The translations under genes were made by a program, and so were the position numbers. Of a DNA stretch of 64,000 nucleotides, positions 1-64,000 are shown one piece after another. The stretch is taken from assembly GCA_020053735.1 (NCBI GenBank), contig JAGVMP010000018.1:1-64000 (forward strand), written 5' to 3'. Below the pieces are notes generated by a model. It made no database searches. It had not been told where the DNA came from and was given only the letters and a program-made list of their open reading frames with translations. Positions within the stretch are counted from its first letter, which is position 1; every line of letters begins with the position of its first letter. Source of the DNA: Pseudomonadota bacterium. Lineage in GTDB: Bacteria > Pseudomonadota > Gammaproteobacteria > Burkholderiales > Methylophilaceae.

Positions 1-792
1 CCTCAATCAAATTCATACGCATGGTTGTATTGCAGTGCTGCTAAGGCAAATAAGCCTGTAGTGATATTTGAATATCAAGCTACAAGGTCTGGCAGTCATC
101 CTGTGAAATTTTTAACTGGAGATGATAACGATAGATTTAGAGGTTATTTATCAACGGATGGCTACTCTGGATATAACAATATAGCTGGAGTTACAAGGGT
201 TGGTTGTATGGCTCATGTAAGGCGAAAATTTGACGAAGCGATCAAAATATTGCCCGATGGAACAGAAAACTCTTATGCACATCAAGCAATGAAAATGATT
301 GGTAAGTTATACACAATTGAGCGAAAACTCAGTGACCACCCTCCAAAACATAAATATCATGTAAGGCAGGCTGAAAGCTTACCTATTTTGTCTGAATTAA
401 AATTATGGCTTGATAAATTGCATCTTGATGTGACACCCAAAAGCTTACTTGGCAAGGCGATAGGCTATGCACGAAGCCAATGGAGTTACGTATCAAGATA
501 TGTGGATGACGGCAGATTAGCTATCGATAATAATATTGCCGAACGAGAGATTAAGGCATTTGTAATCGGTCGGAAAAACTGGCTATTTGCTGATAGTACT
601 GATGGTGCAGAAGCTAATGCTGTAATGTACAGTTTGGTGCAAACTGCAGTAGCCAATGGTTTAGAGCCATATAAATATTTGCGCCATGTTTTTGAGCGGT
701 TGCCATATATGAAAAACTCTAAAGATGTTGAATCACTGTTACCGTGGAATGTGCAGTTTGAAGAGACTGACAGTCTGAAAATTGCAGCTTAA
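1..792 (+). CDS. IS66-family transposase, C-terminal part (5' end outside the window)
   Basis: The reading frame is already open at base 1, so this is the 3' part of a longer gene and the TTG at 25 is not its start. The protein carries the C-terminal features of IS66 TnpC transposases: a Y-Q-x-x-R-S-G-x-H-P stretch, the S-T-D-G-Y-S-G-Y motif with an acidic catalytic residue, G-C-M-A-H-V-R-R-K-F, and the D-N-N-I-A-E-R-E-I-K segment supplying the final Glu, followed by G-R-K-N-W-L-F-A. These elements excise and insert DNA by DDE chemistry. Whether the copy is intact cannot be judged because its left part is missing. No clear terminal inverted repeat was found in the 100 bp after the stop. Confidence 0.9.
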   Translation, partial: PQSNSYAWLYCSAAKANKPVVIFEYQATRSGSHPVKFLTGDDNDRFRGYLSTDGYSGYNNIAGVTRVGCMAHVRRKFDEAIKILPDGTENSYAHQAMKMIGKLYTIERKLSDHPPKHKYHVRQAESLPILSELKLWLDKLHLDVTPKSLLGKAIGYARSQWSYVSRYVDDGRLAIDNNIAEREIKAFVIGRKNWLFADSTDGAEANAVMYSLVQTAVANGLEPYKYLRHVFERLPYMKNSKDVESLLPWNVQFEETDSLKIAA

Positions 793-891
793 ACTGTCCT
801 GGCGGTTTGCCTTTTACAAACCACGGGAACATATCTGCGGCATTAATAATGGTTCAAATCAAATACTCACTTCATGCAAAAGCAGTGAGTT

Positions 892-1086
892 CTATTTGCT
901 TGATTGATCTAATTTTCTTGATTGTCTCATAGCGAACTTAGCTGCTATTCTGAACTGTGATTCTTCGTGAAGCTTAGCAGCTTCTTCAGGTGGGAAACCC
1001 AGATCAAGATATATATTGTCGCCCGGTTTTGTGATGTGCGAAGAGCCATGAAACTGCGAATCTATTTTTGGCAACTCATTTTTCAA
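892..1086 (-). pseudogene. Truncated HigA/HTH_37-like antitoxin remnant
   Basis: A 64-aa frame opening with TTG. Residues 20-45 (D-N-I-Y-L-D-L-G-F-P-P-E-E-A-A-K-L) match the N-terminal signature of XRE-type antitoxins of the HigA2/HTH_37 kind, normally written N-V-F-x-D-L-G-F-x-x-x-E-A. Full-length relatives are about 90-110 aa and continue into a helix-turn-helix, which is absent here because the frame stops soon after the signature. No toxin gene is next to it. It starts 40 bp beyond the attC-like repeat at 1126-1175, in the orientation expected for the first gene of an integron cassette. I read it as a broken or orphan antitoxin; the family call is moderately secure, function is doubtful. 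Confidence 0.55.
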
Positions 1087-1125
1087 TTTGCTTATGATCT
1101 AAACCTCAAAAAGAAAAGGCCACAA

Positions 1126-1175
1126 ACTCTACACGGCATTTGCCGACTCTGAAGACCGGTTGCGGGACGTAAAGT
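1126..1175 (-). repeat. attC-like structured repeat, copy 1
   Basis: Read on the minus strand this 50-bp site starts with ACTTTAC and ends with GTAGAGT, which pair except at one position, and they match loosely the integron R-box pattern RYYYAAC / GTTRRRY with one change. The core CGTCCCGCAACCG ... AGAGTCGGCAAATGCC is shared with the copies at 10457-10506 and 36848-36897. Inside the core GCA-CCG can pair with CGG-TGC around a loop. It lies about 70 bp downstream of jetD. An integron recombination site is my best reading; another structured mobile repeat is possible. Confidence 0.5.
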
Positions 1176-1242
1176 TTATGACGAATTGATTATATCAATT
1201 TATATACATCATTAAAATCAGATTTTACTGACTCAAATTTAG

Positions 1243-2346
1243 TTACAAAACACCACCTGCAAACTCTTCGATCAAATCCGGACCCACGAATTCTTGATCT
1301 ATACCTCGTGTAGATACTAAATCCAGCAATTTATTTATCTCAGGTTCAGTAGATTTATAGGAGTTTAGTAAACCACTCTGACCATTTTTCTTTGTTAATG
1401 CGATATAAGGGTGTGAGTAATAAGCACTCCCTAAAGCATCTATCATTGGCCTATAGAGGGCACTTAACTTTAAGTTAGGTATTCTGGCTTTTAATCTAAG
1501 GTAAATTTGTATTCCTGCTGTGTCTAAGTCGCCCCAAAAAGTAATATTTTGATGGGATAACAACACTTTGGCAGAGATAGGTGCGCAATCCTCTCTAGTA
1601 AGTGTTATCGCTTGCGAAAATCCAGATTCAACAATGCTTGCCAACTGATTACCATGCTCACTGTTACCATTACTCAATCCAAAGCCGAATGTGGATATAA
1701 ATGCACAGTATGCTGCTGCTTTTGTTTTAATGGCAAGCTCAAATGAACTTGGGTTTTCAATTAGCACTACGTTTTGAGGGGTGGATGAACCACCTACGAC
1801 TACGTACAACAGTTGTTTAGTAAAGTTGCTTAAATTAACTCCGAAGTTGGTCAGACTTTTTGCAGGTAATTCACTTAGTATCTTTGATGACCCCAATAGA
1901 TACTGTGCACTGACTAGATACAGAGGCTGACCAATATGCTTTAACTGGTTGTCTTTTAAAGTTCTAAGGCCGTTCGCAAGATTTCTCAAATCCGTGTTAG
2001 AAAGACCATCAAGCTTTTTATAGCATGGGGTTAATGTAGCAATATTTTCAGCATTAAAGCCTTCTGATGTTAGTGCGGATTGCCATGCTTCGCATACAGG
2101 ATCGATTTCTTTTTGTGGGATATCTCCGATAATCTTAATTTGTCCTAATGGAGAGCCATTCGCTGAAACACCAGTGAGCCATCTTGTCTTCATTAAACGG
2201 GCAAGTGCCTGCTGTATTGATAACCTGTCAATACCCGTTTGAATGGAAATTCTGTTAACTAATGCAGCAGCTTGAAGGTAATTTTTACCCTCCATCTCAG
2301 TAATCACCGACCTCTTAACTACTTCCACCAATTCGTCAAAACTCAA
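1243..2346 (-). CDS. jetD: Wadjet JetD-like Toprim nuclease subunit
   Basis: A 367-aa protein, last gene of the Wadjet-like operon; its ATG overlaps the jetC stop by 4 bp (ATGA), indicating translational coupling. The C-terminal half has the Toprim features of JetD: V-V-L-I-E-N (Glu197) and F-W-G-D-L-D-T-A-G (residues 270-278, the D-x-D metal site), followed by the long helix typical of the DUF2220 family. The N-terminal half is helical and winged-helix-like, as in DUF3322. In characterised Wadjet systems JetD cleaves circular plasmid DNA after the JetABC SMC complex has extruded it. The Toprim acidic residues are present, so the subunit should be active. Family assignment is firm, specificity is inferred. 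Confidence 0.85.
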   Translation of the reverse strand: MSFDELVEVVKRSVITEMEGKNYLQAAALVNRISIQTGIDRLSIQQALARLMKTRWLTGVSANGSPLGQIKIIGDIPQKEIDPVCEAWQSALTSEGFNAENIATLTPCYKKLDGLSNTDLRNLANGLRTLKDNQLKHIGQPLYLVSAQYLLGSSKILSELPAKSLTNFGVNLSNFTKQLLYVVVGGSSTPQNVVLIENPSSFELAIKTKAAAYCAFISTFGFGLSNGNSEHGNQLASIVESGFSQAITLTREDCAPISAKVLLSHQNITFWGDLDTAGIQIYLRLKARIPNLKLSALYRPMIDALGSAYYSHPYIALTKKNGQSGLLNSYKSTEPEINKLLDLVSTRGIDQEFVGPDLIEEFAGGVL

Positions 2347-5300
2347 TTAGCGACTCCTTGATACATCTCTTTTGGCATCTTTGTAATATTTAGTGTCGCC
2401 ATAGTACCCAACTCCTGAGTGCTGCCCTTGTAAGCATTGCTAGCAATCTCGTCTTTATTTACAACATACATTAAACGACCATCTATGGACCTTGCTTCGA
2501 TTAGCGTAGGGAAGTAGGTATAGTTGTTTTTATAATCCCTGTCATGAACTGTAATGATCAGTTGGAATGCGCCGTATTTGTCAGAAACACCTTCAAGCGC
2601 ATCTTTAATCAAGTCTTCATCGGACAAACTGGAAAATGCGCCATCAATGATGGTGAATTGAGTTTTTGTTGCACGAGCTCTTCTCAATTTTGCCCGCTCC
2701 GTACCATAACTAAGGATTTCTCTATCAGTGATATAAGCAGACATCTTGACTAGCCAGAGAAGTGTCATTGCTACGCCTTGACCAGTACTAACCATTTTCT
2801 TTTGAAGTTCGATTGGCTTGTGGCTAATAGATGGCATGCACATTTTAATACTAGGATTGAGAATGATTTTTTGATAAAAAGTATCGCGAACTTTGGTTAA
2901 TAAGCTATCCTTCCTGCGCTTCTTCTCTGCTTTTGTCTCACTTTTAAAATTCTCTTGTATTGAATGCTCAACGGACTCATGCTGTCTTATCAGCTCAACA
3001 ACCTCATTCAACGTATTTTCAATATCATCAATGCTTGCGAGCGTTGCCTCAATATCAAATCCCGCCTTTAGTATCTTGTGAGTGTCACCCGCTCTTACCG
3101 GCGAAAATGCTGATTTCAATGCCTTGAGGTTATCTTCAATCTGCCTAGTAAAGGTCGCAAGCCACTCACCTATGCCATCCCATTCTGATTGAATATGCTG
3201 TTGGGCTTGCTCGTTTGCTGCCTTATTTTTTTCAAAATTGATACTTGTAACTTCATAAACGCGCCGCAGTTTAGATGGCTCATCCTTCGATTCACGTAAA
3301 CTTATTTTGGCATGTTCAGGAAGGTCCAAATCCTTCCCACCTAAGATGGAATCAATATAAAGAGAGTAGAGTTTGCTTGCCGAATCATAATTTGTTTTGG
3401 CATCTTTCATCTCTTGTCTAAGAGATTGATTATCCATTTCATATTCATCAGAAGCCATAACAAGTAATTGCTTTAATTGTTCTTCAATATCTGTAATCTC
3501 AAGCAATTCCGCGCCGGAATCGGAAAGAGGGTGAGGCAATATTGTTGATGACACCTCGTGCACAAATCCGTCACTATTTAGTTCGCGCATAAATTCTTTA
3601 TACTTAACGATTAAACCTCTTATGAAGCCATCAATTGCGTAAGTATTTTTTAGCAGATCGTCATTAACTTTCCGCAGGTCTTCAATAGCTTGATTTGTTG
3701 ATGGCAGGAGTTTGTCTTGAATATGCTGAATTTCACCTGATAAATGCGTAAGTCTGTCTTCAATAGTTTTGGATTGTTCGCTTCCTGTGAGCGCCTGAGC
3801 AGCCAAATCAAATTCAAATCGAGACTTCTTATCAAGTACCAATTGTTTTTCGCTGAGTTTTTTCTCAATCTGCTCAGCATTATTCATTAGCTCAAGATTA
3901 GTAGCTTCATCTATAAAGGATTGTATTTCTTCTAGCCTATCGATTGCTCTAGATTTATCAACTGCACCAGACCAGATGGCATCTAGTTCGCGTTGCTTGC
4001 CCTCTAAGGCTTCAACCCTGTTATCTAACTCATTCAACATGGCTAAAAGCTGTGATGATCTTTCTGATAGGAGGTTAACTTTTTCTAGCAGGCATTCTTC
4101 ATCTAAATTTGCAAATTTCGCAAGGTGGGAGATTTTAGCCCTAATGGCTTCCAACGCCTGGCTAGATGCACGTTTTTCCAAGTCTATCAGTTTGATTTCT
4201 ATTTCACTTAATGATGCCATAGAAACATTAAACTTAGTTTCGACATCTCTTTTAATTGCATCAACGGCAAACTGGGCAACCGTTGCTTCCCCGGCATTAG
4301 GGTTGTACTGTTTCTTTTCCTGTTCTTTTAACGCGATGGTTTTTTCTAAATCAGCAATGTCTTGATCGAGTAATGCCTTTTCCTGCTCTACAAGGCTTGG
4401 GTTCAGCAAACAATCTACAGGTCTAGTTCTAACCCCCACCAACCATGTGTTAGCAACAAGATCATGCACTTTGATTAAATCTGAGGTAAAGAAGTCTCTC
4501 AGCTCATCAAAAACAAAAACTGGCGACTCAATATCTTTTTCAAAAAATATCTTGGCCACTTTTGCTGCAGCCTCAACTGTTTCAAATACAGGACTATGTA
4601 AGAGAGATGAAAACAAAGTTAAAGCTTTAGTCTTCTGTGCTAAGTTGAGATCCATTCTGCTAATGGCTGCATGGACTGGTTCCGCGTTATTGCCGGCAAT
4701 GAACATAGCCTCACGTGCCACCTTACTTGGAGCAACAAAATCTTTGTTTAACGACTCTCTTTTTGCTTTTTTATCGAGTAATGCCTGCCGTTGTGTGTTG
4801 ATTTCCCGTTCAATCTCATTCCAGCGCGTCAAACGGTTCTCCAGCCACTTAGCAGGATCAGTATCAGGATGGTTTTGCCTGAATGACTTTAAATGTTCCA
4901 TCATCGGCTTGAGCTCTGACAATTCAGAGCTTTTGTCCAATTTATCTTTTCTTGCGCTTCTTATATCCGCAACCACCTGTTGCTCAAGGCCATCTGGTGA
5001 TACATCACCAAATATCTGATCAAACAAAACTACCAAGGGCTTTAATTTTATGTACTCCTCATGGTCAGACTTTGATTTGATGTAGTCTGAGTTTGCTTGC
5101 TTTGATGCATTCTCTATATCGGGTCGTTTTTTTCTCTCTTGCTCGATTGAATCAGCGTTGTGTTCTTTATCAGATTGAGATTTACTCACCTGTGCTCTTA
5201 GAGCTGATGCGACTTGTTTTGGCTGAGTGTCCTTACCATACTGCCCGATAAACTTGTTGTACCCTTCGTAATCACGCTTTAAAGATGCAACCTTTGTACG

Positions 5301-6941
5301 ATGAGTAGTTAACTCATGATGCGCAGCCTCACATTGCAAATTTACTGCTTGGCCGGTTTCAATCAAATTTTCTAATTCGTTTGTAGTAAAATGATTGCTG
5401 TCCTGGATTTTTCGATACTCAGCTTGAGCCTGGCTGATTTTTTGTTGTTTACCAAGCAGCTCAATCTTTTCTTGGCTGTGAGACTGAACTTTTGATGATA
5501 AATCGGACTGTGTTGCGACTTTTTCCTTCAACTCTTGCTCTTTTTTACTTAAAAGAATACGAGCAGGGTTGGTGTCCCCATAATTCTCTAGCCAATCAAA
5601 ACATTCATGCACGACATCAATCGCTTTGCTTTGACTCCATTCATTTGTGAAGTTTGTTGTAATTTCAAGAACTGCGATTGCAGATTCGCGATTATAGAGT
5701 TGTCCAGATGGGCCTCTCTTTTTCTCTGAAAAATAACTATGACATGTGAAATCAATGAGTTGCGATTTTTGTAATTGTATAAGTTCAATTCTTTTTCTAT
5801 CAATCGCTCGCCTATTTACTGCACTCACAGGTTCATTGGTGAACTCAGCCATCACACTATCAGGGATAAACCATTCGCCATTTTGTAGAACCATCATTTT
5901 AGCGAGTGGGCTGATTGTTTCCGGAGGTAGTTTGGGTATACCAGGTATTGGATTTTGTTCAACGACAGATTTAATTGCTGCCATCTCAGTCACATAATCC
6001 GAGGCAAGTCCAGTATACTTGCTTTTCGCATCACTTAACTTTTGTCCATATTCAAGTGATTCTCCCAATTTAATAAGCGTGTTTTCAGTTTTTTGAAGGG
6101 TGTGTTTAATAGCGTCTGATTTTCTTTTCACAGACAGTAGTTGGCTTACCTTATTCAGGATGGTGTGCTCGATGGCCACTTCGTCTGTCTCCCCTTGATC
6201 ACCCATGACATTCACAAGCAACTCTGGGGCCAGAACTTTGTAAAAAACCTTGGCAGAATAATTCTTAGTCAGGAAGTTTGCCCCTCTTTCGTCAGTTACC
6301 TCAAAATAGGATGCACCACCTTCCCCACCATTTGCTGCTTGATAATTCAACTGCTGAATCAAGCTAGGCATATCAAATATGTCCGAGATATAACGCCTCC
6401 ATTCACCAATTGTTCCCTCACTCTTATTGCTAGGGCTTGGGAAAAGGCGTGTACACACTGAAAGCTGTTTCAGAAAAACATCGTCTCGAACTAAAACTTT
6501 ACTGTTACCCTGATAGCGACCTATCGGGCAATCTTCAAAGGTCCCCTTATAGCTATACAAATGCACATCTTCGTTTTCGCCGGCGTTGCCATATAAACCA
6601 AATACCATTGGTTCACCTGGCAAATCTCCTCCACCTCTTGAAACTAGGTCATTTACAGGCCCTTCCATGTTGATCTTCACCTGAATACGAGCGTGGGAAT
6701 ATAAGCCTGTTGATCGAGGGGCATAGTGTGTTGTCCGCAATTCTTTCAGCATGCTTCTTTGACCTACTAGCATTGCTAGAATAGTCTTCATGATTGTGCT
6801 CTTACCACACCCATTAGGAATATTAATGGCAGAGTTCATCCCATGAAGCTCAAAGATCTCATACGGCCAGCTAGGTTTCCATGGATCCTCTCTTCGTAAG
6901 TTGAGAATGTTTGAGACTTCAATGCGTTGGATTATTGGCAT
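2343..6941 (-). CDS. jetC: Wadjet JetC-like SMC/MukB-type ATPase
   Basis: A 1532-aa SMC-like motor. The N-terminal head has a Walker A loop P-N-G-C-G-K-S-T at residues 42-49. The middle is long, charged and heptad-like, consistent with two coiled-coil arms and a hinge. The C-terminal head has an ABC signature-like M-V-S-T-G-Q-G and a Walker B-like F-T-I-I-D-G-A-F-S-S-L-S. The residue after the Walker B Asp, usually the catalytic Glu, is Gly here (see findings). In Wadjet systems this ATPase forms a dimer with JetA kleisin and JetB and extrudes plasmid loops for JetD. It starts 2 bp after jetB stops. The length is nearer MukB than the shorter type I JetC, so the Wadjet subtype is uncertain. 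Confidence 0.85.
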   Translation of the reverse strand: MPIIQRIEVSNILNLRREDPWKPSWPYEIFELHGMNSAINIPNGCGKSTIMKTILAMLVGQRSMLKELRTTHYAPRSTGLYSHARIQVKINMEGPVNDLVSRGGGDLPGEPMVFGLYGNAGENEDVHLYSYKGTFEDCPIGRYQGNSKVLVRDDVFLKQLSVCTRLFPSPSNKSEGTIGEWRRYISDIFDMPSLIQQLNYQAANGGEGGASYFEVTDERGANFLTKNYSAKVFYKVLAPELLVNVMGDQGETDEVAIEHTILNKVSQLLSVKRKSDAIKHTLQKTENTLIKLGESLEYGQKLSDAKSKYTGLASDYVTEMAAIKSVVEQNPIPGIPKLPPETISPLAKMMVLQNGEWFIPDSVMAEFTNEPVSAVNRRAIDRKRIELIQLQKSQLIDFTCHSYFSEKKRGPSGQLYNRESAIAVLEITTNFTNEWSQSKAIDVVHECFDWLENYGDTNPARILLSKKEQELKEKVATQSDLSSKVQSHSQEKIELLGKQQKISQAQAEYRKIQDSNHFTTNELENLIETGQAVNLQCEAAHHELTTHRTKVASLKRDYEGYNKFIGQYGKDTQPKQVASALRAQVSKSQSDKEHNADSIEQERKKRPDIENASKQANSDYIKSKSDHEEYIKLKPLVVLFDQIFGDVSPDGLEQQVVADIRSARKDKLDKSSELSELKPMMEHLKSFRQNHPDTDPAKWLENRLTRWNEIEREINTQRQALLDKKAKRESLNKDFVAPSKVAREAMFIAGNNAEPVHAAISRMDLNLAQKTKALTLFSSLLHSPVFETVEAAAKVAKIFFEKDIESPVFVFDELRDFFTSDLIKVHDLVANTWLVGVRTRPVDCLLNPSLVEQEKALLDQDIADLEKTIALKEQEKKQYNPNAGEATVAQFAVDAIKRDVETKFNVSMASLSEIEIKLIDLEKRASSQALEAIRAKISHLAKFANLDEECLLEKVNLLSERSSQLLAMLNELDNRVEALEGKQRELDAIWSGAVDKSRAIDRLEEIQSFIDEATNLELMNNAEQIEKKLSEKQLVLDKKSRFEFDLAAQALTGSEQSKTIEDRLTHLSGEIQHIQDKLLPSTNQAIEDLRKVNDDLLKNTYAIDGFIRGLIVKYKEFMRELNSDGFVHEVSSTILPHPLSDSGAELLEITDIEEQLKQLLVMASDEYEMDNQSLRQEMKDAKTNYDSASKLYSLYIDSILGGKDLDLPEHAKISLRESKDEPSKLRRVYEVTSINFEKNKAANEQAQQHIQSEWDGIGEWLATFTRQIEDNLKALKSAFSPVRAGDTHKILKAGFDIEATLASIDDIENTLNEVVELIRQHESVEHSIQENFKSETKAEKKRRKDSLLTKVRDTFYQKIILNPSIKMCMPSISHKPIELQKKMVSTGQGVAMTLLWLVKMSAYITDREILSYGTERAKLRRARATKTQFTIIDGAFSSLSDEDLIKDALEGVSDKYGAFQLIITVHDRDYKNNYTYFPTLIEARSIDGRLMYVVNKDEIASNAYKGSTQELGTMATLNITKMPKEMYQGVAN

Positions 6942-6943
6942 TT

Positions 6944-7744
6944 CTATACCTCATCTTTCATGCTGGATGCTTCACCTAAAAGTAACTCAGTAGTTTTAAT
7001 GTCAATGTTGAATTCAGATGAGGGTGGCATTAAGTAAGTCAGTTCATGCTCAGCAATGATTGACATATCCACAGCGGCAACGAGTGTTTGCCTAAACTCT
7101 AAAGGAGTTCCCGCATTTTCTATCATTCCTCCTATTTGCATGACTCTCAGAAACCGTGACACATAACCTTCAATATTGCTTTTACTTTCCCATATCACAT
7201 CCCAAACGTAGCCTTTCTCACCTTCTGGTCTACCTTTATTCCCGAGCCGCTCAATCCCCTTATTGACTTCATCAATGAGGAGTTTTTCCGTAACAAGCGC
7301 ATCTCTGTAAGATCCAATATCATATGGCAAGCGATCGATACGCTGATAGAAAAACCACTGTAGCGTTAGCCACAATCGTGCTGTCCAGATTGCCCGCTCA
7401 GTCTTGGTCGCACCACTTCTGCCATCTTTCATTTGCTCGAGAAACCAGCTCTTAGAAATATATGAAGAAATATCCTCATTCCGTTTACGCACGAGAACGT
7501 ATATTAAGTTTGGCCTACCTTGTTTCGGAGGCAAGCCAATTTCAAAAGCATCTCTGATATACAGTGACAACCCCTGCACATTAAGAAACTCTTCAAAGTC
7601 GTCTAGGTCTTGATTGTTGCAACCAGCTAAAACTCTTGCCATTTCAAGCTCGTTCTCTCTAAGTGGCCTGTCCATCGGATTTCCTAGTATCTCGCGGTGC
7701 TTTAAGAGCATCGCAAATACTTGCCCCATTTCATTTGGTGTCAT
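6944..7744 (-). CDS. jetB: Wadjet JetB-like (MukE/kite-type) subunit
   Basis: About 266 aa, between the jetA-like and jetC genes, where Wadjet and MukBEF-type operons encode the winged-helix kite subunit that bridges kleisin and SMC head. The sequence is mixed alpha/beta without membrane segments; I assign it from position and size rather than a diagnostic motif. A TTG lies 12 bases upstream in frame (7756), but the internal ATG at 7742-7744 has a GAGG 7 bp ahead of it and is the better start. The gene overlaps the end of jetA by 14 bp and stops 2 bp before jetC, so the three are expressed together. Confidence 0.7.
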   Translation of the reverse strand: MTPNEMGQVFAMLLKHREILGNPMDRPLRENELEMARVLAGCNNQDLDDFEEFLNVQGLSLYIRDAFEIGLPPKQGRPNLIYVLVRKRNEDISSYISKSWFLEQMKDGRSGATKTERAIWTARLWLTLQWFFYQRIDRLPYDIGSYRDALVTEKLLIDEVNKGIERLGNKGRPEGEKGYVWDVIWESKSNIEGYVSRFLRVMQIGGMIENAGTPLEFRQTLVAAVDMSIIAEHELTYLMPPSSEFNIDIKTTELLLGEASSMKDEV

Positions 7745-9128
7745 TTTTATCCTCAATAAACATAATAGGGTCAGAGCAAATCAACACAGACTCTCCATGA
7801 ACAATTACGGTTGTTTCGTTGTTAATCCCTACGGCGATGTTTTCATTATCATTATCATTATCAGCGTCTAGTAAACTAGGTGTCGCATATACACCAAAGA
7901 AATCTACAGCAGATTCATTTTCATCAAGCGCCAAGTCTGAGAGTTGCAAAACTTCACTGAATAACATTGGGCCTTCTTTGAGCCTTGTTAATAGAATGGC
8001 TCTGTTCTTTTCTAAAAAGCTCGTGAATGTAGATTTTTTAGATTTCTCTATAGGGTCTATTGTGAATTCAGTCGATATATCTACCAGTGGGGATTCGAGT
8101 CTGAAGCTAACTTCACCAATAAGCATGGAGGGCTCGAAAAAGCCTATTTCGGATTTAAAGGGAAGCATATTTGATAGAATTGCATCCTGTATTTCATCAA
8201 GACTCGTAGGTGGCTCAAGTACGAGATAGTCAGAGATTTCAAGGAATTTAATACGCTCAGCTCCCTGAGTTCTAACGTCCTGACCCTTGCTTAGAAACTT
8301 CAAAAAATTACGAGATACCGACTCAACATTTGATTGAACGTAATGAAGGTCAGAGCGTAAATTACTAAGCTCAAACGGGGGTTTATCTTTTTCAGAAAGT
8401 GAGTTAAATGCTAATTTTGTTCTTTCGTCATAAATAAGAGTAATTGCTTTTTTGATAGTCTCAATGGCAGATAATAGTGATTGTGAGATATTCTGACCTT
8501 CTGCGATCAGCATTTCACGTAAATCTGATACAGACGGGTGCTCAAGCAATACTGATATTTTTTTGTTTTTTGTTGCCAAATCTAGCGTCATTTCGCGGCA
8601 GAACTTAGGTATATCTTTGAACTGGCCACGCTCAATCGCTTTTACAAGCTTTTCTGCATCCAGATCGCTATAAAGCCAACTGTCTTTCAAAGATGAAACA
8701 CGAAGCAAGAGGCGACCGTTTTCTGATAGCTGAACTTGTTGAAACCCCTCTGCTACATTCAATAAAGGAGTGCTATCCCATGTTCTAGCCACATCAAAGT
8801 CACCAGTCTCATTTTGGATCGAGTATTGAATTTCACGACCAGTACTTAAGGTGTCAATGCAATATTGAATCTCTTCATTTGTAGCAAGCTGTAATCGCTC
8901 TCTGACATTAGCATAGACATTACCAATAGGGGTCATGCCAAGCCCACGCTCTAGTTCTATGGCATGCAAACACTCCATTACCATTAATGCAATTGACAAT
9001 AAGTACCCAGCATTATCTGGAATTACAGGAACATAGACGCCACTGCCTCGCCTGCTCTGATGTAAATCTATCAGGCGTGAAACCGAAGCAATTAGTCTTA
9101 TGTTATCGGGTATTTGATTTGTACTCAT
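7731..9128 (-). CDS. jetA: Wadjet JetA-like (kleisin) subunit
   Basis: First gene of the operon, about 465 aa. The N-terminal third looks globular and winged-helix-like, the middle (about residues 185-300) is helical and charged, and the C-terminal part is again globular with a final acidic linker rich in Asp-Asn; this layout fits MukF/MksF/JetA kleisins. No catalytic motif is expected or seen. The call rests mainly on position ahead of jetB-jetC-jetD. A TTG start exists at 9146 but the ATG at 9126-9128 is preferred. Transcription should start in the 9129-9221 gap shared with the WYL regulator and be controlled at the inverted repeat 9174-9208. Confidence 0.7.
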   Translation of the reverse strand: MSTNQIPDNIRLIASVSRLIDLHQSRRGSGVYVPVIPDNAGYLLSIALMVMECLHAIELERGLGMTPIGNVYANVRERLQLATNEEIQYCIDTLSTGREIQYSIQNETGDFDVARTWDSTPLLNVAEGFQQVQLSENGRLLLRVSSLKDSWLYSDLDAEKLVKAIERGQFKDIPKFCREMTLDLATKNKKISVLLEHPSVSDLREMLIAEGQNISQSLLSAIETIKKAITLIYDERTKLAFNSLSEKDKPPFELSNLRSDLHYVQSNVESVSRNFLKFLSKGQDVRTQGAERIKFLEISDYLVLEPPTSLDEIQDAILSNMLPFKSEIGFFEPSMLIGEVSFRLESPLVDISTEFTIDPIEKSKKSTFTSFLEKNRAILLTRLKEGPMLFSEVLQLSDLALDENESAVDFFGVYATPSLLDADNDNDNENIAVGINNETTVIVHGESVLICSDPIMFIEDKNDTK

Positions 9129-9173
9129 TTTTTGATTCACAACCAAAATAGCTGGTCTTTTATCGCCACAAAT

Positions 9174-9208
9174 GTTATCATATATTATAATTTATCATAG
9201 TTGATAAC
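9174..9208. promoter_or_regulatory. Divergent promoter and operator for Wadjet operon and WYL regulator
   Basis: Perfect 7-bp arms GTTATCA (9174-9180) and TGATAAC (9202-9208) enclose an AT-rich centre. TATAAT occurs at 9186-9191 on the plus strand and again at 9184-9189 on the minus strand, so the palindrome covers the presumed -10 regions of both divergent genes. BrxR/CapW-type WYL proteins are known to bind inverted repeats in the promoters of the defence operons they control. A repressor role here is inferred. Confidence 0.6.
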
Positions 9209-9221
9209 AAAGTCAATAGAT

Positions 9222-10040
9222 ATGGCAAATACAGAAAATTCAAGAGAATCTAGATTTGCGATTATTGAATCCTTACTTCTGTGGGAAGGCGAAATCTCGA
9301 ACGAGCGAGTAAGAGAAATACTCGGAATTCAAAAGGTGCAAGCCAGTAGAGTTCTGAGTGAGTATATTGCTTACAATCCAGATCACATTGATAGCAACAC
9401 CTTACGATCCCCATATAAGGCGCAGCCAAATATAATTCCCAAGCACTCTACTGGTAGTATTGAAGAATATATTTCGATAGCAAAATTTTTTGACAGCTCA
9501 GACGAGTTAATTGTTGATGCGCGCTACGACTTGACAACACCTACAGCTGAAATCATATCTCACATATCCTCAGCAATAAGGAAACAGTGTGGCCTAAAAA
9601 TTAACTACCTTTCCATGACAAACCCTAATGGCATGAATCGCATAATTTACCCACATACAATTGTTCGTGCTGGTCGCAGATGGCATGTTAGAGCTTGGTG
9701 TGGAGAGAAAATAGAGTACAGAGACTTTGTTATTGGCAGAATCAAAAATGCATCCATTATCGAAACTGTTTCAAAAAATACTATTGTTAGTGATGTAGAT
9801 TGGAATAATAAGGTCGAATTAATAATTAGGGCACATCCAAAACTAAATAGTGATCAAGCTGCTGTTATTAAATATGAATTCTTTAGCGGCTCAACTTCAA
9901 GAAAATTATTGATAAGAAGCTGTCTTTTGCAATATGTTATCCAAGATATTAGGGCAGCTATTGATTGCGATAAAGAGTTGCCCCCAGAGTATCAATTAGC
10001 TGTATTAAATTTGTCAGATGTTAAGTCTTATCTATTCTAG
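9222..10040 (+). CDS. WYL-domain transcriptional regulator (BrxR/CapW-like) of the Wadjet operon
   Basis: A 272-aa protein from the ATG at 9222; a TTG at 9201 is in frame but sits inside the operator. The N-terminal 60 residues form a winged helix (L-L-L-W-E-G-E-I-S-N-E-R-V-R-E). The centre holds a WYL-type ligand domain with I-N-Y-L-S-M, I-I-Y-P-H-T-I-V, G-R-R-W-H-V-R-A-W and Y-R-D-F-V-I-G-R-I. This is the architecture of BrxR and CapW, repressors that guard BREX and CBASS systems and release on sensing an infection-linked ligand. It is transcribed away from jetA. It is clearly homologous to the regulator at 32005-32901, which sits beside a different defence module. Family firm, target inferred from adjacency. 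Confidence 0.85.
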   Translation: MANTENSRESRFAIIESLLLWEGEISNERVREILGIQKVQASRVLSEYIAYNPDHIDSNTLRSPYKAQPNIIPKHSTGSIEEYISIAKFFDSSDELIVDARYDLTTPTAEIISHISSAIRKQCGLKINYLSMTNPNGMNRIIYPHTIVRAGRRWHVRAWCGEKIEYRDFVIGRIKNASIIETVSKNTIVSDVDWNNKVELIIRAHPKLNSDQAAVIKYEFFSGSTSRKLLIRSCLLQYVIQDIRAAIDCDKELPPEYQLAVLNLSDVKSYLF

Positions 10041-10220
10041 TGTAGGCTGACTCAAAAGTAGCATCTTCACAGCTACATTTATCAAATAGATTGATCCACA
10101 TACTCCAACTCGCAATCAAACACCCTTATAAGCTGCTAGTTACACCATAAACTTATATGAAATAAATCATAAAGGATCGTGAAACTGAGGTTTGTAATTA
10201 GCGTGCATCCAGATAGTTAA

Positions 10221-10454
10221 CTAAACAACACCGCCATAACTAATAGCATTGAGTATTTTCTCGACTTCAATAAGTCCTGAGGCTGATTCAGCTGTAGCAA
10301 AGGGAGTATTGCCTAAAACTGGATGATACTTATTGAACCATTTATCAGCTTTTGATTTTGAACCGAAAGTTTCGATGGCCAGAGCATGAATCTCGGCTAA
10401 GTGAGGTGGAAACGTAGATTTGGTCTTCATGAGCAAACTCCACAAGTGAGGCAT
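10221..10454 (-). CDS. Orphan MbcA/ParS/Xre-type antitoxin (DUF2384 domain)
   Basis: A 77-aa protein whose C-terminal 50 residues match the DUF2384 toxin-binding domain: F-G-S-K-S-K-A-D-K-W-F, a P-V-L-G-N-T-P-F-A-T-A segment, then I-E-V-E-K-I-L-N-A-I-S-Y-G-G. Such domains neutralise RES-type or related toxins. The usual N-terminal Xre helix-turn-helix is missing and no RES toxin lies beside it, so it is an orphan or a stand-alone short form. An internal ATG (M9, 10430) is an alternative start. The first ATG lies only 3 bp after the R-box-like end of the repeat at 10457-10506, as in a cassette gene. Confidence 0.65.
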   Translation of the reverse strand: MPHLWSLLMKTKSTFPPHLAEIHALAIETFGSKSKADKWFNKYHPVLGNTPFATAESASGLIEVEKILNAISYGGVV

Positions 10455-10456
10455 AA

Positions 10457-10506
10457 GCTTTACACGGCATTCTCCGACTCTACTGAACGGTTGCGGGACG
10501 AAAAGC
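10457..10506 (-). repeat. attC-like structured repeat, copy 2
   Basis: The same 50-bp architecture as copies 1 and 3. On the minus strand the ends are GCTTTTC and GTAAAGC, and the pairing extends outward (TAAGCTTT with AAAGCTTA on the plus strand). The arms differ in sequence from the other copies but still pair, while the CGTCCCGCAACCG core is kept, with several changes (for example TTCAGT instead of GTCTAC). It has the same orientation as copy 1, so the two are direct repeats flanking the Wadjet module and the orphan antitoxin. Confidence 0.5.
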
Positions 10507-10693
10507 TTACCTCTAATTTTATTATATTATTTCAGTTCAAGCTTTAATGTAATAATTTTTCACGTCAGTGTAAATTGGTGGGGAAATTGGCGCTTACGTT
10601 AAAAACGGTGCTGCTTCGGAAGCCTTACAGGGCTTGGTATTGCAGAGGGTGAAAGATTTAGAGAAGCGGACTGGAAGTACAAGGAAACAAAAA

Positions 10694-11221
10694 CTAGGCT
10701 TTATCTGGTTGCCCTTTAGTTTTGCCTGATGCTGGTTTTGTGGAAGATGCCAACACCGGAATGATGTCGTCGATGTTTACTGCTATTGTTTTTGTCGCTT
10801 TGACTGATGTATCTTGCAAGGCAACACCTGAACTGATTAATACTTTGATTGGTTGCATGAAACTATCAACTGACTGCAACAGATAGCATCTCGGGTTGTC
10901 AGGATTGTTAGCAACTAAACCTTCTTCTTTTAATGCTGCAAAGATAAAAGCTGCCGTATTAACGGATTTGCCTGCAAAGAAAGTCTGCAAGGTGTACGAA
11001 GTGAGAGGAAATTTACTCGACTCCAGCACAGTGATGATTTTCTGTATAGCAATCCACTCTTTAGAGAACCAGCCGCCACCTGAATTTTTAACAACACGGA
11101 TATAAACATCTGAATCACCGTGACAGCCAAGTTGATATTCCAAACTACTTTTGCCAGATAAAGATTTGCAACTATTGATTTTGATAAAGCGAATATTGTC
11201 GTGCTTAGTAACTTCTTTCAT
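10694..11221 (-). CDS. Hypothetical protein, accessory
   Basis: I do not recognise this 175-aa protein. It has no signal peptide or membrane segment. The N-terminal half includes an S-G-G-G-W-F-S-K-E-W-I-A-I segment followed by a helical stretch that could be a small winged helix (residues 60-110). The C-terminal 30 residues are low-complexity Ser/Thr/Lys. It sits among other minus-strand unknowns, 64 bp beyond the next gene at 11285, and may be co-transcribed with it. Its context (tRNA-linked island, no housekeeping neighbours) suggests a plasmid- or island-borne accessory gene. Confidence 0.6.
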   Translation of the reverse strand: MKEVTKHDNIRFIKINSCKSLSGKSSLEYQLGCHGDSDVYIRVVKNSGGGWFSKEWIAIQKIITVLESSKFPLTSYTLQTFFAGKSVNTAAFIFAALKEEGLVANNPDNPRCYLLQSVDSFMQPIKVLISSGVALQDTSVKATKTIAVNIDDIIPVLASSTKPASGKTKGQPDKA

Positions 11222-11284
11222 ATAGATACTCCATAGAGTTGATGTTTGAAAATGTCCTTCATATAAGATGGCTAAAAACCCGCA

Positions 11285-11785
11285 CTAAGATTTCCATGCG
11301 CTTTCTGTTGCCGCGATATGTTCTGTAACTCTAGCTGCTTGCCATAGATGTTTAGGCACGTAATAGACTGGACCGCCTGCATTGTTCCAGCACAGCAAAA
11401 ATACGACCCATTGCGGTTCGCCTATTGATTCTGCTAAGCAGCAGCAGTTATCCCATGACATCGCCATATCGGTGACGTTAGGCCAAATGCCACCATGCGT
11501 TTCAGCCCATTCGAAATCACAGCCATGAATTTGCAGTAGGTCGGCTTCTACTTCACACACATAAACATTGCCACCTAGAAAGTCTGCATAATCGATAGCA
11601 GCTTCATCTTGTTGAAGTAACCATTGAATGTTGTCACCGGTGATGTCCAAAGCATTTGCAACTGTTGGATGTGGGTTGCTACAAATGCCTAGCATGACTG
11701 CGGCTTGGTCTTGTAGTAGGCGATAGGGGATAACGCCAGATTGATGTTGCTTTAAAGCTTCGTTGAAGTTGTGAATTGTTATCAT
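11285..11785 (-). CDS. Hypothetical protein, accessory
   Basis: Unrecognised protein of 166 aa. The upstream ATG at 11800 is in frame, but an AGGAG lies inside its first codons and is well placed for the ATG at 11783-11785, so I take the latter. It is rich in Trp and Cys (three consecutive Cys near residue 116) and acidic, with no signal peptide. The composition and length resemble small cytoplasmic proteins of mobile regions. A terminator for the upstream transcript lies just before it (11807-11840), so it has its own promoter or is read weakly. Confidence 0.6.
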   Translation of the reverse strand: MITIHNFNEALKQHQSGVIPYRLLQDQAAVMLGICSNPHPTVANALDITGDNIQWLLQQDEAAIDYADFLGGNVYVCEVEADLLQIHGCDFEWAETHGGIWPNVTDMAMSWDNCCCLAESIGEPQWVVFLLCWNNAGGPVYYVPKHLWQAARVTEHIAATESAWKS

Positions 11786-11806
11786 AATTCTCCTTTGCAT
11801 AGACGT

Positions 11807-11842
11807 AAAAAAGCCCGCAGCTAAGTGGCATGCGGGCGGGTT
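11807..11842 (-). terminator. Rho-independent terminator
   Basis: On the minus strand a GCCCGCATGCC ... GCTGCGGGC hairpin is followed by a run of six T. It ends the transcript of the secreted protein gene at 11894-12319. Confidence 0.75.
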
Positions 11843-11893
11843 AATGTTTAATTAAACTAAGATTAGTTGCGCAATATTAAATTACCGAAAATT

Positions 11894-12319
11894 TTAGCGT
11901 TTTTGAGATTTTTTAATGGCTTCAGCTTCAGTAATTTTCTTGGCAGCCTGTTTAATATCGTTATCTCTTAACGTTACATTTATCTCAGATATTAGTTCTT
12001 TGCTACTTTGATCGCTACCTCCTGGACTTAAACTTATTCTCCATCTATCAAGCGCTTTAACGTAGCGATCTGCTGCCTCAACTATTAATGATTCGTATAC
12101 ATCAAGCTCTTTACCATTCAACTCTCTTTTGTAACGACCAAGTGTTAGTCCTAACTCAGTAGCATGACTAGAAAAAGCTGTATAGTCGGAGCCCATTTTA
12201 GTTAGTTCGTAAACATCATAAACATTGTTTTCTAAAGCTTTAAAAGTGGTCGTTTCGGCCAATGCTAGATTGCATGTGAGTATAAATCCTAGTGTTGCCA
12301 ATATTAGTTTGCGGTACAT
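11894..12319 (-). CDS. Secreted or periplasmic hypothetical protein
   Basis: A 141-aa protein beginning with a clear Sec signal peptide (positively charged Y-R-K, a hydrophobic core to residue 18, and an L-A-L-A-E cleavage site near residue 21). The mature part is helical and charged, without recognised domains, and ends in a Lys-rich tail. It is followed by a rho-independent terminator and lies 33 bp downstream of a lipoprotein gene on the same strand, so the two probably form a short operon of envelope proteins. Function unknown. Confidence 0.6.
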   Translation of the reverse strand: MYRKLILATLGFILTCNLALAETTTFKALENNVYDVYELTKMGSDYTAFSSHATELGLTLGRYKRELNGKELDVYESLIVEAADRYVKALDRWRISLSPGGSDQSSKELISEINVTLRDNDIKQAAKKITEAEAIKKSQKR

Positions 12320-12352
12320 AGTTAGTTTCCTTAATTTTAGTTTGAAGTTTAG

Positions 12353-12790
12353 TTATTCATCTACTGGGCCACCACTTTGAAAGCCATCAAAGTGTGCTAA
12401 TCCAGGCTTACCGTTGTTTTGGAAAATCATAAAGTGAGACTCTTTGGGCCCTGTATAACCACCAAGCCGATTTTTGGCATTGATAATACAAACTGAGTAA
12501 TAGCCATAATAGGTTCGGCCATATTCCACATTACCTTCACTACCAGAACCGCCAACTAGCCATGCTTTTTGCGGGGTGTCACATTGATAGGTTGCACTTG
12601 CTGGATCAATCAAATACTGTGACATATACTTTTTAACGGAAGAGAGCATGACTGCCTGAGATACTTTTGAGCCATAGTTCGCGTTAATTTTTTGTTCATG
12701 GGTAGGGGCGGGGGTTTGACAGCCAGCAATTAATACACTGGCAAATATGACGGACATTGCAATAGTTTTTTTATTCAAGATTATCTCCAT
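12353..12790 (-). CDS. Small lipoprotein, hypothetical
   Basis: The open frame extends further upstream (to 12946), but the ATG at 12788-12790 gives a typical lipoprotein signal: K-K-T, hydrophobic segment, then the lipobox L-I-A-G-C. The mature part of about 120 aa contains a Y-L-I-D-P-A-S-A-T-Y-Q-C motif and a G-Y-Y-S-V-C-I-I-N-A-K-N-R-L-G-G-Y-T-G segment seen in small envelope proteins of plasmids and islands; the two Cys may form a disulphide. It is expected in the outer or inner membrane facing the periplasm. Role unknown. Confidence 0.65.
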   Translation of the reverse strand: MEIILNKKTIAMSVIFASVLIAGCQTPAPTHEQKINANYGSKVSQAVMLSSVKKYMSQYLIDPASATYQCDTPQKAWLVGGSGSEGNVEYGRTYYGYYSVCIINAKNRLGGYTGPKESHFMIFQNNGKPGLAHFDGFQSGGPVDE

Positions 12791-12843
12791 TACATGATTA
12801 ATGTGGGTTCTAAAGCGTTTGGTTAAAGGGATTAAAGGGTAAG

Positions 12844-13143
12844 TTGTTGGTATCTTATCCCGTGGTATCAAACACAGCAAGGCTACATGATTATGGTGTG
12901 GCAAAACCTTCACCATCACTCGCAGGACATCCAGCCCTAGTTGCACTGGGAGCTGTTATTCGCGCCGAAAGACTAGTGCAGGGACTTTCTCAAGAAGCGT
13001 TAGCAGATAAAGCCAATATTGACCGTTCTTACATGGGTGGGATTGAGAGGGGTGAGCATAATATCGCCATTGTGAATTTGCTAAAGGTGGCTGATGCGCT
13101 AAATGTAAAGGCATCTACATTCTTAGAAAAAAGCAATTACTAG
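12844..13143 (+). CDS. XRE-family helix-turn-helix regulator
   Basis: The domain spans about residues 35-95: V-I-R-A-E-R-L-V-Q-G-L-S-Q-E-A-L-A (helices 1-2), then D-R-S-Y-M-G-G-I-E-R-G-E (recognition helix) and N-L-L-K-V-A-D-A-L. Single-domain XRE proteins of this size bind short operators as dimers. The start is uncertain: the longest frame opens with TTG at 12844 and a GTG at 12898 would give 81 aa, closer to the family length. It points away from the lipoprotein gene and converges on the membrane protein gene at 13149. Confidence 0.75.
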   Translation: MLVSYPVVSNTARLHDYGVAKPSPSLAGHPALVALGAVIRAERLVQGLSQEALADKANIDRSYMGGIERGEHNIAIVNLLKVADALNVKASTFLEKSNY

Positions 13144-13148
13144 CAACT

Positions 13149-13610
13149 CTATGCAGTGATGATTTCGTAAAGTATGTAAAAGCCAAGAAACGTGAAAACT
13201 GTCATCAACACAATGCGCATTACCAGCATCACCAAAATCAGCACAATCGGTTGAATCACACCCCATATCAAGCTTAGTACATATATCAAGTAGTCAACAA
13301 TCCAACCCCATGCAAGCCTGATGTAGCCATCTTCTTTCCCAGTTTCAACTAATCGTTCGTGACCATGATTCCCCCTATGAACACGTCGATTTCTTAACTT
13401 ATTATTTGCCAAGATAAAGTTAATGCTTTGTTGTGCCTCCATAATGTTGATGTAGCGGTTATTTGTTTCGTTAGTTTCTGATTGGTGTTTAGCGAGGCCG
13501 CGAAATGCTTTGTGAGTTAAGCCAGTTGAGGTGTTTAGAAGGGATTTTGAGACTTGTTTTCCGGTTTTGGTGGGATTGGATTTGCGGTAAGTGATATGTT
13601 TTTGCTTCAA
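13149..13610 (-). CDS. Hypothetical protein with C-terminal membrane segments
   Basis: A 153-aa protein with a basic, polar N-terminal half (many Lys, Arg, Asn, Thr) and a hydrophobic C-terminal 55 residues that should form two or three transmembrane helices (W-G-W-I-V-D-Y-L-I-Y-V-L onward). No known domain is recognised. It ends 6 bp from the convergent XRE gene. Alternative internal starts (M57 in N-I-M-E-A-Q) would leave mainly the membrane part. Function unknown. Confidence 0.5.
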   Translation of the reverse strand: MKQKHITYRKSNPTKTGKQVSKSLLNTSTGLTHKAFRGLAKHQSETNETNNRYINIMEAQQSINFILANNKLRNRRVHRGNHGHERLVETGKEDGYIRLAWGWIVDYLIYVLSLIWGVIQPIVLILVMLVMRIVLMTVFTFLGFYILYEIITA

Positions 13611-13716
13611 TAGGCGCTCCTTGATTTTGAATAATTGTAAAAAACTCTAAAGTTAATACTCACTTAATATAAATTAGTTTTATCATTGCTAAATTACTTA
13701 GAGTGAGTAATTTGAC

Positions 13717-15126
13717 TTGACTTACCATCCACAGCAAACCGTTAAGCTCGCCATAGATTGTTTGTCTGGTGAAATGATCCAAGCAGAAACACTTTTACAA
13801 ATTGATGAAGCAGAATTTTCAGGGATGCGTCGTTCAGCAATGTCAGCGCGTGTTGAACGAAAACGCGGTGGCAATACGGTAAGATTTTTATGTGCAATTT
13901 GTAGGCAAGCGCTGTTTTTATCTAGACGTAAAGAAGGCAATGCTAATCGCTGGTTTGTTCACGATGGCAAGTCTGAAGAGTGCCCATGGTACGAAGGTAA
14001 CAAGTTAACTCCCGAACAAACTAAGGCTTTAATTTATCGTGGGCAACAAGAAGGCGCAAAGCATCAAGAGTATAAAAATTTCTTAGCTCATTGGTTATCC
14101 AAAGATAGCCACGTCTCTAAGATCAGCCAAGAGCAAACAACTTTTAGCGAAGTTGTGAAAGGTGAATGGCGTCGCCCTGATGTCAAATGTCTTTATAAAG
14201 GCAAGCCTCTAGTATTTGAAGTTCAGTTATCTTATACGTTTTTATCTGACGTTATTGCACGAGACGAGTTTTATAAACGAGAAAAGATCTTCATTGTTTG
14301 GGTATTCTCGAAGTTTGAGCTTAATCGCGCCGCCGTAACAGACGAGGCCTTTTTTAACAGAAGAAATGTTTTTGTTTTAGACGATGAAGCACTTAAAGAA
14401 ACCACTGACCAAGGCGTATTAACTTTTAGCGGATATAGGCAACTACCTAAATTAATCAATAAAAATATTTATGATACCTGGGAATCAGGCTTTGTTTCAC
14501 TTGGTTATGTAACATTTCCAACTGATACTTTTCGACCATATTTTTACAATTATGAAGCAGAAAAAACTGCTTTATTAGCACTGCAATCAAAAGAATTACA
14601 GCGCATACAGCTGCAAACATGGCAACAAAGTGTTGATGAATTTATTGATCTTGCAATAGACCACTACGAATCTGATTGCGATGACGATACAAAGAACGCA
14701 TTGTTATCTAAAGTCGATAGGTTAAAAGATAGCTCGTATTGGCGAGAGGAATTCAAGGCGTTGAAAGAGTATGAGTTTAACGGATGGCACGGTGTTTTGT
14801 CTGTACTATTATCTATAAAGCTCAATAGACCCATTAGTTATTCAAAAGACTTTACCGTATATCAAGTAATTGAAGCCGGATTGCGGACTAGCTATAAAGA
14901 CTTTGGTAAGCACGCTAATGCAATACTATATTTGTGGGCATGTAAAACTTACAAACCTACCATGACAACTAAGAATCACTCTTGGATATCAACTTATGCT
15001 AAAAAAGTTAAAAGCTCAATCGATAACAACGAAAATATCTATAGGCGCTTTACTGGCTATGACGAAATAATTAAATTACTTTTTCCTGAGCTAAGAAAGC
15101 ACTTAGCTACAACTTTTGGCACCTAG
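13717..15126 (+). CDS. CoiA/DUF6035-like protein with predicted PD-(D/E)XK nuclease fold
   Basis: A 469-aa protein with a TTG start. Residues 59-90 hold a zinc-finger-like set C-x2-C ... W-F-V-H ... E-C-P-W, and residues 150-172 read E-W-R-R-P-D-V ... V-F-E-V-Q-L-S, a PD-(D/E)XK-type D155 ... E168-x-Q170 site as in CoiA competence proteins and DUF6035. The rest is helical. In CoiA the fold belongs to a nuclease-like protein acting during DNA uptake; DUF6035 members are mostly found in islands and may be defence nucleases. It stands alone between intergenic gaps and converges on the XRE-ImmA gene. Family call is moderate, activity inferred. Confidence 0.65.
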   Translation: MTYHPQQTVKLAIDCLSGEMIQAETLLQIDEAEFSGMRRSAMSARVERKRGGNTVRFLCAICRQALFLSRRKEGNANRWFVHDGKSEECPWYEGNKLTPEQTKALIYRGQQEGAKHQEYKNFLAHWLSKDSHVSKISQEQTTFSEVVKGEWRRPDVKCLYKGKPLVFEVQLSYTFLSDVIARDEFYKREKIFIVWVFSKFELNRAAVTDEAFFNRRNVFVLDDEALKETTDQGVLTFSGYRQLPKLINKNIYDTWESGFVSLGYVTFPTDTFRPYFYNYEAEKTALLALQSKELQRIQLQTWQQSVDEFIDLAIDHYESDCDDDTKNALLSKVDRLKDSSYWREEFKALKEYEFNGWHGVLSVLLSIKLNRPISYSKDFTVYQVIEAGLRTSYKDFGKHANAILYLWACKTYKPTMTTKNHSWISTYAKKVKSSIDNNENIYRRFTGYDEIIKLLFPELRKHLATTFGT

Positions 15127-15159
15127 ACTTTTTACGATAATATTTCAAATAAACTTTTA

Positions 15160-16266
15160 TTAATCTTTTATAAAATCGCTCATCACTATTAGATTTGAAG
15201 GTATATCAAATTCACTAGTCATAATTTCAGGTATAAATTCTGAAATGAACTGCTTATCAACATCAATCATCTCAGCTAATTTTTGTGCTGTGATACGATA
15301 ACTTTCATGTAGTAAACGAACTGAATTTATCAACAACTCTGGTTCTTCAGCAGCAATACGGTAATCTTCTTTTTCTTGTATTGCCTCGCCTGTGCGTTTT
15401 AAGGTAATCACACCAGATTTATACTGTTGGTCATTAATTATATTTAGCTGGTGCGCTCTATATAGTAATGCAGCCTTACTTACTTTCCACTGCAATTTAA
15501 AGTCACTTAAGCCTCGCCAATCAAGTCTATTATTTTTTAACTTCGGAAATAACTTAAGCATCATTTCTTTAGGTATCAGCAACGCGCTTGCAAATCTATT
15601 TGCCTGTGATTCGGTAATCCGATCACCAGTCACTTGTCCTTCATGTAAAACGAAGTGACCAATTTCATGTGCAATATCAAACCTTTGTCTACATACACTT
15701 TTCTTTGCCTCATTTCTAACAATAACTGGCCGGTGTAATTCAATAGAGAGAGCATCAACTTCTGTACTGACACTTTGAAAACTAGTAACAATTGCGCCTA
15801 TATTTTCTGCAAGTCTTGTCATATTAGAAATCGGACCTAAACCTAATCCCCACACCGCTCTACAATGTTCGGCAGCTCGTTCAATATCATCAACACTATT
15901 TATTTCATTAATTGTAGGTATATTCACTGAAGGGAATTTCAGTTCGGCTTCAAGTACAGCAACAAGTCGGCCAAAAATTTCAGCTTTTGCCATTGCTGTA
16001 TGTTTAACCAATGTTCGCGTTGTGAGTAATTTGCGGAAATGAAAATCTTGTTCAGAAATGATTGCTTTTGGTGGTACTGCGAAGAAATTTGGCAAAACAA
16101 ATAGCCTGCTAGCTAAATTAGCTAACAATTCATCAGTAGGTTCAGACTGCCCTGTTTCTAATTTATGAATGTATTGCCTAGTTTTACCAACTTTTCCTGC
16201 TAAATCCTCTAACGATAATTCATTAAATATACGGGCAAGTCTTAATTGACTACCTATGAATGACAC
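15160..16266 (-). CDS. XRE regulator fused to ImmA/IrrE-type zinc metallopeptidase
   Basis: A 368-aa two-domain protein. Residues 5-60 form an XRE helix-turn-helix (L-R-L-A-R-I-F-N-E-L-S-L-E-D-L-A ... Y-I-H-K-L-E-T-G). Residues 140-270 form an ImmA/IrrE (Peptidase_M78) domain with the zinc motif H-E-I-G-H at 200-204 and a downstream E-S-Q-A-N-R-F-A-S-A-L-L-I-P that supplies the third ligand. Such fusions act as repressors that are cleaved, or cleave a partner, after a damage or phage signal. The gene lies 32 bp downstream of an unknown gene on the same strand, probably its partner. Family firm, target unknown. Confidence 0.9.
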   Translation of the reverse strand: MSFIGSQLRLARIFNELSLEDLAGKVGKTRQYIHKLETGQSEPTDELLANLASRLFVLPNFFAVPPKAIISEQDFHFRKLLTTRTLVKHTAMAKAEIFGRLVAVLEAELKFPSVNIPTINEINSVDDIERAAEHCRAVWGLGLGPISNMTRLAENIGAIVTSFQSVSTEVDALSIELHRPVIVRNEAKKSVCRQRFDIAHEIGHFVLHEGQVTGDRITESQANRFASALLIPKEMMLKLFPKLKNNRLDWRGLSDFKLQWKVSKAALLYRAHQLNIINDQQYKSGVITLKRTGEAIQEKEDYRIAAEEPELLINSVRLLHESYRITAQKLAEMIDVDKQFISEFIPEIMTSEFDIPSNLIVMSDFIKD

Positions 16267-16298
16267 TTTTATTCCCTTTTCTCATTGCTTTAACTCAC

Positions 16299-16916
16299 TC
16301 ACTTTTTTGCTTCATTAGGGTTAATACCATCATTCTTATCAGCTGCATTTTTTTCGACTTCTTTGTCACGTATCGCTACTTGAGCTGATGGAATTTCAAC
16401 CGACTCAGGTATAAATTCATCTACAGAATATAATGTTCTATTTTCCTGTGAATGAACCCATTCGCAGATTTTTTCGTTATAGATGTTATAACCAATAAAA
16501 TATACTTTTGAGTCAGACTCACCATGCGACTTGGACACAATAAATCTCCAAGTAACCGGCTTTTGGTCATCTGTTGCAAATAAATCATCAGTGGAATTTT
16601 TCTTAAAAAAACCATCTTTGTTAGGATGCAAAGGGTCGTCTGTGAAAAACCTGCAAGGTATGGTGCCTATTGCAAAAGTGACATCCATGCCTGCATGTAA
16701 AAGGCTTAACCAGTCATATTGACGACCTAGTGCAAGTTGAATAAGCATGTTGCGTTGCCGACCATAAGCAGCGGTTTCTTTTACGTAGTTGTCATCTAAT
16801 GGTGTATTTAACATTTCGATGGTTTCATACCGAATGTCTAATAAATGTTCGGCAATTACGGTTAACCTATCATCTGTTAGATGTTCAGAAAAAAAACTTG
16901 GTGGCAATGTTTTCAT
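16299..16916 (-). CDS. Hypothetical partner of the XRE-ImmA regulator
   Basis: A 205-aa soluble protein with no recognised domain, starting M-K-T-L-P-P-S-F-F and ending in a charged, Lys/Asn-rich tail. It is the first gene of a likely two-gene operon with the XRE-ImmA protein 32 bp downstream. In several islands an ImmA-type protease gene is paired with a small unknown gene that acts as its substrate, toxin or inhibitor; that would fit, but nothing in the sequence proves it. The 240-bp gap upstream (16917-17156) is AT-rich and probably carries divergent promoters for this operon and the PIN gene. Confidence 0.6.
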   Translation of the reverse strand: MKTLPPSFFSEHLTDDRLTVIAEHLLDIRYETIEMLNTPLDDNYVKETAAYGRQRNMLIQLALGRQYDWLSLLHAGMDVTFAIGTIPCRFFTDDPLHPNKDGFFKKNSTDDLFATDDQKPVTWRFIVSKSHGESDSKVYFIGYNIYNEKICEWVHSQENRTLYSVDEFIPESVEIPSAQVAIRDKEVEKNAADKNDGINPNEAKK

Positions 16917-17156
16917 ATCAAACCCTGCATATATGTTGTAATGTCAACCATATTCTTGCATTTAGTTAAATTTGTCAACTACTTTAAGCAATTTTTTTTG
17001 AATTAGTATACCAAGTCATAAAAGGGTAGGAAATTAGCTATCTTTTGGATTATTAAAACAGTATAAAGAAAAAAAGAATACGCATGCTGAATCCAATTGC
17101 TTCAGCGAAAAACTAATAATTAACAAAAAGCAGTTACCTTTAAGTTAGGGAAGTTT

Positions 17157-18308
17157 ATGCTAATGACTGAAGATGAAATACTGGACGCGATTGCTGATGG
17201 CACAATTGGAGCATTATCAATCGACACCTCTATTTTTTATAAATATCAATTTGGACTTACCACTGGCTATCTTAAAACTTTAGAACAATTTAAAGCAAAA
17301 GCCTTTCCATTTCTTATGCCGGATATTGTTTATAAAGAAATACAGAAGGCCATGATAGAGCTAGCCAAGTCTTCTCAAAGAGATGTTAAAAATGCATTTA
17401 AGGAAGTCAAAAAGAACTGGACTGTTAGCCAAGCCGAATTTGATCAGATAGCTAATATCCTTTACAAAGAAGAAACACCTGAAGTCGTAGTAGGCAATAA
17501 GCTTCAAAGTTTCATTGACGCAACAGGATTAGTTATAGAAAAGGCGGAGGATCATATTGCGATAAGTAAGTTGTTTGAGATGTACTTTAATAGCGAGGCC
17601 CCTTTTGCTGAAAACACTACCAAAAAGAACGAGTTTCCGGATGCTTCCGCACTACTCACTCTTGAGTCTTGGGCCCAAAAAAATCGTAAATTAGTATTGG
17701 TTATTTCGAAAGATGAAGACTGGTCTGAATACTGCAAAACCTCTGTTGGTTTGGTCTGTATGAATGAGCTAACCACCGCTTTGAAGCTTTTACAAAATCA
17801 AGTGGGTGCATACAGATTTATAGAACGGTTAACTTTAGGCCAATATTCAGAAATTGTAGAACAACTTTTATCAGAACTTAATTCAAATGACGATGTGGAG
17901 TTTCATGTCGAAGCGGACTCACAATTTAGCTTTGACCACGAATTCGACGAAGTGGCATACTCAGCATATATCATAGAAAATGGTGTGGATGCTCCAATAT
18001 ATCTGGAGCCAGTAGAGTTTACCGAGGATTACATTACTGTAAAAACAACTTTCAGTGTAAAAGCTGAAATCACTTCACATTTTAGTTTTCAAAAATGGGA
18101 CGGAATTGATAAAGAATACATGCCTATGGGCTCAACGGAAGTAGAAACGGTCAAAGATATTTATATCGATGCTGTTATTTCTTTTGCCTTTGACGTAGAT
18201 AGCAATTTAGAAATTGATTCAATCGAAATTATTAGCCAGTCTGTAAACCTCTATTATGGTGAAATTGAACCCGACTGGATGAATATTCGAGAGGAACATG
18301 AGTATTAA
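17157..18308 (+). CDS. PIN-domain (DUF4935-like) ribonuclease-type protein
   Basis: A 383-aa protein. The N-terminal 190 residues look like a PIN domain: I-D-T-S-I-F (D23), Y-K-E-I-Q-K (E61), E-F-P-D-A-S-A-L (D161) and V-I-S-K-D-E-D-W (D185/D187) supply the usual four acidic residues that bind the metal in RNA-cleaving PIN enzymes. The second half is acidic and beta-rich, unrecognised. Large PIN_8/DUF4935 proteins occur in defence islands, unlike the small VapC toxins; no antitoxin gene is adjacent. A Shine-Dalgarno AGGGAAG lies just before the ATG at 17157 (ATG at 17163 also possible). Confidence 0.75.
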   Translation: MLMTEDEILDAIADGTIGALSIDTSIFYKYQFGLTTGYLKTLEQFKAKAFPFLMPDIVYKEIQKAMIELAKSSQRDVKNAFKEVKKNWTVSQAEFDQIANILYKEETPEVVVGNKLQSFIDATGLVIEKAEDHIAISKLFEMYFNSEAPFAENTTKKNEFPDASALLTLESWAQKNRKLVLVISKDEDWSEYCKTSVGLVCMNELTTALKLLQNQVGAYRFIERLTLGQYSEIVEQLLSELNSNDDVEFHVEADSQFSFDHEFDEVAYSAYIIENGVDAPIYLEPVEFTEDYITVKTTFSVKAEITSHFSFQKWDGIDKEYMPMGSTEVETVKDIYIDAVISFAFDVDSNLEIDSIEIISQSVNLYYGEIEPDWMNIREEHEY

Positions 18309-18347
18309 TAAATTATCAATACTGAGCTGCCACAGGAATTGTAGACA

Positions 18348-18731
18348 CTAATTAGCCATCTTTATGAACGGGTTCAAGCTGGTTGAATTGGCTTTGTATA
18401 CTAGACCAAAATTCCATTTTCTTTTATTGATCCTATTTTCAACATAGTGTTTGTAGGATAAGGGGTCTTTGGGTGACTTGCATTGATGCCGCCTTTGATT
18501 GCAGTAATAGCATGCAGCTACGATATTACTTTCAGTATCCCTTCCACCATCTTGCTTAGCTTTTAGATGCTCAGCAGTGCACTGAAACAGCTTTGCTTGA
18601 TTGATGGTGAGTTTGAACTTCTTAGCATAGGCCTCAGGCTTATCTAGCCACATAGGCAACTCACAATAGATACAGCGACCTTGCTGTAGGTTAAAAGCTT
18701 TGAGACGATGTTTGTTTAAGGTTGTCGGCAT
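18348..18731 (-). CDS. HNH endonuclease-family protein
   Basis: About 127 aa. C-I-Y-C near the N-terminus and C-Y-Y-C-N-Q-R-R-H near residue 85 supply two zinc-binding pairs, and T-A-E-H-L-K-A-K-Q-D-G-G-R-D-T-E-S-N-I-V-A carries the catalytic H and the N of the HNH motif. Such small HNH proteins are nicking or double-strand nucleases of phages, plasmids and defence islands. The ATG at 18729-18731 is preceded by GGAG at a good distance; a CTG/TTG extension to 18743 is less likely. It is the last accessory gene before tRNA-Phe. Confidence 0.85.
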   Translation of the reverse strand: MPTTLNKHRLKAFNLQQGRCIYCELPMWLDKPEAYAKKFKLTINQAKLFQCTAEHLKAKQDGGRDTESNIVAACYYCNQRRHQCKSPKDPLSYKHYVENRINKRKWNFGLVYKANSTSLNPFIKMAN

Positions 18732-18903
18732 AGTGAGCTCCAATAAATTTAAGGGAACCCCACTTGCCTAGTAGACAGGACAATCTGGGAACCAGTCGAC
18801 AAAATCGTATCTGGCCAAAACAGTACGCAAACAATGAGACGCACTAAGTAGAAGATTAAATAAATTGCTATTACATAGCAACTAAAATCATCTGAAAAAG
18901 ATA

Positions 18904-18936
18904 CAAAAAAGCCCAACTCGTTAAAGTAAGGCTAAT
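18904..18936 (-). terminator. Possible terminator of tRNA-Phe
   Basis: On the minus strand, downstream of the tRNA, AGCC and GGGCT can pair around a loop and are followed by a run of seven T. The stem is short, so this is tentative. Confidence 0.35.
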
Positions 18937-18954
18937 TTCGGTAATACTTAAAAC

Positions 18955-19030
18955 TGGTGGCCGGAGCGGGAATCGAACCTGCGACACGCGGATTTTCAAT
19001 CCGCTGCTCTACCGACTGAGCTATCCGGCC
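18955..19030 (-). tRNA. pheT-tRNA: tRNA-Phe (anticodon GAA)
   Basis: The minus strand gives a 76-nt cloverleaf starting GGCCGGATAGCTCAG, with anticodon GAA in the loop TTGAAAA, T-arm GGTTCGATTCC, and a genomically encoded discriminator plus CCA. Its 3' end faces the accessory island at 1-18750, the arrangement expected if an element integrated at the tRNA 3' end; the second attachment copy would be beyond the left edge. Confidence 0.97.
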
Positions 19031-19250
19031 AGTGTGCAAAACATCTATAAATATTTGCAAGTCGCGCATTATAGCAAACTTAAACATTTCTGGGCACATG
19101 CCAAGCAATTAAATTATTGGCTAGGGTAGCAAAACTAAATTAATTGCTCTATGATAGATTTATACAAGAAGCAGTAGTATGGTCGTCGCTAAGGTTTGTT
19201 CAAATCTAAACAGTTTCTATTTGACTAATAAAATTAACAAGGAGAGAAAA

Positions 19251-19751
19251 ATGGGCATGTTTTCATTTATTAAAGAGGCGGGCGAAAAGTTGTTTGGTAT
19301 TGGCGAGGCTAAAGCAGCCGAGGTGGTGGCTAAAAAAGACCCAACACCAGTGAATGTAGATGCCGCAAACCGCGCAGCTGCCAATGCAATTGCAAATTAT
19401 GTGGCGAAAATGAATTTAACCGCCGAGGGCCTGGCGATTGGATTTGACGGCGCCTCTGCTACGGTAATTGTGCAAGGCATGGCGGCAGATCAAGAAACCA
19501 AAGAGAAGATTTTATTATGCTGTGGCAACGTAGCGGGGGTGGAGCATGTGCAAGACCAGCTTGGTGTCATTTCTACAGAGGCGGAGCCAGTTTTTTATAC
19601 TGTTGTGCGTGGTGATACGCTCTCTAAAGTGGCTAAAGAGTATTATGGCAATGCCAATGCTTATATGAGAATATTTGAGGCCAATAAACCGATGTTGAGC
19701 CACCCAGATAAAATTTATCCTGGCCAAATGCTACGCATTCCACCCCAGTAG
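19251..19751 (+). CDS. kbp: BON-LysM protein, potassium-binding Kbp/YgaU-like
   Basis: A 166-aa protein. The ATG at 19251 has AAGGAGAG ahead of it and gives the family N-terminus M-G-M-F-S-F-I-K-E-A-G-E-K-L-F-G; the longer frame from 19179 is not used. Residues 45-105 form a BON domain and residues 115-165 a LysM domain (Y-T-V-V-R-G-D-T-L-S-K-V-A-K ... Y-P-G-Q-M-L-R-I-P). E. coli Kbp is a cytoplasmic K+-binding sensor protein induced by osmotic stress. The lipoprotein gene downstream, 55 bp away, may be co-expressed. Length matches the family. Confidence 0.9.
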   Translation: MGMFSFIKEAGEKLFGIGEAKAAEVVAKKDPTPVNVDAANRAAANAIANYVAKMNLTAEGLAIGFDGASATVIVQGMAADQETKEKILLCCGNVAGVEHVQDQLGVISTEAEPVFYTVVRGDTLSKVAKEYYGNANAYMRIFEANKPMLSHPDKIYPGQMLRIPPQ

Positions 19752-19806
19752 CTTTACAGCATAGTAATTCTTTAATTTAGTTTATTTAATCTACAGGAGT
19801 TCCAAT

Positions 19807-20094
19807 ATGAATACATTTTTACGCGCACTACTAGCAGGTGTTTTTGCAGTAACATTATTAGCTGGTTGCAACAAATCTGATGACGCAGTAGACAATATGA
19901 AAGAAGAAGTGGGTGAAGCGGTGGATGCCACTAAAGAAGCGGCTGGTGCTGTGGCTGAAGAAACCAAAGAGGTCGTGACAGACGCAGCATCTGATGCTGC
20001 AGCCGCTACAAAAGAAGCTGCTGCCGAAGCGAAAGAAGAAGCGGTAGATGCCGTGCAAGCAGCTAAAGAAGCTGCTGCCGAAGTAGCAAAATAA
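19807..20094 (+). CDS. Small Ala/Glu-rich lipoprotein with LEA-like repeats
   Basis: A 95-aa protein with a lipoprotein signal (F-L-R-A-L-L-A-G-V-F-A-V-T-L-L-A-G-C). The mature part is almost entirely Ala, Glu, Lys, Asp and Val in repeats such as A-T-K-E-A-A and E-A-K-E-E-A, predicted to be a long amphipathic helix or disordered chain like LEA proteins and YjfN/OsmB-type stress lipoproteins. It follows the kbp gene with AGGAGT as ribosome site and ends at a strong terminator. A role in envelope stress or desiccation is only inferred from composition. Confidence 0.75.
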   Translation: MNTFLRALLAGVFAVTLLAGCNKSDDAVDNMKEEVGEAVDATKEAAGAVAEETKEVVTDAASDAAAATKEAAAEAKEEAVDAVQAAKEAAAEVAK

Positions 20095-20129
20095 TAACGT
20101 TTTTTTATTTAATTATTTTTTAAAAACTA

Positions 20130-20163
20130 ACCCGCAAGGCTTAACGCTTTTGCGGGTTTTTAA
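20130..20163 (+). terminator. Rho-independent terminator
   Basis: ACCCGCAAGGCTTAACGC pairs as ACCCGCAA ... TTGCGGGT and is followed by a run of T. It closes the kbp-lipoprotein transcript just before cobT. Confidence 0.85.
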
Positions 20164-20177
20164 TTTACACTTTAGCC

Positions 20178-21218
20178 ATGCAAACTTTTGAAATTACGCG
20201 ACCGGATGACACCATAAACTTTGCACTTAAGCAAAAGATAAACCAAAAAACTAAACCACTCGGCGCGTTAGGTAATTTAGAAGATATTGCGCTGCAAATT
20301 GGTTTAATTCAAAACACACTCACGCCGCAACTAAACAAGCCTACAGTACTTGTATTTGCTGGCGATCATGGCATCGCTGCGAGTGGCGTCAGTGCTTATC
20401 CGCAGGCGGTAACTGCCCAGATGGTGCTTAATTTTTTAGCAGGGCGCGCGGCGATTAATGTGTTTGCTAGGCAAAATAAAATGCAGTTGCGTGTTATAGA
20501 TGCGGGGGTGAATTTTGCATTTGCACCGCATGCCGATTTAATCATTGCCAAAGTTGGCATGGGCACAGCGAATTTTTTGTATGCACCTGCAATGTCAGAA
20601 GCGCAATGTGAGCAGGCGCTTACAATTGGTGCAAGCCTTGTAAAAATAGAAACGGATGCAGGCTGTAATGTGCTTGGTTTTGGTGAAATGGGTATTGCCA
20701 ATACATCATCAGCCAGCTGTTTGATGAGCGTAATATGTGACTTACCAATTGAAGATTGTGTTGGGCGCGGCACTGGCTTGGACGAGGCAGGACTTATCAA
20801 AAAAACTGAAATATTGAAACAAGCAATCAATCAACGAATGCTTGTATCGTCAACACCTATGCAAGCCTTAGCTACATTTGGGGGTTTTGAAATTGCCATG
20901 ATGGTAGGCGCTATGTTGAGTGCGGCTGAGCAAAAAACGGTACTGTTAATCGATGGGTTTATTGCAACTTCTGCTTTATTGGTAGCCGCCAAAATCCAGC
21001 CCAATATTTTGCATTACTGTGTTTTCGCACATTGCTCGAATGAAAGTGCGCATCAAAAATTGTTAGATTACTTAGAGGCAAAACCGTTATTAGATTTAGG
21101 CCTACGATTGGGAGAGGGCACAGGCGCAGTGTTGGCCTATCCTCTTATTCAGGCATCAGTCAATTTTTTAAATGATATGGCCAGCTTTGCCAGTGCTGGC
21201 GTCAGCGAGAAAAGCTAG
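20178..21218 (+). CDS. cobT: Nicotinate-nucleotide-dimethylbenzimidazole phosphoribosyltransferase
   Basis: CobT transfers the ribose phosphate of nicotinate mononucleotide to 5,6-dimethylbenzimidazole, giving alpha-ribazole phosphate for the lower loop of cobalamin. The 346-aa length is typical. Visible hallmarks are G-D-H-G-I-A-A-S-G-V-S-A-Y-P, the G-E-M-G-I-A-N-T-S-S-A-S-C stretch, and the C-terminal L-G-E-G-T-G-A that carries the catalytic Glu. It is cytosolic. The gene starts the plus-strand cobT-cobS-cobC operon, with cobS beginning 1 bp after its stop. BluB, which makes the DMB substrate, is encoded nearby on the opposite strand. Confidence 0.97.
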   Translation: MQTFEITRPDDTINFALKQKINQKTKPLGALGNLEDIALQIGLIQNTLTPQLNKPTVLVFAGDHGIAASGVSAYPQAVTAQMVLNFLAGRAAINVFARQNKMQLRVIDAGVNFAFAPHADLIIAKVGMGTANFLYAPAMSEAQCEQALTIGASLVKIETDAGCNVLGFGEMGIANTSSASCLMSVICDLPIEDCVGRGTGLDEAGLIKKTEILKQAINQRMLVSSTPMQALATFGGFEIAMMVGAMLSAAEQKTVLLIDGFIATSALLVAAKIQPNILHYCVFAHCSNESAHQKLLDYLEAKPLLDLGLRLGEGTGAVLAYPLIQASVNFLNDMASFASAGVSEKS

Positions 21219-21219
21219 C

Positions 21220-22032
21220 ATGCAAAAACAATGGCGATATTTTTTGTTAGCTTTGGGATTTTTTACGCGTTTTCCCGTACCCAATTTTGCTGATTTTCAA
21301 GAGTCTGATTTAAATCATTCAGTCAAATATTTTCCACTGATTGGCATATTGATTGGCCTATTGGCAACAGTTACTTATTATGCTTTAGGACTAATTTTCC
21401 CGCATGTAGTGGCCGTACTTTTGAGTATGGCAGTTACAATTTTTGCGACTGGAGCATTTCACGAGGATGGTCTGGCAGATAGTGCGGATGGCCTGGGTGG
21501 TGGCTGGGATCGTGAACAGGCGCTTGCTATTATGCAAGATTCTCGCTTAGGCACTTATGGCGCAGTAGCCTTGTTTTTTATACTATTAACAAAGTTTGAG
21601 TTACTTAGCGCCATGCATGGCGATATGGTGATGTTGGCTTTACTATGTGCCCACCCGCTTAGTCGACTAAGCGCCGTTTGGTTAATGGCAACGCTGCCCT
21701 ATGTCAAGGCCAATGCTAATTACAGCAGTAAAGCCAAGCCATTAGCCACCCAAATTTCACACTGCGATTTATGGCTAGCCAGCTTTTTTGGCTTAGTGCC
21801 AATTGTGCTGTTAGTCTTTTTCATTGAGTTGACTATTAGCAATTGGCAGGCTACTTTGGGTTATGTATGCTTGTTAGCGGGCACTATTGCCGCTGCTTTG
21901 TGGTGGTGGCGTGCATTGCTTAAGCGCAAGCTAAATGGTTACACGGGTGATGCTTTAGGCGCAATTCAGCAACTCACTGAAATCATGTTTTACCTTGCGA
22001 CACTCGCTTGGCTGCAATTGATTGCAGCTTGA
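21220..22032 (+). CDS. cobS: Adenosylcobinamide-GDP ribazoletransferase (cobalamin synthase)
   Basis: CobS joins adenosylcobinamide-GDP to alpha-ribazole (phosphate), the last assembly step of cobalamin, in the inner membrane. The 270-aa protein has several hydrophobic helices and the family motif G-A-F-H-E-D-G-L-A-D-S-A-D-G-L-G-G-G near residue 80. I chose the ATG at 21220, one base after the cobT stop; the frame extends upstream inside cobT but M-Q-K-Q-W-R-Y-F is the usual N-terminus. The next gene, cobC, starts 27 bp later. Confidence 0.96.
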   Translation: MQKQWRYFLLALGFFTRFPVPNFADFQESDLNHSVKYFPLIGILIGLLATVTYYALGLIFPHVVAVLLSMAVTIFATGAFHEDGLADSADGLGGGWDREQALAIMQDSRLGTYGAVALFFILLTKFELLSAMHGDMVMLALLCAHPLSRLSAVWLMATLPYVKANANYSSKAKPLATQISHCDLWLASFFGLVPIVLLVFFIELTISNWQATLGYVCLLAGTIAAALWWWRALLKRKLNGYTGDALGAIQQLTEIMFYLATLAWLQLIAA

Positions 22033-22059
22033 ACAATTTAGCGCTATTAAATTAACATC

Positions 22060-22626
22060 ATGAAACTCACGCTCGTTCGTCATACCTCGTTACAAATTTC
22101 ACCAGGCATTTGCTATGGTCAAAGTGATATTGATGTGGGTGCTAGTTTTTTGGATGAAGCGAATCATTTAAAACGCAAGCTAGCGCATGCCAAGTTTGAT
22201 GCAATTTATACCAGCCCTTTGCAGCGTTGCTTGAAGTTGGCAGCGATGCTAGATTTGGGCGAGTCTGTTGAAGACGCACGATTAATGGAACTTAATTTTG
22301 GTGATTGGGAAACGCGTGCTTGGGATGATATTCCGCGCGATATTTTTGACGCATGGGCGCACGATTACGCCAACTTAGCACCACCCAATGGCGAAACATT
22401 TAGCCAGCTGCAACAGCGCGCAATCCATATTTTAGAAGAATTAAAGTTAGAAAATACTGGTAAACATATTTTAATTGTGACCCACGGCGGCCTAATCCGC
22501 GCTCTGTTGGCACATGTGCTGAATATGGAGCTGAAAGGTCTATTTCGATTTAATATCGATTACGCCAGCGTAACCGAATTAGATTTTAGTGAAAAAATAC
22601 CAAAAATCAACCGTGTGAATTTTTGA
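22060..22626 (+). CDS. cobC: Alpha-ribazole phosphatase / histidine phosphatase
   Basis: A 188-aa member of the histidine phosphatase superfamily: L-V-R-H-T at the N-terminus (phospho-acceptor His), T-S-P-L-Q-R-C around residue 50, E-L-N-F-G-D-W-E, and V-T-H-G-G near residue 147. Placed third in the cobT-cobS operon it is most likely CobC, which removes phosphate from alpha-ribazole phosphate or cobalamin phosphate. Other phosphatase specificities in this superfamily cannot be excluded from sequence, but context is strong. Confidence 0.9.
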   Translation: MKLTLVRHTSLQISPGICYGQSDIDVGASFLDEANHLKRKLAHAKFDAIYTSPLQRCLKLAAMLDLGESVEDARLMELNFGDWETRAWDDIPRDIFDAWAHDYANLAPPNGETFSQLQQRAIHILEELKLENTGKHILIVTHGGLIRALLAHVLNMELKGLFRFNIDYASVTELDFSEKIPKINRVNF

Positions 22627-22651
22627 TTGCGAATTTGAATTTGAACAACAG

Positions 22652-22855
22652 TTAACTCACTTCTATCGTTTCGCCAAAACACACCACAACCTGGCCCTTG
22701 CGTATTTTAGCGGTTTTTCGCAACTCAATCGCGCCATCCACAGTTACGTTGCCATCCGCCACAAACGCTTTGCCTTGACCACCGCTTTGCGCAATACCCA
22801 CCGTTTTTAACAAATCGCACAATGCAATATATTCGCCTTTTAATTCAAATTTCAT
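22652..22855 (-). CDS. ybcJ: S4-like RNA-binding protein, YbcJ family
   Basis: A 67-aa protein matching the YbcJ family: L-K-G-E-Y-I-A-L-C-D-L-L-K, G-G-Q-G-K-A, V-T-V-D-G and R-K-T-A-K-I-R-K-G, which is a compact S4-type RNA-binding fold. Biological role is poorly known. It begins 5 bp after the cobU stop on the same strand, so it is probably at the tail of the bluB-btuF-cobU transcript. Gene length equals that of the E. coli protein. Confidence 0.88.
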   Translation of the reverse strand: MKFELKGEYIALCDLLKTVGIAQSGGQGKAFVADGNVTVDGAIELRKTAKIRKGQVVVCFGETIEVS

Positions 22856-22860
22856 CTAAT

Positions 22861-23460
22861 TTAACCTTTTAATTGTAGTGGCAGGCCAGCAGCAATAAAA
22901 CTCACTTTATCTGCAATTTGTGCAACAGCCTGATTTAGCCTGCCTTGTTCATCCTGAAATAGACGGTTAATTTCGCCCAACGGCACGATGCCCATACCAA
23001 CTTCGTTACTGACTAGAATAAGTTGGCCTTGAAAGTTTCTGTCTTGAGATGATTCTTGAAATATTACAAGCTCCGCCAAAAAAGCCTCACGCTGCGCTGG
23101 CCAGTCCACACCTTCTGCTGGCACGCATTCTGGGCAAATACATTGTGCCAGCCATAGTGTCAAACAGTCAACAATCACACATTGTTCTAATTGAACAGGT
23201 TTGTCTGGAGAGATTTCTGATGTTCTGGAAGGCTTATGGGTATTGGCTTGCAGGGCAGCACTTAGGAAGTGTGGTTCTTCTACTAGTTTCCAATGCTCTG
23301 GCCGTCTGTCTTTGTGGTGCTGTACGCGCGCCTTAAATTCATCATCGTAAATTTGCGCAGTGGCGATATAGGTCACTGGCAGGTTGCTTTCAAATGCTAG
23401 CTTTTCTGCATAGGCGCTTTTACCAGAGCGTGCACCGCCCAAAATTAAATGAATACTCAT
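22861..23460 (-). CDS. cobU: Adenosylcobinamide kinase / guanylyltransferase
   Basis: CobU phosphorylates adenosylcobinamide and adds GMP to form adenosylcobinamide-GDP, the activated precursor used by CobS. The 199-aa protein begins M-S-I-H-L-I-L-G-G-A-R-S-G-K-S (P-loop) and includes H-H-K-D-R-R-P-E-H-W, whose His is guanylylated. The start at 23460 overlaps the stop of the upstream btuF-like gene by 4 bp (ATGA), indicating coupling. A longer frame to 23511 would run into that gene and is not used. Confidence 0.96.
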   Translation of the reverse strand: MSIHLILGGARSGKSAYAEKLAFESNLPVTYIATAQIYDDEFKARVQHHKDRRPEHWKLVEEPHFLSAALQANTHKPSRTSEISPDKPVQLEQCVIVDCLTLWLAQCICPECVPAEGVDWPAQREAFLAELVIFQESSQDRNFQGQLILVSNEVGMGIVPLGEINRLFQDEQGRLNQAVAQIADKVSFIAAGLPLQLKG

Positions 23461-24311
23461 GCACGTAACCTTTGTGTCAGGCTTTTGGCTAAGCTTTGAG
23501 CAACAGCCCATTGTTGAATAATCGTTTGCAATTGCGGCAAACCATGCGTAAATAGCGATGGCCCTGGCTGCAAAATATCGACAGATTTTATTTCAAATAC
23601 AAAGCCATTTTTTACGGCGGGCATTTCGTCCCAACCTTCTCGCGCTGCCACTTGCGTTGGTTGAAATTTTTTGCCGCACCAAGAGCCAATGATAATATCT
23701 GGTTGCCTAGCCAACACTTGTGCGGCTGTTACCATGCGCTCGCCCGCGCTTTGAAACTGCGTCAGTTCAGGAAAACAATCCTCGCCGCCTGCAATTTCTA
23801 TCAGCTCTGCCGCCCAGCGAATGCTGCACATCATGGGTTCATCCCATTCCTCAAAATAAACAGTTGGCCTGTAAGGCAGCCTGGATGCGGCCTGCAGAGC
23901 ATCATTTATTTGATGTTGATAAGTAGAAACTAATGCCTCCGCCTTAGCTTGTGCACCGACTAAGCGACCTATGGTCAGTATCATGCGCAACACATCTTCT
24001 ATTGAGCGCTGGTTAAATAAATGCACCTCAATGCCTGCTTTAATTAGCTCTGCCGCAATATCGGCCTGCAAGTTAGAGAAACCCAGCACTAAATCGGGCT
24101 TAAGCGCTAAGATTTTATTTATTTTTGCACTGGTAAATGCAGCCACTTTGGGCTTTTCTTTGCGCGCCTCAGGAGGCCGCGTGGTGTAACCAGAAATGCC
24201 GACGATGCGGTCTTGTTCACCCAGTAAATACAGCACCTCGACGGTTTCGGTGGTAAGACAAATAATGCGTTTTGGCAGATTGTTTATGAAGTTTGCCATG
24301 TATTTTGCCAT
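23457..24311 (-). CDS. BtuF-like cobalamin/corrinoid-binding protein without signal peptide
   Basis: The protein (about 284 aa) matches the periplasmic-binding domain of BtuF and related corrinoid or iron-siderophore receptors: R-I-V-G-I-S-G-Y-T, K-I-L-A-L-K-P-D-L-V-L-G-F-S, and an R-Q-P-D-I-I-I-G-S-W segment. Oddly, no signal peptide precedes the domain; the chain starts M-A-K-Y-M-A-N-F-I-N-N-L-P-K-R-I-I-C-L. I took the ATG at 24311, which has GGAA in front; the ATG at 24299 is possible. It overlaps bluB upstream and cobU downstream, so it is in the B12 salvage operon, yet no btuC or btuD is in the window. Confidence 0.8.
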   Translation of the reverse strand: MAKYMANFINNLPKRIICLTTETVEVLYLLGEQDRIVGISGYTTRPPEARKEKPKVAAFTSAKINKILALKPDLVLGFSNLQADIAAELIKAGIEVHLFNQRSIEDVLRMILTIGRLVGAQAKAEALVSTYQHQINDALQAASRLPYRPTVYFEEWDEPMMCSIRWAAELIEIAGGEDCFPELTQFQSAGERMVTAAQVLARQPDIIIGSWCGKKFQPTQVAAREGWDEMPAVKNGFVFEIKSVDILQPGPSLFTHGLPQLQTIIQQWAVAQSLAKSLTQRLRA

Positions 24312-24961
24312 TGATTTTCCATGAGCATTTCGCTCAATGGCTTGGCTTCGCGCCAACCTGTTTCTACTAACATGGGTTCTTTGTAAAACGTGTTGACATA
24401 ACCCAAGCATAATATGGCAATTGGTTTGGTGCCAGCAGGCATGTTAAGCAAATTAGCCAGTTTAACTGGGTCAAAAATACTCACCCAGCCCATGCCAATA
24501 CCCTCAGCACGTGCGGCCAGCCACATATTTTGTATGGCGCAGCTGACTGAGGCAATATCCATTTCAGGCAGCGTACGACGACCAAAAATATGCTGCTCGC
24601 GTTTATCGCACAGGGTGGCAATGAGCAGCTCGCCGCAATCTAAAATACCTTCTACTTTAAGCTTTAAAAATTCGGCCATGCGGGTGGTGGTTTCTAGCTC
24701 GCCAATAGCTTGCGCAGTATTTGCACGCTCTTCATCGACCAGCTGGTGAATTTGTTTGCGTAAGTTTGAATCGCTGATACGAATAAAACGCCACGGTTGC
24801 ATCAGCCCTACGCTAGGTGCGTGGTGTGCGGCTTGCAACAGTTTGGTCAACAGCTCTGACGCGATGGGCGTAGGTAAAAAATGCCGCATATCGCGCCGCT
24901 CTGCAATCACCTTGTAAATGGCTGCTTGTTCTAGCTCGCTATAAGAATGCGTATTTTTCAT
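24284..24961 (-). CDS. bluB: 5,6-dimethylbenzimidazole synthase
   Basis: BluB is a flavin-dependent, nitroreductase-fold enzyme that breaks down FMNH2 with oxygen to give 5,6-dimethylbenzimidazole. The 225-aa protein has the signature segments I-A-E-R-R-D-M-R-H-F, A-A-H-H-A-P-S-V-G-L-M-Q-P-W-R-F, and G-I-G-M-G-W-V-S-I-F-D-P. It is the first gene of the minus-strand bluB-btuF-like-cobU-ybcJ operon and supplies CobT. A bidirectional hairpin terminator separates it from the membrane protein gene upstream. Confidence 0.96.
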   Translation of the reverse strand: MKNTHSYSELEQAAIYKVIAERRDMRHFLPTPIASELLTKLLQAAHHAPSVGLMQPWRFIRISDSNLRKQIHQLVDEERANTAQAIGELETTTRMAEFLKLKVEGILDCGELLIATLCDKREQHIFGRRTLPEMDIASVSCAIQNMWLAARAEGIGMGWVSIFDPVKLANLLNMPAGTKPIAILCLGYVNTFYKEPMLVETGWREAKPLSEMLMENQWQNTWQTS

Positions 24962-24969
24962 ATTTGGTG

Positions 24970-25002
24970 AGAAAAAAGCCGCTATAAAAAGCGGCTTTTT
25001 TC
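24970..25002. terminator. Bidirectional rho-independent terminator
   Basis: AAAAAAGCCGCTAT...AAGCGGCTTTTTT: a GC stem with A on one side and T on the other. It should end the btuB transcript from the minus strand before bluB. Confidence 0.85.
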
Positions 25003-25012
25003 TATTGGGCGG

Positions 25013-25585
25013 TTAAACTTTAGCAGTTTGGTTAGGTTTAATGCTTCTTACTAGAGCCACTACCAACAACACTAAACCAAAATAGGCGGCATTGACCATC
25101 ATCCAATTGGGTAGGTAGTTCCAGCCATGCTGCATTGACTCAATTAAACCTTCTGCGGGAAAGCGGCCAGAGAACAAATAATAGGTTTGTGTAGAAACCA
25201 CAAACGCAATAAATGTTGCACTTAAGCTCACCAGCGCAAAAGGCAATGCGGAAAATGGATTTTTTTGTTTTGCCAGCCATAGGCCACCAAACCAAAGTGC
25301 CGCATAGCTAGGAATTAAGCCCCAATAACCATTGGTCAGGCAAAATCCTTGCAATGGGTCAAGTGCGGCAGCGCCAAAATCGATAAATGTGGCTAACCCA
25401 AAAAACGCTGCAAACCAGGTCCAGCGCTTAAGCAACAAACCACCGAGTAAAAATAAAGCCAAGCTGGCGTCAGGCAAAGATACGTGTGTAAGCACGTGAC
25501 TACCGCGCGTAAGTAGCATGGCAAATGCAATCGCAACGGCTATTAATAGTGGTTTTTTATAAGCGTGTAGGGCGTTTATGTTCAT
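25013..25585 (-). CDS. Integral membrane protein of the B12-regulated transcript
   Basis: A 190-aa polytopic membrane protein with about five or six transmembrane helices (for example L-L-I-A-V-A-I-A-F-A-M-L-L and A-L-F-L-L-G-G-L-L-L). GGAGA precedes the ATG at 25585. It lies 95 bp after btuB on the same strand, without a terminator between, so it should also be under the cobalamin riboswitch. That position and its small helical build suggest a role in cobalt, corrinoid or DMB transport, perhaps like an ECF S-component, but I recognise no specific family motif. Function is inferred from context only. Confidence 0.6.
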   Translation of the reverse strand: MNINALHAYKKPLLIAVAIAFAMLLTRGSHVLTHVSLPDASLALFLLGGLLLKRWTWFAAFFGLATFIDFGAAALDPLQGFCLTNGYWGLIPSYAALWFGGLWLAKQKNPFSALPFALVSLSATFIAFVVSTQTYYLFSGRFPAEGLIESMQHGWNYLPNWMMVNAAYFGLVLLVVALVRSIKPNQTAKV

Positions 25586-25680
25586 TTTAATTCTCCAACT
25601 GAGTGATGCTTGATTATACATTCAAAATACCGCCGATATTACTGGCTGGCAGCTTTCAATAAGTTACCAGCCAAATTAAA

Positions 25681-27555
25681 CTACTTTGGTGCCCAACGTA
25701 AGTTTACAAACAAATTTGATCCTGGTGTGTTGTAATCGGGGCCATCAGGATTAAATGTCGAGATAGTCGAAGAGAGAGCATATTTTTTATCAAAAATGTT
25801 ATTTGCCCTCGCTTGCAAAGTCCAATCAGCATTAATTTTGTATTGGCTAGTTAAATTTAAAATGCTGTAACCACCTAATCGATACTCATTAGCCGGATCA
25901 TTGTATCTAGCTGAAGAGGTTATTGATTCTGCACCAAAACGCCAATCATTCCAATGATACGCCAGTGCTAACTTACCATGTCTATTAGCACGTCGCGCTA
26001 ATAGATTGTCAGTTTCCTCGTCTCGTGGCGATTGAATGTCAGCACTTCCGCTAAACTCGAAGTTACCCCAGAGCTGGCTAAATGCTAATGTGACACCTTC
26101 AACTTTTACTTTATTCACATTAATTTGTGTGCCAGCAAGCAATCCATTACTGGCGATTAAATCACGAATTTTGTTTTGGTAAACGGTGACGCTCGCACTA
26201 GTTTCAGCATTTTGAAAGCGAAGGCTAGCTTCAATGTTGTCTGATTTTTCTGGTTCTAAGCTAGGGTTGCCAACATATGAGCCGAAAATACCAAAATCTT
26301 GAAATGGATAATATAAATCGTTAAACGTAGGCGCTTTAAAAGCGCTGCCGTAGCTCGTGGCAGCTCTCCAATGCTCATTAAAATTGAAGCCATATCCTAT
26401 ACCGCCAGTCAGATTGCTACCAAATTGTGAGTTGTGGTCTTCACGAACACTAGCATGCACGCTATGCGCGCCGATATTGGCTAAATAACTTGCCACATAG
26501 CCTTCGTTGGTACGGTCATTTTTTGTAAATGCATCCGTTGAAGTAACTTTATCTTCAAGCCTGTCGTACATTAGTGTCAGTGTGCCAACAGGCAACGTGA
26601 AATCATTTTGCCAATTCATTTGCGTTTGTTCGGTATCAAACCTTGAAAAGCCCGGTGCAAATGATTCGTCGAAGTTCCTTAATTTATCTTTGCTAAAGCC
26701 CACTCGTAGGGTAGATTTCCAAGACGGTAGCAACTGATTTTTGCTATAGAGTGAAGCAGTTTGCTGTTGCAGTTTGACTTTTGATGAAAAATTTGTGAAA
26801 TTAAAAAAGTTATCATAACGCGTGGTGCCATCACTATTAAAAAACTGCAGGCCGATTTCATGGCCTTCAACAAGTTGCTGATTTAAATTAGCACTTACTG
26901 AAAGGTTGCGATAGGCATCATCATCATTCACTTTTTGGTCGTTGCTGTTCAATGCAGAAAATCCGTTTATATCTTGTGCAGATAGATTCAAAGCGAAACT
27001 GGTGTCATTTATTTTGCCACGAATGCCACCCTCAGCAATTTTGGTATCGTAAGTGCCAAAACCAACATTGGCATAAAATTTAGTGGTGCCTTCACCTTTT
27101 TTTGTGAAAATTTGAATCACGCCACCAATAGCGTCTTGCCCATATAAGCTACTAGCGGGCCCGCGGAGAATCTCAATGCGGTCAATTTGATTGAGTGGTA
27201 TGTTCTCGAAAGTTGACGTGCCCGCTGTAGCTGATTGTATGCGAATACCATCTATCATAACGACTACATGATTAGAGTTGGTGCCACGCATAAAAATGCT
27301 AGAGATTTTTCCTGCACCACCGCTATTGTCAATTTCAATGCCGGGTTGTTGTTGCAAAAGTTCAACTAAAGTTGTTTGACCGCTACGCTGTATTTGTTCT
27401 TCTTCAATGACGCTAACATCTGCAATCACACTTTCCAATGACTGTGGCGTACGAGTTGCAGTCACAACCACATCATCTAACTCAATATTTTCTGCTGAAT
27501 AACTGGGTGATGCGAATGCAAGCGCAATAAGGCTTGCGATAATTTTTTTAGACAT
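25681..27555 (-). CDS. btuB: TonB-dependent vitamin B12 outer-membrane receptor
   Basis: A 624-aa TonB-dependent receptor. It has a signal peptide (I-I-A-S-L-I-A-L-A-F-A-S-P-S-Y-S-A), then a TonB box region L-D-D-V-V-V-T-A-T-R, a plug domain with I-E-I-L-R-G-P-A-S-S-L-Y-G, and a 22-strand barrel ending in an aromatic C-terminal strand. Length and motif set fit BtuB, which imports cobalamin across the outer membrane using TonB. The cobalamin riboswitch at 27715-27915 lies in its leader, so expression should fall when B12 is plentiful. Siderophore receptors have the same fold, but the riboswitch and neighbours favour B12. Confidence 0.93.
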   Translation of the reverse strand: MSKKIIASLIALAFASPSYSAENIELDDVVVTATRTPQSLESVIADVSVIEEEQIQRSGQTTLVELLQQQPGIEIDNSGGAGKISSIFMRGTNSNHVVVMIDGIRIQSATAGTSTFENIPLNQIDRIEILRGPASSLYGQDAIGGVIQIFTKKGEGTTKFYANVGFGTYDTKIAEGGIRGKINDTSFALNLSAQDINGFSALNSNDQKVNDDDAYRNLSVSANLNQQLVEGHEIGLQFFNSDGTTRYDNFFNFTNFSSKVKLQQQTASLYSKNQLLPSWKSTLRVGFSKDKLRNFDESFAPGFSRFDTEQTQMNWQNDFTLPVGTLTLMYDRLEDKVTSTDAFTKNDRTNEGYVASYLANIGAHSVHASVREDHNSQFGSNLTGGIGYGFNFNEHWRAATSYGSAFKAPTFNDLYYPFQDFGIFGSYVGNPSLEPEKSDNIEASLRFQNAETSASVTVYQNKIRDLIASNGLLAGTQINVNKVKVEGVTLAFSQLWGNFEFSGSADIQSPRDEETDNLLARRANRHGKLALAYHWNDWRFGAESITSSARYNDPANEYRLGGYSILNLTSQYKINADWTLQARANNIFDKKYALSSTISTFNPDGPDYNTPGSNLFVNLRWAPK

Positions 27556-27714
27556 GATGCTTTCCCTAAATTACATGCGTCCCCGCATGCAGATTCTTAA
27601 AAACTAGGGAATAAAGAAGGGTAAAACCGACAAAAATTGCGCCCAAAAATAAGGGGGTAGCAGCTCTTGACACCGTCACCCCGCGGTATTTCCTAGCGCG
27701 CCTTAACATTAAGG

Positions 27715-27915
27715 CTTAAGTTGCAAGGCCGGTCTCCGGGCTTGTGAGCTTTAGTTTTGCGCCTTCCCAAGCTTTTAATACTCAGTGGCTTTTGCAAAAA
27801 TTTTATGAATAAATCACGACTCACTTACCGTTGCGGGGGCAGCATAGGCATTATTAATTTTTTGTAGTTAAAAAATAACTACAAGTTAACGCACCTAATT
27901 CCCAGTTTCACTGTG
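27715..27915 (-). promoter_or_regulatory. Cobalamin riboswitch in the btuB leader
   Basis: On the minus strand I see the ordered conserved blocks AACTGGGAA, CCCGCAACGGTAA, GCCACTG, GGGAAGGCG and the B12 box AGCCCGGAGACCGGCC, about 160 bp before the btuB ATG. This is the AdoCbl-binding RNA of proteobacterial btuB genes. The 27600-27710 segment between it and btuB contains G/C-rich pairings that may form the expression platform. Confidence 0.95.
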
Positions 27916-28096
27916 TTTATTGATGAAAATTAACAGCAGCACCTTACAACTAATCGCAATTATATCGCCATATGTTGTTTTTTATGCACTTGTACAATTT
28001 AAATTTACGTCATAAGTGGGTTAAACGTGTTAAATTACTTTGAATAGCTCACGTTAGCTATTGACTTAAATGAATTTTTTAATTTATAGTGGGGCA

Positions 28097-28303
28097 ATGG
28101 AAGCAGATTTAAAAAGTTTAGAGGAAAAAATTTCCAAACTCATCTCTTTGTGCGGGCATCTGCGCGAAGAGAATGGTCAATTGCGCAATGATTTGTCGCA
28201 AGCGCAACAAAAAACAGATGTTTTAAAAAGTAATATGCTATTGGCCAGCAATAAGTTAGAAGTGTTGCTAAACAATGTGCCAAACGATGCTGAGGCACCA
28301 TAA
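28097..28303 (+). CDS. ZapB-like coiled-coil cell-division protein (TIGR02449 type)
   Basis: A 68-aa protein starting M-E-A-D-L-K-S-L-E-E-K-I-S-K-L, almost entirely a heptad coiled coil (L-x6-L spacing), with a short acidic end. The ATG at 28097 follows GGGG; the open frame to 28070 gives a hydrophobic lead that does not belong. It is 15 bp ahead of zapA, the conserved position of this small family in beta- and gammaproteobacteria. It probably helps organise the FtsZ ring. Confidence 0.8.
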   Translation: MEADLKSLEEKISKLISLCGHLREENGQLRNDLSQAQQKTDVLKSNMLLASNKLEVLLNNVPNDAEAP

Positions 28304-28318
28304 TGATGAGCAGGATTT

Positions 28319-28624
28319 ATGAGTATTGTTAAGCCAGTCGATGTATCAATTATGGGGCGTGAGTTTACCGTATCGTGCACCGATGAAGAGCGCCAAGGCT
28401 TGCTCAACGCGGTAAGTTATCTCGACAAAAAAATGCACGATATCCGTGACTCTGGCAAAGTAGTTGGTTTAGATCGCATTGCGATTATGGCTGCGCTAAA
28501 CTTGTCCCATGAATTATTAAATACTAAAACTGGTGATGTTGACATCGGGGATTATAAGCGTAGGATTAGTGCCATGCAGAATCAAATTGATGAAGCGATG
28601 GCTAGCCAAAATAAATTGTTGTAA
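28319..28624 (+). CDS. zapA: Cell-division protein ZapA
   Basis: A 101-aa protein with the ZapA layout: an N-terminal beta domain (V-S-I-M-G-R-E-F-T-V-S-C), a helix with L-L-N-A-V-S-Y-L-D-K-K-M, R-I-A-I-M-A-A-L-N-L-S-H-E-L and a C-terminal coiled coil. ZapA crosslinks FtsZ protofilaments at midcell. It follows the zapB-like gene by 15 bp and precedes 6S RNA, the conserved order in many proteobacteria. Confidence 0.95.
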   Translation: MSIVKPVDVSIMGREFTVSCTDEERQGLLNAVSYLDKKMHDIRDSGKVVGLDRIAIMAALNLSHELLNTKTGDVDIGDYKRRISAMQNQIDEAMASQNKLL

Positions 28625-28684
28625 GTAGGCTGTAGTAACTAATTTTTTTCATCAGTTGGTCACACGTTTCTTCTAACATTCAAT

Positions 28685-28888
28685 CTGTTTTCTGTGGTGT
28701 TGCTTGAGTCTAAATTCCTTGAACTAGCTTTTGTTATAGGTTTCGGCTCATCAAGCGCGGTGTGCGCGCTCTAAATTGGGTTGTCTTTTAAGATGCCCTT
28801 GGCGAGTGTACCTAAAGTGCTTTAGGTTGTTACCACCTGAACTTTTTTGGTTCAGGATTAACGGCTCAGGCAACACCACAGCAAACAG
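28685..28888 (+). ncRNA. ssrS: 6S RNA
   Basis: About 204 nt between zapA and the next gene. The ends CTGTTTTCTGTGGTGTTGC and GCAACACCACAGCAAACAG form the long terminal stem, with a large central bubble and an apical stem, as in 6S RNA. The RNA imitates an open promoter and holds the housekeeping RNA polymerase in stationary phase. The location after zapA is the standard one. Exact ends are estimated from the stem. Confidence 0.9.
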
Positions 28889-28929
28889 GTTTTTGTTTTT
28901 AACGCAAAATTTCTACGTTGTTTTTCGCT

Positions 28930-29150
28930 TGCCGTACTAAGTGTACTGTCCGCGCTTAAACGCCTTGAACTTTGGCGTAAAAACTCAAAACCGCATCCCG
29001 TTGAAATTTCGCTGATACGGCGTTATTTTCCACTCCTAGTACTTAATGTACTGCGTTCGTTCAAATGCCTTGTCTCAGCTTCAATTGAACAAGATTTTAG
29101 TGTTTGCTCAAACGCCTTGAACTCTCGCATTAAAATTCAGAAATGCCTTC
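28930..29150. repeat. Degenerate direct repeats after 6S RNA
   Basis: No gene is visible here. The stretch contains AAACGCCTTGAACT twice (28958 and 29110 areas) and a decayed AAATGCCTTG copy near 29068, and two short palindromes around GTACT...AGTACA-type sequence. It looks like a family of degenerate intergenic repeats. Together with the hairpin at 29155-29253 it fills the gap between 6S RNA and the DUF2237 gene. Confidence 0.45.
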
Positions 29151-29154
29151 AAAA

Positions 29155-29253
29155 GTCATTGCGAGCCAAAGGTTTTAATTTTGGCGCGGCAATCCAATCA
29201 CAATTTTACAACTGTTATTTTGGATTGCTTCAGGCTAAAGCCCTCGCAATGAC
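29155..29253. repeat. Palindromic intergenic repeat (GTCATTGCGAG type)
   Basis: The ends GTCATTGCGAG and CTCGCAATGAC are exact complements, and an inner GGCAATCCA / TGGATTGC pair continues the stem, giving a hairpin of about 99 bp. Sequences of this form are common dispersed intergenic repeats in proteobacteria. Confidence 0.75.
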
Positions 29254-29260
29254 GCCTAAA

Positions 29261-29620
29261 CTAACGCAATTCGTGATATTTCAAATCGGCTAGCTCGACA
29301 ATTTCCAAACACATTTCGTGGCAAGCTTCTAAAATCACGGGTGGAGCAAAGCCTGCCTCGCTGGCTTCTAGCCAACGTGCTGCGCACACGCACCAGCGGT
29401 TGCCGGGTTTTAAACCTTCAAAGCCATACTCTGGATGTGGCGTGCTTAAATCGTTGCCACGACTAATTGAAAACACCAAAAATTCTTCGGTCATTTGACA
29501 GCATATGGTGTGGCTACCACTATCTTCTGGCCCAGTTTCGCAGCAACCGTTGCGGGTAAAGCCAGTCATTGGCGCTAAACTACAAGTTTGTAAAGTGGTG
29601 CCTAATACGTTACGTGCCAT
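29261..29620 (-). CDS. DUF2237 family protein
   Basis: A 119-aa Cys-rich soluble protein matching DUF2237: N-V-L-G-T-x-L-Q-T-C, T-G-F-T-R-N-G-C-C, H-T-I-C-C-Q-M-T-E-E-F-L-x-F-S, P-G-x-R-W-C-V-C-A-A-R-W-L-E-A. The conserved Cys pairs and Arg-Trp suggest a small metal- or ligand-binding fold; function is not known for the family. It is transcribed alone on the minus strand, divergent from the EVE gene. Length matches the family. Confidence 0.9.
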   Translation of the reverse strand: MARNVLGTTLQTCSLAPMTGFTRNGCCETGPEDSGSHTICCQMTEEFLVFSISRGNDLSTPHPEYGFEGLKPGNRWCVCAARWLEASEAGFAPPVILEACHEMCLEIVELADLKYHELR

Positions 29621-29710
29621 GATTTTTTTCGTTCCAAAAGGCTTATAAAAATTCTAACTTCAATTATCATACCTAAAACTTTTATAATTCCCTGAATTGA
29701 CAAAAAATAT

Positions 29711-30172
29711 ATGCGCTATTGGTTAATGAAATCTGAGCCCGGCGATGTTTCGATTGACGATTTGGCTGCCATGCCCAACCAAACGGTGGATTGGTATGGC
29801 GTGCGCAATTATCAAGCACGCAATTTTATGCGTGACCAAATGAATATTGGCGATGGTGTGCTTTTTTATCATTCCAATTGTGAAGTGCCTGGCGTTGCGG
29901 GTATTGCAGAAGTGGCTAGCCGTGCCTACCCAGATAGGTTGCAATTCATAAAAGGTCATAAATATTACGATGAAAAGTCTACCCAAGAAACCCCGCGCTG
30001 GGTGAATGTCGATGTGAAGTTAATCCGCAAAACGCGGCTACTTAGCCTAAAAGAAATGCGTGAGACACCCGAGTTGGCTAGTCTGCGTATTTTGCAGCGC
30101 GGCAACAGGTTGTCGATTACGCCTGTAGATCCAAGAGATTGGGAGATTATCTTGGATCTACTCAAAAAGTAA
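29711..30172 (+). CDS. EVE domain protein (thymocyte nuclear protein 1-like)
   Basis: A 153-aa single-domain EVE protein: Y-W-L-M-K-S-E-P, V-D-W-Y-G-V-R-N-Y-Q-A-R-N-F-M-R, G-D-G-V-L-F-Y-H-S-N and G-V-A-G-I-A-E-V. EVE domains bind modified bases such as methylated cytosine in DNA or RNA; they occur as house-keeping singletons and in modification-dependent restriction systems. Here it is outside the mobile element, whose left inverted repeat starts 44 bp after its stop, so I take it as a core gene. Confidence 0.93.
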   Translation: MRYWLMKSEPGDVSIDDLAAMPNQTVDWYGVRNYQARNFMRDQMNIGDGVLFYHSNCEVPGVAGIAEVASRAYPDRLQFIKGHKYYDEKSTQETPRWVNVDVKLIRKTRLLSLKEMRETPELASLRILQRGNRLSITPVDPRDWEIILDLLKK

Positions 30173-30215
30173 GGCACCAAAGAGACTGGAAATTTATATT
30201 AAAGTTGTTGAAATA

Positions 30216-30257
30216 AAAAAGCCCACAATTGTGCGAGCCGTTCACACTTGTTGTTGA
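30216..30257 (+). repeat. Left terminal inverted repeat
   Basis: Starts AAAAAGCCCACAATTGTGCG and continues to GTTGTTGA. It matches the reverse complement of 42256-42297 at 41 of 42 bases; the only difference is at 30249. It contains the inner palindrome CACAATTGTG. Confidence 0.9.
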
Positions 30258-30272
30258 TTTAAAAAAGCTGTA

Positions 30273-30302
30273 AATTCTCAAGGAAGAAATTCCTTGAGAA
30301 TT
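30273..30302 (+). promoter_or_regulatory. Perfect hairpin just before the transposase start
   Basis: AATTCTCAAGGAA and TTCCTTGAGAATT are exact complements around a 4-base loop, ending 5 bp before the TTG start codon. Its left arm contains AAGGA, so the ribosome site may be masked in transcripts that read in from outside. Insertion sequences such as IS10 and IS50 use this kind of protection; here it is inference. Confidence 0.5.
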
Positions 30303-30306
30303 CCAA

Positions 30307-32001
30307 TTGAACTTTACAAAACAATTCAAAGTTGGCCGTCCCCTTCCTGCCGAAGATAGGCAGTTCAATCATTGCCGTAATACCCTATGTAGTAACTTCG
30401 CTGTACCTGCTCTAATACCAGACGATTTCGGTGGTTATAGAAATAACGAAAGCTATACCCTGAGTGGCTCCGAGCGAGAAAAAGTACTTAAATGTACTTT
30501 CTGCCATGATCGGTATGCAATCAAAAGCAATAAAGCTGCGATTGAAGAGTACCGAAGATATGCCGCATACCTTAATCCCTTACCTAAAATTAGTTGCCCA
30601 CAGACAGAGTGTGCAGAATCAAATAGCAAAATCCAGAGATTCGGCACTTCCTCATCAGGCTCTACACGATATCGTTGCAAGAATTGCGGTAAAACTTTCT
30701 CCAAGTCTTCTAACCCGACCTGGAAACAAAAGGCTCCCGAGAAGAATTCGCTCATCCTGCGATTGCTGATTAACAAGATGCCCATGCGCCGAATGCTAGA
30801 AACGGCGAGCATCTCACCGCAGACCCTTTATCGCAAGATCGAGTTTTTCCAAACTCAGTGTCTCAAGTTCGCTGCGCGTCATGAGAAAAAGCTGGAACAT
30901 ATGGATTTCCCAGTAATGCATGTGAGTGTCGACCGTCAGGATTACTTAGTCAATTGGGGAAGTCATGTGGACAGGCGCAGTTTCATGATGCATGCAGTTG
31001 CTTCGTCTGATGGTAAATCTGGATTTGTATTTGGCGTACATCCAAATTTTGATCCGACACTGAATCTAATGGAAGTGGAGCTGGATGCTAGAGAGCGTAA
31101 TGATTATGCACTTCCTACGATATACCGACATTACTCAAGACTTTGGTTAATGGGCGATTACGAAAAACGTCCGGTCACAGAACGCTTTAGAGCGCGAGAA
31201 AAGGTTGCATCAGATGATGCCGACCTTGCAGATGATAAGGAGGAAACCCCTGAGGGAAAAATCCCATCTACCGGCATTCAGGTTCGCCATGAGTATGTTC
31301 AGTACGGGCACTTTCTTTTATTAAACAAATTCTTACAAAAAGCGAAGCATGTTAATTTTTCTCTCGATCAGGATCCGGGATTACGCCAGTCTTGTATCGC
31401 TGTATTTAATAGACGGATCAAAAAAGGTACATGTGATGTTTTTCATCTACGGATTGATAAGCAGCTAACTGTAGATCAAAAGGATTTAGTCATTGCTGCG
31501 GCTAAAAATGCTCTAGATAATTATCGTCGCGATAAAAAAATGTCCCGGGATGCAGCTGCAATCGAGCTCATTGAGAAAGCCATCCTTACAATAGACCCTA
31601 ATCTGAAAACCACGGATCGTTGGATATCGCATCCATTGCCTAATAGAGCTGAGCCTAATAGGGCTGTCTGTCATCTTACTCCACGCCCCAATCAGGACGT
31701 TAAAGCTTTATCCAATCACATCATGGATGTAAGCCTTAAAAATATTGATCGATTCTTTATGTTAATTAGGCGGCGAATTTCATTACTTGAGCGCCCAATT
31801 AAAACACCTTCCAGTGCCAACCGGGCATGGCATGGGTATTCGCCTTATGAGCCCTTGGTTGTATGCCAGGTATTAGATATATTTCGTGTGATATTCAATT
31901 ATCATCTAGTGGGTGAAGACAAGCGCACAACCGCTATGCGTATTGGCCTTGCTCATCGACCATACACTCTGGACGAAATTTTAGCTGAACCTAGGAATTA
32001 A
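30307..32001 (+). CDS. Zinc-ribbon DDE transposase of the 12-kb element
   Basis: A 564-aa protein. The first 135 residues hold several zinc-ribbon Cys pairs (C-x4-C at 23-28, C-x2-C at 63-66, C-P-Q-T-E-C, then C-K-N-C-G-K-T-F-S at 124-132), as in IS1 InsA and IS1595-type proteins. A helix-turn-helix-like segment follows (R-R-M-L-E-T-A-S-I-S-P-Q-T-L-Y-R). A DDE-type core is suggested by V-S-V-D-R (D209), F-S-L-D-Q-D-P (D354/D356) and an Arg/Glu-rich helix near residue 500, with the ending N-Y-H ... K-R-T-T-A-M-R-I-G-L-A typical of that superfamily. It is twice the length of IS1595 transposases. The TTG start is uncertain. Confidence 0.8.
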   Translation: MNFTKQFKVGRPLPAEDRQFNHCRNTLCSNFAVPALIPDDFGGYRNNESYTLSGSEREKVLKCTFCHDRYAIKSNKAAIEEYRRYAAYLNPLPKISCPQTECAESNSKIQRFGTSSSGSTRYRCKNCGKTFSKSSNPTWKQKAPEKNSLILRLLINKMPMRRMLETASISPQTLYRKIEFFQTQCLKFAARHEKKLEHMDFPVMHVSVDRQDYLVNWGSHVDRRSFMMHAVASSDGKSGFVFGVHPNFDPTLNLMEVELDARERNDYALPTIYRHYSRLWLMGDYEKRPVTERFRAREKVASDDADLADDKEETPEGKIPSTGIQVRHEYVQYGHFLLLNKFLQKAKHVNFSLDQDPGLRQSCIAVFNRRIKKGTCDVFHLRIDKQLTVDQKDLVIAAAKNALDNYRRDKKMSRDAAAIELIEKAILTIDPNLKTTDRWISHPLPNRAEPNRAVCHLTPRPNQDVKALSNHIMDVSLKNIDRFFMLIRRRISLLERPIKTPSSANRAWHGYSPYEPLVVCQVLDIFRVIFNYHLVGEDKRTTAMRIGLAHRPYTLDEILAEPRN

Positions 32002-32004
32002 GAA

Positions 32005-32901
32005 TCAAGAATTAGAGAAGTCGAATTCTTTGATAATGGAATGATCGTCCAGTGTGATTCGAGCATTCGTCTCATTGAGATCCAATCGATGCAATTGCAA
32101 AAAGTAATTCACAACACAGCGACGTAATGTAACGCTCCACACCCACCCTTTAGTGCTTTTGATCATGCCATATTCTTTAGCAATGACATCTTGCTGATGA
32201 GTCGATAACGTTTTCGCAGGAATAACATCTACAATTACTTTTTCATTCCAGCCCGTATCTTTTTCTGCTGCTGCCGAAGTAGGTTTGTCTTTTTGTAGCT
32301 GAATATCTCGTTTTGAAGTTCTAGAGCCTGGTGCTTTAAGCAAACGTGACAGCACATAATCACCAAAAGCTTGATGCACACTATCGAAAGCACGCACATG
32401 CCAGCGGAACCCATTATGCACAAAGGCATGTGGCCAGAGCACACGTTCCTGAGGATGCGATGTTCTCATTGATTGGTAGGCTACTTTAACACCGTTGCCG
32501 GATTTGATGGCGCGCGTCAGTAACTGGAAAATATCTCTATCAATCACACCTACAGCTGTGGGTATAATGTCGCCCGCAGTTGGTCCAGGCATACCTTGAA
32601 TGACGTCTGTATCTCCCGATTCACAATAAAGTCTTAACAAACTCAGATATTCATGAGGCGATCCATTTGAAATGGATGGCTTGAAGTCTGGTCCCGCCTT
32701 ATAAATTCTATTAGAGATGTCATAAGTAAGATTGTCCGGATATAAGTTTCTATAAGCCGCAAAATCTTTAGTGATGTGATTGGTTGTTACCTGGAATGCA
32801 TCGGACACGCGCTGCCGTGCGACAAAGCCTTCCCAGCAGGCGACGGATTCCAGGAACCGTAATCGTCTAAGTTGAGAAGGATTAAATTCAGTATTTTGCA
32901 T
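32005..32901 (-). CDS. WYL-domain regulator (BrxR/CapW-like) of the methyltransferase module
   Basis: A 298-aa protein with an N-terminal winged helix (R-L-R-F-L-E-S-V-A-C-W-E-G-F-V-A-R-Q-R-V) and a central WYL-like domain (K-V-A-Y-Q-S-M, R-V-L-W-P-H-A-F-V, G-F-R-W-H-V-R-A-F, D-Y-V-L-S-R-L-L-K-A). Segment by segment it parallels the Wadjet-linked regulator at 9222-10040, so the two are homologues in different modules. It is divergent from the methyltransferase; a palindrome at 32940-32958 lies in the shared gap. A repressor controlled by an infection-linked ligand is the likely role. It ends 3 bp from the convergent transposase stop. Confidence 0.87.
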   Translation of the reverse strand: MQNTEFNPSQLRRLRFLESVACWEGFVARQRVSDAFQVTTNHITKDFAAYRNLYPDNLTYDISNRIYKAGPDFKPSISNGSPHEYLSLLRLYCESGDTDVIQGMPGPTAGDIIPTAVGVIDRDIFQLLTRAIKSGNGVKVAYQSMRTSHPQERVLWPHAFVHNGFRWHVRAFDSVHQAFGDYVLSRLLKAPGSRTSKRDIQLQKDKPTSAAAEKDTGWNEKVIVDVIPAKTLSTHQQDVIAKEYGMIKSTKGWVWSVTLRRCVVNYFLQLHRLDLNETNARITLDDHSIIKEFDFSNS

Positions 32902-32908
32902 ATTAGTA

Positions 32909-32958
32909 TTGACCTATGCATTAAATGTATCATAATGTTATTAATTGCAGCAATTAAT
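32909..32958 (+). promoter_or_regulatory. Promoter and palindromic operator of the methyltransferase operon
   Basis: TTGACC (32909-32914) and CATAAT (32931-32936) are spaced by 16 bp. Directly after the -10 lies the palindrome ATTAATTGC-A-GCAATTAAT (32940-32958), covering the likely start of transcription. The divergent WYL protein is the natural candidate to bind it. Confidence 0.6.
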
Positions 32959-32991
32959 TTAATTTAACTAATCAAAATGATTACATAAAAA

Positions 32992-35900
32992 ATGAATAAT
33001 GGATTAAATCATTGGTTTGAGAGACTGGGCTATGATGCCTTCCCTCAGGCACTCCATTATTCTTCCGAAGCAATTAATCGCACCCATCCCTATTCTGCAG
33101 AGTTAAATGCGCTGATGGATCCGCACGGGCAAGTTCGTGCTTTGGCCGTTTTCGAGATTGACGGTGTACCGGGCGTTTGTTTTGTTGCTGATGACGGGGA
33201 TAAAGAAAGTTACGCAAACCTTCAAGCCAAGGTTTGGAATCAAGGCCTCATTTCTTTGGTACTAGTGCTTGGTGAAGAAGAGTTGCGGGCTTTACCGACC
33301 GTACCAGGCGTCCTGGGTTATGAGACTTTGTCAGCAGATGCCGCTTGCCCATCGTCCACTTACTCAGCATGGGGTATTCAATCTTCTCAGCTTATTGAAC
33401 GTCATCCGGATTGGTTTCAGCCAGATAAAAGAGTAGACCGTGCGCTATTGAAAAACCTGCAGCTCGGTGTGCTAGCTTTAGAAGACTTAAATTACGCTAT
33501 CGAAGATGCGCAGTATTTGATGGCACAAATCTTATTTGTATCGTATCTGGAACATCGCGGCATTATCGGTGATGAATACCGTTCAGCGCGTAAGGTCAGG
33601 AGTTTTCATGAACTGGTGAGATCCCGTGACCATAAAGGTTTAGCTTATCTATTTACAGTACTCAAGCAGGACTTTAATGGCGACTTCTTAGAGCCTAGGT
33701 CAGATTCAACAGTTGCTTGGCATTTACTGTCCGAGGGTGCGTTCGCCATATTGGATGACTTTTTATCTCATACAGATTTGCAGACTAAGCAACAATCGTT
33801 CTGGGGATATGATTTCAATTACATTCCTGTAGAACTTTTGTCTGGCCTGTATGAATCCTTCTTAGGCGAGGATAAGAGTTCATTTGGAGCTTACTATACG
33901 CCGCGTCATCTGGCCAACCTTGCGGTTGAAGAAGCATTCCGTGGTTTGGACGATATCACTCAGCAAGTCGTATGTGACGGGGCTTGCGGGTCAGGCATTT
34001 TATTGACCACTGCATTTCGTCGTATGCTGGGTGCAGCCGAAGCAAAAGCAGGAGCCGCTTTACCGCTTAAAGCACGTTCGGAGCTATTAGTCGGGCATAT
34101 TTTTGGCGGGGATGTAAATAAGTCAGCCTGTCAGGTAACTGTCTTCAGTTTATATCTGTCTCTACTTGAGAATCTAATCCCAAAAGACATCATTTCCTTA
34201 ACCGATGAGGCACATGTGCGCCTGCCTAATTTATTGGGTAAGAATATATTTTATGGATCCGCAGGCGATTTCTTCGGCGATGGCTATTTGGGCGAATATA
34301 GCCATAGCACTCCAAAACCGACGATACTTATTTCCAATCCACCTTGGAAACGCTCTCCAGAAGTGGAAGTTGAATCGTTCGAAAAATGGATTGCGCGCAG
34401 CAGTCATTACAATATCACCCAAAATCAAATCGCCATTGCTTATGCTTATCGTGCATCTGAAGTGTTGGCCGCCCAAGCGCGTATATGTCTTTTGATGCCG
34501 GCAGGTGCTTTCCTTAAAGCTTCTAACGCAGCCTTTGTCGAGACCTGGTTGAATGAAGTCAATCTGTTGAGACTCATTAACTTTTCTGACCTGAGGAATC
34601 TATTGTTCCCGGCTGCCAAGCATCCATGTGTACTGGCTGTAGCAGAAACCCAGAATATTTGGCTAGAAGCAGGTCGGCAAACAACAAGAACCTTTGATTA
34701 CTTTGTGCCTAAAGCTGATTTAAGTCTTGCATATGGCCGACTTACCATTCACGCTTCGGATCGTCATAAACTTGCTGTATCTCATGCCCAGCTAGATCCT
34801 GGTGTATTGCGCAATCTCTACTGGGGGTCGAAGTTTGAAATGGCGCAATTAGCAATTCTCAGGATGCGCGGCATTATTGGCAATCTGAGTAGAGGCAAAG
34901 AAGCACGATTCGTTGCCCGCAAAGGTTTCCACTTAACGGATAACAACAGACCTAAATTAAGTGCTGAACGGTTCAGATCTTCGTTATTTATTCATGCAAA
35001 GAAATTCCCTTCGAAAGGTCCATACCTCCCCTCCGGTCTGCTGGAAAAGTTCCCGGCAGAGTACTTAACCGTAGGTGATTATGGTTCGGATGAGTTGTAT
35101 GAAGGTGCGCGCGTAATCTTCCCTGACGGCTTAACTACCAGTCGTCGTATTCGTGCATGTTTTGCAAATCGAAAATTCAATTTTAGCAACTCACTGGGTT
35201 GTATCCGGGATCGACAAAACGACGATAATTTAATGCGGTTTTTAGCAGCATATCTGAGTTCCGATCTTGCTACTTATTTCGTGTTGTTGACTGCACCTAC
35301 TGCTGTATTAGAACGTACGCAAATCAAGGTTAGCGAAGTCGAAGAGTTGCCATTCTATTTGCCTGAAGATCACCCTGATCCGGAACGTGCCCAAGCAATC
35401 GTGGCTGAAATAGCCGCAATTCTGAAAAAAGGCGAAGATGGAAATCTCGATGATTTCATGAGTGTGGAAGAATCGACTTCTCTTATAGTTGAACGCCTGC
35501 TTGCGGAATACTTTGATATTTCTGGGACATTGTCACAAGTCATTCGCGAAGTGAATGATATCGTCATTCAGGCCGTACAGCCTACGACACTCAAATGGTT
35601 TCCTACTGCATTGCAACGCATGCCGGTTAAATCAGTATTAGAAGATTATGCTCAAACGCTTACTTTAGAGCTTAGAAGATATCGCGACCAACTGCAGGGT
35701 AACGGCGATTTCGAAACTTCCGTTCGCTACTGGCATGCTGGCGCCGCTGATGGTCTAGGTATCGTGACTATTCGAGTAACTGACTCTAATCATAATAATA
35801 TAAGTTCGAATGTAGTTGCTGAAGCCGTTGATGTAATACTTGAGCGGCTCAGGGAATTGGACTTGCTACAAGGAATTACACAAGGCGGATTGGCATTAGC

Positions 35901-36042
35901 ATCGGATGTACTGGTACAGAGTGCTAATGAAATTATATTCGCAAAGCCACTTATTCATAGATTATGGCTCACTTCTGCGGCACTGGATGATGCAGTACGC
36001 ATACTAGCTTCTGCCCAGTCAAAAACGAAAGCAGCATCATGA
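32992..36042 (+). CDS. Large N6-adenine-type DNA methyltransferase of a restriction-modification-like pair
   Basis: A 1016-aa protein. The SAM-binding and catalytic motifs of gamma-class amino-methyltransferases are clear: F-G-A-Y-Y-T-P-R-H-L-A (motif X region, about 298-309), V-C-D-G-A-C-G-S-G (motif I, 327-335) and I-S-N-P-P-W (motif IV, to 452). An additional N-terminal 160-residue domain and a long C-terminal part, which includes a target-recognition-like stretch (about 600-830), resemble type IIG/PglX-type enzymes, but no nuclease site is seen in the chain. The next gene overlaps its end by 4 bp and encodes a likely nuclease, so the two form a unit. It should protect host DNA by base methylation. 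Confidence 0.88.
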   Translation: MNNGLNHWFERLGYDAFPQALHYSSEAINRTHPYSAELNALMDPHGQVRALAVFEIDGVPGVCFVADDGDKESYANLQAKVWNQGLISLVLVLGEEELRALPTVPGVLGYETLSADAACPSSTYSAWGIQSSQLIERHPDWFQPDKRVDRALLKNLQLGVLALEDLNYAIEDAQYLMAQILFVSYLEHRGIIGDEYRSARKVRSFHELVRSRDHKGLAYLFTVLKQDFNGDFLEPRSDSTVAWHLLSEGAFAILDDFLSHTDLQTKQQSFWGYDFNYIPVELLSGLYESFLGEDKSSFGAYYTPRHLANLAVEEAFRGLDDITQQVVCDGACGSGILLTTAFRRMLGAAEAKAGAALPLKARSELLVGHIFGGDVNKSACQVTVFSLYLSLLENLIPKDIISLTDEAHVRLPNLLGKNIFYGSAGDFFGDGYLGEYSHSTPKPTILISNPPWKRSPEVEVESFEKWIARSSHYNITQNQIAIAYAYRASEVLAAQARICLLMPAGAFLKASNAAFVETWLNEVNLLRLINFSDLRNLLFPAAKHPCVLAVAETQNIWLEAGRQTTRTFDYFVPKADLSLAYGRLTIHASDRHKLAVSHAQLDPGVLRNLYWGSKFEMAQLAILRMRGIIGNLSRGKEARFVARKGFHLTDNNRPKLSAERFRSSLFIHAKKFPSKGPYLPSGLLEKFPAEYLTVGDYGSDELYEGARVIFPDGLTTSRRIRACFANRKFNFSNSLGCIRDRQNDDNLMRFLAAYLSSDLATYFVLLTAPTAVLERTQIKVSEVEELPFYLPEDHPDPERAQAIVAEIAAILKKGEDGNLDDFMSVEESTSLIVERLLAEYFDISGTLSQVIREVNDIVIQAVQPTTLKWFPTALQRMPVKSVLEDYAQTLTLELRRYRDQLQGNGDFETSVRYWHAGAADGLGIVTIRVTDSNHNNISSNVVAEAVDVILERLRELDLLQGITQGGLALASDVLVQSANEIIFAKPLIHRLWLTSAALDDAVRILASAQSKTKAAS

Positions 36043-36707
36043 GGGCAACTGGCACGTGGGCCATGGCATTACCTTTGCCCGATACGGAAAGGATCGTGAC
36101 ATGTCTGGTCGATGGCTTTCACCAACTAAAGGCCTTTCCAAAGACCTATAAGTTTGCAGAAAAAGAAACTAACCTGACAAAGCGGTTGACCTTGCACTTA
36201 CAGAATACACAAAGTGTTGGGCTGGCTATCGGATTTTGGGATTTCGAGGTGAGTACCGATACAAAGAACGAGGATGACCCCAGAAGGCTGGATATCCGTT
36301 TCTCAACCGTTGTGAATAATTCACAAAAAGTATTGCTGATCTTCGAATGTAAAAAGCTTGGTACACCAACGTCTCCGCAAGCTACACGACATCGACGTTC
36401 GTATATTGATGAAGGTATTGCCAGGTTTGTAAAAGGAAGTTATGCGCCTACTGAACCTCTGGGGTTCCTCATAGCTTTTGTAGAATACAAAACCAGCACT
36501 GCTATGGTTTCACTTAAGCAGGCATTGGGTAAGTCAACCATACAAGGCGTGCTTAATATGATCAAGCATTCCAATAACCAATACATTGCCGAACCACCTG
36601 ATAGGTTCGCAAGTCATGCTTTATTCTCGACTGAACATGTAAGACAAATCAATGGTGCCAATGTTACTCAGACCATTGCGCTATATCATATACCGCTGAC
36701 TTTTTAA
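36039..36707 (+). CDS. Predicted PD-(D/E)XK nuclease partner of the methyltransferase
   Basis: A 222-aa protein starting within the methyltransferase stop (ATGA overlap). Residues 83-106 read R-L-D-I-R-F-S ... L-L-I-F-E-C-K-K-L, giving D85 ... E103-x-K105, the PD-(D/E)XK metal site of many restriction enzymes. A preceding helix (T-N-L-T-K-R-L-T-L-H-L) may carry the supporting acidic/basic residues. No other domain is recognised. Coupling to the methyltransferase suggests the cleavage subunit of a restriction system. A hairpin terminator follows at 36721-36751. Confidence 0.75.
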   Translation: MRATGTWAMALPLPDTERIVTCLVDGFHQLKAFPKTYKFAEKETNLTKRLTLHLQNTQSVGLAIGFWDFEVSTDTKNEDDPRRLDIRFSTVVNNSQKVLLIFECKKLGTPTSPQATRHRRSYIDEGIARFVKGSYAPTEPLGFLIAFVEYKTSTAMVSLKQALGKSTIQGVLNMIKHSNNQYIAEPPDRFASHALFSTEHVRQINGANVTQTIALYHIPLTF

Positions 36708-36720
36708 TTCATATTTTCTA

Positions 36721-36751
36721 TTTTAGTCATCCATTAAATTGATGACTAAAA
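36721..36751 (+). terminator. AT-rich hairpin after the nuclease gene
   Basis: TTTTAGTCATC and GATGACTAAAA are exact 11-bp complements around a 9-base loop, 13 bp after the nuclease stop. It may end the methyltransferase-nuclease transcript. The gap 36708-37071 otherwise holds the attC-like repeat and AT-rich sequence with no gene. Confidence 0.5.
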
Positions 36752-36847
36752 ATACTCCCAATTTCGGACACTTGCCCTTACATGCGCTTGGGCATTAGGT
36801 TTTTGCAATTTCCCATAATAGTGAAGTATAATTTCACCAGGTCACAA

Positions 36848-36897
36848 TCTTAACGTCCCGCAACCGGTCTACAGAGTCGGCAAATGCCGTGTTAAGT
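36848..36897 (+). repeat. attC-like structured repeat, copy 3
   Basis: Plus-strand orientation. The ends TCTTAAC and GTTAAGT fit the integron R boxes (GTTRRRY exactly, RYYYAAC with one change), and pairing extends outward as CACAA/TTGTG with one extra base. The core is almost identical to copy 1 over 36 bp. It lies 140 bp after the nuclease stop and 174 bp before the FRG gene, so it separates two cargo modules of the 12-kb element. Confidence 0.55.
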
Positions 36898-37071
36898 TGT
36901 GGCCTTTATCTTTTCATCCCCCTTCTCAAGCAAATCTTTTCATATTCTCCACGTAGTTAAATACTTGCTATTAAGCAAATTTAATTAATTGGATTATTAT
37001 GAGCATGTAAAATAAAACAATCGCTCTGCGACGGTCATCACGCCTGATAAAAATAATGAAAAATAATCATC

Positions 37072-38373
37072 ATGTATAACTTATTTGTGACAGCTCAATA
37101 TGATGCTTGGGAACAGCCTTTCTATCAGTATGATAGAAGTAGATTTCTCGAGTTTACTAATGAAAATGTCGCGAATAAATTCAAAACACTTACTGAAAAC
37201 CGTTTAGCTCAACTCAAGTCACTTCCCTGCCTTTTTGCCTATGAAGGGGAAACTGAAGATGTTCGTATTGGTTATCTAACAGCTATTAAACTAAGAGATA
37301 AGTCGTCAATTCTTATTGAATATGAATTTTTGCCAAATGTTCCGCCAATCCCATATGCGACTATTGAATCAATAGCACCACTACTAGATATTCGTAATTG
37401 GGAAATGAGTAGGACTCATTGGGCCATCAAAGATGAAGATCTGATCAAAAGACTGATTGCTGCATCTGTTTTAACAAACAATCAATTGTTGCCACTTAAC
37501 CAACTCCAAGTATCCGAAAGTTTACCTAATAAATCACCCTCTTCTAGGCCAGTAAGTACCTTACAAGGCTTTATTGAAAAAGTGATTAAAAGCGATAGGA
37601 GGGAAGGATGGGAAATATTCTATCGTGGACATTCAGATAAAGATAATTACAAACTTGAGCCATCCCTATTTAGAAAAGACAAGCATGGTAACTACAAATA
37701 TCTTGATAATGAACATATTCTCTATCGAGAGCTGATCGTATCAAATTCATCGGATTTTAACTCAGATGAAAATACGCTTGAGCGCTTAGTCAGGATGCAG
37801 CATTACTCATTACCGACTAGACTTTTGGATATAACCTCCAATCCATTAATTGCACTCTATTTTGCGTGTAAATCGAATATTGAGGCTAATGGCGAAGTGA
37901 TTGTTTTCTCTTTGAAAAGTGACCAAATCAAGTACTTCGACTCAGATACAGTAAGTTGCCTAGCTAATTTAGCCCGACTATCGAAAAGCGACAAAGATGC
38001 TATTGATTTTACAATTGCAGATTTCAATAAGCAGCCTTCTATTGAACATTTGACCCATTTCATCAGAGCTGAGAAGTCTTATTTCCTACCTATAATTAAA
38101 GCAGAACACCTGAAAAAGATTATCTGTGTAAAAAGCAAAAAAAGTAACAACAGGATCACATTTCAATCAGGAGCATTTTTATTGTTTGGGATCGATTCTG
38201 TATTAGCCGAAGAAGGTACACCTGAAATTGAAGTGACTAGAATAACAGTATCGAACAAGGTCTCTATCCTGAGAGAACTGGACCTTCTCAATATCAATGA
38301 AAGCACCGTATTCCCCTATATAGAAAACTCAGCTAAATACGTTGCCAAAAAATACGAGTTCCAAGTAACTTAG
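37072..38373 (+). CDS. FRG-domain protein, first gene of a candidate defence operon
   Basis: A 433-aa protein. Residues 165-285 form an FRG domain: I-F-Y-R-G-H-S-D, E-P-S-L-F-R, and M-Q-H-Y-S-L-P-T-R-L-L-D-I-T-S-N-P-L-I-A-L-Y-F-A-C. The first 130 residues are a separate alpha/beta domain (G-Y-L-T-A-I-K-L ... L-L-D-I-R-N-W-E-M-S-R-T-H-W-A-I-K-D-E-D-L) seen N-terminally in some defence-linked proteins. The C-terminal part is unrecognised. FRG proteins are frequent in defence islands but their biochemistry is not known. It leads a three-gene set (gaps 34 and 15 bp), so the products probably act together. Confidence 0.85.
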   Translation: MYNLFVTAQYDAWEQPFYQYDRSRFLEFTNENVANKFKTLTENRLAQLKSLPCLFAYEGETEDVRIGYLTAIKLRDKSSILIEYEFLPNVPPIPYATIESIAPLLDIRNWEMSRTHWAIKDEDLIKRLIAASVLTNNQLLPLNQLQVSESLPNKSPSSRPVSTLQGFIEKVIKSDRREGWEIFYRGHSDKDNYKLEPSLFRKDKHGNYKYLDNEHILYRELIVSNSSDFNSDENTLERLVRMQHYSLPTRLLDITSNPLIALYFACKSNIEANGEVIVFSLKSDQIKYFDSDTVSCLANLARLSKSDKDAIDFTIADFNKQPSIEHLTHFIRAEKSYFLPIIKAEHLKKIICVKSKKSNNRITFQSGAFLLFGIDSVLAEEGTPEIEVTRITVSNKVSILRELDLLNINESTVFPYIENSAKYVAKKYEFQVT

Positions 38374-38407
38374 CTCTACCCCAAATAAACAAAGTCTTCA
38401 TATCTTT

Positions 38408-40693
38408 ATGATCACAACCCGTATTGAGAAGCTAAAATTTATCGTAGAAGAAATGCATCTGGCATTTCTAATGGCAACTCATGTACCAGACCATTTCGTT
38501 GCACGGACACTTGCACGTCATATATTGATAAGAGCAGAGAATCTGATCGAGCATGCGCGTGGACTTCGTAAACCGTTAAATATTGGGGGTTACAACACCA
38601 ATCATTTCAATATCACTAAAGAAGCCTATGCAGATAATTTCAATGAATACTTCAGAACTTCCCGGGATAAATTAGGTGCACATGTCCAAGACTTCGACTT
38701 TGGTAAACGACTAGAGCTTTGGAATGATATTGAAATCACAAAGATTGAGTACTTTGTAGAGGGTGCTAAAGAGGTTTACCAGAGTTTAGCTAGCATGAGC
38801 TTGCCGGGTTACATTCAATTTACGGAGCCAGTTGAGCTTACTGACCCATCTTTAAAACAATTATTGCAAACATATAATCTTGCTGAGGAAAACATTGAAT
38901 CGGTTGAGATAGGTGCAGATTCACTTGCAATGACGCGTCCAAATACGACAGCGGCATTGAATTTTACCGACGTGCACTCCCGCGCATCACAACTGGCACT
39001 TATCCGTCGTTGGATAAAACTGCAAAATGAACTATTGAGTCAGTTAGTCCCGTATCCAAACCTCATCCGCATATTGAAAACGAGGGTTATTACCGATATT
39101 GTTAGTTTCAGCGATTGTTTGGTAACGAGAGCGGTAACCAGTGGCGCTCCGCAAGAGATGGACGGACTAAACACACTTATAACTACCGGAGGCTCATCTG
39201 CAACTGCAATTGATGAGTTTTTGGCAGTATCCAATTTCCAGCAAGAATTACAGTATATTAGAGCTGTTCGTGACCATATCGGTGCTCACATTGAAATAGA
39301 TGAGTCGATGACAATTGGTTCATTAGTAACTTCCTTGGATAAATATGATTTGGAAGAGGCTTCGACCTTTTATGGGTTGATAGAAAAAGTCTTTATCAAA
39401 ACATGTTACAGCATTATCTATTTACGTATGTATGCAGCGGATGGTGAGCGTATGTATGGGATTTTAACCTCAAAAGCTAATGTGGGCGTTCCGTTTGTGA
39501 ATGCTACCAACACAGGTATTGAACCATCCCTCCCAATTAAAGCGCCAATTTATGACGAAATCACATATCAGAAACAGTTAAGCCTTTGGTTGAATGACAG
39601 TAAGGACCAGAGAGGCTATGCACGGCATTATTTCTACAATGCATTCTGTGGTTCAGAAATTAGAGAAATTATTGAAGAAAAAGAGACATTCGGTTCCAGT
39701 TATCGACTGTCGAGACACGAGTTTCGCGAAGTGCATAGCTTTATACTCACTACCTTGGCTAGCCAATTAACTGATTTGACCTTTACTAAAATTCTTGAGT
39801 TATTAGTTTCCTGTGGAAATGGTTACCCATATGCTTTAGCAGAAGTACTCGTACGCTACGGTAAGAATAAAATTCCTGAAATAAGGGTATGGGGTTTATG
39901 TCGCGCTCTTGGGGAAATTACCAGCTATCCTCATGCTTCAGCAATACAATATCTCGAACTACATATGAAGGCAGTGAGGCTGGAAATAAGGTTAGAGTCT
40001 GTCATTGCACTATTCAAGATTTTTGTGAGATCTGAGGGACTATTACGAATCAATAACCAAAATAAAATCAGCCGTGAATATGACGACTATGTGAGTGGGT
40101 TAATGACGGCCTTAGATTCGTCTGAAGAACTCTTATTGTGCAAACTGGCCTTTGCTAGCAAGCTCAGTGGTGGCGAACTTCGTACATATTTAAAACCTTT
40201 CGCCGATAACTATCATAGTCTCCAAAACGATATTAAGCATTTATGTCTTCCATATTTGAATGATGATGTTGAATCAGCCAAAACTAGTGTACTGCAACAA
40301 TTGATTGATACCCACGACTATGTAGGTGTTTGTGTTCATTTGGCGGTTAATCTGGAAAATGATGTTCGTAAGCAATTCCGCGAGACCTTGCTGAGTGCAT
40401 GTAGCTCTGGGTTGATTGTCACCACAGGGCATGACCAGGCCTCTCGCCATTTGGCCATGTGTTTCCTTATGCAAGAAGAGCATGACAAGGCGCTTATAGT
40501 TTCTGAAGACATTGCTTTACGTAATCCTGACTGGCTTGGTGCCCAGATTCTGGTTGCGCAAATAATGGGAGGAATGAAAGAACGAGAAGACCAAGCAATT
40601 AGGAAAGTTAAGGAAATACGTCAATATTTCAAAGTGGATTCAACAAATGAAGCTTACTTGTCCCAAATCGAACAAGCTTTATCAACAAGATAA
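38408..40693 (+). CDS. Large protein with two HEPN-type Rx5H motifs
   Basis: A 761-aa all-helical soluble protein. Two helical segments each carry the same motif: S-R-D-K-L-G-A-H-V (R86-H92) and V-R-D-H-I-G-A-H-I (R288-H294). Such R-x4-6-H motifs are the active site of HEPN ribonucleases, which work as dimers; two in one chain could form an internal dimer. The C-terminal half (about 420-760) is made of repeated helical pairs, HEAT- or TPR-like (A-L-I-V-S-E-D-I-A-L-R-N-P-D-W near the end is TPR-like). No known family is recognised. Its place between an FRG and a zinc-finger gene suggests the effector of an unnamed defence operon. Confidence 0.65.
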   Translation: MITTRIEKLKFIVEEMHLAFLMATHVPDHFVARTLARHILIRAENLIEHARGLRKPLNIGGYNTNHFNITKEAYADNFNEYFRTSRDKLGAHVQDFDFGKRLELWNDIEITKIEYFVEGAKEVYQSLASMSLPGYIQFTEPVELTDPSLKQLLQTYNLAEENIESVEIGADSLAMTRPNTTAALNFTDVHSRASQLALIRRWIKLQNELLSQLVPYPNLIRILKTRVITDIVSFSDCLVTRAVTSGAPQEMDGLNTLITTGGSSATAIDEFLAVSNFQQELQYIRAVRDHIGAHIEIDESMTIGSLVTSLDKYDLEEASTFYGLIEKVFIKTCYSIIYLRMYAADGERMYGILTSKANVGVPFVNATNTGIEPSLPIKAPIYDEITYQKQLSLWLNDSKDQRGYARHYFYNAFCGSEIREIIEEKETFGSSYRLSRHEFREVHSFILTTLASQLTDLTFTKILELLVSCGNGYPYALAEVLVRYGKNKIPEIRVWGLCRALGEITSYPHASAIQYLELHMKAVRLEIRLESVIALFKIFVRSEGLLRINNQNKISREYDDYVSGLMTALDSSEELLLCKLAFASKLSGGELRTYLKPFADNYHSLQNDIKHLCLPYLNDDVESAKTSVLQQLIDTHDYVGVCVHLAVNLENDVRKQFRETLLSACSSGLIVTTGHDQASRHLAMCFLMQEEHDKALIVSEDIALRNPDWLGAQILVAQIMGGMKEREDQAIRKVKEIRQYFKVDSTNEAYLSQIEQALSTR

Positions 40694-40708
40694 GCACCAA
40701 GGATAAGT

Positions 40709-41644
40709 ATGTCTGATTATGCAATTACAGAATATGACGATCAACCAATGTCAGCTTGGGAGTTCAGATATTTATACCTTAGAGAAGGTGTTGAATACGA
40801 AAACTTCTTCTGTCCATATTGCGACATAAAATTATGCGCTTATCTGATATACGTCGATGGTGAAGGTGTCCGTTCCCCTTACTTCTCCGCAAGATGGGAG
40901 CGTCATAAATTTGGTTGTGATGGCAAAGCTATATATGTTGATGCTTCAGTAAAGAAAGTAGCAACAGCATACTATGGTACTCACGAACTAGATTTTCCCG
41001 AAGCTTTAACTGCACGCCCACCGACACACAAGATAAAAACAAAAACTATCAAATCTCAATCGTTAAACCTCTCAAATGCTGAGGTATTTGAACGTAGGAA
41101 AAAGGCGGGATTATTAGGTAGGCCAGTATCCAAAACATATTTGCTACAGCCTATTGTGGAAATGTATAACAGCGTGTGGGCTGATGGTTATAAAAAAGTA
41201 GATGAGAATGTCTGGAATGCTAATAATCGCGTGTCAATGACAACTAATATTTTATCCGGAATGCCGATATTATTAGAAGACAAAACTGAATATAACGAAG
41301 CTTTTAGAAGTCCATTATTTTTGGATAAATACAGATGCAGAATTTATCATGGCCATGGATTCGTCCATGTCTTCCCAAATGGCTTCATTCTAACCAGCGA
41401 AAAGAGCGCTAGAGTAGAAGGTCAAACTTACACGTTTAAGATAAAAATTTATGAAGCTTTGATTAATAATGATTCGCCTATGTCTCATTTGGCTCTATTC
41501 GAAGCTTTAGCGTCTTATGCAATGAATAAAACAGCAATTCGTTGGTACGCTTATGGCACTCCATCCCTTGTTGAAGATATATACGAATTGCTGGTTATTA
41601 ATCTTGACTATTTGTACATTAAAAAGCCTTTTCAGAAGAAGTAA
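40709..41644 (+). CDS. Zinc-finger protein, third gene of the FRG/HEPN operon
   Basis: A 311-aa protein. The N-terminal region has F-F-C-P-Y-C-D-I-K-L-C ... P-Y-F-S-A-R-W-E-R-H-K-F-G-C, a C-x2-C ... H-x3-C zinc-binding set like the start of CoiA-type proteins and of the DUF6035-like protein at 13717. The middle is basic (T-H-K-I-K-T-K-T-I-K) and the C-terminal half alpha/beta without catalytic motif that I can see. It starts 15 bp after the HEPN-type gene. Possibly a nucleic-acid sensor for the operon; this is inference. Confidence 0.6.
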   Translation: MSDYAITEYDDQPMSAWEFRYLYLREGVEYENFFCPYCDIKLCAYLIYVDGEGVRSPYFSARWERHKFGCDGKAIYVDASVKKVATAYYGTHELDFPEALTARPPTHKIKTKTIKSQSLNLSNAEVFERRKKAGLLGRPVSKTYLLQPIVEMYNSVWADGYKKVDENVWNANNRVSMTTNILSGMPILLEDKTEYNEAFRSPLFLDKYRCRIYHGHGFVHVFPNGFILTSEKSARVEGQTYTFKIKIYEALINNDSPMSHLALFEALASYAMNKTAIRWYAYGTPSLVEDIYELLVINLDYLYIKKPFQKK

Positions 41645-42035
41645 CATTCAAAATAGCTTGCTCCCAGCCTGGCAGATTATCTCCAGTACAGTCCAAAGGA
41701 TGAAGTATTGTTGTGTTTTCTCCGAAGGCTTTTTCTAACAAGCCCAATAATGCGATCATATGAGCATAATCAGGTATATTCATGAATACATCAGCTCGCT
41801 TAGCTAACGCTTTCTTACAAGCATCATAGTCCAAGTGAATTTCACCGAATTCAATTATTACATTCAACAAAATATCTCGTGTAATTTGTGCTCCAGTGGC
41901 TAGCTCAATAAAAAACTCGGAGCCATGAGCACCCAGTACTGGGTAAATCCCTTCTTTTTGCGGTTGTATTGATTCTTTAATAAAATTAACGTATTGGCTC
42001 AGTATCTCTGCAGTACTACATCCTTCTGTATGCAT
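41619..42035 (-). CDS. Small hypothetical protein at the right end of the element
   Basis: About 138 aa from the ATG at 42035, which has GGAGA at a good distance; longer starts (42047, 42095) lack one. It is acidic and helical with no known domain (Y-V-N-F-I-K-E-S-I-Q, D-Y-A-H-M-I-A-L-L-G-L-L). It converges on the zinc-finger gene and overlaps its last 26 bp. As it points inward from the right end it may be a separate cargo gene or an antitoxin-like partner; nothing decides this. Confidence 0.55.
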   Translation of the reverse strand: MHTEGCSTAEILSQYVNFIKESIQPQKEGIYPVLGAHGSEFFIELATGAQITRDILLNVIIEFGEIHLDYDACKKALAKRADVFMNIPDYAHMIALLGLLEKAFGENTTILHPLDCTGDNLPGWEQAILNVTSSEKAF

Positions 42036-42080
42036 CTTTGTCTCCATGTGTCTTACAAAATTAGTTATCAGTGAAAAATG

Positions 42081-42119
42081 AAAAAGCCACAACACCTTTT
42101 TTGATGTTGTGGCTTTGGT
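42081..42119. terminator. Hairpin near the right end of the element
   Basis: AAAGCCACAACA and TGTTGTGGCTTT are exact complements around a T-rich loop, flanked by A on the left and T on the right. It can act as a terminator in either direction and may shield the element from outside transcription. Confidence 0.6.
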
Positions 42120-42196
42120 ATTACGGGACCGTAAAGTACGGTCATTTTTGGATTAGCTAACTATGAAGTCAGAGCTATATACTCTTATAAACCATT

Positions 42197-42232
42197 AAAA
42201 AAGCCATACTATTTCTAGTATGGCTTAGTTTA
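42197..42232. terminator. Second hairpin near the right end
   Basis: AAGCCATACTA and TAGTATGGCTT pair around TTTC, with A/T flanks. Another GACCGTA / TACGGTC pair lies at 42127-42143. The 150 bp inside the right inverted repeat thus hold a series of hairpins and no gene. Confidence 0.5.
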
Positions 42233-42255
42233 TTACTAAGTTTTTCACACATTGT

Positions 42256-42297
42256 TCAACAACTAGTGTGAACGGCTCGCACAATTGTGGGCTTTTT
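42256..42297 (-). repeat. Right terminal inverted repeat
   Basis: Reverse complement of 30216-30257 with one mismatch (42264). It ends 16 bp before the beta-propeller gene's stop codon, so the insertion left that gene intact. Confidence 0.9.
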
Positions 42298-42312
42298 AAA
42301 TGAGCAGACTAA

Positions 42313-43491
42313 TTATTTGGCTGCGGCGTCCAAACTCCCCATGGTCTTCGGATATGTCACTAAGCCCCAAGGCATACCTTTTACTTCAATTTGACCAGTT
42401 TGTGCCAGTGTCTCTGCGTCGTAGACTAATACTGCATCCGATTTCCCGCAAGCTAGTAAAATCTGTTTGTTGTCTGGCGTAAAACTAAAGTGCCAGCAAC
42501 GCTTGCCTGTTGGTGCTTCTTTTAGCTTAACAAAACTTTTTGCGTCAAACACTTCTAACAATTGCGATTTATTGCTGGCCACATAAATATGTTTACCACT
42601 TGCATCATAGGCAATGCCGTAAGGTGTGTCGCCAGTGGGTACAGTGCGTAATAAATTAAAGTCTTTGTCTAGCACCATAAATTTGTTGCCGTATTCAAGC
42701 GTAGCAAGGTAAGTATTGCCGTCGGGCGAAACTTTAATGCCGCGTGGGCGATCACCATATTCATGGGTTTTGATGGTTTTTAGTAATTCACCACTGGCAA
42801 TATCATGCACCGTGACCGTATTATCAGCTTCGTTGGTAATGACTAGTTTGCTATTGTCAGCAGAAAATTCAATGCCTTCAGTTTCTGGGCCGCCAGTGAT
42901 TTCACGTATTTTTTCACCTTTTTCTAAATCAACCACAGCAATTTTTGCTGGTACTGCATCGTCGTCATCTTCTTCCTCAGCAGGTTTTGAGCCTGGTTTT
43001 GGTGGTGGGCCACCTTTAGCGCTAGGTTCAGAAGAAATGTAAGCAAAATTACCATTAATGCGCACAAACTCAGGGTTTTTCCCGACATGAATTTGCTGTG
43101 TTACTTCGCCAGTTGCAGTGTCGATGATTGAGATGCTTTCATTTTCGCGTGTGGCAACGATGAGTTTTTTGCCATCATCAGTCACACCCAAGCCGCGAGG
43201 CGCAACCGCTTTTACGTCAATTGTTTTTATAATTTTCATGGTGGCAAGGTCAATTACACTTACGCCAGCATCTTGGCTAGTCACATAAGCCACACCTTTA
43301 TTAGCAGCATCGCCAGTAGGTCCGCTGGTATTGGCTTCCACGGCATCTGATTTTGCCTCGGCCGCGTTTTCAGTATTTGTTTCGGTTGCTTTATTGCAAG
43401 CACTTAAGCCTGCTACTAAAGCTAGCAACACTAAACTTATGCGTGTTTTATTTAGTGTTGTATTCAGCGCTGTATTTGACGTTACGTCCAT
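42313..43491 (-). CDS. YVTN-type beta-propeller lipoprotein, PQQ-catabolism-associated type
   Basis: A 392-aa protein with a lipoprotein signal (V-L-L-A-L-V-A-G-L-S-A-C) preceded by an unusually long polar N-terminus. The mature part has about seven propeller repeats of the form I-A-V-V-D-L-E-K-G-E, V-T-V-H-D-I-A-S-G-E-L-L-K-T-I and L-V-Y-D-A-E-T-L. An acidic linker E-E-E-D-D-D-D-A is inserted in one loop. Propellers of this kind accompany PQQ-dependent alcohol oxidation in methylotrophs and are probably periplasmic. The exact partner is not in the window. The right inverted repeat of the 12-kb element lies just after its stop. Confidence 0.8.
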   Translation of the reverse strand: MDVTSNTALNTTLNKTRISLVLLALVAGLSACNKATETNTENAAEAKSDAVEANTSGPTGDAANKGVAYVTSQDAGVSVIDLATMKIIKTIDVKAVAPRGLGVTDDGKKLIVATRENESISIIDTATGEVTQQIHVGKNPEFVRINGNFAYISSEPSAKGGPPPKPGSKPAEEEDDDDAVPAKIAVVDLEKGEKIREITGGPETEGIEFSADNSKLVITNEADNTVTVHDIASGELLKTIKTHEYGDRPRGIKVSPDGNTYLATLEYGNKFMVLDKDFNLLRTVPTGDTPYGIAYDASGKHIYVASNKSQLLEVFDAKSFVKLKEAPTGKRCWHFSFTPDNKQILLACGKSDAVLVYDAETLAQTGQIEVKGMPWGLVTYPKTMGSLDAAAK

Positions 43492-43525
43492 TCAATTCTC
43501 CAATTTCTAATTAATTTAGCTATTC

Positions 43526-43575
43526 TCTCAAACCTAGTATCTCAAACCTTGTTTCTAAAGCTTAGTATTTAAAGC
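43526..43575. repeat. 14-bp tandem repeat tract A
   Basis: Three and a half imperfect 14-bp units (TCTCAAACCTAGTA, TCTCAAACCTTGTT, TCTAAAGCTTAGTA, TTTAAAGC) in the 264-bp gap between ilvA and the propeller gene. No gene is visible in this gap. Confidence 0.65.
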
Positions 43576-43649
43576 AAAAACTATACGAGTTAGTATATGC
43601 GTTATAGTTCAACGAAAACAAGCGTTTAAAATTATAACAATTCACAATT

Positions 43650-43682
43650 GGTTTAATACAACCAATATGGTTGCATTAAACC
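43650..43682. repeat. Long intergenic hairpin
   Basis: GGTTTAATACAACCA and TGGTTGCATTAAACC pair along 15 bp with a single mismatch, loop ATA. No T run follows, so it is not a standard terminator. Confidence 0.6.
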
Positions 43683-43726
43683 ACCACCACATAGAAAAAA
43701 CTTAGTCTAAACTACTCGCCCAAAAT

Positions 43727-43768
43727 ATTAGCCTAGGAACACTAGCCTAAGAACATTAACCTAGGAAC
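43727..43768. repeat. 14-bp tandem repeat tract B over the ilvA stop codon
   Basis: Three 14-bp units (ATTAGCCTAGGAAC, ACTAGCCTAAGAAC, ATTAACCTAGGAAC). The ilvA stop codon (43756-43758, minus strand) lies in the third unit, so the repeat also codes the last residues F-L-G. Confidence 0.7.
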
Positions 43769-45267
43769 AACAGATAAGCAGGATTGTCGGATTCATTCCA
43801 ATATGGGTAGCCGAGCTGGTTTAGAAAGTCGTCAAATTCTGCCATCTCGTTTGGTGGCACTTGTAAACCTACTAATACACGGCCAAAATCGGCACCGTGG
43901 TTACGATAATGGAATAAGCTAATGTTCCAGTCGTGGCCCATGCTGTCCAAAAATTTCATCAGCGCACCAGGTTTTTCGGGAAACTCGAAGCGGTATACCA
44001 ACTCATGCTCGGCTTTTGGTGCGCGGCCACCCACAAGATGCCGCAAATGTAGCTTTGCCATTTCGTTATCAGTTAAATCAATGGCATTTAAGCCTTGCGC
44101 AGCTAAATCTGTAATGAGCTTTCCCACTTCTGCCGTGTTAGAAATCGCCACGCCCACAAAAATATGTGCAGCATTCGGGTCGTCATAGCGATAGTTAAAT
44201 TCGGTAATATTGCGGTCGCCTAACAATCGGCAAAACGCTTTAAAAGCGCCTGCTTGTTCAGGAATTGTTACTGCTAAAATAGCTTCGCGCTGTTCGCCCA
44301 ACTCGGCGCGCTCAGCGACGAATCTTAATCTATCAAAATTCATATTGGCGCCAGAGGCAATGCCAATCAAGGTTTTGCCAGAAATATTGTGGCGTTTGAC
44401 GTACTCTTTGATGCCCGCCGTGGCCAATGCCCCAGCAGGCTCTAATATGCTGCGCGTGTCTTCAAACACGTCTTTAATCGCTGCGCAAATGGCGTCGTTA
44501 TCCACCACAATCATTTCATCGACAAACTGTTGTGCCAATTTAAAAGTATGCTCACCCACTTGTTTTACTGCTGCGCCGTCAGCAAACAGTCCGACTTGGT
44601 CTAATATCACGCGCTTGCCTTGTTTTAGTGATTCCGTCATCGCTTCCGCGTCTTTAGCCTCTACGCCAATGATTTTAATTTCTGGTCGAACAGATTTGAC
44701 ATAAGCCGCAATGCCTGCCAGTAAACCGCCACCACCCACACAGCAGAATATCGCTTCGATGGGTTCTGGGTGCGCGTCTAAAATTTCCACCGCAATGGTG
44801 CCTTGGCCAGCGATGACGTCAGAATCGTCATAAGGGTGAACGAAAGTCAGGCTTTCGAGTTTTTCTAACTCCAAAGCTTTTACATAAGCGTCAGAATAAC
44901 TATCACCAAATAGTACCACCTCCGCACCACGGCCCTTTACTGCATTCACTTTAATGGCGGGCGTGGTGGTGGGCATCACAATCACTGCGCGGCAGCCCAG
45001 CTTTTGCGCCGCCAGCGCCACACCTTGTGCATGGTTGCCTGCACTGGCCGCAATTACGCCACGTTTCAGCACATCGGTTGGCAGGTTTGCCATTTTGTTA
45101 TACGCACCGCGTAACTTAAACGAAAACACTGGCTGCATATCTTCGCGCTTTAGCAACACGCGGTTATTGATGCGGGCCGATAAAATCGGCTGAAACTCTA
45201 GCGGCGTGTTTTTAGCAACGTCGTACACGCGCGAATTTTCGATTTTTTGTCTGTAGTTGATTGTCAT
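43756..45267 (-). CDS. ilvA: Threonine ammonia-lyase, biosynthetic
   Basis: A PLP enzyme that deaminates threonine to 2-oxobutanoate, the first step to isoleucine. The 503-aa protein has the catalytic domain with V-F-S-F-K-L-R-G-A-Y-N-K-M (PLP Lys), S-A-G-N-H-A-Q-G-V-A and C-V-G-G-G-G-L-L-A-G-I-A. Two C-terminal ACT-like regulatory repeats follow (from about residue 330), so isoleucine feedback is expected, as in E. coli IlvA (514 aa). It is divergent from rpiA. The end of the gene runs into a 14-bp tandem repeat. Confidence 0.97.
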   Translation of the reverse strand: MTINYRQKIENSRVYDVAKNTPLEFQPILSARINNRVLLKREDMQPVFSFKLRGAYNKMANLPTDVLKRGVIAASAGNHAQGVALAAQKLGCRAVIVMPTTTPAIKVNAVKGRGAEVVLFGDSYSDAYVKALELEKLESLTFVHPYDDSDVIAGQGTIAVEILDAHPEPIEAIFCCVGGGGLLAGIAAYVKSVRPEIKIIGVEAKDAEAMTESLKQGKRVILDQVGLFADGAAVKQVGEHTFKLAQQFVDEMIVVDNDAICAAIKDVFEDTRSILEPAGALATAGIKEYVKRHNISGKTLIGIASGANMNFDRLRFVAERAELGEQREAILAVTIPEQAGAFKAFCRLLGDRNITEFNYRYDDPNAAHIFVGVAISNTAEVGKLITDLAAQGLNAIDLTDNEMAKLHLRHLVGGRAPKAEHELVYRFEFPEKPGALMKFLDSMGHDWNISLFHYRNHGADFGRVLVGLQVPPNEMAEFDDFLNQLGYPYWNESDNPAYLLFLG

Positions 45268-45332
45268 GCCTTATTTTTAAAAATGCCAATGCATTGTATT
45301 ATGTTGCATTATAAAGAATTTATGAAAGATTA

Positions 45333-45998
45333 ATGAAGATGGCATTTACACAAGACGAACTAAAGAAACAAGTCGCTCAAGCCGCTGTGGCTTATGTAAA
45401 AGAGGGCATTATCGGCGTAGGTACAGGCTCTACTGCCAATTTTTTTATTGAAGAACTAGCGAAGGTAAAACACAAAATTGAAGGTGCAGTCGCCAGCAGT
45501 GAGGCTACCACCCAACGTTTGCGTGGTCACGGTATTGAAGTGTTTGATTTAAATAGCGTAGATGGCATGGATATCTATGTGGATGGCGCGGATGAAATCA
45601 CCGAACATTTGCATATGCTAAAAGGCGGCGGCGGCGCGTTAACGCGCGAGAAAATTGTGGCGGCCGTGGCCAAAACCTTTATTTGTATTTGTGACGAAAC
45701 CAAGTATGTACCAGTGCTGGGTAAGTTTCCATTGCCAGTAGAAGTGTTGCCGATGGCCAAAAGCTATGTGGCGCGTGAGCTAGTCAAATTAGGCGGCCAA
45801 CCAAAATTGCGTGATTTTACGACGGACAACGGCAACGTGATTTTAGATGTGTGGAACTTGAAAATTGAAGATCCAGTGGCGATGGAAGCCAAAATTAACC
45901 AAATTGTTGGGGTAGTGACCAATGGTTTATTTGCTGCAAGACCAGCGAATGTGTTGTTGCTGGCAACAGCGGATGGTGTAAAAACTTATAAGAAATAA
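45333..45998 (+). CDS. rpiA: Ribose-5-phosphate isomerase A
   Basis: Interconverts ribose-5-phosphate and ribulose-5-phosphate, in methylotrophs part of the ribulose monophosphate cycle rearrangements. The 221-aa length is standard. Motifs: [14 protein letters not shown]... in the form Y-V-D-G-A-D-E-I, and [12 protein letters not shown] carrying the catalytic residues. Two ATGs (45333 and 45339) are close; the second gives the more usual M-A-F-T-Q-D-E-L. It is alone on its strand, followed by a structured intergenic element. Confidence 0.96.
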
Positions 45999-46020
45999 GC
46001 AATTTAAGCATATAACAATG

Positions 46021-46111
46021 CCTCTGCGAGCCAATATCCATGCGGGTTTCACGCACGAATAACCAGCTTTAGCTGGTATATTCTGCGGGACGACCCTTGC
46101 GGTTGCAGAGG
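46021..46111. repeat. Structured intergenic element after rpiA
   Basis: CCTCTGC at the left pairs with GCAGAGG at the right, and AACCAGC/GCTGGT forms an inner hairpin around TTTA. It contains GAGCCAATATCCATGCGG, found exactly again inside fmt (58805-58822) and with one change inside rsmB (61162-61179). It may be a dispersed repeat or a small RNA/terminator structure. Confidence 0.5.
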
Positions 46112-46116
46112 TTTCT

Positions 46117-46323
46117 TTAAGAACCGTTGTAGCTTGCAATGAATTTAATGATTGCGTCATGTAAATCATAGCCATCGATTCCATCTTTAAATAAAAGTAT
46201 GAAAAGAAATACGTATATTGGAGACAATAAATCCATTTCAAAGAATCGTTCTCGCCAATCGCCAATTTTACCTTGTATTGTTTTATCAGCATTTTCGATT
46301 ACTTCTTCTTTAGTTTCTGCCAT
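46117..46323 (-). CDS. Small hypothetical membrane protein
   Basis: A 68-aa protein with a polar N-terminal half (M-A-E-T-K-E-E-V-I-E) and one transmembrane segment (L-S-P-I-Y-V-F-L-F-I-L-L-F). No known domain. A good Shine-Dalgarno (AAGGAAAA) precedes the ATG. It is 47 bp downstream of the yggX-like gene on the same strand and may be co-transcribed. Reality as a gene is likely but not proven. Confidence 0.5.
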   Translation of the reverse strand: MAETKEEVIENADKTIQGKIGDWRERFFEMDLLSPIYVFLFILLFKDGIDGYDLHDAIIKFIASYNGS

Positions 46324-46370
46324 TTTATTTTTTCCTTATCTCTAACGTAAAATATACATCAATTTAAAAG

Positions 46371-46643
46371 TTAGCTTTTCTCTGGAACATACCCGCTGGC
46401 AGTATCTGCGCCATCACCAAAAAAATATTTCTCGGTTTGTTCGCTTAAATATTTGCGGGCGGCAGGGTCGGCCAAGCTTAAGCGGTTTTCGTTTACCAGC
46501 ATAGTTTGTTGTTTTAACCAAGCTGCCCACGCTTCTTTGCTGACGTTCAGGTAGATTTTTTTGCCTAACTCACCTGGGTAGGGCGGAAAGTCCATACCGT
46601 CTAAGTCTTTATCTAGTTTAATGCAGTGTACAGTGCGTGCCAT
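46371..46643 (-). CDS. yggX: Fe(2+)-trafficking protein, YggX family
   Basis: A 90-aa protein matching YggX: V-H-C-I-K-L[21 protein letters not shown] at the N-terminus and the [17 protein letters not shown] segment in the middle. The family limits oxidative damage to iron-sulphur clusters and helps iron use. Length is typical. It is divergent from dgkA. Confidence 0.96.
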
Positions 46644-46743
46644 ATTGCTTACTCATTCATATTAAAAACAATATGATAACGCATGTTAAAATTGCTGTAT
46701 TAATTTAGTTTAAAAACGCTAAGTATCAATAGCAAAGGAAATC

Positions 46744-47112
46744 ATGGAAAGCCCATTCAAAAGTAAAAACGGTTTAGAACGCATTGCCAAGGCGCTTGGT
46801 TATTCGCTTGCGGGAATAAAAGCAGCCTATAAAAATGAGGCAGCGATTCGCCAAGAGGTGTGGCTGATGATAGTGCTGATTCCTTTGGCGTTTTATTTAG
46901 GGCAAACCAATATTGAGCGCATTTTGCTAATTGGCGTAACCGTGTTGGTGTTTATTGTAGAGTTGCTCAATTCTGCGGTTGAAGCGGCGGTAGATCATAC
47001 TTCGATTGACCACCATGCGTTGGCCGCGCGCGCTAAAGATATTGGCAGTGCAGCAGTGATGGTGGCAATTTTCTTGTTTTTGCTGGTGTGGTTCTTAGTT
47101 ATTTGTGGCTAG
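46744..47112 (+). CDS. dgkA: Diacylglycerol kinase
   Basis: A 122-aa inner-membrane enzyme that recycles diacylglycerol to phosphatidic acid. It shows the typical N-terminal amphipathic part, E-A-A-I-R-Q-E-V-W, then E-L-L-N-S-A-V-E-A-A-V-D-H-T (catalytic and metal-binding Glu/Asn), and three transmembrane helices. It is convergent with the next gene, whose stop lies 1 bp away. Confidence 0.95.
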   Translation: MESPFKSKNGLERIAKALGYSLAGIKAAYKNEAAIRQEVWLMIVLIPLAFYLGQTNIERILLIGVTVLVFIVELLNSAVEAAVDHTSIDHHALAARAKDIGSAAVMVAIFLFLLVWFLVICG

Positions 47113-47113
47113 A

Positions 47114-47443
47114 TTATTTCAGCACATCTAGCTTTAAAGTGAGCTGCTTGCCCAGCCAGCTTGCGCCGCTGGTATGCGCTGCAAGCTCGTCAGCTTGTAC
47201 TGGGTGAATCAACACAGAAAGTCCTTCGCGCAATTCGTTCAACCTGGCCATGGCAAAGTTGATGCTGCTGGCTGGAATGTGGATTTCAAACATGGGTTGC
47301 GGGTGCGGGCCAATAGATATGGGGATAAGCTGGCCTGCGTATGTGAGTTGCGGTAAATGTTTGATGATACTTTCTCGTACCTGCGTGGCTAGCGTCATTT
47401 CATCTGTGGAAAAATAAATATGGGCATGGTAAGTTTGTATCAT
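47114..47443 (-). CDS. DOPA 4,5-dioxygenase-family protein
   Basis: A 109-aa protein with the family pattern Y-H-A-H-I-Y-F near the N-terminus, I-G-P-H-P-Q-P-M-F-E-I-H-I in the centre and L-I-H-P near residue 78: the His residues bind the metal of this vicinal-oxygen-chelate-like fold. Bacterial members have unknown substrates; the enzyme name comes from fungal and plant relatives. It lies downstream of xerC on the same strand with a 24-bp gap. Confidence 0.88.
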   Translation of the reverse strand: MIQTYHAHIYFSTDEMTLATQVRESIIKHLPQLTYAGQLIPISIGPHPQPMFEIHIPASSINFAMARLNELREGLSVLIHPVQADELAAHTSGASWLGKQLTLKLDVLK

Positions 47444-47467
47444 TGACTTTTGGTTTCCATTTTTGGC

Positions 47468-48388
47468 CTATTTCTTTTTCGCTCTAGGATGCGCCGCATC
47501 ATACACTTTAGTCAAATGTTGGTAGTCCAAATGTGTGTATACCTGCGTGGTGCTAATGTTGGCGTGCCCCAGCATTTCTTGCACAGCGCGTAAATCGCCG
47601 CTACTTTGCAGCACGTGGCTGGCAAAACTGTGGCGTAACATATGCGGGTGCACGCTGGAGTTGATGCCTTGTTTAATCGACCAACCTTTAATGCGATATT
47701 GAATATTGCGCGAGGAGATTGGTCTGCCCTGCAAGCCAATAAACAAGCGTCCTGCAGAGGTGCTATTTGAAGGTGTGCTGTTTTTAGATAAATTTATCAG
47801 AATCTGTGCACGAGATTCTAGCCACTTCTTGATGGCAGAAATGGCGTGGCTACCTAGCGGTACAATGCGTGTTTTGTTACCTTTACCGGTAACTTGCACG
47901 GTGCCTTCACTAAAATCTAGCGCGTCAATACTCAGGTTTACCAGCTCGCTTAAACGTAACCCGCTGGAATAAAACAACTCCAAAATGGCATGGTCGCGCA
48001 CGCTCAAAACATCATCATCGCGAATATCCACCAGCTTAGTGGCTTGCTCAATGGACAGTGCTTGTGGCAAAGTTTTGGCTGATTTTGGTGCGCGCAAGCC
48101 GATGACAGGATTGTTGCTGTAGCCTTTGCGATTCACCAAAAAAGTGAAAAAACCGCGCCAGCTAGACAGCATGCGCGCAATGCTTTTTCCGCCCAAACCT
48201 TTGGAGTGCAGCGTGGCGATAAAACGGCGAATGTGATTGGTTTGTAAAGAGGTTAGTTCAGCAGGTTGCCCATTTTCACCAGCTAGCTTGATAAGTTGGC
48301 TGATATCTCGGGCATAATTTTCGCGGGTGAGCGGGCTTAAGCCGCGCTCAAACTGTAAAAATTGAATATATTCTGTTAATAAATCCAC
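47468..48388 (-). CDS. xerC: Site-specific tyrosine recombinase XerC
   Basis: A 306-aa tyrosine recombinase. The N-terminal core-binding domain (to about residue 95) is followed by the catalytic domain with S-G-L-R-L-S-E-L-V (first Arg), T-G-K-G-N-K-T-R (Lys), H-M-L-R-H-S-F-A-S-H-V-L (His-x2-Arg), L-G-H-A-N and the Tyr nucleophile in T-T-Q-V-Y-T-H. With XerD it resolves chromosome dimers at dif. The neighbours dapF and DUF484 upstream make this the conserved dapF-DUF484-xerC operon, so it is the housekeeping XerC and not an island integrase. Confidence 0.95.
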   Translation of the reverse strand: MDLLTEYIQFLQFERGLSPLTRENYARDISQLIKLAGENGQPAELTSLQTNHIRRFIATLHSKGLGGKSIARMLSSWRGFFTFLVNRKGYSNNPVIGLRAPKSAKTLPQALSIEQATKLVDIRDDDVLSVRDHAILELFYSSGLRLSELVNLSIDALDFSEGTVQVTGKGNKTRIVPLGSHAISAIKKWLESRAQILINLSKNSTPSNSTSAGRLFIGLQGRPISSRNIQYRIKGWSIKQGINSSVHPHMLRHSFASHVLQSSGDLRAVQEMLGHANISTTQVYTHLDYQHLTKVYDAAHPRAKKK

Positions 48389-48415
48389 ATTGATTAATAG
48401 CTTAGCTTAAATCGT

Positions 48416-49069
48416 TTAACTTAAATCCAAATGTCTTGATAAAGCGGCGCTTAATATTTCGCCAATTTTACTCAGAAAATCTGTGCCCATCTCGGCATAA
48501 AAGCGGCTTGTATTGTCGCTGGCTAATGCCAAAAAACCAACATTATGTGCATCGCGCAACGGAATAAGTGCGATTGAGGCCGCGGGCTCAAGAAACCAAT
48601 CATCAGTGGCTATCTCTGGCAGCTTGCCACAATAAGGCTGGATGAGTGCAGCCACCCAAGTTTTGGTTTGCTCCGACACATCGCTAAACACTAGGTTGCC
48701 GCGGTTTCTAGAGTCAAGCGGACTCGCCCAAATACGCATGCAAGTTTCAGATAAATCAAAAATTTCAGGCAATAAATCACTGATTAATTGCTCAATCGCA
48801 TCGAAATTTTTGGCTTTGTGCAGTGCAATATTCAGTGTCTGAATTTTATTGGTTATGGCATCGTTATCGCGTGCGTTCAATACCAGTTCGGCAAAGTTGG
48901 TTTTTAGCGCATCAATTTTGTCACGTTGTGCCAACTGCTGGCGCTCCGCCAATGAAATAGCACCGCTACCGTGCGGGCTGGGGAGGCGAATCTCAGCCAA
49001 AAAACTGGCATTCTGCTCAAAAAATTCTGGGTTAGCTTTTAAGTAGGCTTTGACGTCATCTTGTTGCAT
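48416..49069 (-). CDS. DUF484 family protein (GAF-like)
   Basis: A 217-aa cytosolic protein with the family N-terminus D-V-K-A-Y-L-K-A-N-P-E-F-F and L-P-S-P-H-G-x-G-A-I-S-L-A-E-R-Q, then a GAF-like domain with S-I-A-L-I-P-L-R-D and G-F-L-A-L-A-S-D. The family always sits between dapF and xerC in proteobacteria; its function is unknown. It is the middle gene of that operon here (gaps 40 and 27 bp). Confidence 0.93.
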   Translation of the reverse strand: MQQDDVKAYLKANPEFFEQNASFLAEIRLPSPHGSGAISLAERQQLAQRDKIDALKTNFAELVLNARDNDAITNKIQTLNIALHKAKNFDAIEQLISDLLPEIFDLSETCMRIWASPLDSRNRGNLVFSDVSEQTKTWVAALIQPYCGKLPEIATDDWFLEPAASIALIPLRDAHNVGFLALASDNTSRFYAEMGTDFLSKIGEILSAALSRHLDLS

Positions 49070-49109
49070 GCTTGGCTTTCTAGATTTAGATTTTCTGAAA
49101 TTAACTTAC

Positions 49110-49940
49110 TTAAATATGAATGCTGCCTTCAAACACGATTTCCGCGTCGCCTGTCATCATGACAGGATTGTTTTCACCCGCCCATTCTATGCGCAAATTG
49201 CCACCGCGTGCATGCACCAACACTGGGTTTTGTAGCAAGCCTAGCTGAATGCCACTCACTGCTGCTGCACAAGCGCCCGTGCCACAAGACAGCGTTTCGC
49301 CCGCACCACGTTCGTACACACGCAACTTAATTTCGTGTGGGTTTATAATCTGCATAAAACCCGCATTGACGTGTTGTGGAAAGCTGGCGTGCGCCTCAAT
49401 GGCTGGACCAAGCTCGGCCACATTGGCGGTATCTACATTATCCACAATGGTCACCGCATGTGGGTTGCCCATACTAACAGCGCTTAATTCAATGGTTTGT
49501 TTGTATAGTTGTAGTTCATATGTTTTTTGTCGTGATTCACTGGCAAATGGAATATCAGCAGGTTCAAAGCACGGTGCGCCCATGTTGACGGTGACTTGAT
49601 TATGGTCACCTAAAGTTAACGTAATCAATCCGCTGGCAGTTTCCACCAAAATTTCACGTTTTTGCGTGAGCCCTTTGTGATGTACAAAGCGCACAAAACA
49701 GCGCGCACCGTTGCCACATTGTTCTACTTCGCCGCCATCCGCATTAAAGATGCGATAACGAAAATCGACATTTGGCGTGCTGGTTTTTTCTACAATCAAC
49801 AGTTGATCGCAACCTACGCCAAAATGTCGATTGGCAATGGTTTTGATTTGCGCAGTAGTGAGTGAAATAGACGTAGAAAAGCCATCAACAACCACAAAAT
49901 CGTTGCCCGCGCCATGCATTTTGGTGAAGTTTATTAACAT
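49110..49940 (-). CDS. dapF: Diaminopimelate epimerase
   Basis: Converts LL- to meso-diaminopimelate for lysine and peptidoglycan. The 276-aa length is typical. The two catalytic Cys are in [10 protein letters not shown] and [10 protein letters not shown], and [12 protein letters not shown] opens the protein. It leads the dapF-DUF484-xerC operon and is divergent from metK. Confidence 0.97.
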
Positions 49941-50111
49941 AAAAGCTTAAGTTTAAAGTTACGCTATTCTAGCAAATTTGTATGTTTACAAGTAGTTATA
50001 AGTGTACAATACGCGACCTGTATATACAGACTCGAAGTGATTTTCAATATTCCTTTAGCCTTTAGTGAATATTGTTTTACTTTATTTTAAATTTTTTTCA
50101 AGGCGCACTTA

Positions 50112-51287
50112 ATGACTCAAACCACGAACAACTATCTTTTTACTTCAGAATCCGTTTCTGAAGGGCATCCAGACAAACTCGCAGACCAAGTATCCGACAG
50201 CATTTTAGATGCTATTTTGGCACAAGACCCTACTGCTAGGGTCGCGGCAGAGACGCTGGCCAATACAGGCTTAGTGGTGTTGGCAGGCGAAATCACGACT
50301 ACAGCTAACGTTGACTATATTAAAGTAGCGCGCGAAGCCATTAAACGTATTGGCTACGACAATACCGATTACGGTATCGACTATAGAGGCTGTGCCGTAT
50401 TGGTTGCTTACGACAAACAATCGCCTGATATCGCGCAAGGTGTAGATGGCGCACACGATGACCCGCTCGACCAAGGCGCAGGCGACCAAGGTTTAATGTT
50501 TGGTTATGCCGTCAACGAAACGCCGCAACTGATGCCATTGCCGATTTGGTTAAGCCACCGCCTAATGGAGCGTCAAGCGCAATTGCGCAAAGATGGCCGT
50601 TTGGCTTGGTTGCGCCCAGATGCGAAAAGCCAGGTGACAGTGAAATATGTAGATGGCAAGCCTGATTCAATCGATACGGTGGTGGTTTCTACCCAGCATG
50701 CGCCAGAAATGGAACTGCAAGCGATTCGTGAAGCGGTAATAGAAGAAATCATCAAACCCATGTTGCCTAAAGAGCTCATCAAGGGTGAGATTAAATACTT
50801 GGTCAACCCGACTGGTCGCTTTGTCGTTGGTGGCCCACAAGGTGATTGTGGCTTGACTGGCCGTAAAATTATTGTGGACACTTATGGCGGCGCAGCTCCG
50901 CATGGCGGCGGCGCGTTTTCAGGTAAAGACCCATCAAAAGTAGACCGCAGTGCTGCTTATGCGGCACGTTATGTGGCCAAAAACATTGTTGCAGCTGGCT
51001 TGGCTGAAAAGTGCATGGTACAAATTAGCTACGCCATTGGCGTGGCGCGCCCAACTTCTATCATGGTAGAAACTTACGGCACAGGGAAAGTATCTGATGC
51101 GACATTGACAGCTTTGGTGAATGAACATTTTGATTTACGCCCAAAAGGTATTGTAAAAATGCTCGATTTACTGCGTCCGATTTACACTAAAACGGCAGCG
51201 TATGGCCATTTTGGTCGCGATGAGCCTGAGTTTACTTGGGAGTCAACAGATAAGGCGGCGGCATTAAAAGCGGCTGCTGGTATGTAA
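50112..51287 (+). CDS. metK: S-adenosylmethionine synthase
   Basis: Makes SAM from methionine and ATP. The 391-aa protein has [11 protein letters not shown] (ATP and Mg binding), [14 protein letters not shown] and [16 protein letters not shown]. It is the first of three genes of the SAM cycle placed in a row (metK, ahcY, metF). The 171-bp leader shows no riboswitch I recognise. Confidence 0.98.
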
Positions 51288-51383
51288 TTATTTCGTCATT
51301 TTTATAATGAAATCATGGCGTTGTTAATTTTTTGACAAAAGCCATGATTGCATTATAATGCGCAAACTGAAGTAACAAAATTA

Positions 51384-51464
51384 ACCGAGGAACGTTGCGA
51401 AGCTTAATCTATAAGCTCTAGGCTCGGTTAGGGAGATAGTTTATCTCTCAAACGGCGTTCACTA
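51384..51464 (+). promoter_or_regulatory. SAH riboswitch in front of ahcY
   Basis: The blocks CCGAGGAACGTTGCGA, AGGCTCGG and AACGGCGTTCA occur in the order and spacing of the S-adenosylhomocysteine riboswitch, with the CCGAG/CTCGG stem visible. It turns on ahcY when SAH builds up. Downstream, GTGAAC...CGCC (51495-51508) can pair with GGCGTTCAC of the aptamer end, and CCGTG/CACGG forms a hairpin, which could be the switching platform. Confidence 0.95.
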
Positions 51465-51602
51465 CATTTTAACCGTGCCAGACACGGGAACTGGGTGAAC
51501 AAAACGCCGACAAGATTTTAATTGATGCTGTTAATTAAAGCTCTTCTGCTTTTTGTAGTAACTTTCATTCCCTGCTGGTCACATTCATTTTTAGGATTTA
51601 TT

Positions 51603-53027
51603 ATGAATACTGTGACTGACACCAACTTTTTAAAGACCAACGACTACGTCGTAGCCGACATTAATTTAGCGACTTTTGGCCGCAAAGAAATCGCCATTGC
51701 CGAAACCGAAATGCCAGGTTTAATGGCTATACGTGAGGAATACGCAAGTGCACAACCACTAAAAGGTGCGCGTATTACTGGTAGCCTGCACATGACGATT
51801 CAAACCGCCGTACTCATTGAAACGCTTAAAGATTTAGGCGCTGAGGTACGTTGGGCGTCATGCAATATCTACTCAACACAAGACCACGCTGCGGCCGCGA
51901 TTGCTGCTGGCGGCACACCAGTATTCGCGATTAAAGGCGAAACGCTGACTGAGTATTGGGACTATACCCATCGTATTTTTGAGTGGACCGATGGCGGCTA
52001 TACCAATATGATTTTAGATGATGGTGGCGATGCGACATTATTGCTGCATCTTGGCACGCGTGCAGAAAAAGACTTATCAGTGATTTCTAAGCCAACCAGC
52101 GAAGAAGAAATCTGCCTATTTGATGCAATCAAAGCCAAACTAAAAACAGACCCAACTTGGTACTCAACACGTTTAGCTAAAATCATTGGTGTCACTGAAG
52201 AAACCACAACGGGCGTGCATCGTTTGTACCAAATGCATAAAGAAGGCAAATTGGCATTTCCAGCGATTAACGTCAATGACTCAGTAACAAAATCAAAATT
52301 TGACAACTTATATGGCTGCCGTGAATCATTGGTTGATGCGATTAAACGTGCAACGGATGTGATGATTGCAGGTAAAGTGGCTGTGGTTGCTGGTTATGGC
52401 GATGTGGGCAAAGGTTCTGCACAAGCATTGCGCGCATTGTCAGCTCAAGTTTGGGTGACAGAAATTGACCCAATCTGCGCATTACAAGCGGCGATGGAAG
52501 GCTACCGTGTAGTCACCATGGATTATGCCGCAGAACACGCAGATATTTTTGTGACCGCTACAGGTAATTATCATGTGATTACCCATGACCATATGGCCAA
52601 AATGAAAGATCAAGCCATTGTGTGTAACATTGGGCACTTTGATAATGAAATCGATGTTGCATCACTTGAAAAGTATGAGTGGGATGAAATCAAACCGCAA
52701 GTCGATCACGTCATTTTCCCTAACGGTAAGAAAATCATTCTTTTAGCAAAAGGTCGTTTAGTAAATTTGGGTTGCGGCACTGGTCATCCAAGCTATGTGA
52801 TGAGTTCAAGCTTTGCAAACCAAACCATTGCGCAAATTGAGTTGTTTACACGTCAAGCGGATTATCCAGTGGGTGTTTATGTATTACCAAAACACTTGGA
52901 TGAAAAAGTAGCGGTGTTGCAGTTGAAAAAACTCAATGCACAACTCACGCGTTTATCTGAAACACAGGCGGCTTATATTGGCGTTTCGCAAGATGGCCCA
53001 TATAAACCAGATACTTACCGTTATTAA
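51603..53027 (+). CDS. ahcY: Adenosylhomocysteinase
   Basis: Splits S-adenosylhomocysteine into adenosine and homocysteine with bound NAD. From the ATG at 51603 (AGGATTT ahead) it has 474 aa, the length of proteobacterial AhcY; the frame runs further up to 51522 but that part lies in the riboswitch leader. Motifs: [28 protein letters not shown] and [13 protein letters not shown] small membrane protein and metF follow on the same strand. Confidence 0.98.
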
Positions 53028-53044
53028 TTAGAGGGAGTAGACAC

Positions 53045-53389
53045 ATGAAATTACTTGCAGGATGGTTGCTTAACGCGTTGGCATTACTAGGCGTAGCCTA
53101 CTTGGTGCCCGATATTCATGTGTCTAGCTTGATGATTGCTCTGGTGGCTGCGGCAGTGATTGGATTGGCTAATATGTTGATAAAACCGATTTTGGTGATA
53201 TTTACTTTACCAGTGACCATTCTTACACTCGGGCTGTTTATCTTTGTGATAAACGGTATTTTGTTTTGGGCGGTGGGGAATTTTCTGCAAGGTTTTGAGG
53301 TGAAAACGCTCATGGCGGGTATTATTGGCGCGCTTGTTTACAGTGTCATTTCGTGGATATTGTCCGCAATTGTGATAGATAAAGATTAA
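53045..53389 (+). CDS. Phage holin superfamily IV-like small membrane protein
   Basis: A 114-aa protein with four predicted transmembrane helices and the conserved pattern L-A-G-W-L-L-N-A-L-A-L, A-V-I-G-L-A-N-M-L-I-K-P-I-L and P-V-T-I-L-T-L-G-L-F. The name comes from a distant holin family; this chromosomal member, placed between ahcY and metF in many betaproteobacteria, is not phage-derived as far as context shows. Function unknown. Confidence 0.9.
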   Translation: MKLLAGWLLNALALLGVAYLVPDIHVSSLMIALVAAAVIGLANMLIKPILVIFTLPVTILTLGLFIFVINGILFWAVGNFLQGFEVKTLMAGIIGALVYSVISWILSAIVIDKD

Positions 53390-53440
53390 GGAGTACATGT
53401 TCTAATGACTTGGACATATACTTTTTAAGACATAATAAAT

Positions 53441-54313
53441 ATGAATATCCCATTAAGTTTCGAATTTTTTCCGCCAAAAACAGTAGATGGCATTGCTAAT
53501 TTGCGCGTAACGCGTGCACAATTGGCACAATTTAAGCCTGAGTTTTTCTCAGTAACGTTTGGCGCGGGTGGTTCAACCACGGATCGTACCAAAGAAACTG
53601 TGTTTGAAATTCAGGCCGAAGGCCACCAAGCCGCACCGCATATTTCATGCATTTCTTCTAGCAAAGAAGAGATTCGAGAATTGTTATCTGCATACAAAGC
53701 CAAAGGTATCAAGCGTCTAGTGACTTTGCGCGGCGATGTGCCATCTGGTGAAGTGAGTGCGGGTGATTTTAAATATGCCAATGAGTTGGTGAGCTTTATT
53801 CGACAAGAAACAGGTGACTGGTTTCATCTTGAAGTGGCGGCATACCCAGAGTTTCACCCAGAAGCGCTATCGGCTGCAAAAGATATGGCCAACTTTAAAC
53901 GTAAAGTAGAAGCAGGCGCAAATTCGGCCATTACTCAGTATTTTTACAATGCAGATGCTTATTTTAGATTCGTTGACAGTTGCGTGGCAGATGGCATTAG
54001 CGTGCCGATCGTGCCTGGCATTATGCCAATTTATAACTATACACAGCTTGCTCGATTCTCTGGCGTGTGCGGCGCAGAAATTCCACGCTGGTTGCGTTTG
54101 CGTCTAGAAGCTTATGCAGATGATATGCCATCATTGCGCGCGCTAGGCATTGATGTGGTGAGCGAGTTATGCGAGGTGCTATTAGCTTGGGGTGTGCCTA
54201 GCCTACATTTTTACACACTAAATCAAGCGGGCATCATTAGCACTATTGTCAACAATATTGGTGTTAGCAATAATATTGCACTAGAAAATACTAGCGCTGA
54301 AAAGCGCATATAA
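53441..54313 (+). CDS. metF: 5,10-methylenetetrahydrofolate reductase
   Basis: Reduces methylene-THF to methyl-THF, the methyl donor for methionine. The 290-aa TIM barrel begins F-E-F-F-P-P-K-T and has F-F-S-V-T-F-G-A-G-G-S-T, G-I-K-R-L-V-T-L-R-G-D and Q-Y-F-Y-N-A-D-A-Y, with Glu/Asp residues for folate and FAD binding. It completes the metK-ahcY-metF set and converges on smg, whose stop is 3 bp away. Confidence 0.97.
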   Translation: MNIPLSFEFFPPKTVDGIANLRVTRAQLAQFKPEFFSVTFGAGGSTTDRTKETVFEIQAEGHQAAPHISCISSSKEEIRELLSAYKAKGIKRLVTLRGDVPSGEVSAGDFKYANELVSFIRQETGDWFHLEVAAYPEFHPEALSAAKDMANFKRKVEAGANSAITQYFYNADAYFRFVDSCVADGISVPIVPGIMPIYNYTQLARFSGVCGAEIPRWLRLRLEAYADDMPSLRALGIDVVSELCEVLLAWGVPSLHFYTLNQAGIISTIVNNIGVSNNIALENTSAEKRI

Positions 54314-54316
54314 AGC

Positions 54317-54775
54317 TTAGTGTATCGTCAGGCCACGCGGATTAAACATCGCGTCCTCTACAAATAGGTAGTCTTTTTCGCGCCCTGCATTCCATAGTGC
54401 AATCATGGTAATCCAGCGCATTTCTTCAATGTGAATATGCTCTTGCTTAAGCGCCATGGCACGGTCAATAATTAAATCGCGCTCAACATCGTTAATCACA
54501 TTGGCTTGCTGTAAAAATAAGATAAAGCTCATGCTCTCAAGATTGATTTTTTTAAGTTCACTGTTGGCAAATACACGCATGCCAGAGTCTTTGTGGCAAT
54601 AAATAGCAGGTGGTTGTGCCAACATGCTTTTCATTTCGTCAAACCAGTGTACGGCACCGGTAATGTCAGAGTGGTCAAAACCAGCCGCTGAAAGTTCTTG
54701 TGTCAGCACCTCACTATCAGGCTGGGCATGATTGGCAAAGTAATTTTCGAACATGAATACTAAAACTTCAAACAT
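54317..54775 (-). CDS. smg: Smg family protein (DUF494)
   Basis: A 152-aa acidic protein matching Smg: M-F-E-V-L-V-F-M-F-E-N-Y-F, A-G-F-D-H-S-D-I-T-G-A-V-H-W and L-I-I-D-R-A-M-A-L-K-Q-E-H-I. The gene lies next to dprA in most beta- and gammaproteobacteria; function is unclear. It is downstream of dprA on the same strand with a 75-bp gap. Confidence 0.95.
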   Translation of the reverse strand: MFEVLVFMFENYFANHAQPDSEVLTQELSAAGFDHSDITGAVHWFDEMKSMLAQPPAIYCHKDSGMRVFANSELKKINLESMSFILFLQQANVINDVERDLIIDRAMALKQEHIHIEEMRWITMIALWNAGREKDYLFVEDAMFNPRGLTIH

Positions 54776-54850
54776 AGTTTATCCTCATTAATTAAAGATG
54801 GAATCTATTTTTATTGTTAGTATTCCCGCGCTTAAAATTAAACCTAAAGT

Positions 54851-55984
54851 TTAAATTAGGCGCTGATATTGATTGCCGGCTAAAACCGTAATTTTACCTT
54901 CCAATTCCAACACCATCAGCATGGCGGAAAGTGCTTCAGTCGTCAATGCTGTGCGTTGCTGCAAAACATCAAAATTAATTGCGTCAAACCCCATCGAAAT
55001 GAGTGCTGTATTGACTTCTTGGCTTGTTGCAGTGTCTGGTACTACTTTCTCCATTAGTCCTGTTGGGCTAACCTCAGGCAGTAAATTTTTTATTTCTTCT
55101 AATATATCTTGTGTGTTTTCAACTAATTTTGCGCCTTGCTTAATCAGTTGATGACAACCTTTTGCCACGGGGGAGTGAATAGAGCCTGGAATAGCAAACA
55201 CCTCGCGCCCTTGTTCTGTCGCCAAACGCGCCGTGATGAGTGACCCACTGTCCATGTTTGCCTCTACCACCAAGCAGCCCAAACTTAAGCCGCTAATTAA
55301 ACGATTGCGTCGTGGAAAATTTTGCGCTTTTGATGGCGTGCCCAGTGGAAACTCCGAGACTATCAGGCCGTGTTCAGCAATTTGATGTGCTAAATCACGA
55401 TGGCGGGCGGGGTAAACGATATCTAAGCCTGTACCGACCACAGCAATCGTTGCACCGTTAGATTTTCCGCTTGCTTTAAGAGCGCCACGATGCGCCGCGC
55501 CATCTATGCCTAGCGCCATGCCGCTAACCACACATAGGCCAAAGTTACATAAGCTAGCAGCAAATTCCTCCGCATTTTTTTCGCCCTGTGGCGTAGCGTT
55601 ACGGCTACCTACTATCGCAATGCTGGGATGGTTTAGCCAACCTAGATTGCCAATTGCATACAACACAGCAGGTGGGTTGCTAATTTCTAGAAGCAGTTGT
55701 GGGTAAGCGTTATCTGCTAGTGTTACGACATGCGCGTTGTCTTTTTGTAGCCAATTTAAAGTGGGCGCAATTGCATCAATATCTGCGCCTTGCTTAATTT
55801 TTTGCGCAATCTCATCATCAACCACTTCGCGCAGTTGACTAATGCTAGCGCTATAAATGGCATCGGGCGAGCCAAATTTGGCAAGTAGCTGACAAAGCAT
55901 CGCGTTGCCTAGCCCAGGAGTTTGATTCAATGCAAGCCATTGTGCGACATCACTATTTTCAATGTCGGCAATTGGCTGCATCAT
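54851..55984 (-). CDS. dprA: DNA processing protein DprA
   Basis: Protects incoming single-stranded DNA and loads RecA in natural transformation. The 377-aa protein has a helical N-terminal (SAM-like) part, then the Rossmann-like core with I-V-G-S-R-N-A-T-P-Q-G, V-S-G-M-A-L-G-I-D-G-A-A-H-R-G-A-L and V-V-G-T-G-L-D-I-V-Y-P, and a C-terminal winged helix. Its start directly abuts the stop of the LysM gene upstream (no gap), so both are translated from one transcript. Confidence 0.97.
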   Translation of the reverse strand: MMQPIADIENSDVAQWLALNQTPGLGNAMLCQLLAKFGSPDAIYSASISQLREVVDDEIAQKIKQGADIDAIAPTLNWLQKDNAHVVTLADNAYPQLLLEISNPPAVLYAIGNLGWLNHPSIAIVGSRNATPQGEKNAEEFAASLCNFGLCVVSGMALGIDGAAHRGALKASGKSNGATIAVVGTGLDIVYPARHRDLAHQIAEHGLIVSEFPLGTPSKAQNFPRRNRLISGLSLGCLVVEANMDSGSLITARLATEQGREVFAIPGSIHSPVAKGCHQLIKQGAKLVENTQDILEEIKNLLPEVSPTGLMEKVVPDTATSQEVNTALISMGFDAINFDVLQQRTALTTEALSAMLMVLELEGKITVLAGNQYQRLI

Positions 55985-57139
55985 TTATGGTGTTTGTACA
56001 GCGTCTAACGTGTAAATAGCATCCGTTGAATTCATAATCAAACCGTAAGCCACGTTGTCAAAGGTTCTAAACACCATCAACAAGCCGACACGCTCATCAG
56101 GTAACTTTACTTGGCCAGGTTCTAGTGCAACCTGGGTCTGTTTTGTGTCTTTTTCAAAGTTCACTATTTTTTTACCGTCTGGCCCGGTAGTTACATCAAA
56201 ATTAAGTTCTTTTAATTTTTTATCTTCTGGTACTACTTGGTTAGATTCTGGGTCTTTATATTCTGGGTCTGTAATCACCTTGCCATAACGTTTAATCGCC
56301 AACACATGGCCTTCTTCTAAGCCATCGTTTTTACCGCGATTAATTGAAACCACTGTGTTTGGACCACCCTCGGCTACGCCGCCGTAAATACGCATAATAC
56401 GGCCATTAATTTCTGTATCTGGCGCACGCGGCACAAAACTGCTTTTAAATTCATCTTGCGAAACCACTAAACGATCTTTAGCAAAAATCTCTTCTTTTGC
56501 GCGCACAATGTCACCTGTGGCAGGTGCGCCATAACGGGCAATGTCTACGTCACCCAAATAAATCGCCTCTGTGCCTAACACCTCTGCAGTATCAGGGTCG
56601 GTCAGTGGTTCACCTGGGCGATAAATGTTCCAATGTGTGCCTGCACCTTCCTTAATGTCATTAATATAAACGCGGGTGCCAGGGCTTAAAATCACGCGAT
56701 TATCTGGTCCTGAAATAATGCGTGGTGATAAATCTAACTGGCCATTTTCAATCAGCAATGGTTGGCTTAAAAATGGTGTAATCACACTTGGTGAAATAGT
56801 TTGAATCGCTTCAGCTTCAAGTGGCTCTTCGATGATGCCTGGCTCTAGCACTACCGTTTCGCGAACCAATTTTAATTGCGGGCTACCGCTACTGGTATCT
56901 AGCACTACCACATCACCTGGGTAAATAAGATGCGGATTTTTGATTTCAGTGCGGTTCATGCGCCATACTTTTGGCCATAGCCAAGGGTCTTTTAAAAACT
57001 TGCCAGAAATTCCCCACAGTGTGTCACCTTTTACCACCACGTGGCGGTCTGGTGCGTTCTTTTGCAGTTGGATATCTTGGGCAAATATATTGAAGCTTAA
57101 GCAGCTGAGCACTAGCAGCGTTATAATACGTTTATTCAT
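55985..57139 (-). CDS. LysM-domain envelope protein
   Basis: A 384-aa secreted protein: signal peptide (I-I-T-L-L-V-L-S-C-L-S-F-N-I-F-A), then one LysM domain (V-V-K-G-D-T-L-W-G-I-S-G-K-F ... I-Y-P-G-D-V-V) and a long beta-rich C-terminal part. It should bind peptidoglycan in the periplasm. The LysM-dprA-smg order, divergent from def-fmt, is conserved in betaproteobacteria. Its enzymatic role, if any, is unknown. Confidence 0.93.
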   Translation of the reverse strand: MNKRIITLLVLSCLSFNIFAQDIQLQKNAPDRHVVVKGDTLWGISGKFLKDPWLWPKVWRMNRTEIKNPHLIYPGDVVVLDTSSGSPQLKLVRETVVLEPGIIEEPLEAEAIQTISPSVITPFLSQPLLIENGQLDLSPRIISGPDNRVILSPGTRVYINDIKEGAGTHWNIYRPGEPLTDPDTAEVLGTEAIYLGDVDIARYGAPATGDIVRAKEEIFAKDRLVVSQDEFKSSFVPRAPDTEINGRIMRIYGGVAEGGPNTVVSINRGKNDGLEEGHVLAIKRYGKVITDPEYKDPESNQVVPEDKKLKELNFDVTTGPDGKKIVNFEKDTKQTQVALEPGQVKLPDERVGLLMVFRTFDNVAYGLIMNSTDAIYTLDAVQTP

Positions 57140-57299
57140 TGCATGACCTCGGTCAAAATGGCGGCAAAAGTAATGTAAGGTATCCGCGAAATTGCATTAA
57201 ATTTATCATGTAATCCATTCAACAATCAAGCTTTTTTACTAAAACAGCACTTTTGTGATTGTTGATTGTTGATATAAGACAACACTTTATTATTTTATT

Positions 57300-57815
57300 A
57301 TGGCGAAACTGACAATACTGAATTATCCAGACCCACGTTTGCACACGGTGGCCAAACCTGTAAAAGAGGTGAATGACGATATCCGCAAGTTGATTGCAGA
57401 TATGGCAGAAACGATGTACGCCGCACCAGGCATAGGCTTGGCAGCTACGCAGGTGAATCAGCATATTCAATTAATTTTGGTTGATACCAGTAAAGAACAG
57501 AATGATTTGCAAGTGCTTATTAACCCAAAAATTGTGGCAAAAACTGGTCTACAAGAATACGAAGAAGGCTGTTTATCTGTGCCAGGCATCTATGAAACCG
57601 TGACCCGTGCCGAAAGAATTACCGTGGAAGCGTTGGATGCTAATGGCAAAAAATTTAAGCTTAATGCTGATGGCTTGTTAGCGGTGTGTATTCAGCATGA
57701 GATGGATCACTTGCTGGGCAAAGTGTTTGTAGAATATTTATCGCCACTCAAGCGTAACCGCATCAAAGCCAGGATGGTGAAACATGCGCGCGAAATTACA
57801 CGAAATTCATATTAA
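57300..57815 (+). CDS. def: Peptide deformylase
   Basis: Removes the formyl group from new protein N-termini. The 171-aa enzyme has G-I-G-L-A-A-T-Q-V (motif 1), E-E-G-C-L-S-V-P-G (motif 2, metal Cys) and Q-H-E-M-D-H-L-L-G (motif 3, metal His pair). It opens the plus-strand group def-fmt-htpX-rsmB and is divergent from the LysM gene. Confidence 0.98.
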
Positions 57816-57972
57816 AAATACAATTTTTGTTGCCAGACGTTGTTGCTTACAAAAAATATATCCTTACATATTTACTATATGATGCGTCAATATTTTTTGC
57901 TCGCGCCTAGTCTGACTTAAAAAATTATATTTTGTAATGATGAATTTTAAAATTGTAAGAAGAGTTTAATCA

Positions 57973-58968
57973 ATGAAAATAATTTTTGCTGGAACGCCCG
58001 AGTTTGCAGTACCTGCACTGCAAGCCTTAATTGATCACAGTCATCAGAAAATCAATGGTCTGTTTGAGATTGTACTCGTGCTTACCCAGCCAGACCGCCC
58101 AGCTGGGCGCGGCATGAAATTACACGCCAGTCCGGTCAAGCAACTGGCGTTGCAACACAATTTAAATGTATTCCAACCTGAAAGTTTAAAACCCGCAGAG
58201 GTGCAGTTGCAAATTGCCGCAACGGGTGCAGACGTTTTAATTGTTGCGGCGTATGGGCTGATTATCCCCACGGCTGTGTTGAACATGTTCCCGAAAGGGA
58301 GTTATAACATTCACGCCAGCTTGCTACCTCGCTGGCGTGGTGCGGCGCCAATTCATCGTTCAATATTAGCAGGAGACACGGAAACCGGTGTGACCATCAT
58401 GGAAGTAGTGCCCGCTTTGGATGCGGGCAATATGATTAGCAAAAGTGTGGTAAAAATTACCGATGCCGACACTACGCAAACGCTGCATGACAAACTGAGC
58501 CAGCAAGGCGCAGATTTAATGCTGCAAGCGATGCGCGATTTAAGTCAACTTAATTTTGAGTCTTCGGGCACGTTGCCAAGCGAACCTCAGGATGAGAGTT
58601 TGGTCACATATGCGCACAAACTTGAGAAGGCTGAAGCAGCTATCGATTGGCAAAAAAGCGCTGTCGAAATTTCGCGCCAAGTACGCGCATTTAATCCCTT
58701 CCCTGTGGCTACGGCGCAGTTTCGGGGTGAAACTTGTCGTATCTGGTTTGCTACAGTTTCGGCACAAAAAACGCATGCTAAAGCAGGTGAAATAATCGGC
58801 CTGGGAGCCAATATCCATGCGGCCTGTGGTGATGCTGTTTTGAACCAAGGTGTGATAGAACGTGATGTGATAGAAATCGTCGAACTGCAAATGCCAGGCG
58901 GAAAACGCCAAACTGCCGCACAGTTTATTCAAGGTCAGCATGTAAAAGTTGGCGAATTTTTTGGCTGA
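57973..58968 (+). CDS. fmt: Methionyl-tRNA formyltransferase
   Basis: Formylates initiator Met-tRNA using 10-formyl-THF. The 331-aa protein has F-A-G-T-P-E-F-A-V-P-A-L, Q-P-D-R-P-A-G-R-G-M-K and the catalytic N-I-H-A-S-L-L-P-R-W-R-G-A-A-P-I-H. The C-terminal domain follows from about residue 210. It is 157 bp after def. Within the C-terminal domain an 18-bp stretch (58805-58822) is identical to part of the intergenic element at 46021. Confidence 0.98.
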   Translation: MKIIFAGTPEFAVPALQALIDHSHQKINGLFEIVLVLTQPDRPAGRGMKLHASPVKQLALQHNLNVFQPESLKPAEVQLQIAATGADVLIVAAYGLIIPTAVLNMFPKGSYNIHASLLPRWRGAAPIHRSILAGDTETGVTIMEVVPALDAGNMISKSVVKITDADTTQTLHDKLSQQGADLMLQAMRDLSQLNFESSGTLPSEPQDESLVTYAHKLEKAEAAIDWQKSAVEISRQVRAFNPFPVATAQFRGETCRIWFATVSAQKTHAKAGEIIGLGANIHAACGDAVLNQGVIERDVIEIVELQMPGGKRQTAAQFIQGQHVKVGEFFG

Positions 58969-59045
58969 ATTTTTTTCAGTGCTTGAATTTCAAAGCTTAT
59001 AGCGCCATATCCCTTTTAGTTAAGTCTTATATTTAGGAGATTAAT

Positions 59046-59906
59046 ATGTTCGGAAACTGGATTAAAACCTTTGTACTGATGGCAGGCATCACCGCTTTAT
59101 TTGGGGCGGTCGGCGGCGCATTGGGTGGCGGCACAGGTATGATTTTGGCGCTATGTTTGGCGGGTGCGATGAATTTTTATGCCTATTGGTTTAGCGACAA
59201 AGCTGTGTTAAAAATGTATGGTGCGGTGCAAGTTAATCCCGAAAACAATTATGGCGATGGTCAATTCCGCAACTACTACACCATGGTAAAAGAACTGGCT
59301 GAAAACGCTGAGCTGCCGATGCCAAAAGTGTATGTGATTAACGAAAACCAGCCCAATGCATTTGCCACAGGCCGTAACCCAGAAAACGCTGCGGTGGCTG
59401 CCACCACAGGCATTATGCAAATTTTAAGTGATCGTGAATTGCGCGGTGTGATGGCACACGAGCTGGCGCATGTCAAACATAGAGATACCTTAATTTCTAC
59501 CATTTCTGCCACCATGGCGGGTGCCATTTCCAGCATCGCGCAATTTGGCATGTTCTTTGGCGGACGTGAGCGCGGTGTACACCCAGCGGTTGGTATTCTC
59601 ATTATGATATTGGCACCAATGGCGGCCATGTTGATACAAATGGCGATTTCACGTGCACGTGAGTTTGAGGCAGACAAAACAGGGGCGGATATTAGCCGCG
59701 ACCCGAAAGCCTTGGCCAGTGCGTTGGAGAAAATTAACAATTACGCACGTCAGATTCCAAATGAGACGGCAGAGCAGCACCCAGAGACTGGTCAGATGAT
59801 GATTATCAATCCGTTATCTGGTGGTGGGTTGAGAGGCTTGTTTAGTACGCATCCGCAAACAGAGGAGAGAGTGGCGAGGTTGATGGCGATGGTGAGTAGT
59901 TATTAG
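59046..59906 (+). CDS. htpX: Membrane zinc protease HtpX
   Basis: An inner-membrane M48 protease that degrades misfolded membrane proteins. The 286-aa protein has two N-terminal transmembrane helices, the zinc motif [11 protein letters not shown], two further membrane segments and the E-F-E-A-D-K-T-G-A helix with the third ligand. AGGAGA precedes the ATG. It is followed 18 bp later by a GrlR-like gene. Confidence 0.97.
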
Positions 59907-59924
59907 AAATCTAAGGAGATAATA

Positions 59925-60260
59925 ATGATAGAAGCATTGTGGGCAGTTTATTTCGTAGCGCCAAATCAAGGTGATTATGGAGCTGGCGTGGTAGTGCTTG
60001 AAAACGGAACAATCCGAGGTGGAGATAGTGGCTATTACTATGTTGGTGATTTTAGAGTCAAAGATGAAACTTTAACTGCCAATGTTTCCGTTAATCATTA
60101 TGCGGGCTCACTTAATAATATTTTTGGGCCAGTCAAAAAAATAAACGTAGTGTTAACTGGGAATATTAGCTATGAAGAGTTCACACTCATGGGTAATTCG
60201 GTAGAAACCCGTCAGCCAGTACTAGTAAAGTTCAAACGATTAGCTGAAATATCAGCCTAA
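59925..60260 (+). CDS. GrlR-like small regulatory protein
   Basis: A 111-aa protein with a GrlR-type beta-barrel pattern: L-W-A-V-Y-F, G-A-G-V-V-V-L-E-N-G-T-I-R-G-G-D-S-G-Y-Y-Y-V-G. In enteropathogens GrlR binds and blocks the activator GrlA of a type III secretion locus; solitary homologues are common in environmental proteobacteria and their role is unknown. No GrlA or secretion gene is near. AAGGAG precedes its ATG, 18 bp after htpX. Confidence 0.8.
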   Translation: MIEALWAVYFVAPNQGDYGAGVVVLENGTIRGGDSGYYYVGDFRVKDETLTANVSVNHYAGSLNNIFGPVKKINVVLTGNISYEEFTLMGNSVETRQPVLVKFKRLAEISA

Positions 60261-60460
60261 AATCCTTGTCGCTCTCGCGCGACTTGCGAGTTTCTTTCTT
60301 TTGCTTAGCCAGTAACCGTAAAGGTCATGTCCACCAAGTGCCCGCTGTTTCACAGCGACCTTGGCGCCAAACCCGAAGGCGCGGCAAAGGGGAATTTAAA
60401 GTCAAAAGCAAACCATACGAACGCGAACGTTGTTTGTTTAACGAACAAATCTCTCAAACC

Positions 60461-60566
60461 CCGTCATTCCGACGGGAGCTTTTTTGAAGTTTAAAAAGCG
60501 AACCACGGAATCCAGTGACTTTTGATTTTATTTCAAAATGGATTCCCGCCTACGCGGGAATGACGG
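60461..60566. repeat. Palindromic intergenic repeat (GTCATTCC...GGAATGAC type)
   Basis: CCGTCATTCC at the left and GGAATGACGG at the right pair exactly, and inner GGAATCCA / TGGATTCC and CCGCC-TAC-GCGGG pairs extend the stem. This is a familiar dispersed repeat class. The rest of 60261-60660 holds no convincing gene: a 73-aa frame there has no domain and odd composition. Confidence 0.75.
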
Positions 60567-60660
60567 TTGAGCTATTTGTTAATGCCACCCCGACAAGCAA
60601 CATATCAAGTAAAATCTACCCAATCTAAAAAACCTTCCAAATTCAAATTAAAGAGCTTCT

Positions 60661-62034
60661 TTGTATATATCCCAACAAATCGCCGCTAATGCTGTTGCTG
60701 ATGTGCTTGCTGGCCGCAACCTTACGCTGGCTTTACCCGATGCGCTTAAGGGTTACCCAAAAGCTACGCCACAACAAAAAGGTGCGGCAGCAGATTTGAG
60801 TTACGGCACCTTAAGATTTTATGGCGAAGTGAATGCTTACTTAGAGAAGTTACTCGAAAAACCACTTAGCAATGAACATGTGACTGCACTTTTATTGGTG
60901 GCTATTTATCAACTTCTGCACGACAAGGCCGATGATTTTACGGTGGTGAACCAAGCGGTGACCGCTGCCAGTTATGCCAAACCGCGTTGGGCAAAAGGCT
61001 TGGTGAATGGTGTGCTACGTAATTTTTTACGGCAAAAAGCGGATATCGAAAAGCAACTAAAAACCAATGAAGTCGCCTTGTATTCATACCCACAGTGGTG
61101 GATTAACAAGCTTAAAACGCAATATCCTGAGCAAAATGACACTAAAAGTAGCATGCCTGCAAGTCAATATCCATGCGGGTATCAGACCGGTTATGGGAGC
61201 ATCTTAAATATAGGCAATATGCATCCACCGCTGATATTGCGTGTGAATATTCGGCAAACCAGCACCGAGGCGTATTTGCAATTATTGGCGCGCCAAGATA
61301 TTGCAGCTACGCATTTAGGGGCGGATGCGGTAATGCTGGAAAAACCTATCTCAGTCGAGCAAATTCCTGGTTTTTTAGAAGGTGTGGTTTCCGTGCAAGA
61401 TTACGGTGCGCAAATGGCGGCACACATATTGGGCTCTGAAATATCATTGCTTGAAAAAGGCGCAAAAGTGCTAGACGCTTGCGCTGCACCGGGTGGCAAA
61501 ACTGGCCATATTTTAGAGTTGTATGATGTAGAGCTGACCGCACTAGATAACGATGTCACGCGATTGCAACGTGTGGAAAGTAACTTAAGCCGTTTAAAAT
61601 TAAATGCCAATTTAGTGGTGGGTGATGCCACTACCTTTAAGCCAGAAATTCTGTTTGATTATATCTTGGCCGATGTGCCCTGCAGCGCATCAGGCATTGT
61701 GCGCAGGCATGTGGACATTAAATGGTTGCGGCGAGAGACGGATATTGCATCATTTACGCAACAGCAATCGGCAATTTTGCAACAATTGTGGCAATGTTTG
61801 GTAAAAAAAGGTAAATTACTCTATGTCACTTGCTCTATTTTTAATGAAGAAAATCAACAGCAAATTGACCAATTCCTGCATAAAAATGCAGACGCAACTC
61901 AGTTGCCACTTTTACTGACTAAGGACGTTGATAACAATATTGATACCAAGTATGTTCAAGATGCTAAAAGTGTTCAACTTATCCCCAATGGCCAGCACGA
62001 TGGCTTATTTTACGCGCTGCTGCAAAAACATTAG
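60661..62034 (+). CDS. rsmB: 16S rRNA (cytosine-967) C5-methyltransferase
   Basis: RsmB methylates C967 of 16S rRNA. N-terminal NusB-like RNA-binding domain (to about 140), then the Rossmann methyltransferase with V-L-D-A-C-A-A-P-G-G-K-T-G-H (motif I), D-V-P-C-S-A-S-G-I-V-R-R-H (motif IV Cys) and Y-V-T-C-S-I-F-N-E-E-N (motif VI Cys nucleophile). The 457-aa length exceeds the usual 420-435 aa because of an in-frame insert of about 20 residues at 159-178, whose DNA resembles a repeat found elsewhere in the window. The TTG start is the best available. DUF4390 and ntrY follow, as usual in betaproteobacteria. Confidence 0.95.
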   Translation: MYISQQIAANAVADVLAGRNLTLALPDALKGYPKATPQQKGAAADLSYGTLRFYGEVNAYLEKLLEKPLSNEHVTALLLVAIYQLLHDKADDFTVVNQAVTAASYAKPRWAKGLVNGVLRNFLRQKADIEKQLKTNEVALYSYPQWWINKLKTQYPEQNDTKSSMPASQYPCGYQTGYGSILNIGNMHPPLILRVNIRQTSTEAYLQLLARQDIAATHLGADAVMLEKPISVEQIPGFLEGVVSVQDYGAQMAAHILGSEISLLEKGAKVLDACAAPGGKTGHILELYDVELTALDNDVTRLQRVESNLSRLKLNANLVVGDATTFKPEILFDYILADVPCSASGIVRRHVDIKWLRRETDIASFTQQQSAILQQLWQCLVKKGKLLYVTCSIFNEENQQQIDQFLHKNADATQLPLLLTKDVDNNIDTKYVQDAKSVQLIPNGQHDGLFYALLQKH

Positions 62035-62626
62035 CTCGCAGTTAGTGTTTGCATTGTTGCTAGGCAGCGCCTCGCTTGCGTTTGCCAGCAGTGCTATTCA
62101 AATCAAAACGGCCGAACTGCATGCGCAAGACGATTTTTACAGCTTAACTGCCGATGTAAGTATGAGTTTGGATAAAGACATTGAAGAGGCAGTGAATAAA
62201 GGCGTGCCGCTTAATTTTGTGGTGGAGTTTCAAATTGTTAGCCCGCGTCAATACTGGTTTGACGACGAAGTGGTGACTGCCACGCAAAATATCACGCTGA
62301 GCTACCATGCACTTACGCGCCAATATCTAGTGAATCGCGGCAAGCATCAGCAAAGTTTCGAATCGCTGGGCGAGGCAACAAAAGATTTGGCCAGTATCAG
62401 CGAATGGAAAGTGGTAGATAAATCGCTGTTGGATAAGGCTGAGGTATATCGGGCGGCCTTGTTGATTCGCTTGGACCAAAATAAGCTGCCAAAAGCTATT
62501 CAGGTAGATGCAATAAGCTCTGAAAAGTGGAATTTAACCTCTGAAAAATATGAGTGGACTTTGAAAGAGTTGCATACCAAAGAAGCAAATCATAAAGAAT
62601 TTAGCAACAAAGAGTTTAAGCAATGA
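61988..62626 (+). CDS. DUF4390 domain protein, exported
   Basis: About 212 aa, overlapping the end of rsmB by 47 bp. It has a signal-like hydrophobic stretch (L-V-F-A-L-L-L-G-S-A-S-L-A-F-A) and a mature beta-rich part with F-V-V-E-F-Q-I-V-S-P-R-Q-Y-W-F-D-D, L-S-Y-H-A-L-T-R-Q-Y and V-Y-R-A-A-L-L-I-R-L-D, which match DUF4390. The family is always next to the sensor kinase ntrY in betaproteobacteria; function unknown. Starts at 61988 or 62000 are both possible. Confidence 0.88.
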   Translation: MASTMAYFTRCCKNISSQLVFALLLGSASLAFASSAIQIKTAELHAQDDFYSLTADVSMSLDKDIEEAVNKGVPLNFVVEFQIVSPRQYWFDDEVVTATQNITLSYHALTRQYLVNRGKHQQSFESLGEATKDLASISEWKVVDKSLLDKAEVYRAALLIRLDQNKLPKAIQVDAISSEKWNLTSEKYEWTLKELHTKEANHKEFSNKEFKQ

Positions 62627-62652
62627 TGGCTATAAACAAGATGGTAATGTAA

Positions 62653-64000
62653 ATGCGATATATTGTGTTTATTAGCGTTGCGTTGGGCTTGGTGCTGTTG
62701 TACCTGCTCTCGCTAGCGAGTGCCAACACTGCCGTCTCTGGCGAGTATTACAAAATTTTGTTGTATCTCAATATCGCACTGGCAGGCGTATTGATATTGC
62801 TGATTGGCTATCAATTATGGCAACTTGCTAAAAAAATCCGCAATGGCGTCATGGGCAGTCGTCTTACCCTGCGCTATTTAGGCGCGTTTGCGCTGATGGC
62901 GATTATTCCAGGACTGATTGTTTACTTGGTTTCGGTGAATTTTTTAACGCGGTCTATCGAGTCCTGGTTCAATGTTAAAGTGGAATCAGCGTTGGATGGA
63001 GGCTTAAGCTTGGGACAGCGTGCGTTAGATATCATGCTGCAAGATGTAGAGGATAAAGCTGAAAACATGGCGATTAACTTGGCGTTTCAGCCAACGCGTA
63101 GTCATTTCAGTATGTTGAATGATTTGCGTGAAAAATCAGGCATTCAGGATGCCACCTTACTTACGCCGCAAGGTCGTATTATTTCGGTATCAAGTAGCGA
63201 CCCCAGTAGCTTTTTGCCTGATCTGCCAAGCATTCCACAGCTGCGCCAAGCGCAAAATCGCATCTATGGCAAAATTGAACCGATACCGAATAAAGGCCTG
63301 TATTTGCGCGTGCTAGCCCCTGTCAGTGTGCAGGAGCTTGCGGGTGAAACGCGCATTTTGCAGTTGTTGCAGCCAGTGCCAAAATCGCTTTCTAATACCG
63401 CCGAGGCGGTGCAAGAGGTGTACCGCGATTATCAGGAGCTGTCCTATAGTCGCGATTCGTTGAAAGATATTTTTAAGCTCACACTCACACTAGTGTTGAT
63501 GCTGGCTATGCTATCTGCGCTGGCCATTGCCTTTGTGTTAAGCCGCCGGCTTACGCAGCCACTGACTGTTTTAGCCGAGGGCACGCGCGCCATTGCCACG
63601 GGTGATTACAGTAAAATGCTGCCAGAACATGGCAAAGATGAACTGGGCGTGTTGGTGAAGTCATTTAATAGCATGACGCGACAATTGGATGACGCCACTA
63701 GGGCGACCGAAAGAAATAGGGCACGTGTAGAAGCGGCACGCGGTTATTTAGAAACCATTTTGGCGCACTTGTCATCTGGTGTACTGGCTATGAACGAGCA
63801 AGGCGAGTTACGCACCTATAACCTAATCGCCAGCAATATATTGGGCTTGCAGCTTGCGCAGTTTGAAAGTCAGCACTTTAGCAACATTGGCAAGAGCCAA
63901 CCGTTTTTAACTGAGTTCGTGCAGTTGCTACAGTCGCACTTTGATTTGACCAAACATAAAGAGCAAGAAAAGCATGAGCTGACTAAGCAGCTTGAAATCA
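62653..64000 (+). CDS. ntrY: NtrY-type nitrogen-regulation sensor histidine kinase (3' end outside the window)
   Basis: The frame is open to the last base. The visible 449 residues comprise an N-terminal membrane domain (three hydrophobic segments, L-R-Y-L-G-A-F-A-L-M-A-I-I-P-G), a periplasmic sensor part, a transmembrane helix (L-T-L-V-L-M-L-A-M-L-S-A-L-A-I-A), a HAMP domain (R-R-L-T-Q-P-L-T-V-L-A-E-G-T-R-A-I-A) and a PAS domain (about 360-440). The kinase core should follow outside. It pairs with NtrX to control nitrogen and redox responses. Gene start: ATG at 62653, 26 bp after DUF4390. Confidence 0.93.
   Translation, partial: MRYIVFISVALGLVLLYLLSLASANTAVSGEYYKILLYLNIALAGVLILLIGYQLWQLAKKIRNGVMGSRLTLRYLGAFALMAIIPGLIVYLVSVNFLTRSIESWFNVKVESALDGGLSLGQRALDIMLQDVEDKAENMAINLAFQPTRSHFSMLNDLREKSGIQDATLLTPQGRIISVSSSDPSSFLPDLPSIPQLRQAQNRIYGKIEPIPNKGLYLRVLAPVSVQELAGETRILQLLQPVPKSLSNTAEAVQEVYRDYQELSYSRDSLKDIFKLTLTLVLMLAMLSALAIAFVLSRRLTQPLTVLAEGTRAIATGDYSKMLPEHGKDELGVLVKSFNSMTRQLDDATRATERNRARVEAARGYLETILAHLSSGVLAMNEQGELRTYNLIASNILGLQLAQFESQHFSNIGKSQPFLTEFVQLLQSHFDLTKHKEQEKHELTKQLEI

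Follow-up and report, generated by a model that had tools for sequence, protein, structure and literature searches.

Background

Cas13 carries two HEPN units in one chain, which together form one RNase. HEPN proteins have a four-helix fold and, as RNases, act independently of metal. The HEPN superfamily has the signature Rx4-6H with a polar N, D or H following the arginine (PMC3710099). HepT/HEPN toxins and AbiV are small one-domain proteins of 130-150 residues, and in SO_3166, which stands with a nucleotidyltransferase antitoxin, R97 and H102 are required for toxicity (PMC4621449). CnuE of the type III-A CoCoNuT, a predicted non-CRISPR defence effector, has two HEPN domains with one shortened RxH motif; it is fused to an elongated wHTH and accompanied by homologues of McrB/McrC (PMC11090510). 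LA2681 and C6orf70-type proteins are listed as HEPN fused to TPR helical repeats, in entries that mention no second HEPN (Table 1 in PMC3710099). Tha, a HEPN anti-phage system of Staphylococcus prophages, defends on an infection cue, the tail proteins (PMC11087260).

Here we describe a 761-aa protein encoded in a 64,000-nt stretch of a Methylophilaceae genome (positions 1 to 64,000 of contig JAGVMP010000018.1, assembly GCA_020053735.1), hereafter called the window. It is like HepT/HEPN toxins and AbiV in the Rx4-6H motif and in the predicted four-helix fold of its second unit, but combines two units and a solenoid in one chain, with no antitoxin gene seen. Both of its motifs are full, unlike those of CnuE, and no McrB-type GTPase is present among the eight scanned proteins of the element which carries it. 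As in the LA2681 and C6orf70-type proteins HEPN is joined to helical repeats, but the 761-aa protein has no significant family in Pfam, PADLOC, NCBIfam or PHROGs, nor a significant PDB match by sequence. The titles and abstract beginnings listed in searches of open-access literature gave no description of the protein, its neighbouring genes or their carrier. Scattered proteobacteria carry this gene, whose product is probably a self-contained immune protein which cuts RNA.

Three adjacent genes carried by a 12-kb transposon

Three adjacent open reading frames on the + strand, separated by gaps of 34 and 15 bp, encode a 433-aa FRG-domain protein (37072..38373), the 761-aa protein at the core of this study (38408..40693, the middle gene) and a 311-aa protein (40709..41644), with coordinates in the ORF listing exactly as in the original prediction. 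With such short gaps the three may be co-transcribed as one unit. The FRG assignment of the 433-aa protein was borne out by Pfam PF08867 (E 8.2e-22, 78.4 bits versus a cut-off of 25) and by PADLOC PDC-S15 (E 1.3e-103), a candidate defence gene. The zinc-finger label given to the 311-aa protein fits CPYC (residues 35-38) and H66xxxC70, both recognised by eye, but no family library backed it: there was no significant family in Pfam, PADLOC, NCBIfam or PHROGs and none in PDB, and a match to TIGR01785 (E 0.064, 11.7 bits versus 317) was taken as chance.

Inverted repeats of at least 16 nt in 30100-42400 are limited to one pair, of 42 nt and 98% complementary (30216-30257 and 42256-42297, + strand). 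The left arm consists of half a terminator hairpin (30216-30233) and a 24-bp transposon end (30234-30257), and the right arm of the other transposon end (42256-42279), a direct repeat (42280-42289) and the remaining part of the hairpin. The direct repeat, 10 bp long (CACAATTGTG), ends the left hairpin half (30224-30233) and follows the right transposon end, and the element proper covers 30234-42279 (12,046 bp, with 24-bp ends). Its transposase (30307..32001, +) has a zinc-ribbon N-terminus, and D209, D354 and E495, a DDE triad by eye, are invariant in 8/8 aligned relatives; the locus has the terminal inverted repeats, flanking direct repeat and transposase of a DDE transposon. The transposase fell short of the IS1-family cut-off (NCBIfam NF033558, 41 bits versus 100, residues 101-187 only). 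Between the transposase and the FRG gene are a WYL-domain regulator (32005..32901, −) with Pfam and PADLOC matches, a type IIG restriction enzyme-methyltransferase (32992..36042, +; PADLOC E 3.1e-230) and a 222-aa ORF without family match (36039..36707, +) which overlaps the end of the type IIG gene; a convergent 158-aa ORF with no confident family (41619..42095, −) also lies inside the element. The flanking EVE-like and threonine deaminase-like genes (named by eye) are 13.6 kb apart in the window versus 1.4-1.5 kb in four relatives (two of which are congeners) picked out of the 41 genomes searched. Inverted repeats, direct repeat and the relatives' empty sites show that the trio, the type IIG enzyme and the WYL regulator are cargo of this 12-kb transposon, which is inserted in an intergenic terminator hairpin.

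Elsewhere in the window, four genes (1243-9146, −) look by eye like Wadjet JetABCD, both in their order and in their sizes, and stand with a divergent WYL regulator (9201-10040, +); of these five genes (1243-10040), the JetD-like (E 1e-13) and WYL proteins alone matched PADLOC. The two WYL regulators are related (26% identity), and each lies divergent to either a defence gene or a set of defence-like genes. A further gene (13717-15126, +) encodes a 469-aa protein with a zinc-finger-like N-terminus and a nuclease-like region, without PADLOC match, which we take to be CoiA-like.

The transposon family and its insertion sites

Relatives of the transposase were found in 9 of the 72,556 plasmid records and in 4 of the 349 genomes of the order, its own included; the loci opened come from these matches other than three of the nine plasmid records (H36, H39 and H40) and the broken G791 copy. 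Inverted ends were clear at six of the ten transposase loci examined, and a seventh (L051) has a weak pair, whose score does not exceed that of chance pairs and which is recognised by its likeness to other ends; inverted repeats were not found at L039, L040 and L041. Four members of the family have C(A/G)AGCC ends, and four clean insertions show 9-10-bp direct repeats. The genome from which the window comes holds another such element, L050 (8258 bp, with a 9-bp direct repeat), whose cargo is a type III restriction-modification system (Mod E 6e-81, Res E 1.8e-11). In L051 the cargo includes a type IIG-like enzyme (E 1.4e-28), giving three elements with restriction-modification genes (window, L050 and L051), and L042 is a bare 2-kb element; the family-library scans of cargo left out L038, L043 and L052. 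At L040 a Mokosh MkoC-like gene (E 2.1e-157) comes after the transposase, but since no ends were found there, this is adjacency and not proven cargo.

Six empty sites were folded. Terminator-like hairpins centred on the direct repeat are seen at the sites of the window, L050 and L052 (z of −5.2, −8.0 and −7.0, respectively, versus mononucleotide shuffles); the share of random 50-nt windows from the same sequence with an equally stable fold is 2.7%, 1.7% and 0.3%. The L038 site has the outer stem arms only (z −2.4) and is without direct repeat, and the L042 (z −1.4) and L051 (z −0.1) sites are not terminator-like hairpins; by eye, L043 looks like a fourth terminator-hairpin case, judged from its ends. 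Terminator hairpins, present at three of the six folded sites, thus appear to be targeted often, though not exclusively, by the transposon family.

Conserved motifs and predicted fold of the 761-aa protein

The 761-aa protein contains the motifs RDKLGAH (residues 86-92, 38663-38683) and RDHIGAH (residues 288-294, 39269-39289), 202 residues apart from R to R, as originally predicted. The string R[NDH]x3-5H occurs three times, while 2000 residue shuffles average 0.44 and 0.75% of them reach three, and the looser Rx4-6H occurs seven times versus 3.6 in shuffles (5.2% reach seven). At the level of sequence the motif count is thus only moderately unusual for the composition, and it is conservation which lifts the motifs above chance: the R and H of both are kept in all nine aligned homologous sequences, and so is the polar N/D/H after R which the superfamily signature requires (9/9 for both motifs). 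Four of the remaining five Rx4-6H strings are not kept and one is. R33xxxxH38 (RTLARH, 38504-38521), located in helix 2 of unit 1, is a third invariant string (9/9), in which the R is followed by T, A, M or L in place of N/D/H. The upstream acidic motif Ex3[KR], present in many HEPN families, has no clear invariant instance by eye in the alignment.

Structure prediction divides the protein into a HEPN-like unit 1 (residues 1-135, 38408..38812, +), a HEPN unit 2 (residues 188-345, 38969..39442, +) and a less conserved part with helices, a beta-hairpin and a HEAT/TPR-like alpha-solenoid (residues 384-761, 39557..40690, +), the proposed sensor. When compared with solved structures, the predicted four-helix fold of unit 2 matches the HEPN structures SO_3166 5yep, 8yuf, YutE 1ylm and AbiV 9bj5. 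The predicted model of unit 1 has the helix order and motif position of unit 2, but no HEPN chain is among the matches listed for residues 1-145; the matches listed for the full-length model are solenoids, and HEPN is not among them. Motif conservation and predicted fold together uphold the reading as a HEPN-like double-motif protein, and structure prediction backs the helical-repeat C-terminus, whereas the expectation that both motifs sit in HEPN folds held for unit 2 and found no such match among those listed for unit 1. As for the proposed internal duplication, the predicted fold makes it plausible, but the sequence evidence is weak (hhalign E 0.03, probability 1.6%, with the two motifs aligned in register).

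A PDB profile search with the nine-row alignment gave alphaRep-type repeats, at best E 0.036, as well as a helicase stretch with E 0.068. In Pfam searches with the nine family members, HEAT_2 was matched by one (E 0.0072), AbiU2 by one (E 0.48) and DIL by two (E 0.024), with four further families matched by one member each. Matches of the 761-aa protein to TubZ_C (E 0.14) and phrog_27750 (E 0.24) were taken as chance.

Distribution and neighbours of the middle gene

Among 72,556 plasmid records, tblastn matched the middle gene in one, L002 from Agrobacterium pusense (36%), and it matched none of 50,697 phage records. A pattern scan of genome contigs, which had low sensitivity as it used a two-row alignment and two patterns only, gave seven relatives among 172 pattern matches, from Rhodoblastus (51%), Methylobacterium (49%), two Paraburkholderia (44% and 50%), Bradyrhizobium (49%), a Caulobacteraceae MAG (34%) and Rhizobium (38%); an earlier genome-contig scan and four viral-contig scans, among them one for the 311-aa protein, gave no matches. 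In whole-genome samples the gene was found solely in the source genome among 369 genomes of the class and 398 of the phylum, and in a sample of 367 genomes in Bradyrhizobium itself alone. Hence the middle gene is rare, its carriers being scattered among the alpha- and betaproteobacteria.

Neighbours of these homologues were hand-picked for PADLOC searches, without a random-locus control. The L002 homologue lies between Gabija (GajA E 3.5e-213, GajB E 4.1e-159) and Ietas (8 neighbours scanned), that of L004 adjoins a CBASS cyclase (E 7.8e-142) and 2TM effector (E 3e-84; 2 scanned), that of L008 is near a ThsB-like TIR gene (E 4.7e-33; 4 scanned) and that of L006 stands with an OloB-like gene (E 1.2e-54; 5 scanned). 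The five neighbours scanned at L007 gave partial weak AAA matches alone (best E 8e-5), and there were no matches at L009 (2 scanned), L003 and L005 (1 each). In one of the Paraburkholderia loci (L006:8001-11558) the homologue is interrupted by an insertion of approximately 1.3 kb. The two Paraburkholderia loci share a pair of small ORFs upstream of the homologue (L005:6540-7665 and L006:6930-7932), which by eye are present in no other locus.

The FRG, middle and 311-aa genes as probable separate modules

The original prediction of a three-gene defence system was not supported by the neighbourhood check it had itself named. The FRG and 311-aa proteins had no tblastn match at E 0.01 in any of the eight middle-gene loci, so the trio homologues were together in 0/8; upstream coverage of these loci was about 8-9 kb, and the sequence left downstream of the middle-gene match was about 0.1 kb at L009, 0.9 kb at L005, 2.3 kb at L004, 4.2 kb at L008, 6 kb at L006 and 8-9 kb at the remaining loci. 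The 311-aa protein also had no match in the seven whole genomes and one plasmid carrying the middle gene, nor in the 72,556 plasmids, 50,697 phages or viral contigs, and among 399 genomes of the order its own genome alone matched. An empty search of this kind says little unless backed by a positive control; the 311-aa query does recover itself in its own genome. Relatives of the FRG protein are common on plasmids (415/72,556 records), and with no plasmid match for the 311-aa protein and one for the middle gene, these 415 records hold no 311-aa relative and at most one middle gene. Four FRG neighbourhoods (L011-L014) had neither of the other two genes, and the closest of these relatives (54%, Paraburkholderia phymatum) adjoins IetA/IetS-like genes. 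FYRGHS and QHYxLPTRLLD are kept in 5/5 aligned FRG sequences, and the 433-aa protein is a plain member of the PDC-S15 FRG proteins, with nothing notable differing; its profile matched nothing in PDB below E 0.027. This absence of co-occurrence in the loci and records searched suggests that each of the three genes is its own module, the FRG and 311-aa proteins appearing separate from the 761-aa protein, and a conserved trio operon was rejected on these grounds. The three genes appear to be side by side only through their shared status as transposon cargo, since they are carried together on one element.

Alternative explanations

The same strand, short gaps and possible single transcript would also suit a system confined to this lineage, in which the double-HEPN RNase is modified by, or receives signals from, the FRG protein (ART superfamily), with a sensory or regulatory role for the zinc-finger protein, and ART-like enzymes have a precedent beside HEPN proteins in restriction-modification operons (pEK499_p136-like (B) HEPN family, Table 1 in PMC3710099). 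We consider this improbable given the eight middle-gene loci, the four FRG relatives and the lack of a 311-aa match in all eight genomes or records with the middle gene. The 15-bp spacing, and the pairing of HEPN/MNT-type HEPN toxins with antitoxins (PMC4621449, PMC7641770), could instead point to a toxin-antitoxin pair with the double-HEPN protein as toxin and the 311-aa (or FRG) protein as antitoxin. This is very unlikely, and an antitoxin partner was rejected, as neither protein is present beside the homologues and their genomes hold no 311-aa relative; by eye the loci have no neighbour in common bar the two small ORFs of the Paraburkholderia loci, and there is no nucleotidyltransferase antitoxin among the element's eight scanned proteins.

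The HEPN folds of the middle protein could also serve in RNA binding or as a scaffold and not in cleavage, as the motif has been lost in some HEPN families (PMC3710099) and the nuclease reading draws on sequence and predicted fold; this we regard as unlikely, as R and H of both units are kept in 9/9 sequences despite divergence down to 34% identity. Two HEPN units in a single chain resemble Cas13, but a guided nuclease of this type is extremely improbable and was rejected: region 30100-42400 has no direct repeat family of at least 16 nt, no CRISPR array, and a single, sub-threshold Rfam match (Trp_leader, E 0.17, at the left end), no sequence relation to Cas13 was found, and none is among the matches listed in the PDB profile search.

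Proposed mechanism and significance

On balance we favour the 761-aa protein being a single-gene, guide-free abortive-infection RNase with separate neighbours, all of them cargo of one transposon. By analogy with the halves of a HEPN dimer, the two HEPN units of one chain would pack together and their R-x5-H motifs form one composite RNase site, which the variable C-terminal alpha-solenoid, as both sensor and brake, would hold inactive and release on a phage cue. The activated enzyme may then cut cellular and phage RNA, so that growth stops and the phage is halted. More tentatively, and possible rather than probable, the protein may represent an undescribed immune RNase family with its own HEPN pair per chain, a guide-free functional analogue of Cas13 with a fast-diverging solenoid switch, and transposons which often insert in intrinsic-terminator hairpins would carry it along with restriction and other defence modules.

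If right, this adds a single-gene RNase immune effector with both halves of the active site in one chain. It also corrects a likely misreading, as the trio looks like the product of common transposon carriage, not a system, and the carrier suggests one route by which unrelated defence genes end up in tight tandem. Targeting of terminator hairpins would spare host genes, and if the proposal is true, such insertion lets cargo accrue without breaking genes, and elements of this kind would build defence islands.
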